Source: Odiellus spinosus
Taxonomy: Eukaryota > Arthropoda > Arachnida > Opiliones > Phalangiidae
Length of the DNA stretch: 64,000 bases
NCBI GenBank assembly: GCA_963920705.1
Contig: OY987231.1
Location: forward strand, 17,151,024-17,215,023
Direction: 5' to 3'
Positions within the stretch are counted from its first letter, which is position 1; every line of letters begins with the position of its first letter. The notes below the pieces were generated by a model. That model was not told the origin of the DNA. It saw nothing but the letters and a program-made list of their open reading frames with translations, and ran no database searches. This document shows, in pieces, positions 1-64,000 of this stretch. The position numbers were made by a program, and so were the translations under genes.

Positions 1-3000
1 CATATACGAGATCAAATACTTCTCCTCCACCTCCACCATCAACAGCCAGCCAACAGTGGCTGTCAGAAATTTCTGTTGATACAAAGAAGTAACCTAAGAG
101 ACATTTCATCGAAAAATCCATAATAATTACGTTTCAATCAATATTAAGGAAATTAAGGCGTAACGGCACACATGGCGTATTCAAACTTAACTTGTCATCA
201 CCTTCAAATCTACGCTACCCGCTAACTATATGTTACGTTTATTAGGAGGTAAATGCAGCTGAGGTTTACACACGCTCGAAATACGAGGTGGAATAGAATA
301 ACGCACAAAGAAAAATATATTTTTATATTTCAAGGGACGAAATGTCGGATGTGAAACGCACATTTTCCAATATACTTGTGTTTTCTATTATTATGAACAA
401 CATTAGTATTTCAAAATATTGTTTGGGAATATGCGTATAAGTCTTTAAATTTAAAAGCAGCATTATCCTCTGGTACCATTATCGTATACTTTGTACCCAA
501 ATTTCGTCTGCTAAGATCTTTCTTACAACTTTAACAATATCGCCTTAAGATAATGTTGTTCCTTCCCTTTGTTAAGTTTTCAAGTTTAAACGCTTTTCGC
601 GTTTTTCAAGTAATCATACGCGGCTACATGTTTTTCATCTTTTGCAACGGCAGCGTCGCAACGAATATAATACCTACACCCCCACCCAAGGAAGGTGTAA
701 CTAAAAATGACTTAAGTGCCCTCTGATGTTTCATTTTTCCCTTGAGACTATAGGCCTCTTAGTTTAAAGTTTTCTCGTGATTTTTTCCACTAGTTAGCTA
801 ACAGACCTCGGTCACCACTCTTATACGAAACTAGTCCACCAAAAATAAATAAGTCTAGAACAAGACCGACCTTCCTGCCTCTGCCCGTGGAACACAGTAA
901 ACACGTGATACTATAGCCACCCAGTAAAAATCAATTTTGATGAAGTAATCTTTCCCCGAAATATTCTTGAGACTAAACGCTCTCCGTCTAGCGTATGCAG
1001 AGCGAGGAAAAAATAGCCCTCTTCTCTCCGCGTCCCATACACGAACTATTTCTTAGCGGCTCAGTAAAGTAGTACGTTTTGAATAGGCAAGGGGGATGCA
1101 AAGAAACAGATTTTCCCCTCACAGAGGTCGCTCTTCCTCGGAGGCCCTGACTTTTATTATTTTTGGTTCACGCGAGCTCGTTAGTGAATCCTTTATGTTG
1201 CACAATTTTAACATAATCTCCTAAAGAAACTTTTATAGACTTCAGCTTACATTATTAGTAACAAGACAAAACATAATCTCACAAGAGAAAATTAATGTAT
1301 TTTGGCCCTTAAAATCTGATATACCTACGAAACTAAGATAAATCGATAGGAAATTACAAGCTAACCATGGATGTATTTGCAAAGTTTATGAAAAAAATAT
1401 TTTTGTGGAAATGTTTCCTTTGAATTTCAAGAAGATTAATATTTTCTACGGATATTGAAAAATAATATTTCGTTCGCTTCTCAAGCTCGAAACCCATTGA
1501 ATTTGAGTAGTTTGAGAATATGATTCCAAGTAAACTATAACTTTTATACAAGAAAACTCTTTTTTTTTTCTTTAAAAAAAAATATTACCAAATGCCAACA
1601 AACTTAGAAATCAAAATCTTTAAAAAAAATCCAAACCTTAGTTTGTTTTCGAGACACGTGCATTTGGTATTATATTTCAAAGAAATTGAGCCTGCGTGGA
1701 AAAAAAACTCTGGAAATTGTCCTCATTTATCTCGTATGAGTTTCGTATAAGACTGGGAACAGTCAGCAAAGGTTATTGTTACACCATAATGACAGAGATT
1801 CCGAAGGGTGGGCTGCTACTGGTCGATAAGACTACACCCTGTAATATTATTTCCGGTAACAAAAAAAAAGGGGGATATTCTGGCATAAAATAGCGTCGTA
1901 GATTAGCGTGGTTATAGTAAAAACTAAATCATTCCACTTTATTTTTTATGCAAATAGGTTTTTTAACACGTCACTATTTAGTTGTTACTGGAATCAAAGG
2001 CTCTTAGACCTATACCCGTTCTTAGGAAACAGTAAAAGGTTTGACCTACGATGCTCGTATACTTCTTGATTTACGTATTCAGAGTCCCTGTCACTTTTAG
2101 TAAGGTCGTTATTCGGGAATGCGAAAACTGGGACTAATTCTGAAATTTTAGATAATAAGGCGGCTTTTGCGTTCTAAAAGTCTAGATTTTCCCAACCAAG
2201 GGACTTTGTATAACTGAAAACGAGGGGCAATAATGCAGCATTACGACATTTTATGAGCTAACAATAAGCCCAGCTGCTATAAAACCGATTATAAACAGAT
2301 TAACATAAGCTAAGAATTCTATAAATTATGTTAATAAAGTTTCAATTCTCTTTAAACTAAAGGTGCAATGGGTTTGGCTCTTCTCTGAACACCGGAGCGA
2401 AGTAGTGTTCACTTTTACAGGGGATGTCGCTAAAACTGACATGACGCAAGACCTCCGCCACTTATTTTTATATGAATTCCTGGTAATAATTTAACTTTTT
2501 CTACGTATTGAAATGTGGCCTTTCTTTTTCTAAGGTGTTAATTTTTGTTCGTCTTTAAAATTATTTCAAAGATGGGCTTCATATAAGATCAAATGATCTG
2601 GGATGTTATAATTTTCCTTTACAGAAAGGAAATGTCACAAAAGGTTCATTAACAAACGAAGACAATGTTCCTACAACTCTTAAGGGTCTCGTATAACTTG
2701 TTAACACGCCAAAGGAACCCTCAATTCCGTATCCGGTTGGAACAAAGAAATAAAAATATAATGAAACTAAAACCTTCGTAGTATTTAATTCCCATCTCAC
2801 GTAACCGTGTTATTAGATGCGTAATAAAACTAAAATAATGTCGAAAAAGGAGCACTCACTAAATGAGAAAATAAATTTTGTCTTATATCTACTGGGAAGT
2901 TGAAAATATACGAATATACTTATTAGCTTCAGGGAATAACCATATGGAACTTTTTTTTGCCAAAGCCTAGCTTAAAATATGAGTTTAGTATTTTTCCAAA

Positions 3001-3370
3001 AATCCCCTTAAAGGCTGGTTGAAAATAACTCTTATCAGATATTATCTCTTAAATTTGTCAACAAGTTTCTAATAGATTACATAATAGATTCGATCAACGT
3101 ACTAATCAGGTAATTTATTTATTATCAAACTGAAGTAAGCGTTTATATTTTGTTTTCTAATTTTATGCAGATTTATTAGTGCCCAATTTGAGTTATCTCA
3201 AATATTTCTTAAAGTTAGGCTATCAACGGATTTTTTCGCGCGTTCTGACACGTGATAAGATTGCTTTCACGTGTTTTTCGTAAATGTAATTAATCCAGAA
3301 AGTTCTACCTTTCATATGATTAATTAATTACCTTCCAGAAATAAACTACGTCACATCGAAAACATATTAC
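1..3370. other. Gene-free AT-rich DNA
   Basis: No reading frame longer than about 65 codons with a convincing start or family resemblance is present on either strand. The stretch is AT-rich with short homopolymer runs. I see no tRNA-like fold, tandem array or clear mobile element. It could be intergenic or part of a large intron of a gene starting outside the window. Confidence 0.6.
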
Positions 3371-3686
3371 CAAGAATTCATTCAGGTTCCATAAGAATAT
3401 GGGAGGGCCGCGATTCTATAACCATCCTCCCAAACTTTGTAGCAAAAGTTCGTCCGCTTCGAATCGATTTTTCAAGTAAATCGCTCCTGACATCTATTAT
3501 TAACACGCGCCACTAACGACCTTGACATAATATTTTGGGCAATAAAAATGGAGCCGACCGAAAAAAGATCTAAGCGTACAAATGTTGCGAAAATTGCAGA
3601 CGAACTTTTATTACAAAGTTTGGGAGGATGGTACCAGAGGCTAAAGCTATGCTCCCATATTCTTATGGAACCTGAATGGATTCTTG
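3371..3686. repeat. Foldback (long inverted repeat) element
   Basis: The left arm (about 3371-3457) and right arm (about 3596-3686) are reverse complements of each other with a few mismatches. Matching blocks include CATTCAGGTTCCATAAGAAT with its complement near 3661-3680, and CCATCCTCCCAAACTTTGTA with its complement near 3613-3632. About 140 bp lies between the arms. A transcript would fold into a stem of roughly 85-90 bp. The form fits a foldback-type non-autonomous transposon or an inverted duplication. I could not define a target-site duplication. A 67-codon reading frame over the right arm is not considered real. Confidence 0.75.
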
Positions 3687-3699
3687 ATATTACTTATAT

Positions 3700-4429
3700 A
3701 TATTTGACATTATCATTTTTAAGTCCTCAACCCAGAGGTATAAAATTTTAAATATGTAATTTTAATATTATGATAAAAACTAAAAATAAAATCTATAATA
3801 ATTCGAGAAAAAAATGGTGACAACCTCACTTTAATTTACCTATTAACTTTCCCTTTAAATTCCACGCACGACATTCGTATAGATTTAACTTTATCAATTC
3901 TCTTTCTTCCCCGTTGATTTCCCTGCGGGCTTTATTTCCCCGCTTTTAGAAAGTTCTTATAGTATAGATTTTAGACATTATCCCACAGAAATTTATGTTA
4001 GAATAAGTATTTTAAGCCTCATTTCGTCTACGTGATACTATAATAATTTATAGAGGACATTCGTATTTACGAATTACCTCATCAATATTGCGTTTCTTTG
4101 CACAAAAAAAAAAAAGAGAAGGGTATTAGATTTATTGCTCATTAGATATTCCACGCAGGAGTTGAAACTTTAAAGTGAAATGAGAATAAAAAATAATTCC
4201 TATTGATACTTATTCTAAAGCGTATCTAAATACTTTTATTTTTGAAATATCTATTACGGTATAGAATTTAAATTAAAATGAAATCGACCATGAAAATAAT
4301 TTTGATTTTCTATCTATCCTTCCTGCCTTCTACAATACATGTTTGGAGCTCCAGGAACCTTAAACTATTATAGAGATTTCCTTATGACGTCATTAGAATT
4401 TTTTCGCGGAGTGTTAAGATTTTAAATTA
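3700..4429. other. Gene-free AT-rich DNA
   Basis: No supportable gene. Contains short A and T runs (for example A12 near 4104) and nothing else I can name. It abuts the large 30-bp minisatellite. Confidence 0.55.
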
Positions 4430-5029
4430 GATCCCTGCCTTTCGCCATGCATTTTATGAGGTCCCTGCCTTTCACCATGCATTTTATGAGGTCCCTGCCT
4501 TTCACCATGCATTTTATGAGGTCCCTGCCTTTCACCATGCATTTTATGAGGTCCCTGCCTTTGACCATGCATTTTATGAGGTCCCTGCCTTTCACCGTGC
4601 ATTTTATGAGGTCCCTGCCTTTCACCATGCATTTTATGAGGTCCCTGCCTTTCACCATGCATTTTATGAGGTCCCTGCCTTTCACCATGCATTTTATGAG
4701 GTCCCTGCCTTTCACCATGCATTTTATGAGGTCCCTGCCTTTCACCATGCATTTTATGAGGTCCCTGCCTTTCACCGTGCATTTTATGAGGTCCCTGCCT
4801 TTCACCGTGCATTTTATGAGGTCCCTGCCTTTCACCGTGCATTTTATGAGGTCCCTGCCTTTCACCGTGCATTTTATGAGGTCCCTGCCTTTCACCGTGC
4901 ATTTTATGAGGTCCCTGCCTTTCACCATGCATTTTATGAGGTCCCTGCCTTTCACCATGCATTTTATGAGGTCCCTGCCTTTCACCATGCATTTTATGAG
5001 GTCCTTGCCTTTCACCATGCATTTCATGA
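4430..5029. repeat. 30-bp minisatellite, about 20 copies
   Basis: The unit ATGCATTTTATGAGGTCCCT followed by GCCTTTCACC repeats about 20 times with almost no length change. Most copies are identical. Variants are single substitutions: ACCATG to ACCGTG in the copy near 4596 and in five consecutive copies near 4776-4900, one C-to-G near 4563, and changes in the edge copies. Because 30 is a multiple of three and the unit lacks stops in several frames, ~200-codon frames are open on both strands. Those frames have no plausible flanking start or exon context, so they are read as a by-product of the repeat, not as genes. Confidence 0.93.
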
Positions 5030-5039
5030 TTTCCATGGC

Positions 5040-6640
5040 CCCTGTACCCCCATACTAATATCCTCTATCAAGGATTTAATATGATTCCACAATATTTAGA
5101 AAAAAAAATATTTTTTCTATGTCAAATTATTATTTAAAACCAAAAGTTAATTACCTTTCAAATATACAAGTCTATAGCCCATTAAGCGTATGTAGCAATT
5201 ATTAAAAGTTTATAATTATGTTTAATTATGTGTTAATTTTTGACTGTATCAAAGCTACTTAGTCGGCTTATAAAAATGTCCCAATGAGCAGCAAGTTGAC
5301 TACAAAATCGAGAGACATCTCATTAAATTCAGAATGCTGCTTCGGAAATAATTTGCCTGATCTCTAGCTTTTTTTTTTTTTTATCCGAGACTTTTTAGAT
5401 CCTTAATTGGGACCATCAAAAATGTTTTTTTGCAGCTCCACGTACAGTTTAAGCCTTTGGTAATTCGCGGTGGAGAAACAAGAGTCTGTTTTTTCATAAG
5501 AAGGATTTGCGGGGATAAAACTTCGTACTTTTTTCTGACTCATACCTAAATTTTTGCATGTTTTAAAGGGCAACTATAAGGTTGAAATAAATGGATGAGA
5601 TATGAATATATTTTCAGAATCTATAGACCCAAAATTAGGTAGTAATTAATCTTAAATGGTCAAAATACAGAAATTAATATAGATATATGCTACCTTTAAT
5701 CGTTAGTCTAAAATCTTGGTTTTTCTCAACTTTTACAGTCTTCACCACATCAAACCACCCTCCCCCTCCCCCCAAATATTTTTTCGGAATATAGGAAATT
5801 ATCCCTCGAATAATAGGAAATTATAGGAATATTTATAGATATATAGGGAAATACAGGATAATTACTGCTAAAATTAAAGGAAAATCGGGATAAAAACCGC
5901 CTTATTTCTCATTCTAAAACTAAACATAATGAAGCGGATGACCCTTGAACCAATTACCCAAAATATTTTCAGGCCTATCTCTATTAGAAAAAATTAATGT
6001 AGTTTTTGAGCTTAATTTAATTTTTGTAGTTTATTTCCCACCATCAATATAAAAAAAAACAAAAAAAAAAACGCGCCAATAGGAAAGAAATCTTAAAACC
6101 TTAAAAATAAAAGGAAAAAAATGGCGAAATTACAAGAACTTATAGCAAAACCAATTACGAAAAAAAAAAAATTAGGAGTTGTGGTCACCCTGAGTGTTTC
6201 ACTTCTTCGTAAATTCTGCATATAACTTTAAAAGAAAAAGGACGTTATATGGGGTTTTGGAATTCAAATTTTCAGACGTCAGTTACGCGTGGCTAACCTA
6301 ACCCTACATGGCATTTATGTCAAAATATTGAAATTTAATCCTAAACAGGGGTTTTCTAGGTTGGGTAAAAAAATCTTTTGGTTCATTTTTTTTTATATAT
6401 ACACTTAGAGATAAAAAGATATGGAAACCTACTTGCTTCATATCCAAGCTTTCAACAAATAGATTAATGTTCTTATGGTGGAATACATTTTTACGCGTCT
6501 ATTCGTTCATAACTCAATAAGGCAAATAAAAATGCAAGGTTTTCAGATTTACTAAAGTGTATTACGTGTTATGTATAAAGCTGGTATGTCAAATGCTAAA
6601 ATATCGTAACTGGAACAGTATTCATTCTTTAAGATATCCC
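5040..6640. other. Gene-free DNA before a long poly(A)
   Basis: Nothing with coding character. The stretch is AT-rich with A and T runs and a C-rich patch at about 5755-5777. No element ends were recognised. Confidence 0.55.

Positions 6641-6642
<2 letters not shown>

Positions 6643-6694
<52 letters not shown>
6643..6694. repeat. Long poly(A) tract
   Basis: About 50 consecutive A residues follow CCCGT. No LINE or SINE body can be recognised upstream, so it may be a simple homopolymer expansion or the tail of an unrecognised retroposon. Homopolymer length in an assembly is uncertain. Confidence 0.85.
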
Positions 6695-6698
<4 letters not shown>

Positions 6699-6897
6699 GG
6701 AAATATATTTTTAGTACTTTTTAAATTTGTTAAGAGGAAAGTAAAAGGTTTCGCGTTGTAGCTAGCTTTCAAACTAGTCTCTTAAAATGAATTTTTAATT
6801 AACTTTTTATTCGCTAAACTTCTTTCGTGATTGTAGTGAGCACATATTTCTAGTTTTAAATTTTAATTCCAGCCACCAGAACTTTATTAGTCACTGA

Positions 6898-7145
6898 TTC
6901 ACCCAATTTTCTGAGACCGAATAATCACAGTTACTCAATTGTCTGACACCGAGTAATCACCGCTACCCAATTGTCTGACACCGAGTAATCACAGCTACCC
7001 AATTTTCTGACACCGAGTAATCACAGCTATCCAATTGTCTGACACCGAGTAATTATAGTTACTCAATTGTCTGACACCGAGTAATTACAGTTAGGCAATT
7101 GTCTGACACCGAGTAATCACAGTTATACCCAAATGTTTGACATCA
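6898..7145. repeat. 32-bp minisatellite, about 7-8 copies
   Basis: The unit CAATTGTCTGACACCGAGTA followed by ATCACAGCTACC recurs about seven to eight times, with scattered substitutions (AATCAC/AATTAC, GCT/GTT) and more degenerate first and last copies. It is older and more diverged than the 30-bp array at 4430-5029 and has no sequence relation to it. No reading frame runs through it. Confidence 0.85.
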
Positions 7146-7149
7146 ACTT

Positions 7150-10100
7150 TTTGTATTCACCCAATTGTCGTGATCCCAAGAAGAAAAATAAAACAGAGGC
7201 GGGCCCTTGGAAACTAATTTTAAACGTTATTTATAAGCATTAAAATGAAAAAAAAAAAATGTCCTTCATTCAATATTAAGCCCTCTCCGTTTGGATTAAT
7301 AAACGAAAACCTCGTTAAAAAATGATTATTTCTGTGTTGTCTTTAACTAGAAGAGAATTTAACAAGACAAGTATACAGCGCCACAAAATTATACCTCGGG
7401 GCGAAAAAAATTGCTTTCGTGTTAAGTTTCTGTATTTTTTTATTTTTTTCTTATTTTAAGAGATGAACTTATAAGAATTGTCTGTAATTCTTAAAATAAA
7501 GAAACAAATTGGATTTAACCTCACTATGCCTTAGGGGATGTTAAACAAGAATATCCCACACGAAAGGATGGAACGTGTTTTTCAACGCCTGTCAAGTTTT
7601 CAAAATAAATTGGAACAAGATTGTCAAGTTCACATTGTACCCACTACACACACTTTCGTTTTCAAGTTATTTCACTTTGACAACTACTTTTATTCTCTAT
7701 GCAGTTGAACATTATGTATTAATCCGCAGATCTAAACAATATTATTATGAATGAGCGCCTGTAAAAGTGTTCCAACAACTTCGCTTTGGTGTTCAGTAAG
7801 AAGCCTAACCTATTGCACCTTTAGCCTATATTTTAACATTGGCTTTTTATGGGGCTTTACCTTAAAGTGATTCTCTCAGGGACTTATCATCACTTCCGAA
7901 TGTAACAACACATTACCAGAAACTCCCGCCTTGCATTTGAAATTTATCGCTAGAAACATTCTACGTAAAAGGGAAAAACATCTCAAGATTCCTTAAAAAT
8001 GGATGAACATGTCTTCGAAATAAATCTGAGAGCCTCGGTTTAAATTATGAAAATACTGAATAAACTAGCAATTTCATGATCTATGACGCAAGTAGAAACA
8101 TTTTATATAAGCCCCTCCTCTTTTAAAATTTAAACTAGGCGTATTCCGACATTTTTAAAATTCCATAGCCTTCAAGTTTCTAACAAAGTTTTAAACATAT
8201 TGCCTTCAACCAAAGAAATCAAGTTTGAATTTTAAATGTTTGAGGTGTAGCAAAACATGATACATCCATGTATTAACCACGTACAGTTCATTACGAGGAG
8301 AAGAAAAAGAGTTTTAACTAAAAGAAAATAAGGAAGGGATGGAGAAGATACTTTTTACTAACAAACGATCCAATAAAAAGAAAAAAAAAATCTTTAGAGA
8401 GCACCGGAACTCATTTGTGAAAACAAGTTAATGCTCTTTTAAGAAATTAACGATATAAACAACTTTCTATCTCATGCATCTCTCCTATAATAATCTTAAA
8501 AATAGTTCTGAATGAATCTTATCATAAATTAATAGGGGGGGGGGGAAGTAATGTTTGGGATATCAGAAAAGGCACTTTGAACCAATTTGATATTTGAATT
8601 CTAAGCGGATTCTATTGTAAATTCTGTCTATATTTGCTAAGGTATACACAAAGGATACGCAAGGCAGTGCATTTTGATGATGTTTCTTTTGAAGTAAGGA
8701 GTATTGATCAATGGAGATTTTAAAATTGATTTTCTTTTAGTTTCCGATGTTTATACGTATTTACTAAAAATCACTTTTAGTATACGGTATAAGAAACATT
8801 TATCAAGGAGGGATGTTTGTAGACAAACAGGAAATGCGAAAATAAAAAAACTTAGTGGAATAAACTGTTTCATTCAATGTTGATTTATGAAAGGAACGTT
8901 GATTTATAGCGAGTCTACCTCTTTCTAGAAAACAAAACTAGGTTCAAAAACATTCTTCGTCCATAAAGTACTGTTTTATTTAAGAGAGGATGGTAGAAAT
9001 AGAGTATAATATTGTATAACGCACTTTTTTCTAGTATTAGAAGTATCATAATCCCTAAAACGGTTGTTCTCTCACGAGTCACAACGAATAAATATTTCTT
9101 ATACTTTTCCGCAACTTAGTTTTAAATTATAAACCAACTAATTTTCGCGTGCGAAAGATTTAAATTTCATTACTTCAAACTAACCATCTTCTCAAATTAT
9201 TCATATGTTTTTCAGATATTTTAAAATAAAATAAAAACCATGCAAATTCACTTCAACAAAAAATTTCCCACGATAAAAGTACTCAAACAAAATTAGTTTT
9301 TGCAGCAAAAATGCTTCGATTTAAACTATATCTAAATGTACGGTTTCAAAATGTTTTGACCAAGAATCGAACTATTGCGTCAGAACAAAATTGAAGTTAA
9401 AAAAAAGCTTGAAAACGGGCTTAAATTAAGCTAGTTAAATTATTATCTTTGACAAAATATTTTTTAACGTTGTCCTTTGAACATTACCTATAATGCAAGG
9501 TCTATTTTTTTATACATTTCGTCTATTGTACTTCGTATTTTTCCCTATCCAAACAAGATGCAAGATCCCCATAGAATTTACTTTTGAATAGAGATTCTCC
9601 TTTGAAAGTTTCCAAAACTTTTATAGAACTTGGTTCGTTAAAGTATAAAACATTATCTGCCTTTCTGTAAAAAACTTGACATAATACCGAGCTCAAATCT
9701 AAAGAATCATGAACCATTTTGTTAAAAGGAAAAAAAAAACTGAGTTTTGGTGCAAAGTTCAACCTTCCAAGTTTCGTATCATAAAGAAACACTGGTGTTA
9801 CGAAAATGATTTTCCGATGAGAGAGATGGGCAGCTGTTTTATGTAAGTTAGGATGAACAAAGAAGGATAATGTAAGCTTAGATTAAAAAATTAAATTGAA
9901 AATATAAAATAGAAAATATGATATATGATCTAATTAACCAAGAACTACCAGCCTAAGCCTAGCAAATTCTATGAAAAAAGGTTTTCTTAGACTATAATTT
10001 AACATTAAGGCAATGAAAAGTGGCATAACTTATGGAGATATGTTACTTATGATTCAACATAGAAGTATTTTTTCAACTACGGAGTCTAACACAAATAATT

Positions 10101-11218
10101 ATTAAACAAAATAGATTTCAAACCTACCATGGTGTAGATATAGTTAAAATAAATTTTTTTACAGAGAAAACGGCATTAAATATCATATCGCATTCTCCAT
10201 AAAAAAAAACGGATATCATTAACGTTGAACTTTACAGAATTGGACTCCATTATATATTCTGAATTTTATTAAGAATAAAAAACAATAATTGTGCCCTAAA
10301 GCTTTCGACATCCTCTTATCTGCACAGATTATTTTACGAAGAATATGAAAATAATAACGAAAAAAAGAGCAAAAGGCTTCAAAACAAAAACCTTCAAGGG
10401 GGAAATCTTACAAGCGTAAAGAACATGGAAATTATGATAATAGTTCGTACTGTATTTGATAAGTCGATTACGTTTTACAACTAAATGACATTCCATTCAA
10501 TTGAAATTGTGACGACGCGAACGGCGTGGTTTACAAAAGACTAAAGATAACTCTGGAAATGCCATCCAATTAAACTAAGAATGGTTATTATAAAGAATGA
10601 GGATGAAAGGCGGAGATAATGATACAAATTACGATCAGTAAGATTCACGAAGGTTTAAATATATATCGAAATACTCCGATAGTTAAAGTTTAATTTGTAA
10701 TGTAAATTTCCAAACTAAAATGAAGGGTCTCATTTAAAATTCCAGACGATAAATTCTAGTAGAGCTTAAATTGAGCTTCAAAATGGTACCAATAACAACA
10801 AAATCGACCAAAAAATAAGAAAGTTTGTTCACTAAAGTTTCTTCGATCTGGAGAAACTATTACGACTCTTATAAAATATCGGAATTGCCAGAAGTGACAT
10901 TTTTCCACTGCAACGGTCATTTGTAACGAATTATATAAAAACTGGCGCGTGACTTTAATATTGAAAGGGTAGGCCATTAAGTTAGTTCGTAAAACTTTAT
11001 TTTATAGGTATTATATTCCCGATTCAATGGGTCTGGTTCACCTCTAACCATTCAAGATTATTTATATACTTTAAAACTGTTTCTCCCTTAAGAGGAATAT
11101 CTAAAAATACTTTTAAGGTGAGACCAACCAATACTATATTTAAATATTGAGGCAAATTTAATCATCTTTGAAAATGCAGTACTTTCTTTTAGTAATTGGT
11201 CTTATTTTGTTGCTCTCA
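7150..11218. other. Gene-free AT-rich DNA
   Basis: No supportable genes. Frames of 70-90 codons exist (for example minus strand 9523-9792) but lack any recognisable family feature or splice context. A run of nine G at 8535-8546 is the only notable simple repeat. Confidence 0.55.
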
Positions 11219-11565
11219 GTGACTTCAGAAGCCGATGAAACCCTCCTTTGAAGTCTACTACTCTAATGTTCCATATAGCGCTCCTCTCTGTATGGGTAAA
11301 ATTCCCAATTTTACGAGATCGGAGGGGTCCTACTTCATACCCCCCGCCTACGGAAAATTGGAAATTCTCTCCACAAACGACGACGTTTTTTTGACGAACT
11401 CCAAGGCTGCTAGAGATATTCGCTGGACGAACTCCCGCTCCGAAAATATCTACCGCTAGGAGGCGTACGAATCGCGCTTTTTGAAACTAACCCATACAGA
11501 GAGGGGTAGACAAGACCCGGGAGTAATAGACTTCAAAGGAGGGTTTCATCGGCTTCTGGTGACTT
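11219..11565. mobile_element. Small inverted-repeat transposon, copy 1 (333 bp)
   Basis: The element proper is 11226-11558. It begins CAGAAGCCGATGAAACCCTC and ends with the reverse complement GAGGGTTTCATCGGCTTCTG; the terminal inverted repeat is about 32 bp. It is flanked by an exact 7-bp direct repeat, GTGACTT (11219-11225 and 11559-11565), the expected target-site duplication. A second inverted block, CCTCTCTGTATGGG and its complement, lies inside, so the element can fold back further. No transposase is encoded, so it is a non-autonomous (MITE-like) element. A related copy lies at 23400-23736. I do not assign a superfamily: the 7-bp duplication is not typical of hAT (8 bp). Confidence 0.9.
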
Positions 11566-12249
11566 TTATTTTAACTCCTTGCTAACCGTAATCATGAATT
11601 TAAATGAGACATGCCCTTTAAGATTTAAAAGACGTTTCCTGAAGTTCTAATCTATATATATAGCTTGTCCTTCTAGTAGTCTTTCGGGAGTCTAGGAACA
11701 TTAATATCCAAATAAATTGGATTTAATTATACTTACAAGTTAAAACCTCATAAACCCTTCTTTATTGCTCCGTCGCGCAATTCTAACGAATCATGGGGCC
11801 TTATTAGCAGAACCAAGAACTCATTTATGCACCTAAGAGCATTACAAAAGCCTCTGTGTAGAGAAAATTCGTCTGCTTTTCTTTTTCTCACAGCTCTAAA
11901 AACAAACTAGTGTTTCATTTTTCTCCTTTAACTTATTTCACAAAGCCACGTAAATGTAATGACGCCGCTTCAGGCGAACGGCTGATAACATCACTCATAG
12001 AGAAGATTTTCATATACTCTTGATTATACCATATATACGCGCGTATTAAATATCCTATAAGCCTGAATAATATTCAATTTCCAAAATATATATGCAGGAA
12101 ATGTATGGATGGCCTTTCCTGTACTCTCCGTCTTCCAACTTCCCTCGGCTTTCTTCTCTAAGTTGAATGGATTATATACTATAACATTTCGCTAACGAAG
12201 TACCGGTAAGTTGATCTTAGGAAGAATGATCCAAAAATCGATACCGACC

Positions 12250-12385
12250 GCGTTCAGCGACGCATACCGTAGGAGAAAAGCTTCGTTTCGAACTGAAACG
12301 GAAATTTTCCCTTACCTATACGATCGTTCCTCGGTTGCTGTTTTTCAGGAGACCTCATTGGTATCACCGTTTCGTCGCTGAACGC
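12250..12385. repeat. Possible short inverted-repeat element
   Basis: GCGTTCAGCGACG at 12250-12262 is matched exactly by its reverse complement CGTCGCTGAACGC at 12373-12385, about 110 bp away. This could mark a tiny non-autonomous element. The repeat is only 13 bp and no flanking duplication is visible, so it remains tentative. Confidence 0.4.
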
Positions 12386-13309
12386 AGCCACCGTTAAGAA
12401 CGAACACAATTATAGATACATGGGGATTCTTACATCACGGGGATTGTTTCTTTAAGTGCTATCTAATATTTATTGAAGAAAAGATAACGGTTATCTAATC
12501 GAGATTATTGGTTAATAACCTTTAACCATAAACGTAGAGGTAGTAGGAGACCTTGTCTTTGAGTAGAATTCTCAATGGCTTAACGAATTTTGAGATTATA
12601 TTGTAATTTAATTTACTTTCTTCAGAGCTTTCTTTACTTGTAATTAGCTAATTCAATTAATAATAAATTATTTCAGTGCCTTCTTTATTAATAATTGCTT
12701 GTAATTAGCGAATTCAATTAATATTAAACTAAAATTCAACTAATTCAAGTCTACAGTTGGCGGTTTATTTTGTTTTATATCCTCCAAGGTTGTTTACCGT
12801 AAAAGCAATTTTTTTTTTAGCTTTTATTTTTTGAGTCAAATGATGAAATATATCGATAGTCACCGAATATTATAGTTTTGTTTACTTTGCATGTGGTTAG
12901 AAAGCTATATATGAGTGAACGAAAATGGGATATTTCCTTATAACATTTGATATGAAATATTTCTTTTTTCATAGGCGCGCACCTTCGAGATAAGTAATTT
13001 CCGAGTTGAGTGTCGTTTTCTAGATGTTTGGATCCGTTGACGCGTCAAGCGCAAACAGACGCGCGTCTCGCGATGATACGCTTATTGAAGTTGACCTCCT
13101 TGACACGCCTTTCATTCCAATAGAAATAAAAGAGCCACCTTATACACGGGCAGAAATAACCCAGAGATTTCAACACGTTACGATCTAACCTTAAGTCTTT
13201 TAAGTCGCAATTTGATTCCTTAGGGTGTGAAGTAAAACTACGATTGTTCGTGCTGAAATCTCAAACTAATAAACTATTTTCGTTCGTCTCTATAAACTTT
13301 AATCGGCTA

Positions 13310-13435
13310 TTTGTTGTATGGGAGTTGACATGCTCTCTCACCGACGGCCATTTTCCCTCACTACCCGCTTCTAGGGCTCTGAATCCACCATCCCTCAATT
13401 GCTTTTCCATTCTCAAACATTTTGGCGAGGAATAA
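13310..13435 (+). repeat. Dispersed repeat, copy A
   Basis: The sequence from TATTTGTTGTATGGGAGTTG through CATGCTCTCTCAC and the following CCATTTTCCCTC resembles, in reverse complement, the stretch at about 19905-20015 (TATTTGTTGCATGGCGGCTG, then CATGCTCTCTCAAC). Shared order of matching blocks suggests two old copies of one interspersed repeat in opposite orientations. The family is not identified. Confidence 0.5.
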
Positions 13436-16284
13436 TGTCTATATATTATATATATTTAGTTTTTGGGGGTCAATATATAAGCTTTTGTATTGGATACTTT
13501 CGATCTCTTTGAAGAGAAGGTAAAAAATAGCGTTTGATGCGAAAGCAAGTATCTAAGTTTTGGATATGAAAGGGAGAGTGGAAAAGTTGGGGGCCATTTG
13601 CAGCTGCATGAAAATATTAGAATGTTTTTCCCGGGCTGGTTATCAGTAAGTGCAACTTTAGTATCATTCGGCATCTAACCTCTAGAATTACTTCAATGAA
13701 AAACTATCTCTCTTCTCTCCGCGCCCGCATTATTTTAATTTTTTTATTGGAAGGATAATATTTTAGCATAAAGCCATTTTCATTTTATCTTCAGAGTACT
13801 TATACTTCCGGGGTAAGATATATACATTCTTGGTCGAGTAAATCATGATTAAATTAAATTAAAATTGCTGTAGTGTTAAAAAATTTAATTACTGTACAAG
13901 TCTGAACTAAATCAAACAAAACGACCACTTTTCTCAATCTAGTTATCTTTAAACAAATATGAGCGTGATTAAGGAGACTTTTTCATGGGATGTTAATTAG
14001 ATTTCAATGTAATTTTAACGAAAAGGCTCAGAGAAAAGTTCGTAATGCGCTCACCAAAATTATTCCTAATTGTCAACTGATTCGATCTTGCAATAATGAA
14101 ATTGCTAAAGTCGAATATAAAGCCCTTTCAAATTTCTTAAAATATATATGTATATTTTACGTAAAAAAAAAGGATACTGCATTAAACCCCAAAGAAGCGA
14201 TACGGCATCTGAGTCAATACGTTACTAGATATCCTTTCAATTTATTTCGCGCAACTAAGTGATGTTGGGAAAGGAGAAAATATAGTAGATGACCGTGCAA
14301 GAAATTCAACCCCTCCAGTATTGCTGTCATTGCTTCATTAAGTCAAACTAGTACATTTTATCTAGACTTTTTCGGAGCCTTTGAAAGTAATATGCTAATA
14401 TTCCCAATCGGTAAATAGCCCGGTCAAACTGGCCGTCGTAAAAATGAATATATGGAAGGGCTATAGAGTGGCATATATTGATTTCTTTATGTATTAAAAT
14501 GAAAAACTTCCAATAATTCTTAAGGTTCAATCTTCAATGATGTATAAGTGGTTTACTGTGTTAATACAGAGTTGGGGAAGTGTTCTGAAGAACTTTATAT
14601 ATTCTGAGCATTAACCACATTTAAGGCTATAAACTATAGATCTTGAATCAATTGGCAACAAAGTCAGTCTACCCTTTATCTCTATAATTTCTATACTTGT
14701 TGATAAAGGGTACCAAGCTTTGTATAAACTGGCAACTCAAAGTGGAATAGACTATAAAAAACTCCCTTGTCCCTTGAAAATCTCTTCTTACAGCTTAAAT
14801 TCAAATAACTCACATATGAAATTTGCCTAATTATCTTAAAATCACGTAATTACTTTGTTCCAAGCAAGAAGCTTAAATTATTCAAAAATTTGTGAAGTCA
14901 TTACTTACCATGGTTAGTAGAGTATAAAATGTTAGCTCGTTCGAAGGAAAATGCCACCTCTTATCAAAATAGGACTGCGCATGCTTGGCTCGAAGATTTT
15001 AACTGAAAAACAAAAAAATTGAAAAGGGTAAATTAAACAACATAAGGTCAAATTTGGGTCTTATTAGTATGAATATGTATTTTAAAATTAAAATGATAAT
15101 TATAAACTTTAGATGGATAAAATACTAATTAAAATTATTTCTTAAACAAATGCAGTTAATTTTGGTTAATTCACGTCAATTCAACAAAAAAAGGTGAAAT
15201 TTTAAACAATTTCTGAGGAATAACTCGCGAACTTGGCGCCAAATTAATTTGACAAGACCCGAATCGAGTCTACTTTAACAAATTTAATAATTTTCCCGGG
15301 TTAATCATCATGGTCAATAAATTTTGGGCAACGAAGCAACCCTTAGTTTCCCATTATTCAACGTATTTAAGAACTCGTTCAAAAAATATTACCAATTTCA
15401 AATACAGTACGCTTATAAAGGGAAAGTTTTATACGAAATTGCAATTTTGAGCGGTTGAAAATTTCCGGGCAAACAACTTGGTATAATACACTATACAATA
15501 TAAAGTAAGAAATAGAAGTATTCGAGAGTCTTCTATCATGGGCTTACATACCACTATATGTCATTGAAGTCGTAGCTTCTTCAAACAACCGGAACAATTT
15601 CGGACTTATGCCTCGATCTCAAGATATTTAATCCGCGAATTAAAGTACAGAGGTGTCCGTTGCCATTTCCCCGGGGATTATAATTCAAAAGTCATATCTA
15701 GAGTCTAACGCCACACCTATTCCGCCTCTACCGACCGGCCAAAAAGAGGGTTAATTCATTTCCTTCCTGTCTCCTTCTCGACACAAAATGTCAGATTAAA
15801 ATCTTTTGATTAATTGCTGACGAACGTTTTCACGACATATTTGCGCAAAGCTAAAAATTTCGGAAGCTTAAATTTTTTTTGGCCTAAAAATCGACCTCGT
15901 TTCTCCTCCAATGAGGAAAGTTAAACACTTCAATTGGCTAGAAATATTATTTGCATGCGTGGTATGCATGTTTTTTAAAGATTATACGAGCGTATTTGTC
16001 ATTTTTTGTCTCTCAATTTTCGAAATGTTTGCTCTGTAGGTACGTTATAAAGGGCTTGATTAAAAACATCGAATTCGCAAACAAAAATATTTTTGAAAAA
16101 TAATCACAAGGAGGATTTTACGGAAAAATGTTTTTTAGATATGTTTGATTAACACTTTTTTCTAATCTAGTTGATTAACGAATTTATACCTAAAATTTAC
16201 GAAACCAATTAACGATTTGAGAAGCGTTTTTTCCAATGGATATCGAGTATTTATACGCCTACTAAAATTTTATGATTCGAGTAC

Positions 16285-16815
16285 TCGACGATTATAACCG
16301 ACATCTAATTGATGATTATAATCGACAAGTAATCGACGATCATAATCGACAAGTAATAGACTATCATAATCGACAAGTAATCGACTATCATAATCGACAA
16401 GTAATCGACGATTATAATCGACAAGTAATCGACGATTATAATCGACAAGTAATCGACGATTATAATCGACAAGTAATCGACGATTATAATCGACAAGTAA
16501 TCGACGATTATAATCGACAAGTAATCGACGATTATAATCGACAAGTAATCGACGATTATAATCGAAAAGTAATCAACGATTATAATCGACAAGTAATCGA
16601 CGATTATAATCGACAAGTAATCGACGATTATAATCGACAAGTAATCGACGATTATAATCGACAAGTAATTGAAGATTTTAATCGACAAGTAATCGAAGAT
16701 TTTAATCGACAAGTAATCGAAGATTTTAATCGACAAGTAATCGAAGATTTTAATCGACAAGTAATCGAAGATTTTAATCGACAAGTAATCGAAGATTTTA
16801 ATCGAAAAGTAATTG
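16285..16815. repeat. 24-bp minisatellite, about 22 copies, two unit types
   Basis: The unit ATTATAATCGACAAGTAATC plus GACG repeats about 22 times. The first two-thirds uses GACGATTATAATCGACAAGT; from about 16669 the copies switch together to GAAGATTTTAATCGACAAGT. A 208-codon frame (repeating DYNRQVID, then EDFNRQVI) and a 159-codon antisense frame stay open because 24 is a multiple of three. No promoter, exon or protein family supports translation; I treat this as a non-coding satellite. Confidence 0.92.
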
Positions 16816-16829
16816 AATTTAAAAGATGC

Positions 16830-19682
16830 TTTTACCGATTGAATACATTTTCTTTTCCATTAAAAATACCATTAGTAAAAATAATTAACTTCATATAAAA
16901 GAATCATTTTTCTCTTTAAATTCCAAAAACTGCGACAAACAATTTTTCATTATGAAATACTAATGGGATCCACATATTCTTAGAAAATAATGATATACAA
17001 ATACAGAAGCTAAAACGTGATTTTTCATCTAAACAGTCAATTATATTTTTCGCTTGATATTTTTAGAAATTCAATTCTATACTTCAAAGACGTTCTTACT
17101 AACCAAATTTCGAACTTTCTAGTCCCCGTTAGATGATGTTATTATAATATACTTAAGATTGCCAATTAAAAAAAGCGTGTAATTAATCTCTACGCGTGTC
17201 ATAATTTTACTTATTTAAAAGATGAAGTATTAAGCTCCTTTGTATTTCTGTCAGTCTTGTATGTTAAATCAGAATTTATTTCCATAGTATAAATGAACTT
17301 CGCGGTATTCCCTGAGAGACGAAGATTTTTCGCGGAAATTTTTCACCCTTGTCAAGATATTAAATTACCTCTTTTATTCCAGATTTTTTTCTGCCAAAAT
17401 TTAATATCTTCAGGTTCTAAAGCCATCAAAAAAGCATAAGGAACTAAAGGAAAGCTTCAGTGGACCGAAATTTAAATTAGAGTTAAGATATTTAACTAGC
17501 TAATTAGCGACGGAGTAGTTTTTAAAAGTACAAATTAACTGAAGCTGAAAATCATCTCTCTCGAAGAATCTTTTTTTATCTAGTTAAAAGGAGACTGATA
17601 ACGAATTTTTAATGTATTTAGTTTTGATTAAAATTTGATAAGTTGAAGGCGCTAAGCCTAATTCTCTTTTTTGATCACAAATGGCAGTTGAATACCGCAT
17701 TTCATTTCGACAAATTATGCCTTCGGGGCGAAATGTCGAATTCAATTAATTAACACGATCTCAAACTAACAGTCGTGTCTTTATTCTGATTCTACTCTTA
17801 GTAAAATCGTTAGGATTTTTTATCTTCTTTCTTTCCATTCATTCTTTTGGATAAAAGAAAACTATGTTTTTAACACGATAATCCCGCGGTGCAATCTACA
17901 AGGCCATTTCGTTTTTTCCTCGAATTGTTTTTTCTTTCTCTTCTCTTTAAAGGGAGAAGGCAACATATTGTAATAGAATATCTTTTTTAAAATTGTATCA
18001 CTTTTAAAGGTTTTTCTTGACCTTTTAAGATCATTTTCTTTGAAAATACTCTATTCTACATTTTTCCACGTTATACAATTTTGTATAATCCATTTTCCAC
18101 GAAAACATTCCCTAACGTATTCCTGATCTTTTGGCCCAATTTTCAAATGCCCTCACTTTTTCAGGTTTTTCCTGACATGTGGCAACACTGCCTAGTAAAA
18201 TTAAAAATTACAAACAAATACTAAGCTGGAAATAAATCAATTATTTTTTTTTTCCCACAATTCGAAGACATTTTATAGAGGGGTCAGACACTCGCGAACT
18301 CAGGTGTACAAAATTTTTGAACTCTGACTATTAAAGCTGAACTCAGAGTTCATTATAGTTCGAACTCAATGTATTGTTAAAGCTGAACTCAGGTCTACAG
18401 CTATGAATTAGGGATATTTTAAAGGTAAAGAATCGTTAGAAAAATCACTCGCTGTCGGGTTATATTTTCCCTTTAAGAAATTTACTTAAGTTTAAATCTT
18501 TCAGAACTTGAGCATTATTTTCAAGGCAACAAAAAAGCAACTAATCAAACTATTGAAGATAAAAAATATATAGAACAACAGTCTTTCCCATATCGAAAAA
18601 AATATTTTTTCCTTCGATTTATTTTTTTCACAAACAAATGAATTTTCATGTATATTCCATTACACCCTTGAAAGAAACTAGATTTAGTAAATAGCCCTCC
18701 GCGTTGGTGTTACACGCTTGCCCCCACCAACAAAAAGTATATAAAATGGTCCATTGCAATCTCACAAGAGACGCCCTTTATAGCCTTTGGAAATAAGAAT
18801 CCCTAGAAGTAAATCGCCAAAGGGACCAAGAGTTCTAAACTTCGATTGCATGTTCATTATTTCAAGGAAGACGGACAGATAAAATACTTTAAGTTCAAAC
18901 CTCTTGAAATGGATGTAACAATATGGTCAAGCCCATAAAATATCCACACCTCTCACGCTTGCAAAAAGGTAGAAAGGTTTTTCATTTTCAAGTTAAGTTT
19001 TTGAAGAGAATATATGAAATAGTATGGAAAAAAAGCATACGTGCTGTGGTGTATTGGAACACGTCATTAACTTTCAATTAGTTCATAAATATAATTCTAG
19101 TTTTGAAACGAATGTATGTAAACTGTCCATCCATGGAAGGATTGATTCATTAATTTATATATTTAAATTAATTCAATTCAATTAACATTGAAATTAATAC
19201 CACAGGGGAGATGTGGCTAAAAATGTCTTAGAAATTTTATCAAAGAAATTTTCCCGCAAACTTGCGTTTTGACCTGATTGTTATCACGTTACCAAGAGAG
19301 AAAAGGGGCGTGGCCAAATTACCACGAAAATAGTTTTAAGCTAAAAACCCCAAATAATTTGTCTGTCTTCCTTTAAATTCAAACTATCCGTTCCTGTCAA
19401 TAGATGCTCCGTGTTTTTATTGAAGTTAGAACCGAATATAGAGTAGCGTGATTGACTCGAGGATTTTCGGAATCTAGGCATTCAAAAAAATACGAGATGA
19501 TGGAAGTTGGAAAAGGTATTAAAGTGGGGATGACACAGAGGAATGATAACCAACGTCTAACTCGGTAGAAAATAAAGCAGTTCCTATCTTTTCCGAATTG
19601 TCGAATTACGTCGTGTATACAATCTCATAAATTCAGTCCCCTTTTTTCTGAGTGAATGGATTGGGCTTAAGTCGTGTCCATT

Positions 19683-19720
<38 letters not shown>

Positions 19721-20240
19721 AGACTATATAAGAGTTACATCGATACAAGAAACATCTACGTGAAATGTCCTCGTAAAATGTGTATCCGATATTGGTTTTG
19801 ATTCTCCAATGGATTCATTTTTCTTGGGTGACAAGAAAGGACTCTTTAGGCAATAGCTTTCAGTCGAAAAACTAGTTTATTTGAATCAATATAAGCTCTA
19901 TTCCGAGAACGAAAAAATGTTTTAAGTGTGGAAGAAGCCCTGCGTTAGAAGAGGAGACAGAGAGAAAATGGACGTGGTTGAGAGAGCATGTCAGCCGCCA
20001 TGCAACAAATAGAGCATATAAAGAACTATCATACATTGTTCTGGCGCTAATAATATTCATGAGTTTTGGACTATATTTGTTATCAATATCTCATTGATGG
20101 AAAATAGTACAGCCCACTTTGTTTAGTCAGGACGTAAGAAGCTTAGATTTATTTAATACTCGCTACTAAAAAATACATCCTGTCAAGGATAATGGACCTG
20201 GTTATTTTAAAAGTGAAGGAATTCAAGTAGGGAAAATACA
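16830..20240. other. Gene-free AT-rich DNA
   Basis: No supportable gene. Around 18120-18195 there is a short stretch (CACTTTTTCAGGTTTTCCTG then TGTGGCAACACTG) resembling the right end of the CAGGGTTG element at 28798-29384, possibly a degenerate solo end. A poly(T) run of about 33 lies at 19684-19716. Confidence 0.5.
19905..20015 (-). repeat. Dispersed repeat, copy B
   Basis: Reverse-complement relative of the sequence at 13310-13435, sharing the CATGCTCTCTC core and flanking blocks in the same order. A 62-codon minus-strand frame overlaps it but is not considered a gene. Confidence 0.5.
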
Positions 20241-20247
20241 TAAATAT

Positions 20248-20576
20248 ATGGGAAAAGTAAATCAATAGGGGGGAAAAGTAAATCAATAGGGGGGAAAAGT
20301 AAATCAATAGGGGGGAAAAGTAAATCAATAGGGGGGAAAAGTAAATCAATAGGGGGGAAAAGTAAATCAATAGGGGGGAAAAGTAAATCAATAGGGGGGA
20401 AAAGTAAATCAATAGGGGGAAAAGTAAATCAATAGGGGGAAAAGTAAATCAATAGGGGGGAAAAGTAAATCAATAGGGGGGAAAAGTAAATCAATAGGGG
20501 GGAAAAGTAAATCAATAGGGGGGAAAAGTAAATCAATAGGGGGGAAAAGTAAATCAATAGGGGGAAAAGTAAATTA
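20248..20576. repeat. 21-bp minisatellite, about 15 copies
   Basis: The unit GGGGGGAAAAGTAAATCAAT plus A repeats about 15 times. The only common variation is a G-run of five or six. It runs directly into a second, related array at 20576, so the whole 620-bp block appears to derive from one ancestral unit. Confidence 0.92.
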
Positions 20577-20870
20577 ATATGGGAAAAGTGGATTAATATG
20601 GGAAAAGTGGATTAATATGGGAAAAGTGGATTAATATGGGAAAAGTGGATTAATATGGGAAAAGTGGATTAATATGGGAAAAGTGGATTAATATGGGAAA
20701 AGTGGATTAATATGGGAAAAGTGGATTAATATGGGAAAAGTGGATTAATATGGGAAAAGTGGATTAATATGGGAAAAGTGGATTAATATGGGAAAAGTGG
20801 ATTAATATGGGAAAAGTGGATTAATATGGGAAAAGCGCATTAATACGGGAAACGCACATTAAAATGAGAA
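20576..20870. repeat. 19-bp minisatellite, about 15 copies
   Basis: The unit GGGAAAAGTGGATTAATAT repeats about 15 times with near identity until the last two degenerate copies (AAGCGCATTAATAC, AACGCACATTAAAA). It differs from the adjoining 21-bp unit by loss of G residues and AAATC to GGATT. The two arrays are homogeneous internally with an abrupt junction at about 20570-20580. Confidence 0.92.
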
Positions 20871-20874
20871 AAAG

Positions 20875-23392
20875 CACAAAACAGAGTTGATATACTTCGG
20901 TTATGGATAATGGACCCTGGCATTGTGTAGGAACTCAAGAAATAAATTCGTTTTGTTCATGTATTTAACAGTCTAGAGAGTATAAATTTCAGCTTAATTA
21001 AACCTCGAATATTTTATAGAACTTATAAAAAAACAGTGTTCTCATTATTTGTAATTAATATTTGATACAGGCATAATTCAACCCTACTCTTAAACAGACG
21101 TATAATTATAGACTTAAGTTTCGCTTAACAATGCCCGTCATAGTAGAAGTTATCTCCAATTTTTTATAAGCTTCGCGGAAGCTGGCTCGAGGTTTCGAGG
21201 AAACTTATCTTTATCGTATATGAGTATATAGCTATCGACTTAATGGAAACACTTGGCGTTCTGAACGTCTTCGGAGTTGAGGCATATACTTGAGTTTGTA
21301 TTATTCAGGTATAGAAACTTATCACATAAAGTTGATATGAAGGTTCACTTCAGCCTTTTTCATATATGTATACATGTCTATACCTATATATATAAATATA
21401 CAGCTCACAATGAGTTTATATGGTGTATTAATTCCCTGTTGGGGTTTAACTTCTGTTTAGAAATATCGAGGTCAAAAAGCGACAGCTTGCGGAGTTGTAA
21501 TCTTCCAGTGTATAGTTTGTTTGTGAATAACTGTGGCCAGTGTCTATATTTACTCCAAGAGTACAGATTCCCCCCTATTAAAGTATATAAACTATAGTTG
21601 AAAAAGAGCTTTGGGCTATTGAATTTCGAAATTTACCAATTTCGAAACTTTTCCTATGAGGCAAAAATTTAATATTTGAAGAGGAGGCAGAATATACTAA
21701 GCGATGTGTAATTTTAATTAATTTCTAAATTCGGCGATTAGTGAGGTAGAAATAGGAAACAAAAAAGAAATTACATTTGACGAAGTAGCAGAGCGTGTAA
21801 ATTATAATTTTAATTAAATTCTAAGTGGTGCTAGGACCATTGGTAAGGGAGAAAGTAAAAAATGTCGAACTTAAGCGTCGCCTAGCGGAAAACAGTGGCA
21901 AAAGTAGTAACTAAAAGGCCACACGCGTGTCTGCCGAGGCTTAAAAAATAGTCTTAGTGTTAAGAAATGTCGTAGTTTTGTTCAATCTTAAAATGTTAAT
22001 CAACAATTCGATTTTCATCAAGTGATAATAATATCCCACGCTATTTCTAAATCCCGTTACCAATTTCCAAAAACTCTCATTTTGAATCATTAAATCACGG
22101 TTAGGATAAATAGGAATCAGGGATTGGGTAGATGGGTTTTCCTATCCGGCCTATACCCAGGAGAGAAAACTCTTAATTAATATTTTCGAGATTGAATATG
22201 CACAACAACAGCAGCCAATCATAACATATTTTCGCTTTACCCAGAACTCTTTATCTTAGCTACTTCTAAAAGATGACGGAATTCTTGAAGCGTGTTTCTT
22301 TTTTTTTTTTTTGGTTCCTTAAACGGCGAAAAACGGGCCCAAATCTAAGCTCAGACCTGTCTCTGTCGTTACCACATCTAAAAAAAGCTTTTATGCAAAG
22401 AATTTTGAACTGGCTGTTTTTGACACCGTGTTTCTCAGCTCACAATCACGCCTGAACGCTTACAAAAGCCCCTCCAAAGTCCTGACAATGGAGGAAATTA
22501 ACAAGATCGTCAAGTCGATTGAATTTACTTCACATTCATATTCTCATATTCCGTTATTCGTGTTTAATTAGGTTCGTAGCGATTTAGGTAAACTTTTATA
22601 TTTATAACAGTAATCCCAGCATTCCTTACTACCCTTCTCAAAGATTTAAGGTTATACCCCACGTGACTTCATTCTGGGATTTTTACATAGCTGCAGACGG
22701 CCACAAATATTTCCCCTCCATACCACTTTCCCTCCTCCAAGACTTCACTGTCAATGCAGTAAGGCTAAAATGATAAAGCCTTAGAAACGAAGAAAAAAAT
22801 ATGTTTCGTACAATTTTCCTTTTACTCGCGAAACCTTTGGTGGGGCAGAAAAAAATGTAATTAGATCTTCGTTAATTTAGTCGGTAATTAAACGAATAAA
22901 TTGAGTTAAGAGTTCCAAGAAATAGTTTCTTAGCCAATCGAGTATAAAAATGTCTTTGATATATACGTAATTCCTATATGATTAAGATGACAAATATAGC
23001 ACACGTAATTAAGTATTGTTTAACCAGATCTAAAAGAGAGTCAGAAGAAGTTCAGGCCCTATAATCCTCAGGCAATTTAATACCGTTAATAACCTTGTCA
23101 TAAAAGACTTGTCAAGGTATTAAACAATTTCAATCAAGTCTATAGTAAAGCATTAGCTACAAACTAAAATTGGCGGCATTTCTGGGCTCAATCATAAATT
23201 TATTTTAGTTCAAATTATGTCCTTACAGTCTTTACAGCATAAATTTGGATTATATGGCCTTATTTTTCAAAACCTAGGTTATTGTTTTAAAGAGAATAAA
23301 CCTGGCGTCTACCATGTATCATTAAACATTTAAGTTAATTGTGTGATTAAGTTGGGTCAAGTTGCGTTAGCTTATGTTACGATCGGTAGTAG
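20875..23392. other. Gene-free AT-rich DNA
   Basis: No supportable gene. A diverged local duplication is visible around 21690-21830 (GTGTAATTTTAATTAATTTC against GTGTAAATTATAATTTTAAT). The 106-codon frame at 21277-21597 starts at TTG and has no recognisable content. Confidence 0.5.
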
Positions 23393-23743
23393 GTCCCATC
23401 AGAAGCCGATGAAACCCTCCTTTGAAGTCTACTACTCCAATGTTCCATATAGCGCTCCTCTCTGTATGGGTAAAATTCACAATTTTACGAGATCGGAGGG
23501 GTCCTATTTCATCCCCCCTGTCTCCGGAAAATTGGAAATTCTCTCTCTCCACAAACGACGACGTTTTTTGGACGAACTCCAAGGCTGCTAGAGATATTCG
23601 CTCGACGAGCTTCCGCTCCGAAAACATCTACCGTTAGGAGGCGTACGAATCGCGCCTTTTGAGAATAACCCATACAGAGAGGGGTAGACAAGACCCGGGA
23701 GTAATAGACTTCAAAGGAGGGTTTCATCGGCTTCTGGTCCCAT
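23393..23743. mobile_element. Small inverted-repeat transposon, copy 2 (337 bp)
   Basis: Second copy of the element at 11226-11558. The element proper is 23400-23736, with the same CAGAAGCCGATGAAACCCTC ends and the same internal CCTCTCTGTATGGG inverted block. An exact 7-bp duplication, GTCCCAT, flanks it (23393-23399 and 23737-23743). The copies differ by scattered substitutions and a small insertion. The different duplicated sequences show two independent insertions. No protein is encoded; the overlapping frames in this stretch are by-products. Confidence 0.92.
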
Positions 23744-24922
23744 TTGTATAGTTAGTCTAACTATTTCGTTACTTGATAATGAAACTACAGTATATTCTAT
23801 TCCCCAGAGGTACATTTTTAATTGCGGTTATACTAAATTTTTAAATTAACTCTAAACTTCGCTAAATAGTGATAAGATTTACCTACTTAGGGAAAATTTT
23901 AATCCAAAACAAATAAAGATTTTCAAGACGTCTTTGCTTAGTATATTAGATAACAAATACGTAACTTTCTTGAGCGTATTTTAATTAAAAAAATACTCTT
24001 CAAATAACCCTATGTTAAAGGCTATTTTTCTTCGATAGTTAACGTAAATTGTTTCTTTGAATGATTCTAAAAACTAAAACATTTGAATATAACATAAGGT
24101 GTTGTTTGTTTATTCTGTTATTAGTGTTAGTGTTCTAATTCGCTGCTCTACTTGTCATATTACGGCCGAAAGAAAATATTATCTATGGTATGAAAAAAAA
24201 TTGTTTAAAGATTCTAGTTGTCAGCAAGAATCCGTCTTTGCATTGTTAATTCTATTCTTCTTTTCGAGAAGCAATTTTAACAATGACAACAAATGTGAAG
24301 GATCAAAACAACCAAGCCACCCTACTTTTACTATCCACCATTCAACTAAAGTAAAGAGCACGAAAAATATTTAAATTAACCTAGATTATAATTTAAAAGC
24401 AAAAAGTGTTCCTTCAATCGTAATTACATCTATATTTTCTTCTCTAATCTAGGCCTACATAACACTCGCCAACCACATTCTTATTATAAAGACCGTTTTA
24501 TAATTCCAAAACATGTGTAACAAAATGTCTCTTATCAAAACCACACCCGCTATTGACGCGTACGTCTTTCTCTTTTACGGCAAATATTGTGTTTTCAGTA
24601 AAACCTAAGCGACCGTAACCTTCACGAAGGGGAATTGTCCGTTCTTTTTCATTTTATTGTTTAAACGTTCCTTTTTACTTTGGGAAGGGAAACCCTTATC
24701 TTCACTTGGCCTACAAAATATGAATTCAATAGCTAGAGAAAATCATTGGTGCAAAATTAGCGCGAACAAAGCTTAGTCGGAGTACCGACAACCAGACGAT
24801 GTCATTTGGTGAAATGATTCGGTCAGGAGACGTTTAGGGTGTAGAAACAGTTTGATTTGTAGCAGCTTTAATCCGTAGAATGAGGCGAATGGTGTTATCG
24901 CGAACGTTAAGAGATTAAAACC
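23744..24922. other. Upstream region of the secreted-protein gene
   Basis: No separate gene is supported. It should contain the promoter and 5' untranslated region for the plus-strand gene whose first coding exon is proposed at 24923. I find no strong TATA box at the expected distance, so the transcription start is unassigned. Confidence 0.4.
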
Positions 24923-27900
24923 ATGGATTATATCAAAGTAAGTTTTCATTGAAGTTTGAATATTCTGGTTAAAATTAGTAATTTAATCAAGACTCGAGCG
25001 AATATTCGGATATTGATCCTTGGAATAACGTTATATAACTCGTTGTTTAACGATTAATTTAATTATAGCTAGGAATATAATTAGAAATGGCTAGTCACTT
25101 GATGCCACGAGATATTACACTAACTTTGGGTATTGCTAGTATATATTGACGCTGTTTAAGAGTCAGTTGCTAAATTTAAATTGATCTCTACCGGTTATTT
25201 ATGTTAATTAAAGGGATAGTACAACATGTTTTTGCGTGAGTTAATTTTGTATTTAAAACTATAAACTTGATAGATAGATTTTGATTAAACGCTGGTGAGA
25301 GAAGATTAAAATGCTCTATTCTGCGCTTTAGTTTTGAATGACATTAAGCTAGTGACGTCATAGCATTGTCGTAAATTCGTTAGTATATTAATATATTTGT
25401 GGTGGATTTCTAAGGAAAGTAGCGAATATTTTACGGGACAACAATACATATTTCCCGTCATGATGTATCCGGTTTCGTCCCATTAAACCGGCGAAAAATA
25501 TTACTATTATTAAAGTTTTCTGTGATACCTCGGTAGATGAATATCGGTTAAAAACCACTTTGTAAATTCGGTGCTATAGAAAATATTCCTTATAAAGAAC
25601 ACTCCAAAGCTACTTGCGCGTGCTGGCTAGAACTTTCTGATCAAAATAATGCCTCTTCGGCAAATTGGATTAAAATTTTCAGTTCCAAAGCGTAGCGTCG
25701 AAGACCGGAACAATGTATCAGGGTCGAGGGCCCGCGCCAGATGACAAGAGTCGCCAGTTTTTAATTTAACAGCTTTAAAAGAGTTAGTAAAAGGTTGGCG
25801 AAAACTCGCTGCTTCAAGCAATTACGGTTGAAAGCTTCAACAAAACATTATTATAAGATCCCCAGCGCTGGGTACCGCTGCCCGGGGCTATAAGCTCTTC
25901 CAACTTCGCTAATAAGGTATTTAATCTTGCCTGTAGCGGACGCCCGTGTGCTATAAATAGAAATCTTACTAGTCACTGTTCAGCCATGTGGGGATCACCT
26001 AAGAATCTTGAAGTATAAACCTTTTCCTATCGACCATTTTTCACCGTCGCTGGTGGCGGCCATTGAGAATAGATTTTTATAAAGACGAAAATCCACCCTC
26101 CCTAATTCATTTTTCGACCTCTCGGAGGGTTTATCGAGATTTTGTCAAGCTGCGTTATCATGGGCACTTTTACGAAAAATGGATTGATTTGAAGCAGCCC
26201 CTTCAATCATTTTAAAGCTTCCAAATTTTTATTTATCATTGTCTTACTGCTTTCCTGGTTTTAAGTTAATTTATTCCTGTCTTTGCTGCTCTTTGTATAT
26301 TATTAATCTTCCCTTGTTTGTGCAAAAGCCATTTAATATATATTATTATTATTATTATTTATGCAAACTTAATAAGTCGAGTAATTTGAAATATGTTTCA
26401 GGGGATAACACTTAGCCAAGAGGCAACAAGTGGGTTAAGTATTTATTTCCGGAAGATCATCATTATTTTAGGGATGACCCCTGTAGCTAACAACTAACAA
26501 GGGCAAAAACTTGAAGTAACGAAACCCTCAATTTCAATCTTTTTGTGTCGATAAAAAAACTAAGAGGTTATGTATATTGGTCATATACAGTCAAACGCTT
26601 TCAACGCAGCGAGGTCATTTGGCGTCTCCCTACGCCAAACACTAGCTAGCGGAGCGTGCCTATTTCCTGTGGCTTTCAACGAAGAAAACTTCGTAATTGG
26701 AATTTTCAATGAGGGAGAGTTAGGGAGCGTTACTTCGATTCGGGCACGTTTTTACATTCTTTCCTAATAATGGTTTAACGGGCCTTATTTTCTACTTTTG
26801 TAAAGACGGCGCGAGCGACTCAAAAAGGGTTAGCCTTAAGGCTAAGGTTCACTCGAGATATTTACACGAACATAACCAAGAGCATCCAAAGCATACATTA
26901 ATAAAAAAAATAAAAATAAATAAGCTACGCTCTCCTCTTTGAAGACTCTTGGGATATATTACGAAAAAAGAAAAGGATATATTCAAAATTAAATTTGAAG
27001 CGTCATGGTTTATTAGGTTTAACAAATGTTACTATACTGGTTTTGTAAAGTTGGTTAACATTTAGTCCCATAGACCTTATAAACACCGTATATTTATATC
27101 TATATACAAACCAAGGTCTATGGAGCCGCTTTAGCTAATAAGTATCCAAACAACCCATAAAAAGAAACACTATAAAGTCCCAATAAACTCTGGGGTTAAA
27201 AAGTCCATAAAGACGGTCTTAGGCCGTAGCCAAGATTTCATTTGGGAAGGGGTGTATACGGAAGAGAAAGAAGCAGGGAAAAGGATGATGTTCAAAATGC
27301 TAAAAGGGAGGGGTAGAATATCGAACATGTCTCACCCTTCATACGGCCTTAAAGTAACTCGCTAAGATCTTTGGAGTTTCCTTGCCTTAAAAGATTATAA
27401 ACGCAAAGTTTCCCAACAGATTACAATATATTTTCACGAGCCTTTACCGAAATATTTAAAGTACCTCTATTACCAGTGAAACTCCCTGGGGATCTTTAAA
27501 CGCAATAATAAGGACTAATAGGGAACGTTTGAGCTAGCCTTACAGTTCTGCTGCCACGATGACTGCGAGGAGATACGCTAAAATTACGCCCTCTCTTCCA
27601 GCCTTAATTGCCTTTAACCTTCACAAAACAATAACGCTGACGTCGTGGGAAATATGTTCCCCGTTGCATCAATGAGTCATTGGTAATAACGCTAAAAATG
27701 ATTTATAATGAATTGTAAATTCGGAACTAAAATGTAAACCAAAAGGTTTACATTTTAGTTCCGAATTTACAATTCATTATCCCATCACAAGCTAATTAAG
27801 GAGTGGTTTTTTAATTGAGGGTTTTGGGTCGTTTAATTATGTCCAAATAAAAACCTGAAAAGCGCCGTTTGGTAAAAGAAGCATAGGGGGTGGTGTTTGA

Positions 27901-30900
27901 TTTATCCTCCATAACTACACTCGCAATACTTCTTTTAAGAAATCGATAAGAAATCAAATATATATAAAAGTAGAATCAGTTCATTTTTTTTTTTTTTTTT
28001 TCGTTTTGAAGAGATTCTAAGTAGGTCTTCCTCGCATCGGCTCGAGTTAAAAGTTGAAATCAATTATAAAAAACTCAGAAAAGGCCCATAATCTAAAATT
28101 GTGTTAGAAATTTGACCTTTTTTGCAATTTTAAAACCAACCAAAAACTATTTTTATCCATAAAATCGGCGTTCATTCAACGCTTAATACTTTTCAGTGGA
28201 AAATGGGAAACCTTATATTTTCGCATTAAAATTTTGAAAGGGTTCGTAACAGTGACAAATATTTTAAAAACTTTCTTCAACAGTTGTTTGCAACTAATTC
28301 TCTAAATGTCTATACATAGTTTTCAGTAAAGGGGCAAAAGATAATTCCACCCCTCTTACCCAGCTTTGCTTTCATTCCCAGGTTGCCAGGAGCTTGTGAG
28401 TGCAGTTCAGAACAGATCAGTTTCAAAACTGAACTCTAGCCTTTCCCTCTGCACTCACAAGTGGTTGGCAACATGGGGGGAACGGCACTTACCCCCTTTA
28501 GTGAAAACTATGTATAAAACATCGTCTATTAGAGTGTTTGAAATATATAAAGAAGAAGACGCACGTTTACGCTTAGCTATCTTTAATAGAAAAAAGCTTG
28601 GATTGTTGGATAAGTTTCTTAAACAAATTCGCCAAGCTAGTTTTCATTGTTACGCAAACTGTTCAAGATTCAATTAAAATTTCTATTTGGGAAATACATT
28701 TGTAAATATATACTTAAGCTACGTTAACACTATAGACTTTGAAACCATTTTTAAATCGTTTAAAATCTTCAAATCAGTTTTTCAAAATAATAATTATCAG
28801 GGTTGTAACAGATTTTTCATAACAAAATTACCTGACTTTTCCAGGTTTTCCCTGACCATCTTCACGTTTTTCCCTGACCAATTTAAAGGTTTAAATTGGT
28901 AGAAATGTGCAATTTCAAATGTAAAGCATTATTTATTCTTCAATAACTGTCCAAATAAACCCCTTATTGTGTTGTATGGGAAGTTCATGGTTGCTAGATT
29001 CGAGTGGGAGCTCTTCCTTGCGTGAATCACTTCTCCCCAAAAATAGTTGTATATTATGAGAAAGTATTCATTACTTTCCATAAATGTTTTGAAGGCTCTG
29101 ATCCCATATAATAAATTTTTACACATATTTATGGAAGCTTCCCTCATAGAAAATATAGTATATATTACTATATTTTCTATGCTTCCCTGGTCTAATTGAA
29201 TCCATACTATGAGATTCCACAATTTTATTTTTGGATAATATGAAAATTCACTGACTTTTCCCTGACCTTTGAACAATTTTTAAATTCCCAGACTTTTTAG
29301 ACCAATTTTGAAATTCCCAGACTTTTTAGACCAATTTTGAAATTCCCTGACTTTTCCAGGTTTTCCAGGTCTGTGGCAACCCTGATTACATATTTTGACA
29401 AATGATCTTTACAGTTGACCTCAAAATATTTCGATTTGACCTTTCCAAAACGGTTTCAAAGTCACGCGTGAACATGGCTACTAATACGTTTCTATCGTTT
29501 AAAAAATTTAAATTGCAAAATATCACGTCACAGTCACTTCAAAGTAACGTACGCTATAAAATGAGCTTAGTTGATTCGGGTTTCTGCGAAAAATACTCAT
29601 TTCCATTTTATTGCGTTTCTTCCAGCGAATGTTACGAATAATAAAAACCAATCGATTATTTTTCTCTAGCTAGCAAATTCGTCGAAAACGATCGACCTGT
29701 ATAAAAAATACACAAGAAATCTAATAATATAAATCCCTTTTGACTTGTTTCAGATTATTGGTATATTAGCCTTCATGCCATGGATAAGCCAAGCTACCAC
29801 GATACCCACTATTCCAGTGGTAGCACCTGTCTATCCGGGGATCCCGTCTACAACTAGCGCTAGCGCAACTACAAATACGTCTATAACCAATACAGCGACG
29901 GAGTCCTCATTCAAACCTATAACGCCAATCGTGAGAATCTTATCGAAGAAATTAACAAATAGCAGTGACGTGTCTCAAGGGCGGAGCGTCATTGGACTGT
30001 CCGATTTCACCTTCGACGCGGATGTGCAGAAGATTATCGATAGCGCCACCGAGGATACGCCCAAGAGAATATCAAACGGTTATTATGATGACGAAGATGA
30101 TGACGAAGACGAAGACGAACCACCACGAAGACCTTACAGACGTCGACGACCATACGGACTGCTAAGCGCGATGGCCGAAAAACTATACGGTGATCAGAGT
30201 GAACCAGAAACGTACATCGCCTATGCCAACCCGTACAGCTCTTTCGTTAAGAAACGCCCAGGCCGACCCAGGGATAAACACTATCCGTACCGCAAATTCG
30301 GACCGAAACCATACACCGAGCACTACAAGTTTTATAGCCCGTACGGCGGCGGATATAAACGTCCGCCTAAAAGACACTCCACCGGATACTACGGTCTGCC
30401 AATCGGGGGAGTATATAAAGACCCGTGGTACTCTGGGATGTACCGAAGACCAGGGCGACCGTACCGAGACTACGATCGGTATTCCGATTACAGACGACAT
30501 TCCAAACCGCCCAAGTTTCATAAATGGAAAGACCATAAAGTGGGTGATCAGCAGCAGAGCGGAGGCCAAGTTGTTGAGACTTACGATGATGATGATGATG
30601 ATGATGATAAGCACGAGATTATCGAACACGAGCCTCCACCCCCCTCACCGCCTAAACACGGGTACCATAAAGTAATGGGACCACCCCCGCCGGAAATTAT
30701 GGAAAAAATAAACAAACTGTACAAAAAGCCGTGTTATATACCGCATTGCGATCACTACAAGAAGGGATTCATTAAATTTTCCTACAAGAAGATTGTGTTT
30801 CCAAAAAAGGTCAAAATAATACCAATTAATCCTAAAAAAACTAAAGTGAAACCGGTAATAGTGTACCAACCGGCCCCTGAACCAGTCAAGTACAGCTCGC

Positions 30901-31964
30901 CACCGATTATAGAAGAATACCCTACCAAGTATAGCGCCGCACCAGATGTATCCGATTACCATAGTCATACCGCGGATTTTCAAGTACCGTATGGAGTGAC
31001 TGGGTTTGAGTACACCCCATCCTATCCCACAAAGATGGTCGAACCTTACACGCCAGAGTTCTCTAAAGCCCCAGTCCAGGATCTATCTTATCACCCCACT
31101 TACATACCAACGGATTATGGTGGCGATGGCTCGTACGGTGACGGAAAACAAAGTTCTAATTCCCATCCATTAAAAGACGCGCAAAAAACATCTCAGAACG
31201 GACAAACGGCAGCGACGAGTGGATACGACAGTAATAGCCTGCAACAATATTACCCGAGTAATACGTTCAGTTACGAAGGAAACCACGGTGGAAGTGCTAG
31301 CGGTGGGGCCTCATACGGCGGCACATCTTACGGTGGTACTAGTACTAATTCGTACGGTGGCACATCTCATGGTAGTACTAATTCCTACGGTGGTACATCT
31401 CATGGTAGTACTAATTCCTACGGTGGTATATCTCATGGTAGTACTAATTCCTACGGTGGTACATCTCATGGTAGTACTAATTCCTACGGTGGCACATCTA
31501 ATGGCGGTTCTCCGTCGTACGGCGCAAATTCTTACGGTGGTGGTCTAGATTACGGCTCATACAACGGTCAAAGTACTCCAACCAACGAAGGAAACTCGCT
31601 TAATGATTTGCAGGGTGGTAAGGCATTTTTTAAACCGGGGACTGGAAACTCGAAAGGCGAACCGAGTCATTCTAGTACGTCACAGTACAGCGCTTCAACT
31701 CCTTACGTAAGCTACGCCCTAAAACCATCGGGCGCGAAGACAGTAGGTACGGGCTACGTTAAGGAACTGGAACCTAAACCAGCGTCAAGTTACAATCAGA
31801 AAAAATTCAACGCCTTGAAAAGTTACTATAGCGACGAAGCTAAGTACGATAAAGGACCACCTAAGGATCCGTACGGTCCGACTTACATGCCAGAACATGA
31901 CCTATCAGAAACTTACCCTTATGAAAGGTCGGATAAATCAAAAACTCGAATAAAAACAAATTAA
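24923..31964 (+). CDS. Secreted Tyr/Pro/Gly/Lys-rich protein, two exons
   Basis: Proposed exons are 24923-24937 and 29754-31964. Exon 2 follows a good acceptor (CTTGTTTCAG) and has no early ATG of its own that would leave a complete signal peptide. Exon 1 encodes MDYIK followed by a consensus donor (GTAAGT). Joining them in phase 0 gives MDYIKIIGILAFMPWISQA, a plausible cleavable signal peptide, and a protein of about 741 residues. After it come a Thr/Ser/Pro-rich segment, an acidic Asp/Glu run, basic Arg/Tyr/Pro/Lys-rich stretches (30120-30560), a run of eight Asp encoded by GAT codons (30586-30609), a Pro/Lys/Tyr region, and a Gly/Ser/Tyr region with five near-identical NSYGGTSHGST-type repeats (31345-31500). 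No chitin-binding Rebers-Riddiford motif or other domain is recognised. The composition suggests an extracellular matrix or cuticle-associated protein; that role is inferred. The exon 1 assignment is the weakest part. Confidence 0.75.
25952..25985 (+). promoter_or_regulatory. Possible TATA/initiator core promoter
   Basis: TATAAATA at 25952-25959 is followed 30 bp later by an initiator-like TTCAGCC (A at 25982), the spacing expected for a TATA-directed start. It lies within the proposed first intron of the plus-strand secreted-protein gene, so it could drive an alternative first exon, or be chance in AT-rich DNA. Confidence 0.3.
27068..27123. repeat. Short imperfect hairpin
   Basis: CCATAGACCTT (27068-27078) is the exact reverse complement of AAGGTCTATGG (27113-27123), with an AT-rich loop. 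It is small and may be chance or an element remnant. Confidence 0.4.
27705..27780. repeat. Perfect 36-bp hairpin with 4-nt loop
   Basis: The left arm 27705-27740 and right arm 27745-27780 are perfect reverse complements across all 36 bp, separated only by AAAA. The sequence next to the loop is AAAATGTAAACC and its complement. It lies in the large intron of the plus-strand gene. Such a perfect, tight palindrome is either very recent or maintained; candidates are a small-RNA hairpin, a transposon foldback or an assembly fold-over. Confidence 0.95.
28311..28516. mobile_element. 206-bp foldback MITE-like element
   Basis: The outer arms TATACATAGTTTTCAGTAAA (28311-28330) and the complementary TTTAGTGAAAACTATGTATA (28497-28516) differ at one position. 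Nested inside is a second, stronger inverted pair: GTTGCCAGGAGCTTGTGAGT with GCAG near 28382-28405 and CTGCACTCACAAG...GTTGGCAAC near 28451-28474. The nested arms make one long hairpin. There is no coding capacity of its own; the 103-codon plus frame across it is not accepted. Confidence 0.7.
28798..29384. mobile_element. CAGGGTTG-ended non-autonomous DNA element (587 bp)
   Basis: It begins CAGGGTTGTAACAGA and ends with the inverted match TCTGTGGCAACCCTG. Inside both ends are copies of CCTGACTTTTCCAGGTTTTC, and near the right end a ~35-bp unit (AATTCCCAGACTTTTTAGAC) occurs twice in tandem. An internal perfect hairpin of about 16-bp arms (CATAGAAAATATAGTA) is centred near 29163. The ends fit the loose hAT terminal consensus (C-A-G-N-G), but I cannot see a clean 8-bp duplication. 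No transposase is present. It lies in the intron, about 370 bp before the proposed acceptor of the secreted-protein gene. Confidence 0.7.
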
Positions 31965-32105
31965 TGCGTGTGTAAAACATCTCATAAAGCGGATTCAGTA
32001 ATTAGCCGAGCCAAAGAAACCCATATTGGGATGTCTTTTTTATAACATTTTACGTGAGGGAATTTTTTTTGGGTACGAGTGCTTTATCTTAAATCCTTGT
32101 AATTA

Positions 32106-32111
32106 AATAAA
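32106..32111 (+). terminator. Polyadenylation signal AATAAA
   Basis: A canonical AATAAA lies about 140 bp after the stop codon of the secreted-protein gene, a suitable distance for 3' end formation. No transcript evidence was available. Confidence 0.5.
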
Positions 32112-32119
32112 TTTAAAGG

Positions 32120-33220
32120 CCCTCTTAGATCTATGAAGTCGCCAAACACTGTGTGGGGTATCTTAAAGTTTATGGCATCAACACTCTTGAATAGATTAAC
32201 ACCACATCCATCAAAAATTATCATTCTACCACTCTCGGTACAATCCTTATGTCCAAAGTGAACGCTTCAAATCACCACTGGTGCAAAAGCAAAACACATA
32301 CTATCAATTGGATTTAAATAATACGTACAATAATTAAAAATAATGACGCCATAAAGCCCATTTCCCATAATAATGAATGCCGACCACAAAGCTCACTATA
32401 CGCCACGGGGTGTATAGATATCTTTACGATAGAAATACGTGGGAAGATAATGGTTTGCCGCTTGGGGTCGCTAAGAAGATTCCGTGAACATCAAGTTCTC
32501 GACGGATAAAGAATACTTGGCATACTCATGTTTCATGATTGTACTTATGCTTATACCATCCTTTCTTAAAACTTACCATGGACCCCAAAACAGTCAAGGC
32601 ATTTAAGCAACCGATATTGCTCAACACGCCAAAATTAAATTGATTTATGTAATTACTCTCGTTCTAAAAGTTGTGATACACGAATCTACAGAGTTCAAGA
32701 TAATGATAGCAAGATAATTAGCATAGCATAAGACAAGGAATATTTGGAAAATTTACCACAAACCTTGATTTGCTAGCAGACGCAAAACTAAGTTCTATTT
32801 ATATCTAAATAAGGTAATGGGTGGAAGATCATTGCACTTGCTGACTGAATCAAGGTGCCACGAATGATGGGCTCCTCCTGATTCTAGCTAATAATTTAGT
32901 TCTTAAAATAGTTTACAATAGAAGTGCATTTATGTAACGCCGGTTGCCTGCTAACATTTGATCCTAATCTAAGAATATACATAATTACATTACAAATGCC
33001 CGTCTCTAAATAAAATTTAATTATCTATCTCATTCTTTCCTTAACTTCTATTAAACCCTGATATTTCCACGAAGAAAAATGTACATATACTCGAAATATT
33101 TTTTTGCAATTGATTTTAAATAAAAACGAATGACTTTCATTTTTGTGGTTATTTTGGTTACAGTTAAAATTGTACAACCTAACTAATTTAGAAAACAAAA
33201 ATTCGTGATCACAAACCAAT
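32120..33220. other. Intergenic DNA between convergent genes
   Basis: Lies between the 3' end of the plus-strand secreted-protein gene and the 3' end of the minus-strand zinc-finger gene. No supportable coding sequence or repeat was found; frames here are under 70 codons. Confidence 0.55.
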
Positions 33221-33221
33221 A

Positions 33222-33227
33222 TTTATT
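33222..33227 (-). terminator. Polyadenylation signal (minus strand)
   Basis: TTTATT on the plus strand reads AATAAA on the minus strand, about 80 bp after the stop codon of the 17-finger gene. Confidence 0.5.
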
Positions 33228-33304
33228 TTTCTTGGTAAATTTTTACCTTCACGACTCGTACAAGTAGATGAGTGACTCTCGAAGAACAGCCAAGAAAGAA
33301 AATT

Positions 33305-36300
33305 TCATTCTATAAACTTTGTGGCGCACTTTTTCTGATGCAAGTAAAAGGTATTTTTAACTAAAAATCTTTCCTGACAAAATTTGCAACCATAGGGTTT
33401 AATGCCAGTATGTACATCATACTCGTGCTTATCTCTTGACCAATATGTAATAAACTTAATTGGACAATATCGGCATTTCAATATTGGATCCTTCGTATGT
33501 TTTCGCAAATGATCATTAAGCATACTACGATAACTAAAATCCTTATCACAATACGTGCACTTGTAAACCTTTTTGCCCAAATGTTGGGCGATGTAATGTC
33601 TCTTCAAACTAGTTACTGAACTGAAATATTTCTTACAACTTTTGCATCTGTTTTTGTATTTATGAGTCCTCATGTGACATTGCTTTTCGAGTAAGGTATC
33701 AAAAAACAAGCCACAAATGCCACAGCTCAAACCAAGGTCCTCTTCTTGGGCTTGAATACCGTATTTATCAAGAATCTCTGTGCATGTGAGTTTAGAGGGA
33801 TCTCCAATCCCTGCGTCGTCTTTAGGAGGTAGCTTCGTGTATAAATCAATATCTTCCTGGGTTAATTTCTCAAGAGTCACGTAACAATTAGGAAAACTAT
33901 AGTTTTTAATACCCAAGCAAGTTTTCCTATGAGTTCGTCGACCATATTTGGTGTCAAAACGAGCTCCACACGAGCATTTATACGAACTGGAACTAGAATG
34001 TTGTTTCAAATGTTTCTCTAAGGAGGACTGGCGTCGGAATGTCGCGTCGCATTGGGTGCAATCTAAATCTTTTCCTCGAGTCTCCGAATGGATCTTCTTG
34101 TGTAGCTTCAAATTAGTTTTACTATCGAACGATTGTTTGCAAATTTCGCAAAAGAAAATAGTTTTCCCGAAATGCTGACTGATAAAATGAATTTTCAAAG
34201 AAGATCGTCTGGTGCATATAATTTTACAAATTTTGCATTGAACGCTGCGTTTGTGACACCTCATATGACTAATTTTCGAGTTGATACTCTTAAAATCCAT
34301 ACCACAAATTCCGCAATTTAAAGTCACAAAGTCTTCCACCTCAATATTGAACATTTGGATTATTTGAAAGGGAGTCATGTTTTGGAGGTCAGTTTTGGAT
34401 TTTACATCGGGTAACTCCATGTCGGTCCAAGTATTGTAGGACTTAATTTGATCCTCCTTTAATTTTTCAAGAGGTACGTAGCAATCAGGGAGCCCTCCCG
34501 ATGCCTGCAATATTTCTTCAAAATTAATGGAAGAATTCAAATCGGCGTAGGATTTCTGGGAATTTTGTTCTAATTCCGGTACTATGGGAAATTGGGCATC
34601 GTATTCATTATCAGAATCAATTACAAGGTCGTCCACTTCAGTTTCAGCATAAGACACTGGCTTTCGCGCCCTACGAAGGGAGTGTCCGTGGAAGCTATCA
34701 TTTTCGATAGGAATCTGATATTCTTCTTGATCATTTGATTTATTGGACAAGCTTTCATCTACTATCAGCGTTTCTGGTAATTTCGTCAGACCTCCGTGGG
34801 CTTCTTGGCGATGGATAATCAAACTAGCTTCGATTATAAATATCTTGTTACATATATCACATATAAAAGGTTTTTCTTCATTTAGGGAGCAATCAATAGC
34901 TTCCTGTTTAACCGATACTGCTGCCACAAGGTTATGATTTTCTTGCCGATGAAGTTTCAAACTTTGAAAAAGCATGAAAGTCGCGCCACAATCAGAGCAA
35001 ACAAACGGTTGAGTATCATACCCGTTTTCGTCAGCCGAATCATCACAGTCTGAAGAACTAGCTGAAGTATTTGTAGTTGTAGAATTCGCAGCCTTTGATG
35101 ACATCTGTTTTAACAACTCTTTCTGGATTTCCCACGTTCGACAGCCACGAGCCGCTGATTGGATTTGAAAACTTTTGTAGGCTTTATTTACAGGCATTGC
35201 CTTAGGACTACATTCTTTCTCAATAATACTTTTCTGATGTATGGTCATACCATTAAAACTCTTGAAGGCTTTATTTTTAGTATTTGCAGTAATAATAGGT
35301 TTTGGAAGTGTACTAGCTGGTTTCAATGCTACATGACTAGAAATTTTCTTAGGTTGTTGAAAAGACTGTTTCAAGGTCTTAGGTTTATCCACTATCAACG
35401 ATTTAGAATTTATCAGCTCAAATGGATTAATGGACACAGAATGATCCGGGTTCATCAGAGCAGCGACCGGTAGCTTAGGAAGTCTAGGACGGGCTGTTCT
35501 TGAGGCTCCAGGTCCAGCCGTTCTTGAGGCTCTGGGGCGAGCCTTTTTGGAGGCTTTACGGCGAGCCGTTCTGGAGGGTCCAGGTCGAGCTGTTCTGGTG
35601 GGACCAGGACGAGAAGCTTTCGAAGGCCCTGGATGAGTTAGTCTTGAAGGGCCAGTATCATTCAAATCAGGGGAGTTATTTTTTTTCAAAGGTGATGACT
35701 TAATCACTTTCAAAGGTACAGATTTTGGCTTTATAAAATTGGTGGGATGAGACGGCTTTGACGACCCTGAATGGTCTGTGGAGTGTGATGCAGAAACCAC
35801 TTTGGAAGTTACAGAATTGGCCAATTTTGAGGTTGTTGGAGTAGGCGACTTGGTTGGTAAAGAATTAAATTTGTAATCTTTGTTGTAGGGTGTTTGCGTA
35901 GATGGTGTCGGTTGAAAACTTTTTACTGCTCTATTTTTTGGTTGATAATTAATAGGATTATTTTTAGAAGAGTGGCCAGATTCGCCTGACTTTTTTTTTG
36001 GTGCTTCTTGCATTTTATGCCACATGTCAAGATGAGAACTTAAACACTTACTATTAGTAAACTTATCTTGACACAAATGGCACAGATATACTTTATTACG
36101 CTTGTGAGAGGGTTTTAATCTCTGGTGTTTTCTCAATGAGTCTTGGTAGTTGAATCTAAAGCCACACTCTTCACATACAAATCTTCTAACACCATGTTGA
36201 CCCATGTAATGTCTCATGTAATTCTGATTGCTTGCAAAGATTTTACCACACGTTTGGCATTGATAATGTTTAACCATTTTGGGCACTGAATTTTTCTGGC

Positions 36301-36577
36301 TCGGTTCTTTAACTGCCTTACACTTTCTTAACTTTTTGTGAAAGAGAAGCTGACGTTTGGTTAGAAAACTTTTCCCGCAGTCATCGCACTTAACCAAATT
36401 CACATCCAACGCCTTCATTTCGCCCCGGGGTTTTATATTCTTTTTCCTTGGACTGTTCCTCTTGCACTTTCTAAACTTCAGGTGATGTACAACTTTTTGT
36501 CTGCTGTCAAATTGTTCACCACATAATAGACAAGGAAACATTTTTGGGGCAATGGTATGGGTAATAGTATCTTCCAT
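33305..36577 (-). CDS. C2H2 zinc-finger protein with about 17 fingers
   Basis: A single open exon of 1,090 codons. The frame is open slightly further upstream, but the first ATG is at 36577 and is preceded by an acceptor-like TTTGTTAG, suggesting an intron in the 5' untranslated region. Fingers come in blocks: five N-terminal (the first two end in Cys, C2HC type), a Pro/Ser/Lys linker with basic GPSRTARP-like repeats near residues 300-360, two fingers, an acidic linker, five fingers, and five more at the C-terminus, the last C2HC. Linkers are mostly not TGEKP. Before each of the last two blocks stands a ~60-residue module, LPDCYVPLEKL and FPNCYVTLEKL, ending in a CGICG finger. Likely a nuclear DNA-binding regulator; the target is unknown. 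Finger order and linker motifs closely match the gene at 39586-45227, so the pair arose by tandem duplication. No ZAD, BTB or KRAB domain is seen. Confidence 0.93.
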   Translation of the reverse strand: MEDTITHTIAPKMFPCLLCGEQFDSRQKVVHHLKFRKCKRNSPRKKNIKPRGEMKALDVNLVKCDDCGKSFLTKRQLLFHKKLRKCKAVKEPSQKNSVPKMVKHYQCQTCGKIFASNQNYMRHYMGQHGVRRFVCEECGFRFNYQDSLRKHQRLKPSHKRNKVYLCHLCQDKFTNSKCLSSHLDMWHKMQEAPKKKSGESGHSSKNNPINYQPKNRAVKSFQPTPSTQTPYNKDYKFNSLPTKSPTPTTSKLANSVTSKVVSASHSTDHSGSSKPSHPTNFIKPKSVPLKVIKSSPLKKNNSPDLNDTGPSRLTHPGPSKASRPGPTRTARPGPSRTARRKASKKARPRASRTAGPGASRTARPRLPKLPVAALMNPDHSVSINPFELINSKSLIVDKPKTLKQSFQQPKKISSHVALKPASTLPKPIITANTKNKAFKSFNGMTIHQKSIIEKECSPKAMPVNKAYKSFQIQSAARGCRTWEIQKELLKQMSSKAANSTTTNTSASSSDCDDSADENGYDTQPFVCSDCGATFMLFQSLKLHRQENHNLVAAVSVKQEAIDCSLNEEKPFICDICNKIFIIEASLIIHRQEAHGGLTKLPETLIVDESLSNKSNDQEEYQIPIENDSFHGHSLRRARKPVSYAETEVDDLVIDSDNEYDAQFPIVPELEQNSQKSYADLNSSINFEEILQASGGLPDCYVPLEKLKEDQIKSYNTWTDMELPDVKSKTDLQNMTPFQIIQMFNIEVEDFVTLNCGICGMDFKSINSKISHMRCHKRSVQCKICKIICTRRSSLKIHFISQHFGKTIFFCEICKQSFDSKTNLKLHKKIHSETRGKDLDCTQCDATFRRQSSLEKHLKQHSSSSSYKCSCGARFDTKYGRRTHRKTCLGIKNYSFPNCYVTLEKLTQEDIDLYTKLPPKDDAGIGDPSKLTCTEILDKYGIQAQEEDLGLSCGICGLFFDTLLEKQCHMRTHKYKNRCKSCKKYFSSVTSLKRHYIAQHLGKKVYKCTYCDKDFSYRSMLNDHLRKHTKDPILKCRYCPIKFITYWSRDKHEYDVHTGIKPYGCKFCQERFLVKNTFYLHQKKCATKFIE

Positions 36578-36940
36578 TTCTAACAAAGTATCAGAGTACG
36601 AAAGTTCAATCCCTTTAGTCCGAGGCAGTCAGAGGTAAAAGCTCTTCAGTTCGAAAGTTATATTGCTAAAATAAAGACCATGGCAAATTCCTTACAAAAT
36701 ACTGTACATTGTGTATATAGAAATTGAAGTGAAAAGCAGCTACAACACAAAATAAAGCAGATATGTAACCTGACTCGATTTGGGTCTTGCCAAATTGATC
36801 TCGCTCCAAGCTCGAGAAATTAAAAACAGCTTCAAGAATTTTTTAGTTTCTATTGATTCAACTGGAGTCAGGTTAATAACTATCATGCCATGTACAGTTC
36901 TATATAAAAATTTCAACTAGCATATCAAAGATCCAAATAA

Positions 36941-38298
36941 TGTTGGGAGTATACATAGCAACATGCGCAAAGCTTTAGACCAAACTTCTCTACTCACCAA
37001 GGCAAAACAGAAATCAAGTCATTTCAAAATTAGCTTTGTGACCGCAAAACATTTACAGATACCAAATTACTAGAGAATTTTATGAGTATACGAAATAAAG
37101 GGGGGGTTGACAAGTTTCTAAAATTCACATACAGGTTGACTTAAAATGGCTCAAGCTGAGGTGGTGAAAAAGGTTTGGAAAACCGTTACTGTGTGACATC
37201 ACTTAACAATGTAGGAGCTTAATTCAATACTGTTTCATGAGGTTAAAGTTATTTTTCAAAATGCAGCCGCCTTAGCTTGCGTTCATTTAACCTTGAAAAA
37301 CAGTGTCTCAAAATCTTAGATGCTATAAAAATGCGTCAAAACCATTCATGACCATCCAACTATGCAAATACATGCAAAGGTTCCATTCAAGCTTGCGTAG
37401 CCATAGGTATAATGAGATATGTCTTACTTTAAGTGTCATCCAGGTATTGATTTAAGTCGAAATTCAAACTCTCCAGCCGTCAGATTTCCAGTTGTTATGC
37501 AGTTGTGATCCCTTCCTCGCACCTTATAAATATAAAAAAGGTGCTTTTAATATAAGGGTCGTGACTATAAACTATTTGGTAAAATAATCTGTGCAATGTT
37601 GGGAGTATACATAGCAACATGCGCAAAGCTTCAGACCAAATTTCTCAAATCACCAAGGCAAAACAAAAATCAAATGATTTCAAAATTAGCTTGGTGACCC
37701 GAAAACATTTACAGATACCAAATTAGTAGAGAATTTTATGAGTATATGAAATAAAGAGGGGTTTCTAAAATTCACATACAGGTTGACTTAAATTGGCTCA
37801 AGCAGAGGTGGTGAATTGGGTTTGGAAAACGTCATCGTTACAGTGTGACATCACTTAACAATGTAGGAGCTTAGTTCAATACCGTTTCATGAGGTTAAAG
37901 TTATTTTTCAAAAAGCAGCCGCCTTAGCTTGCGTTCATTTAATCTTGAAAAACTGTGTCTCAAAGAGTCAAAATCTTAGATGCAATAAAAATGTGTCAAA
38001 ACCATTCATGACCAATATAAAATACAACTATGCAAATACATGCAAAGGTTCCATTCAAGCTTGCGTAGCCATAGGTATAATGAGTTATGTCTTACTTTAA
38101 GCGTTATCCAGGTATTGATTAAAGTCGAAATTCAAACTCTCCAGCCGTCAGATTTCCAGTTGATATGCAGTTGTGATCCCTTCCTTGCACCTTATAAATA
38201 TAAAAAAGGTGCTTTTAATATATAAGGGTCGTGACTATAAACTATTTGGTAAAATAACCATTATTATTGCCTAAATATTTTAACTTTAATCTGTGCAA
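36941..38298. repeat. Tandem duplication, 656-bp period
   Basis: Copy A (36941-37596) and copy B (37597-38298) begin with the same TGTTGGGAGTATACATAGCA and run in parallel with scattered substitutions and small indels; most stretches are nearly identical. Copy B has about 35 bp near its end (after AAATAAC) that copy A lacks. The pair lies in the ~3-kb gap between the zinc-finger paralogues, on the 5' side of the 17-finger gene. It could duplicate a promoter or a non-coding first exon of that gene. No coding sequence is recognised in it. Confidence 0.92.
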
Positions 38299-38379
38299 GG
38301 GAGAAATCACAAGAGCATAACACAAATATCAAAAATTGTTTTATTTTACGCTTCAAAATCTTTTAATTATAAGATAAAA

Positions 38380-38770
38380 GTTTTATTTTACAGTTCAAAA
38401 TTGTTATGAGTAATAGTGTGCTACAAATATACTTAACTTAAAAAAACCCACAGATAAGCGCATAAAAATGTTACATAGAACATTAAATGAAATAACAACA
38501 TAGATAAAGATAGAAATAATGTTTTTATGTTCACTAACATTTTCATCCTCTCACTGGTGGTTATTTCTAGTATTAAGTGTATTGTGCCACAATTTTTCTT
38601 ATGATAAAATGAAATGAGCCGTAAAATACCAGTTTTTTTTTTTTTTTTTTAAATAATCATCCTACGCTATTTTATTTTAGTTTAAAATTGACATTCTGGC
38701 ACAAATACACTTAATACTAAAAATAAAAAACAGTGAGCGGATAAAAATGTTACATTGAACGTTATATATA
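38380..38770. repeat. Three copies of a ~70-bp repeat, one inverted
   Basis: A segment of the form GTGCTACAAATATACTTAA ... AAAAATGTTACATAGAACATT occurs at about 38418-38488, in reverse complement at about 38526-38598 (ATGTTCACTAACATTTTCAT ... ATTAAGTGTATTGTGCCAC), and directly again at about 38697-38765. All three share CACTTAATACTA and ATAAAAATGTTA blocks. This may be a composite of small element ends. Flanking TTTTATTTTA stretches also recur. Confidence 0.65.
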
Positions 38771-39134
38771 TGTTACTTCTATTTTTATTTTATGTTATAT
38801 TGAATAAAGGTGAACCGGTGGCGATTGTAAAACAACATTTCTAATAAAAATAGCTTATTTGAGTGAATACACCCCTTAAATTTTAAAACTAAAGTTCCAA
38901 TAGAGACTAAGTATCCAATTAGTTTAATATTCCGAATTCCAACCAGACATTTTTATAACGTAAAAATCTGTTTTCACAGGATTTTTGATAAAAACTTTGG
39001 CAGTTGGATGAGTCTAAAATAAAAACAACTGAAATCCAACGATATGTATGAAAATACGTCTTAAAATCTTTGTATATCACATACTCCTTACCAGATTAGT
39101 AAACATGCCTTGTCAAGGAGTAAAAAAATACACT

Positions 39135-39140
39135 TTTATT
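39135..39140 (-). terminator. Possible polyadenylation signal (minus strand)
   Basis: TTTATT on the plus strand reads AATAAA on the minus strand. It lies about 450 bp past the stop of the large zinc-finger gene and beyond the decayed fingers, which would place those in the 3' untranslated region. Other AT-rich signals nearby are possible. Confidence 0.3.
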
Positions 39141-39185
39141 TTTGGACAAAGGGGGAAGAATATGGATTACCCGTATAAATGGATT

Positions 39186-39585
39186 ACGCAAAATAAACCT
39201 TTTTTTCAAAAATAAAGCAACGCACATTTCCCTTGGGCCACTTCTTACTTTTTAAATTCTTAAAATGTTTCTTGCAAAATTTACAGGCAACAATGGTATT
39301 AGAGAATTCCTTTTGCCCTAAGGTTTAAATCGTCATGCAGTTTCACCTATATCTTTAGTATTTTCAAGATTTGAACAACTTACATTAGAGTTGGTACTCT
39401 AGTAGAGTCACCAACAAATGTTAGTACAGCTTTTTTTCTTGATTAGCGTTTAAGCTACTAAAGGTTTGTTTGAAATATGTGCAAGCTATACCATTGGTAT
39501 CTTTTGTAAGAACATTTTGTAAACCTTTACTACAAAATTTGGATTCATGGTCCGTTTTAATACACGAATTCCTAAAATATCTCTC
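39186..39585 (-). pseudogene. Decayed zinc-finger modules beyond the stop codon
   Basis: Continuing the minus-strand frame of the large zinc-finger gene past its TGA (39586-39588) gives recognisable finger remnants. Immediately after the stop comes ERYFRNSCIKTDHE, completing a finger whose second Cys codon position is now TGA. Next is TYFKQTFSSLNANQEKK, then, after several stops, ACKFCKKHFKNLKSKK at about 39285-39241 with Trp-Pro in place of the first His. The last resembles the intact finger CKFCKKKFGSLNSKKKHE upstream in the same protein. All are in the same frame as the gene. The stretch reads as fingers lost after a premature stop. Confidence 0.75.
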
Positions 39586-42500
39586 TCAATATTTACATCT
39601 AAGTACTGTAATTGATTTTTCAGACCCATCAGACGAGTTCTCACTATATCGTACATCATTATTATCATCTCTCTCACTATTAGCTTGGCAGCTTTTAATT
39701 TTTTCGTGGGAATCTTTAGCGTACAAATTCCTAAAAATTTTATTGCAAAATTTGCAAACAAAATCAGTGAGTGGTTCATTTTTACTGACCTCAGGAGGAG
39801 TTGCTCTTACATTTAGAAGCAAGTCCTGTCGGGTTTGGTCCCATTTTGAAAGATTGTCAATTACAATCATACAACGTACATTTTTCTCGTGTTTTTTTTT
39901 ACTATTTAAACTACCAAATTTCTTTTTGCAAAATTTACAAAAAAAATCATTAGAAATTTCTTTTGACGCTAAACAGGGTTCAGATGAAAGATTAGCTACT
40001 GTGAGCTTATCATCACCCTCTACCATTATCTCTGAAATATTAGATGCTTTACTATAACCTGCATTATTCCCAGGTAAAGTTTCGCTTAACTCTAACTCGT
40101 TGTTAGCTACAGAGGTGATAGATTTACAGGGTAATGTTTTATCTGATGATACAGCATTATTAGGTTCCAAAGGAAAATGTGCGCTTCTTTCGTGGAGACT
40201 TTTATCACTAAGATTCTCATATACATTTGGGCAAGCTCTGCATTTATAACCAGGTGTGTTTTTCTCACTGTTATCAATATCTGAACTTTCATTTCCTTGA
40301 AAAGCGGGTGTTGCCATTTCTTCCAAATTAATTTCAGACCGAACATCAGGATTTTGCTTGCACATATGTTTTTCGTGATATATTTTACCAGCTAGATAAA
40401 TAAATGTTACACTACAAAACATGCAAGTAAAATCAGAATCTCTGAGTTTAGAACTGGGAGAAGTCTCGGAAACTGGGGTTACACTACCAGATGGAACCTC
40501 TGGAGTTTCACTTAACTCGCTAATCCTAGATCTTTGGCTTAGAACAGGGCTGGTTTCGTTAGCTAATGAGTTGGTCTGCCGGTCTAATTTATCAACTACA
40601 GGTTTTAATGTCGTAGATCTTATCAATGAGGCTATAGATATTTTGGATGATGATGCACCTTCAACTGTGACTATTTTCAAGGTAGGATTTCTAAGACTAT
40701 TCTTAGTTGAATCATTTTCAGAAGTTCTATTCTCATGTTTATCATCTCCATTACTATTTGCTGTTACATAACTATTCATCAGGTTCACATCTACTACATG
40801 AGTATCATTATGGTTATTTCGTACAAGACTATCATTTGTATTGTAATGTGCCACAGCCCTAGCATTAGTGTGTTTAACAGAACTATTGTCCGGGCTGTAA
40901 TCTAACATAGAACTCGTCTTTGAGGTTTGATTAGATAGATTAGAAGGACTATCATCCCATGCTTCACTTCTATGAGGCGTGGATTCATAATTGTTATCTT
41001 TGCAAAGCTTTTCATGTGTGGCACGAGCTTTATTACTATAGAACCTTTTGGAGCAAATTGAGCAAGTATTTGCAGATAGAGCTTCACTATACTTAAGAGG
41101 GGATAGTGTTCGTCTTGGGTTACGAGTTTTATTTTGTAACGATTGGTCTGATTTATCAAACTTGCCATCGGAAAGCTCAAGCTCATTAATGCTATCTATA
41201 TTTAAGCCCCCAGATCGGTTTTTATACTCTATGTGATGAGTCAACCTTTCATGCGCATGCCTATTCTTTAAGTTATCAAATTTATCTTCACAAAATCTGC
41301 AAGTTAATCCGACATTTGAAATTATCGTGACTGTTTGATAATTGGTTCCTGTCTTTACTGATTTTTTCTTGGAACTACAGTTTCCAAGCACCTCATGTGC
41401 TCTTTTACCTCGAAAGGTTTTAAAAACATTACCACAAAATTTACACTCAAATTTTGACTTCTCACGATCTGATCTTTTTTTAATATGAGCTAGTGTTTCA
41501 TGAATACTCTTACCTTGTTTAGTTGAAAATAATTTGTCACAAAATTTACACGCAAAATAAGCCTGCATATCTGAACTTTTACAAGTGTCATTTACTTCAA
41601 TAATGCTCACTCTCAACCTACTATCCACTTCACTACCACAATTTTTCTTGCCTTTATTGATAGTGGTTTCCTTTCCCTTGTGTGCCACTACAATGTGAAT
41701 ACTTTTAGCATTTAAACTTCGGAATTTTTGATCACAAAATGAGCAAGCAATTAGATCTTTCTGTCTGGCATGAAATAGGTTTTCATGTTTCCTTTTGTCA
41801 ACAGAAGACTTAAATTTTTTATAACAAAACCCGCAAGACACTTTACTTCTAGTTTCACTAGTGTACGAAGATTCAAAATCACCCTCCTCCCCATAGTTTT
41901 CAGATTCAATTCTTGTGTTTACGCAAGTCTTCAGTATTTCATGCTTGTACTTCTCATTATTGATTGAAAATTCCTCCATACAAAATTTACAAGGGTAACT
42001 AGTTTTGTAATTTAAAATATTTGGAAGTGCAGTTTCATTATCATTTGACACACTTGGGAAATTATCCTTAAATCTGTTACTAGAGCTTCGTTGCCTCTCG
42101 TGAATATATTTCCCTCTTAATTTATTGGATTTTTTAGGGCAAAACCTACAAGACAGAGCATTCCCACGAATCGATCTTTCCCGACCTGGATCTGAACTAG
42201 ATACCGCAGTTTCTTCAACTATTTTCTCAACTAATACTGGTTCATTACTTAAAACTAAATTAGATACTGGTAACAGAAATTTTGATAAAGGTGAGCGGTG
42301 CTTTGGACTTTTTTGTATATTTGATTCCTCGCAAGAACTGTACTTTTTTTTCACAGCACGTAAGACCTTGGAAGGAACTACATTTCCACTAGATTTAAAT
42401 TTCGTTGATTTTTTCGGACAAGTTAGTTTTTTGTGATACTTCCAAGCTGATAAGGTCTCAAATTCCTCTTTGCATAATCTACACATCAAAGAGTGACAAT

Positions 42501-45227
42501 GATACATGTGCCGGTCTAAGGAGAGTTGGCTAAAACACGGACGGTAACATATATCACATGAGAGCTTGAGCTTTTCACGATGATAAGTGCGCATGTGCGT
42601 GTTAAGACTATCCCTGTAATTGAAGGTTTCTACGCAATATTCGCAACAAAAATAGTTCCCAATATGTTGTCCTAAATAATGACGATTCAAATTACTTTTA
42701 TCTCGGAATAATTTATCGCATTTGGAAAAGCCACATTGGAATTTAAAGTTATGGATTTCAGCCATATGCGATCTTTTAAATTCCAGATGGGTGAACTCTT
42801 GGCCACAGAAGGTACATTTTAGATCTTGGTTTTCAGGATTTATATTTCGATTGACAAGGACTTCAGTGCAACTGTTATTTCCATATACATCATTAATATT
42901 TTTTAAGGCTAAACGTAGGCTCAAAGGAGAACAGCTTTGCGATTTGGAATATCTCTCTATTTCTTTCTGCGATAATTTTTGTAAGGAAACGGAGCACACA
43001 GGAAGACCGGTTGAAACTGATGAAGGTGAATTAAAATGGGCCAAAGATTTCTTAACCATCACTATATGTTTAACTTTGTCATCAATTATATCAAATCCAT
43101 TTTCCAATATATTTTCACTTTCATATTCAAAAACCATATCATCTATTATGTTCTCTTCGTACGAGATCTTTTTCATTTTCCGACGAGGTGAGTGTCTAGT
43201 CGCATCACTTTCTGGATGTAAGGGCAAATACTTTGCACTGTAGAACTTCCACTCGGGTTTTTTTTGGGCAGGCAAAACATTTTCACTATAAAACTTTTGG
43301 GGTTTAGCGTGATTTTTCTTGTTTACTTCATTTACATCGATGATGGAAGAAATATCAAAATCTTCTTGCCGTACCATTGAAGATTTAATAGTCGGTAGTT
43401 TAGGCATCTTAAACAAACTAGAATCGTCATTTTCAAAACTTTTTTCCAGTATGTCATCGGATGAACTGCCACTATACACATATTTTCGTTTAATGCCTTT
43501 TTTATTCTTTGAAAACCACTCTTTTTCATTAATCTGACTACTCGTGATGGATTGCTTTATCTGACTAGATGATTTGGATATGAGGCTGGCTTTACCGTAA
43601 CACGGTAATTTTGGAGGTGTTCCTTTAAAATCCTTGACAACTGTCTCAGTAAAATTTTCCAAAAGCAAGTCAGGAATGGATTCAGACGACTGACTTTTTT
43701 CTTTATCAGGCAAACTTAGAACTAAATTATTTTTCAATCTTTTTTTTAAAAGTTCCAAGTCAATAGTGGATTTAGATTCATTGTCCCTCTCCATCTCTGT
43801 TACAGAAGCATCAGACTTATTAATTGGGAGATTTAGATACTTCTGAACATCTAAACACTGCTTTTTATCTAACCCTTGGCTCGTTATGTTTATGGTAATT
43901 ATAGTAGAATTCTTGGCTGACTCGGTGGGCAAACTGTCTTGACTCGAGTTGTTAGTTTCGTTATTATTCTGCATTGAATCTAATCCTTTATTGCTAGTAT
44001 TGATAGTAATTATAGTAGACCAAGGACTAACATTGCTAGGTTCCCGATCATTTTGTGACAATGTTGATTGCCAATTTCCCTTTTCAGTAAATACTATATC
44101 ATTATGAGATGTTGTACTCTTAGTCTCATCATCAACAGAGTTTTCCAGTGGTCTTCCCCTGTTTTTATGACAAAATTGACTCTCTTGATGTATAAGTAAG
44201 CTGGCTTCGATAATAAAACATTGCCCGCATATGTTGCAAAGAAAAGGTTTTTCTTCCAATTCAGAGTTTGTGATGTTTTCCATTCTAAACAAGTCGACAG
44301 GCTCGTCATTGAAATGTTGATCTTCAATAATATTTTCAACATCAGCGTCGCTAAAATGAAACTGATGGTTCGAATTATCAGATGATACCGACTGGTTATC
44401 ACGATTTTTTTCCGAATTAATTTCTTCACTAGAAGTGGATTGAGAAGAGGAGTTCGCCATTTTTCGTTTATTTTCGGTAGAAATACGAGAGACCGATTTA
44501 ATATTGTGACTAACGTCTTGATGTTGCGTTAGGCATTTGATGTTGGTGAACACTTTTTGGCAGTACGAGCATGGGTATTTCCCCTTATTGATGTGCTTAT
44601 TTTCGAGTTTTAGATGAGTTCTCAGACTATCCGCGTAACTATAATTATAGCCACATTCCTTACAAGCGAAGGGCTTAATGTTGCTGTGCTGCCCTACGTA
44701 GTGTCTTTCGTAGCTAAACAATAAATTAATCAAATAAAAATTGAAATTAAAGGAAAAAAATTTAAAAACGCCACAATTTCCGTAAGAAAAAAATATTATT
44801 ACTTGGCATTACTAGGGAAGAGTTTGAGACAGACTTGACATTGATATTGCCGCAGTATCTTTTCATCACTGGCATTTTTAGTTTTCTCTTCAGGGTTGCC
44901 ATATTTAGATTTATCTTTGACGTATTTCGAACAATTATGATTAAGTAGACGTTTTTTAAAGCGAAAAGTAGCTGAACAAATTTCACATTCGAATGCCTTT
45001 GAAATATCATGAGTGGCTTGATGTTTGTCCCTTTCCAATCTGTCTTGGAAGCTCTTAGAGCAAAACAAACAATAATACGAAATCACGCGACTGGATCTAC
45101 GCTGAGGGTTTTCATTTTTCTCTACGCAAGTGTCTATAGCTTTTAAAGCTAATTTAGGTAAATTATTTGCAGTGGTGGACAAAGTTCCATTACAATTTGG
45201 CAATTGTTGTTTCTCTATCTCAGCCAT
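39586..45227 (-). CDS. Large C2H2/C2HC zinc-finger protein with about 23 fingers
   Basis: Two coding exons, 44803-45227 and 39586-44713, joined across an 89-bp intron (donor GTAATA, acceptor TTGTTTAG). Joining restores a complete finger, CQVCLKLFPSNANYERHYVG, and gives about 1,850 residues. The start ATG sits in a good context (CACCATGG). The N-terminal half resembles the neighbouring 17-finger gene: the same finger order, the same FIIEASL finger and one copy of the LP-C-V-L-KL module (LPVCSVSLQKL). The C-terminal half is a widely spaced series of about 12 fingers of an unusual form, C-K-F-C-x3-F-x2-L-x2-K-x2-H-E, ending in His or Cys. Linkers are Ser/Asn/Lys-rich. It ends inside a finger, at CKY then TGA. 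It is likely a nuclear nucleic-acid-binding protein. The repeated HE fingers look like a lineage-specific internal expansion. Confidence 0.93.
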
Positions 45228-45229
45228 GG

Positions 45230-48200
45230 TGACACAAGGTTAAGATATTTGTACAGTTTAAGTTTCCAATAAATTCTTGAAAAAGAGATTAGGTGGGTTG
45301 GGTAATTAGATCAAACAGATGAAATAAACTGCACGTGCAGTAATACGCGTTAATCTTATGTCGCAAACTTAAATTAAAAATTAAACACGAAAACATATAG
45401 GCAATGATATCTAATCATTACTACGCATTTATGAGCAAAGATTAACAATGAACCCTTGCCAAAAAATGCACCTGAAAATGTATTCAAGACTTCATCAAGC
45501 CTCCTTTAGAAGCTCTTGGATCTCTGATGGTCTTAAACATCGACCTCTTTGACCAACAAGTTTTTTTTTATTATTAGGGCACACACCCACGATTTTTTGT
45601 TCATTAGTAGGATATTAGCCTCATGTTTTTTGAGCCTAAGTACTTATCGACAGTTTAAGCTTCCTTCCTTTAACGACTATTAACCAACGTAAGTAGAATT
45701 GTATGTTTGTATAGGGAACTTTAGTTTTGAAAGCTGTTGAAAAATACCTTTTTTGTTGTACCCAAATATGTAGCCTGAATAGCAATCCAGAGAGATTCTG
45801 TATCAAATTCCTTTCTCCTATAAATGAAGTTGTAATAATTTATTAGCAATTGGTAAAGGAAAAATAAAACTATCTTATCATGGAATAGTGATAGTTTCAT
45901 AACCAGTATTGATTTATTTGCTCAGTAAATCAACATTTCAAAGGCCCTTCTTATAGAAGAGTTAGATTAATAATGAGAGAGATTTGAAATACCAGTCATA
46001 TGAAGGGTATTTCGTTTATGAAAATAGTATTTCTATTCCAGAACAAGATAGAATTAACCTTCCAAGATTTTCATAATTTCCAACCTTGTTAAATTTCATG
46101 TCAAAGCCAAGGGTTATTCTTTTGAAGTAGGTTAGTAGCCTTATTGTAATGAGCTTAGACCAAAAAGAATCTGAAAAATAAAGAAAATATTATTAAACTT
46201 GTAATAAAATTTCATGTAAATGAATTCTTAGATATTCGGTGCTAGGAGCACAAAAACTCCCGAGTAGATGAATCATTTTCCATCTAGGAGACGCCCTTAA
46301 AGCAACTGGCGCCTCTGGAGGAGCTACTGTGAAAGTCTCTTCCCTGATGCACACCAAATATGCCTTGTGAAAGGCAGGTGTCAATGGGACCTACATACAC
46401 TTATAAATCCCTCTGTTCTGCCTTTGGTAGGGGAAATTGTGTAGCAGAAAAGCGGGCATTTAGGAGAAACTCTAAAGCCGCAAATTCCTTTAAGAGTTAT
46501 TCAGTTACTTTATCTCTTTTTGGGGGCATATAAGAATTTAAGACGAAGCAAGCATTCGATTGCAGATTGCGATGCTTCTACATTCAATTTGACCCAACAA
46601 ACATTTGCCCTAAATCCTTAATCCGGTTTACCAATTGCGGCTGCTAGGTTAAGTTAGGACTCAATAATTTTGACCTTTTTCTGCCTGCTGTCTATACCTA
46701 GGGTGCCAATTAATTACACCATGGATCCGTCGCGCACTCTACTTGACCCTACTGTGCATCTCACCAACTTACAGAACACAGTCAGCTTTTCTAGAACGTG
46801 AAACCCGTCTCAAAAGGGCGAGTCAAATTTTGGTATTAGAAACTATTAGCTGGTCTCACTACCTTCTCACTCTTCTGCCTTTATACAAGAACATTCATTT
46901 AAACTTAGATCATCCAGCAACACTATTCCATGGTCATTTAAGGCTTTTGTGAAACTCTGCCATTCAATCTCATCCGACAAGCCTGACTACCAACCCATTA
47001 AATACTTAAGTCAAGGCACTCGTCATTGCAGCAGCCAACCAGACCAGTTGACCCTATAAATTCTCATATCAAAGCTGCTACTCCTACTCTGCGAACTCCC
47101 CCAACCCCAGAAAATAATGGACCTCACATCCCTAGCCCCAACCGCTTGTTACTTATCCACTCCCACACGATTACCTCAACCTGGTTTTCTCATCGAACTC
47201 CTTACTCCCACGGCCAAAGTAACCACGAAGCTATTAATTTCTGCCACGACCACCGCCCAACCCAACTAACGAGTATTGACTATATCACCGGCAGCTCTGA
47301 AGGAAATCTCTCACTGGAAAATAGGCAATGGCTTTTCTAACACCGCTCTTACACTTAGTTACAAAAAGTCTTGGAAATGTTTCGCCAAAAATATACATTT
47401 ATTATCAGCGCCATACTTAGATCCAAAAGACGAAGAAGATGAAAGTGATTTGACATCACACTAGCTAGAATGTTTCTTGAAATCAATTATGTGGCTGGTA
47501 ATACGGCCATAAAGAGACCAAATAAAAATCGTCTGCTAAACACACAAAGGCTTATTCACTAACTTAGTCAGCTCTAACTTTTACACGAGTTTTGGCATCA
47601 TATTGTGACGCTAGAGGAAATTTTGGGATCCAAACCCAATTAGGATCTTTATATTGCCTTTAACCTCGGATTAGAGTATCTGTAGATACTCTAATCCCAG
47701 GTTAAAGGGAGAGCCTATAAGAAAAATGTAACATCAAATTCCGTACTTTAACTTATTGATTAGGCGCTCAGGAGTCAATCCAACATGTAATGCATCATAA
47801 ATTGAAAATTTATTTGCCATGGTAAATATAATATTATTTATTTTTAATTAAAAGACAGATAATTCATGGCAGTTGTTAGAACTTTTATTTGTCGGGAGCT
47901 TTCGGACCCCTGGTCCTTCATCAGCCGAAGTTTTTTTGCTGTGAGATACAAGTGGATGTTATGCATCGTTATTGTTTCTCATCATAAGACACATCATCTT
48001 GTGAAAACCAGAATCGTGTCACGTACCATTCTAAGGAGTACGGAGGCTACCCTGCCCACCATCCATTGACATTACCAGGGGCACTTGGCCTGTTTTTTAC
48101 TGCTTTCCACAGGAGCATGTCAGCCACTGGGGCAAGCCGACAAGCTTCTGTGGGAAACAGAAGAAATAAAAAGGGCAATGGTAAAATGACCTTATCACGA

Positions 48201-49178
48201 GGTTAATTTACCCATTTGGGGTGTGCAAGTGATTACTCAGTGCTAACACAGATTTGTACTATACATTTTTGAATCTCAGGCTCAGATGTCAAAATGTTCA
48301 TCAAAAACTCGCTACAGAGCTGGATTATTTTTTATGACCATCCGATGAGCAAGGGTTTGTCACGTGTCATTTATTCATTGTTCAGAAAGATTTCTGCATG
48401 TGAACTATTAGCCGAAGAAAAAATCGTTCACAACTTCTGACGTTAGCAGCTCATCGATAAAATTTTCTAAACATATTGGTTTTTTCTGAACACATTCTTG
48501 GTATATACCCAATCTGCCATATATTATAAAACATTTAAACTTCATTAAGTTTTTTGTGACGTCTTTGAACTTTGGACTCTTAAAGTGACATTAGATTTGC
48601 GGAAGTAGTAGGTTCCCAATCAGCTAATTAGCCACTAACTCAAAATTAAAATTATGAATGTTAGAAATTCGTATAGGCCAAATGTTCAAGGGTTTGAAAA
48701 TTGGTAAAAATTACAAAGATATCTCTAAACTTCATCCCATAGCATACAAATCAATATGAAGATATATCACTTGCACCGACTTAAAATGTATAGTTTGGAA
48801 TAAATTATTATTCCGTAAAAACTGATATAATCCAACTTACATATTAAGAGCCATAGAGATGATGCCAACTCAGATGAATCAAAGTATTAAACATGAGGTT
48901 CCAAAGAGATAGATTGGATGCAAAGATGGCGACCAATCAAGATCTTGAGATGTCGTCTTGCCGCGCTTGCTGCCCTCTCGGAACCCGTTCAACTCGCTCA
49001 GCTTGGCTTGGGGTCTTACCCACACCCTTAAAACCAAAATCAAGTGACATTAATTGTATGCAAACAGCAATTGAAATTAGGACTAAATTTACAATAACTA
49101 AACAATTACGCATCGTTTAATTCTTAATTCAATTATAATAAAACGATGATACGTGGAAAAATTCAACAAAAAACGATC
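45230..49178. other. Gene-poor region with element remnants
   Basis: No complete gene. Between about 46690 and 47470 the plus strand is unusually C-rich and carries broken frames (46743-46952, 47026-47340, 47276-47464) with no recognised family, perhaps a decayed element or retrocopy. A strong hairpin lies at 47657-47708. At 47893-47921 the stretch GAGCTTTCGGACCCCTGGTC, then CTTCATCAG, contains a small palindrome and looks like a repeat fragment. Confidence 0.45.
47657..47708. repeat. 24-bp hairpin with 4-nt loop
   Basis: CCTTTAACCTCGGATTAGAG with TATC (47657-47680) pairs with 47685-47708 at 23 of 24 positions; the loop is TGTA. It is similar in form to the perfect hairpin at 27705-27780 but unrelated in sequence. 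It may be a foldback element or small-RNA precursor, or part of a larger decayed element. Confidence 0.85.
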
Positions 49179-49179
49179 A

Positions 49180-49213
49180 CTTACCATCCGACACAACCTC
49201 GAGATCGGCAGCC
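49180..49213 (-). CDS. Candidate first coding exon, gene unknown
   Basis: On the minus strand ATGGCTGCCGATCTCGAGGT continues to GGATG and then a consensus donor GTAAGT, encoding MAADLEVVSDG. The start context and donor are good, but I cannot find a matching second exon further left, so this is only a candidate. About 290 bp away on the plus strand lies a similar start, ATGGCGACCAATCAAGATCT, which may be coincidence or an inverted duplicate. Confidence 0.25.
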
Positions 49214-49219
49214 ATATTT

Positions 49220-50471
49220 CTATTTCAAAGTTAGTCACATGGCTGCCAGAAACAGGGAAAATTCACTGGATATTTGAGAATTTTTTACTCCATTAACTAG
49301 GAGTAATGAAAATTAGGTTTGTTGGATTCGCGCGAAATTTGAATTTACATTGAAATATTTTTCTCAAAATTTATTTCAAAAATTTAATGAATTAAAAGTT
49401 GCTTTATTAAGTGGTTTTTATTTTTAATCCTGAGATCGATCGACTACGGGGAGGAATATATGCCACATGATGTTATTTAAAGGGATATTATATAACATAA
49501 GGCGATTTCAAAAAACAATAATAATAATAATAGTAGTATTTATTTCGCAACAGTTTTGCAGGCAAGCACGGAGGCATAACCTATTCGGTGTGGTTGCCGG
49601 GACAGTACACAGATTCTACACAAAAATTAAAAATATAAATTGTGACATGATTTTAAAGATTTAATAAGCAAACGACAAATAGTTAATTTTGCTAAGGAAA
49701 TTGGTGTAGTCAAAGCTGATTCTATCACCTGGTATATTAACCATTTCTAGTGGTAGCGGTGACTGTAGAAGTCGAGGTAGCAATATTGGTCTCTTGGTTT
49801 TGAAATCTTCTGGTCGCGGTATTAAAGGGACTATCTGCGATTTTCAAATCCCCTTTAAAGTCGCCTTCTTTTCTAGCTTAGCAGACGACGTTGTACAAAA
49901 CAAATTGTATAGTCAAAGCTAGGCTGCGTGCGTCAGGGAAGAGCATTTTAAAGGGGTACGTTTCAGAGCACATAGGGCCTTTAACTGGACTCAACAGCGA
50001 TTGTTTCGCATTTGAAGTCCTTAGCGAAGTAAGAAAAAACTTGCTACTGGTCTGAACCAGAGTCGTATACAGATGGTATATAATCGAGAATTTTATTAAT
50101 AGGAGATTTAAACATCACGGTTTTAATTGCCTATTAACTGACTATTCGGCAAAAATAATGAAATAGAAACGACGAAATTGAACAAAAGACTGAATTTACA
50201 AACGCGGTCACATTAACTTGTTTAAAAAAAAAAGAAAAAAGAAAGGCGTGCGACCACGTGGCACGAGCTTCCAAAAATATATATATTATTTGTTGTCAAG
50301 CTGTTGGACAAGAGCTTTAAACTCCTTTTTTAAGGCGCCGTATTATTCTAAGTTAGAGACAGCAAGGATTGTGTGACATTACAGGGATATTCCCGTTAGA
50401 TTAAAAGAAGATTGAGGGAGTGAGAAAAGAGTGAAGAACCACTTTAGGAAATTTAAAAGCAGGAAAATATT
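49220..50471. other. Gene-free DNA and carboxylase 3' region
   Basis: No gene is supported. The right part should contain the 3' untranslated region of the carboxylase gene. A minus-strand AATAAA (plus-strand TTTATT at 50092-50097) is a possible polyadenylation signal, about 375 bp past the stop. Confidence 0.45.
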
Positions 50472-52970
50472 CTATTCTAGTAAAGTAGTAGGGTTGTTGC
50501 CAAGTACATAGAAATAGCAAGCCACTTTTCCTTGAAGTGGTGATATTCTGTGAAAATGATGGGATGGAACCTATATTTACCATATCAATTAAAAAATAGT
50601 GTGAACCCATTAGTGTATGTTATTACGCACAAAGAATTTCTAAATATAGTCTACATACCGATACATTATCTCCTTTTCCCACTATTTCAAAACTGGTATA
50701 ATCTTGGTATAAAATCTCCAAGGAGATTTCGCCACTCAGCACGTTCACTGCAATGTTATTGAAGTCTTCCAAATAGCTTATTAGAGAATATTCTAAAATA
50801 AACACACGTAAGTTTCGTTGGCATATCCTATTTACACTGCGAATTTTCCCTACTTGGGAAATCAACGATAAAAACAACTTCTTCGTAGTGCGAAGCCAAG
50901 TACCGCTTTTCAATCTCCTTCAAGTCATTTCTCCAATGTTCTGTGTTGTGCAGAATTGGCAGAACCCAATTTACCTTCTTTGTTGGAGACCATGACGCTT
51001 TTAAAATGTTAATATTGGGATCGTACACTCTGTAAAGATATGCATCATTTAAAGTAACTACGGGTGACGATAATTAAAATTCACCTTTGAGCAAATCTGC
51101 CATTTAGAGACATCCATACATCAACGTAAATCTCAATGTCACTAATGTTGAGCTTTTTAAGCATTTGAAGTTCAAGGCAATTAGCAAATTGTTTTACCAT
51201 ATCAGCGTGGTGCGTCCATCTATAATTTTGGGTCCAAGCCTTCGATAATGTTAATTTTTCGATAAATTTTACCTTGAATTAAACTTAAAACTGTTTCAAG
51301 CTTACATCCGGATCCAAAAACCACGAATTTCCGGTTCTAGTTTCGACAACAGTAACCTTATTGTGAACAAAACGCCAATTATGTACCATCATATCCCAAG
51401 AGTAACCATACAGCGAAGTCCAAGTGTTGTAGCCCGGTAAAAGGAACTGAGAAAACGGCAAGAATACTTGCAAAGTGAAATGAACCAACACCCCAACGAC
51501 TGGGAGTACGTGCCGTAATTTCATTTGTCCACTGATGGGCTTATCTACTTCCTGTAGTCGAAACGAATGAATTGTCATGTTGTAGAATTCCTTTTATCAC
51601 CAAACTTACTTGACTAATCTTGGTTGCTTCTCTGACAAAGAGCTGAAGCTTTAAAAATGGCCATTTGTTTAGAAGTTTCAAGGGCCAGTCGTCCGAGCTA
51701 AACAGAGGCATAGTGGCGATCATGACGTAAGAAAACATGCCTATAATTTTTTTTTTTTTAATGTGTTGCATTTACAACGTCGCAAATTTATAAAATAAAG
51801 AATGCATAGTGGTATTTAACAAAACCAGTACGTTACCAATGTGAAATATTTGTGAATTCATTATAAGAAACAGGCCGATAAATACGAAGCCAATTATCCT
51901 GGTCTTTTTGATCGCCAGAAAAAATCCGCCTGTTAAATCCAAGAACAGTCCACCCCAATGAACGATATAGAAGTCTATATTATCCTGAGACATAAAGTAC
52001 CTGGGTATTGTCGCAAATATAAATATTGATGATAATTGATAATATGTAGAAATGGAAATACTTTACTTGAAAATATCAAAAACCCAGTGCTTTGATAAGA
52101 AGACCATTGAATATCCACCAATCCAATCCTTGTCAATTTTTTTAATACCAGCAATGAAGTACACGAGAAATATCTGTAACAAAGATCTTTATCGAATCGT
52201 ACATATTAAAGCTAATAAGTATATAATAAACTAACTTGTCCTCGTAATACAAAGTAATTCCAAAAAGGTACACTGCTTTTCTGGTACTTATTCGTTAACA
52301 TACTATCAACTGACCTGCAGAAACCAACACGAATTATGTTCTGATTGTTTTTTTCTGATTTATAAAGCAATAGTTATACCAAAAATGATTGGCGTTTGTA
52401 AACAGCATGATAACTGAAATTACACCAAAGAGATAGGAATGGTTATTCCATCTTGATTTGTCCAGGAGGAATATAAACCAGTATGAAAAAATATAGATTG
52501 CGCAACTCCATCGAAACGCCATCCCTAGAGAAATTCCAATTGTCCCTTTAAAGGGAATATATAAGTAAATCAACGGGAAGGAGTCGTGGTGGAGTTCTTT
52601 AAACTCGGAATCATATTTCTAATTATAGTGTTTTTAATCTTTAATTTTACGTCAGTACTTACCAATAATCATGCAAGCATAAATGACGTACATCCATGGC
52701 AACGAAGGAACTGTCATGAAATCGAACAATGGAAATCGGCATTCGTCCGGATTACCCCACCTTGCTTTTAAAACTGTAAATCCTCGCTCCTTAAATATAT
52801 CCAGCAACATTAGCAGACCTATTACGTAAGATAAATCACAAAAAATTGTAGTAGTTTAACAAATATATTATTTGAATTAACTAACCGAACAATACGCGAC
52901 AGACTGCCAAATTACTAGGATTGCATGGTAAATTCAATCTAGTTACCAAATTGCTGAAACTCAACTTCAT
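50472..52970 (-). CDS. GGCX: Vitamin K-dependent gamma-glutamyl carboxylase, 12 exons
   Basis: Exons, in transcript order: 52886-52970, 52663-52818, 52380-52545, 52236-52314, 52067-52173, 51837-52000, 51610-51740, 51306-51551, 51085-51239, 50854-51029, 50659-50792, 50472-50570. All junctions are GT-AG and keep frame, giving 565 residues. The family enzyme, in the ER membrane, converts protein Glu to gamma-carboxyglutamate using reduced vitamin K, CO2 and O2. Recognisable blocks in family order are [57 protein letters not shown] (the second Lys corresponds to the catalytic base, Lys218 in human), [35 protein letters not shown] and SWSPTKK. The N-terminal half is hydrophobic with several membrane segments. 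It ends soon after [12 protein letters not shown], well short of the ~750-residue vertebrate enzymes. The role in insects is not settled. A candidate 5' UTR acceptor (TTTTTAG) precedes the ATG. Confidence 0.9.
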
Positions 52971-52974
52971 CTTT

Positions 52975-55490
52975 TTGTCCTAAAAAGACACCTTCTCATT
53001 CCGCGACCAAAATTGCGACTAAAATGTGTTTAGGTTAGTCGAATAGCACTGCAATCCTTATCCTTTGTACGTGACATCAACAATATGTTTAACGTGGTTT
53101 TGTGAAAAAAAGGAGAATTTTCTTCACCGCAAATCCTTGAATTTATATTTCCACAGTTTTTCTCGGAATAATTACCGGGTTTCCATAGGAACCATTTCCG
53201 TTAATACTTATATAAAGTTGGTTCTCTGCAGTACCTTTCTTTTTCCAATCTCGTAATCCTCATTGAAGCGAGAACACGACCCCACGGTGTTTGGTCAAGA
53301 GCTTAATCTCGATACGCTGGCGGTATACCTTAAAGGTCTAAGGTTATTGAAATACAATTGTTTCCATCAAAAGCCGGATTAATCCCATTAAAAGCTTAAC
53401 GAGTGGGTGATAGCGTATGTTAATCCATTGAAAATCACGGCGTTTTAGATAGAGGCTTAACCCTAACAAAACCTTTTTAAACAGTTTTGTTTTTAGTAGA
53501 AAATGATACAGCGTAGGACGATAAAGTGGAGTTAAATTGCAGAGAGTAAGAAATTGAACCGCATACAGCCCATTGTACCTGCAAGATAGGTCGAGAAGGT
53601 TCACACGGTTTGCATGTTCGCATCGGCTTCTTCCAGTATGGTCTTCGGATCTTCCACTAGCTTCGGAAATTTTCGATGAAATGTATATAAATAGAAATTA
53701 CTTAATGATGACCTAAGATGATTATGCAGGGTCGGTGCTTAGTCAATAGTTATCTGTCTGATAAATTCACCTTGAATGACTTTCGTGGTAAAAATAGGTT
53801 GAGCCCATTCATGGTGAACTTTTTATTCCCTGTAAAGGGATAATGCAACCTAAAAAGTGATTTTTTTAATCGATTCCATATCTTTTAAATAAGCCTATAC
53901 CACCAAAAAAAAAAAAAAATACAAACAAATATTGAAAGATAATCAAGGTTTCAACGGTTCAAATTAAGATTTAGAAGGTGGGACGAGTACCCGCCCAGAA
54001 ACAAAGGGTCAAAGTTAACTGACCACGTAATATATTATGAATTTCGTTTCCTGACACAAATTTTTCCTTCTTTCCTTGGGTTGGTGAGACTCCTACGTCA
54101 ATTGTCTCCCTTCTCCTATAAACATACTTTTGAAAATAAGACTAACCAGTTTCAATTGTCTATCAGTTTAACCTTAAGACATTTTTGTCTTAACAGTTAA
54201 CATTGCTGACTATTTAAACTTCCATAACACGAGTAAAAAAACAAGATTTATTATAAAACATGTCATCTTTATAATCTTCATTACTACCATGGTCATGTTT
54301 AACTACAATGAAGGAAAAAGGGAGAAAAAATGGGGTTTATAACAACATGTATACTACTACAGAGGTTTTGTCCAAATAATTAAAAATTTACAAATCATGA
54401 TTTTACTAACTAAAAAACCGAAAAAAATTAAAACACAACAAAGCGGGATATTGCATTCTATAAAAAAACTAAGTGTTGCTTGCGTAAAAAGTGATATCGC
54501 GACTGAAAAAAAAAATGACAATTATTTTCTATAAATTAAAAATATGACAAAAATGATATATAAACAATACCTAATTAATATTACTACCATAAATATTTTT
54601 CGCGAGTTTTATCCCTCACTTTGTTTTGTAATTTTTGTATTTTGAGTGATCAATGCTAAAGTTTCTAAATATTTAAGACGAGTGTATATTTTTTTATAAA
54701 TATAAGTTGATTTTTGCATAAAATATTTCGTCATATTTTTTAAACCATATTCAAATATTTTTTTCCTATATCGAGTAATCATAAGAGTGATTACATCTAT
54801 ATGTAACGCAAAATTGGCAGTGTATGTTCGATAAAAACAAATATTGCAAATAATTGGCAGACATTGCGGCTATATTATTAGCACTAATATGGATATTAAA
54901 ATAATAGCGGTTTCTTTTTAAATCACAATGCTTATATTTAAGTCTGAGATCTTATAGTCGTTTTAGTTTTCACACTCATTTGAGCGAAAGTTATTGGCAG
55001 TGTATTTATCACTTCTTTCTTTGAAATAAATAATTTTATATTCAACAAATTCACGAATTAGATATCCATGAATATTCTCCTTTTAAATAGTTCGGGAATC
55101 AGAAATTCACGGACAATACGCAGTTACAAAGCGGTTACGCACTTGAGAAAGAAGTTAATTACAAAATATTTTATGTTAAACAATTTACGTAGCATTTTGA
55201 ACTATTGTAAATTGTATTTTTCTTTAAAAAGGAAATATTTACGAGTTAAATAGGTTCAAAATAACTATAATAATGGTACCTTACAATATATTGAAAGCTT
55301 TTCAAGGATTTAAAGATTTCCTCTAACCAAAAAAGAAAAATTATATTTATATATAAAATATTTTAACACCAAGCATTAAAACGTTCATAATAATATTTTT
55401 CACGATATTAGCCAAAGAAATTAAAAATAAATTTAAGATTGATATTCTTCATTTTAAAACGATCAAAATATGTTGATAAATGAAATAGTT
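52975..55490. other. Intergenic DNA between TET and carboxylase genes
   Basis: Carries no gene I can support. An 86-codon minus frame at 53344-53604 starts at GTG and is rejected. The right half (54200-55490) is strongly AT-rich. Any carboxylase promoter should lie just right of 52970; no clear TATA box or initiator was identified. Confidence 0.5.
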
Positions 55491-55496
55491 AAAAAT

Positions 55497-55502
55497 TTTA
55501 TT
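55497..55502 (-). terminator. Polyadenylation signal (minus strand)
   Basis: TTTATT on the plus strand (AATAAA on the minus strand) lies about 130 bp after the TET stop codon, the nearest canonical signal in the right orientation. Confidence 0.45.
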
Positions 55503-55631
55503 TCCATGATTGTACGTCTCAGGTTATTTTATCATCGTCCAAAATGGGCAGTAAATATCTCGCTAGGTATTGATTACGCGTAAGAATATAGTATATGAAA
55601 CAACAATAAAATATCTAAACAAAGAGTAAAG

Positions 55632-58600
55632 TCAAGGGTCTAACTTGGTATCTGGCAACCATTTATGAAAAGGTACACCATTGGACACAAACAAAGGAGG
55701 TGGTAAAGTGAACATGTCTAAAAGATTGCTAGTTTTACTGTCGTCTGAATGGACATTTAACGGAGGAGGTAGCCGATATTGGTTGGCTGTTGTACTAGTA
55801 TTGGGCGGAACCATCGTGTTCATTTCCGATATGCTTGGAGGTAGTTTCAAGTTTACTCTTTCGCGAACATTGCCAAACACTACCGGGTTGCTAGTCGCGT
55901 GTGAATTAATTTGGTATCTGTAAGACGTTGATGTTTCGTTTGTAAAAGGCTTATTAACGAAATGAGTGTTAGAAATTGGCCCATTATAACTGTTCGTAAC
56001 GTTTGTATTTGTATTCAGATTGGTGGTAGTGGGGCAAACACTGTACGATAAATTAGTATTTTGATCAGTCGTCATGGGGTCCATATTCTGATTATTAATG
56101 GTCGTAGGGCCCACGCTGTACTTAATGTTTGTACTCTGATTCGCGGAGCTAGTTACCATACTGTAAGTTTGGTCTCTATTTTGATTGGCGGCGGCAGCGT
56201 TCATTTGATTTGTATTGGGATAAATAGACATTGAATCCGTCCTGTGCATAACATTTGCATTAGTTGTTGTGTGACTCATCGGAGGCATTGGGTTTGAAAT
56301 CTGATTCCCTGTAGTTGAATCCATCCTGTACATGATATTTGTATTCTGATTGGCTGTCGTGAGGCTCATCCGTGGCATTAGGTTCGAGTTCTGATTGCCA
56401 ACCTTTGAAGCCATCCTGTATATGTTACGGCTGCCAATTATTGGGTCCATCCTGTTGATTACATTCATATTCTGATTGGTAGTAGTTAAGCCGAAGCTGT
56501 TACCCAAGTTTATATTTTGAATAACTGGTGCAGATTCGGGTCTTTGCGTTACAGCATCGGGTATTCGGAAATCGTACGTTGATGGATTAGAATAACCTAC
56601 GTTGAACTCCTTCTTAAGACCTTCTCCAAGAGGCGCTTCAAATTCCACAACCTTCCTCTTACGTCCTAGCTTTCTCTCCTCATAGCCTTCCTCTTGTCGT
56701 TTGGCTTCCATCTTTTTTTCCCATTCCTGCTCACCGTGACGAGGAAAATTCAAGTTCTTGTGCTGGTAAAACACCAAGCTAATTCTTGTTGGATTCTTTC
56801 TGTCTGGGTTCTTCAAAGCCGTCGTTGCGTGTAGCTCGTGCTTGGCGCATTCGAACAAGACGGATCCGTGTGTTAAAGCAACCGCAACTCCACCAATTTC
56901 ATCATCCTTGAAGTTAGTTTCGCTGTCCGAATGCACCTCGACAATTTCCTCAAATGGTACACTTTCAGTTGGTTCTTTCTTTATATTACAAAAATAATTG
57001 TGCTCTTCATTCATCAAGAGTCCGTAACCATCGTCTTGCGGTTCGGCCTTGATTTTAGGGAAAGAGGTGTTTGGAAGATGGATACTCGCTTCTAAATCAT
57101 ACCGGCTTCCCATGAATGCGTTTTTAAACGATGGAAGGAACGGTGCTTGAATGTTGAAGTTACTTTCTACTTGCTCACCGTAAGACGAGTAAGAATGCTC
57201 TATTTCGTCATATGGAAGATTATAACATGGTGCGTTGGTAAAATCTCGTCTGACAATACTTGTCTCTTCGGAGAATTCGTACTCATCTTTGACTCTAGTT
57301 GAATAGTTCCCAGTATTAAAACTCTCATTAGTGGCGTAATTTTGATCATATGGGTTAGATATTTCCGTCTTAACTTGATACGACGGTTCAAGCATTTGCG
57401 AATACGAGCCTTGGTACTGAAAGTTATCGTCTATTCTAGAAACTAGTGATGGCACATTTCTATCGTATTCGTAGCCATGGACAGGGTTAACGTAGTTTTG
57501 AGAAGCGTAGTAAGGTGGAGGTCCCAAAATGTTGTTATTTGTAGTTGTTTCGTCTGGTATAATCATGTCTGATTGCCCATCCAGTTGATCAAGACGAAAA
57601 GGAGACGCTGCTGCTTGTCTATTTGGAGAACCGGTTTTTTCTTCTCTTTCCTTAGGTGGACTTGGCATTGACTTGATTGGTTTTCTGCTTGGACTTATAC
57701 TAGATGGCTTTTGTTTGTTTTCGATTAAATTGTGTTGTACTGGTTTCTGATAAGTCACAGTAGGCGGTCTCTCCACTGCCGGACGTCCTGCGTCCATTGT
57801 ATGTGCAATTTGGGGATAATTTAAAGGCGATTTTGATCTTACGTTTCTTTGCAATATAGAGGGCATTGTTCGCGTCTGATTTGGATAAAGAAACCTCGTG
57901 GGTAATTCTGGCTGTTGAAACGCTGCCGACGCCTGACCTTGCATGATTGCATTTTGTGGTCCAGGAAAATGTGACACTTGGTAATGACCACCCGCCACTG
58001 CAAACCCCTGATAGTTAACAGCCTGTTGAGGAGAGTTCAACCGCGGCGAATGTATTGGGGATGTACTTAGATGATTCGGTGAAACGGTTGTCGGACTCAT
58101 CATAGGCGACAACTGACTGGTTTGTGGTGACATTGGTGTTTTTGATGGAATTTGGCTCAGTGGTGGGCTTGGTCGTTGAGAATACATGAAATGTTTAGTT
58201 AATTGATTATGATGCGGAAAAGGTTTGTAACTAGGAGACTGAGGCTGATGGTATATAGGCGGTTGTTGTTGATATCGTTGAACAAGTTGATGAGTGAATT
58301 GTTGCTTCTTCGAATTAGGATGTTGAAAAGTTGGCGAAAGTAATTGAGACTGTTGCATCTGTATTGGTGATAATGATTGTTGCATCTTCATTGCGGATCG
58401 GTCTTGTTGCGTATCCATTGGAGATCGGTCTTGTTCCGTATTCATTGGCGATCGGGCTTGCGGCGTGTGCATTGGGGATCGGGCTTGTTGCGAATGCATT
58501 GGTGATTGGGCTGGTCGCGTGTGCATTTGTGATTGGGGTTGTTGGATGTGTTCTAGTGGTTGGGTTGGTTGCGTATGCAATGGAGAATGAGGTTGTGGCG

Positions 58601-61600
58601 ACTGCGATAACTTATTAAGTATAGTCGACTGCAAAGATTCGTTAGACTTTTCCAACTGCAAAGCTTGGGTAGAATTTGCCAACTGCAAAGCTTGGGTAGA
58701 ATTTGCCAACTGCAAAGCTTGGGTAGAATTTGCCAACTGCAAAGCTTGGGTAGAATTTGCCAACTGCAAAGCTTGGGTAGAATGTGGAGACTGCAAGGCT
58801 TGGGTAGAATGTGGAGACTGCAAGGCTTGGGTAGAATGTGGAGACTGCAAGGCTTGGGTAGAATGTGGAGACTGCAAGGCTTGGGTAGAATGTGGAGATT
58901 GCAAGGCTTGGGAAGGATTTGGAGAATCCAAAGCTTGGGAAGGATTTGGAGAATCTAAAGCTTGGGATGGATTTGGAGAATCCAAAGCATGGGAAGGATT
59001 TGGAGACTGCAAAGCTTGGGTAGGATTTGGGGGATCCAAAGCTTGGGTAGCATTTGAGGGATCCAAACCTTGGGTAGGATTTGGGGCATCCAAAGCTTGG
59101 TTAGGATTTGGAGACTGCAAAGCTTGGTTAGGACTTGGAGACTGCAACGCCTGATTAGGACTTGGAGACTGCAACGCCTGATTAGGACTTGGAGACTGCA
59201 AAGCTCGGCTAGAGATATGCGATGACGATGGCTGTTTATTCATTGACGACTGCGGTGTTGCTTCTTTAGGCATTGGCGACTGCGGTGTCGCTTCTTTAGG
59301 CATTGGCGACTGCGGTGTCGCTTCTTTAGGCATTGGCGACTGCGGTGTCGCTTCTTTAGGCATTGGCGACTGCGGTGTCGCTTCTTTAGGCATTGGCGAC
59401 TGCGGTGTCGCTTCTTTAGGCATTGGCGACTGCGGTGTCGCTTCTTTAGGCATTGGCGACTGCGGTGTCGCTTCTTTAGGCATTGGCGACTGCGGTGTCG
59501 CTTCTTTAGGCATTGGCGACTGCGGTGTCGCTTCTTTAGGCATTGGCGACTGCGGTGATTGTTTATTCATTGTTGTCTGCGATGGTTGAATAATCAATAG
59601 CGACTGAAATGAATGTTCTTTTAACGGTGAATGCAATGGTTGGATAGCCGAGGGCGACTGCGTTGGCTGTACATCCAATGGTGACTGCGATTGTTTAAAA
59701 GTACCGAGTTCCTCGAAAGGAAGACTGGTCATGGGTGCTTTTGTGCTTTTGTTAGGCAAGGGTAACCATGATGATTGGTCCTGCATTAAAGATGGTGGTG
59801 CTTGTAAACGAAGAGCGTAAATAGAAGGCTGCCTATACACTGAAGAATGAGTTAGTTGAGTAGCACGCGTTTCTGATTCGAGATCTTGGTTAGTCTTAGA
59901 TGAGTGAGAGAGGAGATTCTCCTCTTCTACTTGTACTGGTTGATTATACGTCGACGACTGAGAATATTTACACTCCAAAGGAGGTTGTGCTAGTACTACA
60001 TCCATGGATTCTTTGCCAGGCACTGGGGATATAGAGGATTGGTTATTCATTGTGGATGAAAGTGGTATATTAGGCACCGTCAATTGAGATGAACAATCTT
60101 TTCCCTGATTCAACACTAACGATTGACACTGCTGAATGTATGGACTAGAATGACTGGATTTCTTCATCAGAGATTCGGATTGCTCTTGGTACTTTGGTGA
60201 TTGTGTAAGTCGAGGCTGCGTTGTCAACTGAGGCGGTTGTTGATAAATAGGCGATTGACTCTGATACAAGGGAGATTTAGTTATAGGTTGATTATTTGGA
60301 GCCAGCAACGGCGAGAGTCTGTCTTGAATATATTTTGGGGAATTTGGTCGTTGATACAAATAAGGTCGAGGGGATTGGTGATATGGCGCGTGTGGTCGGA
60401 GAAAATTCTCCATTTTATTCGGTTCAGGTACCTTCGGAGAGGGAATGGACGTTGGATTTCTTGGGAAGATGAGCGATTTTTGGGTTTGAAATGGCGATAT
60501 TGGCGGCTCAATCGCCATTGAAGATTGAAGAAAGTTATGAGGATTTGGCGATTCGTTGGCGAAACTTTTTGATGATTGAGATCTTTGATTGACTACTAAT
60601 CCTCGTTTATTATTTGACTGGTATTGGTATTCTTCCATAGATAAATGGTAAGGCATCGAAGTTCCCTCAGAAAATGGTGGTGAATTGAGCATCTGGGAAC
60701 TTTGTGGCGCCATGCTTTGATTATTATATAGTTGAGAATTTTCTAATTGTTTCGAGAACGTGTTGTACGAATCTGTTTGATTTTGCATTTGGTTATCGAG
60801 CTCAGATTTAATATTTCGTCTGGCAGTACCATCAAACTCTCCTTGCTTTGGACTAGTATCTTTAGGATAGCTTAAGTATTTACCATCGGTAAAGTAGTTT
60901 GAAGAACGCCCAGCATTCAATAGCGCCTCTAATTTATTTTGATTCAACGAGAAACTGTTACTAAAATTTTGAGACGAGTCTTCTCTTTCAGAATTCGAGA
61001 TGGCGGATTGTTTCGAAATCCCTTGCTTCAACAAATTTTGATTAGCTGGGTCTAGTAAATTAGAGTTTTCGATAAACGATTGAAAATTTTGGGCGTCGGC
61101 CCCTAACACGGTGTCAAATCCTTTTTGACTCGAAGTTCGCGAATCGTCAAAATTTAAAGAACTATTACTCAGTCCCGCGTCGTCTCTCGAATTTGCCGTT
61201 CGCTTTTCATAGTTACTGATGGACGCGCACCATTTTTGAACTCCGTTTTTGCCTAGCTCTTTCGCTGTGGTGGCTAAGCCTTCGCTACTTAATGACCGTG
61301 AGTCATTTAGGTTGATTTTTGAGTTCAAATGATAGCTTAGATTGGGAAAAAGGGTAGATGCTAACCTTTTGTTAGAATTAGAAAGATCACTGCCATCGTT
61401 AAACGTTCTAAATTCTTCATCTTCGTTATGATACTCTTCGCGTTTCAGGTCTTGAACCAACGTCCGTAACTGACCTGCATCGGTAAATAAATCATCGCGA
61501 GACATTGACGACAGACTCTTAAGAGCTCCTCCCTGAGGCGATACTTTGATTCCCGGCGATTCGAAACCTTTGTCGAAATCTAATTTACCTTCAGCTGGAA

Positions 61601-63721
61601 AAGTAAATCTATCCTGAGCAGGAAAATTTTCTTTCACGAGTTCTTTTTTTGGAGTTCGTTTCTTGTATTTGCGAGGTGATGGAGTGGTCGGGCTGCAACT
61701 GAGCGGCGTTAATGGGAGAAAATTGGGTGACAATAATCCGTCTTTGCAAGGAGAATTTTGAAGGCTAGCTGGTTTTCGACCCCGTTTCTTGCATGGTCCT
61801 AAAGGCGTTCGCCGTATACGTAACTCCACCGGATATTTATTGAGAGTTTCCAAGGCTCCGGTTCGCATCTGTAATAAGTAGAAAGGTTGTTAAACAGTCA
61901 ATCTCAAATTAGAGTAAATAATACGAGATATCTTAGATTCCCGCTTCCACTGGTTGTTAGCCAAGAGCAAAGCAATTTTTTTTTCCCGTGGACGATGCTC
62001 GCGAAAGACATACAGAGCCAGCGAAAGTTAAGTAACGAGCCAAGCTTTGAAAATAACGTTTTCAGGGCAATGGTTAATAATAAATGCGCCTTTTCACGTG
62101 CTAGTGGAAACTAAGCTTAAAATGGCCATGCATGAATGCACTGATGTAGCTCGCCGACTATATATATATTTCATTAAAACTGGTGTGTAAGGAATGTAAG
62201 TTTTAAATTTGCGTTGCAAAAGTTTATATCATAAAACAAACAAATGCAAAATTTACTTCCAGTAACGTTCAGATAAATATAGGCTTAGGGCTAAGAAAGC
62301 AACGAGGAATCATTTAAAATATAATACTTTTTGAAGTTGTCCTTCTTCCATTCCAAATTCATCCGTGTCATCAACTATGTACAGCGGTAGAACGTGTAAT
62401 TGCTCGTCTTCCGGTTTCTGCCATCCACGATTCTTGGACAGGGTTACAACCTGAGGCGAAAAGTATTAATGATCCGCTGAAATGATTCCCGTATGCGTTA
62501 TCAGAAACTTACAACTGTGCAGCCATTATTCATGTTATGAAGATCCTTATGGGCGTGCGCGCAAAAATCGACGCAAGCCGTAATACCAGAAAATGGCCGA
62601 CCGGGAAGTAATCCCAAACGACAGTCAATCGCCTCTTTTTCAAATTGAATCTGAATGTTTATAAATAAACTAGACTTAGTTCACGTGTTTTGGATATTAT
62701 TTACTACCATTATTAACCTGATTATCATAGGAATCGGGAGCAATTTGTTTGTAAAGAGGCGCTACTTTTGTCGCTAGTTGTTGAAGCTTATCCTCAAGTT
62801 CTTGTTCCTTTAAAACAATTTAAGGTTTTCATTAAAACCTTAACTATAGCCGATTTAATTTACAAATCAGGGTATATGTAGAGCCACGAATTTATACTGC
62901 TCATAGGAATTAACAATGCGGTTACACATTAATTGAACAAGCTTACGAATGAATGTCTGATATATGTCTAGTCAATATGGTGAATTTCGAACATAAAATG
63001 TTATGTTAGCTGCTTCAAAATGATTGTGGTAGTTTCATACGTGGACACTTAAAATAAAATCACAGCTACTTACTTCCGATGGTTCCGTTAGTTTAAATTT
63101 CCTGGAGATTTTGCTGCGGGCAAACTTGCAGCCATTATAGTACATGCTCCAAGAACAACCAAAAGAGAATGAAGCTCCGCATTCTTCCGAACCTAAGCCC
63201 TGACAAGCGCAAGTTCGCCTTTTCAAAGAAATTCAAGTTATAATTTTCCCTATCAATTGTGACGTGACTCTTGGAAACTCACTGTTCATTGGTGGAACAA
63301 CGTCTTTGAGTTGGAACACCAAAATTGACCGTTTTCTGCACAATAACGCTATACAAGTCATCGGCTTCCTTTTCTTCGACTCCTTCCCATGCCACGATGC
63401 CGACAACCAACCAAGCAGTTGGGCATTTGTGTCCCAGCCGATGTCTAGCAAGAACCAAGAGTTTCTCTTCGTCACCGGATCTTCGTATGATCCATTTGGC
63501 GATTGGGCATCCTTGCGAGGTTTTACCCTCTTTTCCCGTGTATAGAAGCTTTTCTATACGAATTGCTGAGCCAGTTTTTCCTAATCTAAACGTGGTATGT
63601 TAGCTTGCTGTGTCATTTACTGGAACTTAAATTGTACAATACCTGTTCTCCATCGTTTGCCTCAATTCCTTTATATTTCCAGCGTATCCCAGATGCGTAT
63701 AGTAAGGCGCTCGTTCTGGAG
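55632..63721 (-). CDS. Tet: TET 5-methylcytosine dioxygenase, 3' part (5' exons outside window)
   Basis: Exons in transcript order: 63643-63721, 63283-63585, 63074-63218, 62718-62807, 62513-62650, 62328-62450, 55632-61868. All have GT-AG borders and frame is kept. TET enzymes use Fe(II) and 2-oxoglutarate to oxidise 5-methylcytosine in nuclear DNA. The Cys-rich domain is clear ([17 protein letters not shown], then [20 protein letters not shown]). The first half of the double-stranded beta-helix carries the iron-binding HKD (His codon 62549-62551, Asp 62543-62545). The last exon holds the second half: [12 protein letters not shown], the distal iron His in LHATT (56829-56831) and the 2-oxoglutarate-binding Arg in [12 protein letters not shown] (56784-56786). 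All key residues are present, so it should be active. Between the halves lies a ~1,600-residue Gln/Ser/Pro-rich insert with internal repeats; a ~350-residue Asn/Thr/Met-rich tail follows. Any CXXC domain would lie beyond the right edge. Confidence 0.95.
58645..59215 (-). repeat. 27-bp coding minisatellite in the TET insert
   Basis: Twenty-one tandem 9-residue units within the last TET exon. Reading with the gene they change in blocks: ALQSPSPNQ three times, several ALDxPNPTQ variants, ALDSPNPSQ three times, ALQSPHSTQ five times and ALQLANSTQ four times. Neighbouring units are more alike than distant ones, as expected from local expansion. Frame is kept throughout. An antisense frame here is a by-product. 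Confidence 0.93.
59250..59565 (-). repeat. 30-bp coding minisatellite in the TET insert
   Basis: About ten near-identical 30-bp units encode [10 protein letters not shown] in the TET last exon, directly preceding (in the protein) the 9-residue array. Units are nearly identical at the DNA level, including synonymous positions, so the expansion is recent and copy number is likely to vary between individuals. It contains Ser-Pro pairs that could be phosphorylation sites; that is inference. Confidence 0.93.
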
Positions 63722-64000
63722 CTAGAGTAACAATCGCATTTAAACATACTTTCACAATACTATTTTCACGACGATAATGCAATTACAATAAATCTACATT
63801 ATCTGTATAACTGTATAAGAAGCTGTAATCAGCGTTTATTACATCTTGATATGTCAGAATGCGCATAGCTAGGCTTCGTATCTTTTAAGGAAGCACATCA
63901 TTGTAAGCCCTGACAAATAAAGTTGATACATAAGATAATCGTTTGCGATACCACAGGTATATTTCTTCTTTCACAAGTGTTACAAAGAAAAACCTGAAAC
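63722..64000 (-). other. TET intron, continuing past the window
   Basis: Upstream (minus strand) of the exon at 63643-63721 there is an acceptor (TTACTCTAG) and then AT-rich sequence without a further TET-like exon. The window therefore ends inside an intron of the TET gene. Confidence 0.6.

Follow-up and report, generated by a model that had tools for sequence, protein, structure and literature searches.

The window, the whole stretch of 64,000 nucleotides analysed here, contains two adjacent zinc-finger genes, which form a tandem pair of paralogues on the minus strand and carry three copies of one cassette (Table 1). Gene 1 is a long open frame with a likely first Met at MEDTITH, as judged by eye. 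Gene 2 comprises two exon frames that are probably joined through a short GT-AG intron lying within a finger, a junction placed by visual inspection of the sequence with gene 1 as a guide. In a Pfam scan, both genes have matches to PF13894 and PF00096 above cut-off in their long frames, and they encode C2H2 zinc-finger proteins; ZAD (to E 1), SCAN and KRAB were absent from the scan of either gene. The three modules, A and B in gene 1 and C in gene 2, all lie in open frames, and each is directly joined to finger 1 of a five-finger block.

Table 1. Positions in the window of the two genes, the three modules and the elements associated with them.
Feature	Positions	Strand	Description
Gene 1	33305..36628	-	Long open frame, 1107 codons; Pfam C2H2 matches
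Gene 2	39586..45239	-	Two exon frames, 44799-45239 and 39586-44808 (the latter 1740 codons)
Module A	34319..34495	-	59 aa, gene 1; core plus poorly kept spacer, short hydrophobic helix (low-confidence prediction)
Module B	33728..33901	-	58 aa, gene 1
Module C	42820..43008	-	63 aa, gene 2
Core of copy A	34436..34495	-	GLPDCYVPLEKLKEDQIKSY
Core of copy B	33839..33898	-	SFPNCYVTLEKLTQEDIDLY
Core of copy C	42949..43008	-	GLPVCSVSLQKLSQKEIERY
CxVxL of copy A	34469..34483	-	CYVPL; candidate HP1 chromoshadow ligand
CxVxL of copy B	33872..33886	-	CYVTL; candidate HP1 chromoshadow ligand
CxVxL of copy C	42982..42996	-	CSVSL; candidate HP1 chromoshadow ligand
Five-finger block after module A	33908..34318	-	Five CxxC pairs aligned with B and C
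Five-finger block after module B	33320..33727	-	Five CxxC pairs aligned with A and C
Five-finger block after module C	42418..42819	-	Five CxxC pairs aligned with A and B
Second shared non-finger motif, upstream of A	34622..34684	-	HSLRRARKPVSYAETEVDDLV; coordinates counted from the sequence
Second shared non-finger motif, upstream of C	43132..43194	-	HSPRRKMKKISYEENIIDDMV; coordinates counted from the sequence

Each module is divided into two regions: a core of 20 residues and a spacer of about 38–43 residues, which varies in length among the copies and separates the core from finger 1. The core has the form P-x-C-x-V-x-L-x-K-L-x4-I-x2-Y with eight invariant residues and, as a regular expression, it occurs at the three module sites and nowhere else across all six reading frames of the window. 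The longer motif given by the first-pass annotation, [LF]P-x-C-[YS]-V-x-L-[EQ]-K-L, is exact, and the Ile-x2-Tyr that it placed about five residues further on is present at a distance of four. The invariant residues alternate at first (P-x-C-x-V-x-L-x-K) in a beta-strand-like manner, and the next stretch, with I-x2-Y, is predicted to form a short helix. Between copies, the core is identical at 10/20, 10/20 and 9/20 positions (45–50%), while the module outside the core has 20–29% identity over 34–36 aligned residues, so that the conserved extent of some 60 residues originally proposed was overstated. The module alignment has gaps of up to 10 residues. It contains only one invariant Cys, and on that ground a degenerate zinc finger or a ZAD was rejected as the identity of the module.

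That a segment recurs before finger blocks in the two paralogues, as first reported, is borne out by its three copies. Local BLOSUM62 scores for the module pairs are 66, 54 and 64, and each was matched by none of 5000 shuffles, although for the A–C pair the best shuffle (51) came near the module score. The similarity extends well beyond the modules. The cassettes, about 198 residues each, can be aligned over their full length; 43 columns are invariant, among them those of five CxxC pairs, and the same five fingers follow all three modules in the same order. The cassette, that is, core, variable spacer and five C2H2-type fingers, occurs three times, twice in gene 1 and once in gene 2, for which duplication is the best explanation. 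Duplication of the whole cassette would also be the reason why the module recurs before fingers. Finger identity between cassettes is 34–36%, or 22–25% without the shared Cys/His. When all columns are counted, 8/20 are invariant in the core versus 32/127 in the fingers, a difference that is not significant (P 0.18); without the shared Cys/His, the values are 7/19 and 13/108 (Fisher P 0.013). The claim that the module always immediately precedes a finger block holds for all three copies but not in the converse direction, since a profile search found no module with the remaining finger groups, namely, in gene 1, the N-terminal block of five and the two middle fingers and, in gene 2, the N-terminal fingers, the middle finger and the 11 C-terminal fingers (pattern count). 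A second non-finger motif, upstream of A and C, is identical at 10/20 positions between the genes.

Relatives were sought in several collections. The modules have no match in Pfam to E 10, in agreement with the initial failure to recognise a named domain. A profile search of the PDB returned designed TPR proteins (whole chain E 0.0009), which were rejected as this score accumulates from weak repeats spanning about 26 residues; the best single stretch among those listed has 9.0 bits and an i-Evalue of 20. Cassette B matched finger proteins in the PDB and, among the 60 matches listed, the best stretches start at residue 59 at least. In the host genome, cassette B gave 182 matches (best 150 of 886 candidates scored) and, among the matches listed, 3 span the module, all in the gene pair. 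Cassette C gave 66 matches (best 150 of 578 candidates scored), 3 of which span the module start, again all in the gene pair. Two further candidates were set aside: a match of cassette B on contig C10 from residue 13, where the profile search found no module (locus L016), and a match of module C on C11 (E 0.33, residues 11–55, 2335-codon frame), where the P-x-C-x-V-x-L start is, by eye, absent from the aligned part. A profile of the module, applied to 36 loci of the host genome (197,534 bases), found only the gene pair above noise, the next best match having an E of 0.8. These loci comprise five of the gene pair, one HP1 locus and 30 others, three being limited to 10,000 bases. Among the finger clusters, the one at about 24.3 Mb on C5 is represented by L005, L006, L008, L009 and L012 alone, and those at about 21.8 Mb on C5 and about 1.74 Mb on C14 lie outside this set. 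Module-only queries miss the other copies in the window and cassette queries recover them, so the silence of the former elsewhere means little. No relative was found in viral contigs (by module plus finger, motif pattern and cassette) or in genome contigs (by module and by cassette), and phage records gave no match; as the collections are prokaryotic and viral, absence there says little. A literature search with six octapeptides gave no papers, and a description of the module was not found in the literature seen either, including the available portions of PMC5509000, PMC3022755, PMC7062049, PMC9531945, PMC7465937, PMC2324200 and PMC7655104.

Structure prediction, which the first-pass annotation had suggested for each copy, was carried out with AlphaFold on the three-sequence alignment, once for copy B and once for copy A, and the module was of low confidence in both models. 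Mean pLDDT was 59 for B and 62 for A, with ten-residue blocks of the module at 31–51 and 49–63, respectively. In the shorter model, two blocks of finger 1 reach about 80. Helices near residues 14–22 and 40–48 of the module appear in both models at low confidence, and neither has a beta strand in the core. Three sequences are too few for AlphaFold to decide on the fold of the module.

All three copies contain, outside the fingers, a pentapeptide of the form C/P/L-x-V-x-L, in each case CxVxL. Gene 1 has 2 CxVxL versus 0.14 expected, a count reached by 1.1% of 1000 shuffles, and gene 2 has 2, one within a finger, versus 0.28 expected (3.2% of shuffles); these figures are post hoc because the motif was noticed after the fact. 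With [PLC]xVxL, the count is reached by 1.1% of shuffles for gene 1 and 23.5% for gene 2, which is not enriched, and the looser [PLC]xVx[LMVI] is enriched in neither (13.3% and 11.2%, respectively). A scan of 38 further frames with fingers in the host genome found CxVxL 0 times in 9102 pattern-defined non-finger residues versus 0.36 expected; these frames come from 28 loci (four of them, L004, L007, L010 and L011, nested inside other loci). The canonical Pro at the first position is present in none of the three copies, and CxVxL is a weak motif.

The host genome contains an HP1 gene with a chromoshadow domain and a tail bearing a Trp, which we take to be the residue numbered 170 in HP1beta. 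There is one Chromo_shadow match above cut-off (positions 21–52 of 52), adjoined, by eye, by chromodomain-like exons, and the C-terminal exon matches CBX1 chains such as 3q6s, 5t1g and 1s4z through YEERLTWH. PxVxL ligands are described, in the source excerpts available, as pairing as a beta strand at the seam of the HP1 dimer, between two chromoshadow domains. In the available text of PMC2324200, the CxVxL of Drosophila dATRX binds dHP-1a, and V247E abolishes both binding and heterochromatin localisation. Similarly, the insect C2H2 finger protein Odj has a conserved PxVxL in a linker, and V164A alters its heterochromatin localisation (available text of PMC7655104).

As the peptide contains a known HP1-docking sequence, a short docking motif is a likelier identity for the recurring element than a new domain of 60 residues, and we infer that the core is a short docking peptide. 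The explanation we favour, tentatively and at somewhat less than even confidence, is that the duplicated cassette anchors HP1 at DNA bound by the fingers, with the involvement of HP1 suggested by resemblance to known ligands. Here, the core strand would present CxVxL, a variant of the PxVxL ligand, to be gripped between the chromoshadow domains of dimeric HP1. DNA would be selected by the fingers and HP1 recruited to it through the core, while the spacer would hold the docking strand away from finger 1. Gene 1, having a pair of cassettes, could engage two HP1 dimers or link two sites.

A different role, which we regard as rather unlikely, is that core and spacer are an extension of the finger that packs on or caps finger 1 and serves DNA binding or stability instead of a partner protein. 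The direct joining of module to finger 1 in all three copies would suit such a role, as would the CxxCGxxF start of finger 1, which is kept together with the module in all three cassettes, and the linker from finger 1 to finger 2, which, read directly in the sequences, is only five residues long in each. However, the best-kept end of the module is the one far from finger 1, the intervening spacer varies in length and has the low identity given above, and the module is of low confidence in both models even though the two finger-1 blocks of the shorter model are near 80. Slightly less probable still is docking to another partner, such as a co-repressor, another beta-augmenting domain or the protein itself, with CxVxL a coincidence. 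The alternation of invariant residues and the predicted short helix are compatible with a peptide that takes up its fold on binding a partner, and the minimal HP1 motif does not explain five invariant residues of the core, P, K, L, I and Y, which fall outside CxVxL. Against this, CxVxL is present in every copy and the searches made indicate no specific alternative partner.

The proposal of the first-pass annotation, a new folded domain of some 60 residues associated with zinc fingers, is improbable. The lack of a Pfam match and of a credible PDB match, and the two helices shared by both models, are in its favour, but confidence is low in both models, conservation is poor over two thirds of the module, which also has sizeable gaps, and the examined part of the host genome holds no further copy; with only 20 well-kept residues and duplication of the whole cassette, a folded domain is unsupported. 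The view of a real module as opposed to linker survives in part, in that the element goes beyond plain linker and recurs before fingers. Equally improbable is a plain linker that was carried along without a function of its own, as whole-cassette duplication accounts for its recurrence but the core is better kept between copies than the other scanned non-finger parts, where the best ungapped 20-residue match of one gene to the other is 8/20 (the second shared motif excepted).

The likeness to the HP1 ligands of dATRX, SP100, KAP1 and CAF-1 p150 (CxVxL/PxVxL, as given in the source portions available) is the C-x-V-x-L of all three cores. Unlike those, the candidate ligand here is part of a larger core with five further invariant residues, stands before five fingers and exists in three duplicated copies. 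Oddjob (Odj), a Drosophila ZAD-ZNF, is likewise a C2H2 protein with an HP1-type motif in a non-finger linker (PMC7655104, available text), but it has a ZAD and PxVxL, whereas the genes here have no Pfam ZAD and their CxVxL recurs with fingers. ZAD, SCAN and KRAB are also non-finger elements attached to finger arrays in expanding families, KRAB being typical of vertebrates and ZAD of insects; the available text of PMC5509000 describes them as N-terminal, whereas the module is internal and repeated. A ZAD has two invariant Cys pairs in 71–97 residues (same text), and the single invariant Cys of the module sets it apart.

More speculatively, and with considerable doubt, the lineage may have evolved a transferable cassette in which an HP1-docking strand and helix are coupled to a five-finger DNA reader and multiplied as one unit. 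A protein with two DNA-reading HP1 clamps would then be a sequence-specific, bivalent nucleator of heterochromatin that does without KRAB-KAP1. To our knowledge, few sequence-specific finger proteins of insects have had their way of delivering HP1 to DNA elucidated. If the core does not bind HP1, the gene pair would be an example of how a recurring module before fingers can arise from cassette duplication. If it does, the pair would offer a compact case in which the step from DNA sequence to heterochromatin can be tested, and the difference of one cassette versus two would serve as a natural internal control.

Gene 1 and gene 2 are C2H2 zinc-finger paralogues, arranged in tandem on the minus strand of the window. 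BLASTP stretches show the same shared parts, in the same order, in both: fingers at the N terminus, then a finger region in the middle, a second non-finger motif and finally the cassette, in which a module is followed by five fingers. The 58–63 residue module is divided into a core, comprising the first 20 residues, and a spacer. Gene 2 alone carries 11 extra C-terminal fingers, by pattern count. The second non-finger motif lies upstream of modules A and C, is identical at 10 of 20 positions, and none of 3000 shuffles matched the local score of its region; module B directly follows the fingers of A without this motif ahead of it. Three NKA[FY]KSF-like motifs were seen by eye close to the 24-base repeat of gene 1.

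Features of the window
Feature	Position	Strand	Remarks
Gene 1	33305-36628	minus	frame
Module A	34319-34495	minus	CYVPL
Module B	33728-33901	minus	CYVTL
Gene 2	39586-44808 + 44799-45239	minus	frames
Module C	42820-43008	minus	CSVSL
Second non-finger motif	34622-34684 + 43132-43194	minus	HSxRRxxKx[VI]SYxExx[VI]DD[LM]V; both genes
Tandem repeat in gene 1	35496-35613		24-base unit, 4.9 copies; codes for Arg/Ala/Pro/Ser-rich units
Direct repeat between the finger genes	36939-38257		~650 bases, two copies; pieces 81-97% identical
Tandem array	4432-5029		30-base unit, 19.9 copies, 98% matches; open in several frames
Tandem array	16280-16813		24-base unit, 22.2 copies, 95% matches; open in several frames
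Tandem array	20246-20872		19/21-base unit, ~16-32 copies
743-codon frame	29733-31964	plus	abundant Gly, Tyr, Ser, Pro, Asp runs; no Pfam match at E 0.001
TET dioxygenase exon	55632-61889	minus	Tet_JBP, E 5.5e-12; long tandem-repeat stretches in coding frame (repeat units of 27 and 30 bases, 21.7 copies at most)

The first-pass annotation had proposed the three copies as a real folded or interaction module of ~60 residues, possibly a new zinc-finger-associated domain, always placed before finger blocks. The copies are real, as 0 of 5000 shuffles equalled the score of any pair, and their motif is as described, except that four residues, and not five, precede the Ile-x2-Tyr. Each copy stands directly before five fingers, but the N-terminal, middle and gene 2 C-terminal fingers have no module. 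A fourth copy is absent from the window: the next best match to a three-copy profile had an E of 3.4, which is noise (the three copies match their own profile by construction, so that the result speaks only to the missing fourth).

What recurs is the cassette, because each module precedes the same five-finger run and the copies align end to end over ~198 residues with five CxxC pairs. The cassettes are alike in the first finger, and the last finger terminates in Cys. Identity between copies is 45–50% in the core, 20–29% in the spacer (34–36 aligned residues) and 34–36% in the fingers, or 22–25% there without the shared Cys/His. The core has more invariant columns than the fingers when these shared residues are removed (Fisher P 0.013), and not significantly so when they are kept (0.18). 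The invariant residues of the core, in copy A numbering, are P3, C5, V7, L9, K11, L12, I17 and Y20.

The 443 Mb host genome, where the window spans C7:17151024-17215023, was searched with two cassettes. Cassette B gave 182 matches at E 0.001 (best 150 of 886 candidates scored); among those listed, three begin at residues 1–3, all in the window's genes, one on C10 begins at residue 13, where a profile search found no module, and all others begin at residue 46 or beyond. Among the 66 matches listed for cassette C (best 150 of 578 candidates scored), three start at residues 1–2, in the gene pair only, and the others from residue 43 onward. The profile found no module outside the pair in 36 host loci totalling 197,534 bases (five of the gene pair, one HP1 locus and 30 others; next best E 0.8), and searches of prokaryotic and viral collections with module or cassette yielded nothing.

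As the first-pass annotation had indicated, no named domain is recognised: Pfam returned no family up to E 10 for any module, and the PDB nothing beyond summed matches that are individually weak, among them designed TPR proteins. AlphaFold models, built on an alignment of the three copies only, had a mean pLDDT of 59.2 for cassette B (module blocks 31–51) and 62.4 for module A plus finger 1 (module blocks 49–63, finger blocks to 81). Both place helices near residues 14–22 and 40–48 and no strand in the core. Nothing speaks for a 60-residue fold, though three sequences are too few to infer disorder. With mainly the core kept, the proposed domain is not upheld, and the module is most likely a short docking motif within a duplicated finger cassette.

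The candidate ligand is C5-x-V7-x-L9, or CxVxL, present in all three cores. CxVxL is described as a degenerate HP1a chromoshadow motif (PMC7465937), a dATRX CxVxL–HP1 interaction is reported by pull-down, co-precipitation and localisation, each abolished by V247E (PMC2324200), and the PxVxL ligand is pictured as a beta strand that pairs with each of the two monomers in the chromoshadow dimer (PMC7062049). The core's invariant residues alternate at first, which is strand-like; I17 and Y20 fall within a predicted helix (module A plus finger 1). Post hoc, CxVxL occurs twice in gene 1, where 0.14 are expected, and twice in gene 2, once in the core and once within a finger, where 0.28 are expected. 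The wider [PLC]xVx[LMVI] is not enriched, being reached by 13.3% and 11.2% of shuffles; filling the eight invariant columns randomly from these genes' residues gave [PLC]xVxL in 0.17% of draws, again post hoc. Across 38 further frames with fingers elsewhere in the genome, CxVxL outside fingers occurs 0 times (0.36 expected) and [PLC]xVxL once, adjoining a finger (3.9 expected); therefore, CxVxL is not habitual in finger-gene linkers here. The genome does contain an HP1 gene, whose C-terminal exon closely matches CBX1 through YEERLTWH, and thus a candidate partner exists.

The preferred reading, an inference from sequence, is that the cassette tethers HP1 to finger-bound DNA. Here, the core would dock on HP1 and recruit it to DNA bound by the fingers, and gene 1, with two cassettes, would be bivalent. 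A precedent is Odj, an insect finger protein with an HP1 motif in its linker (PMC7655104). Kipferl is a counter-example using another mode, its fourth finger binding the Rhino chromodomain without a PxVxL (PMC9531945). We hold tethering to be a tentative reading, somewhat more doubtful than probable, mainly because five invariant core residues lie outside CxVxL; these call for a more extensive interface, a different partner or an interaction with the protein's own finger. The core itself is real and conserved.
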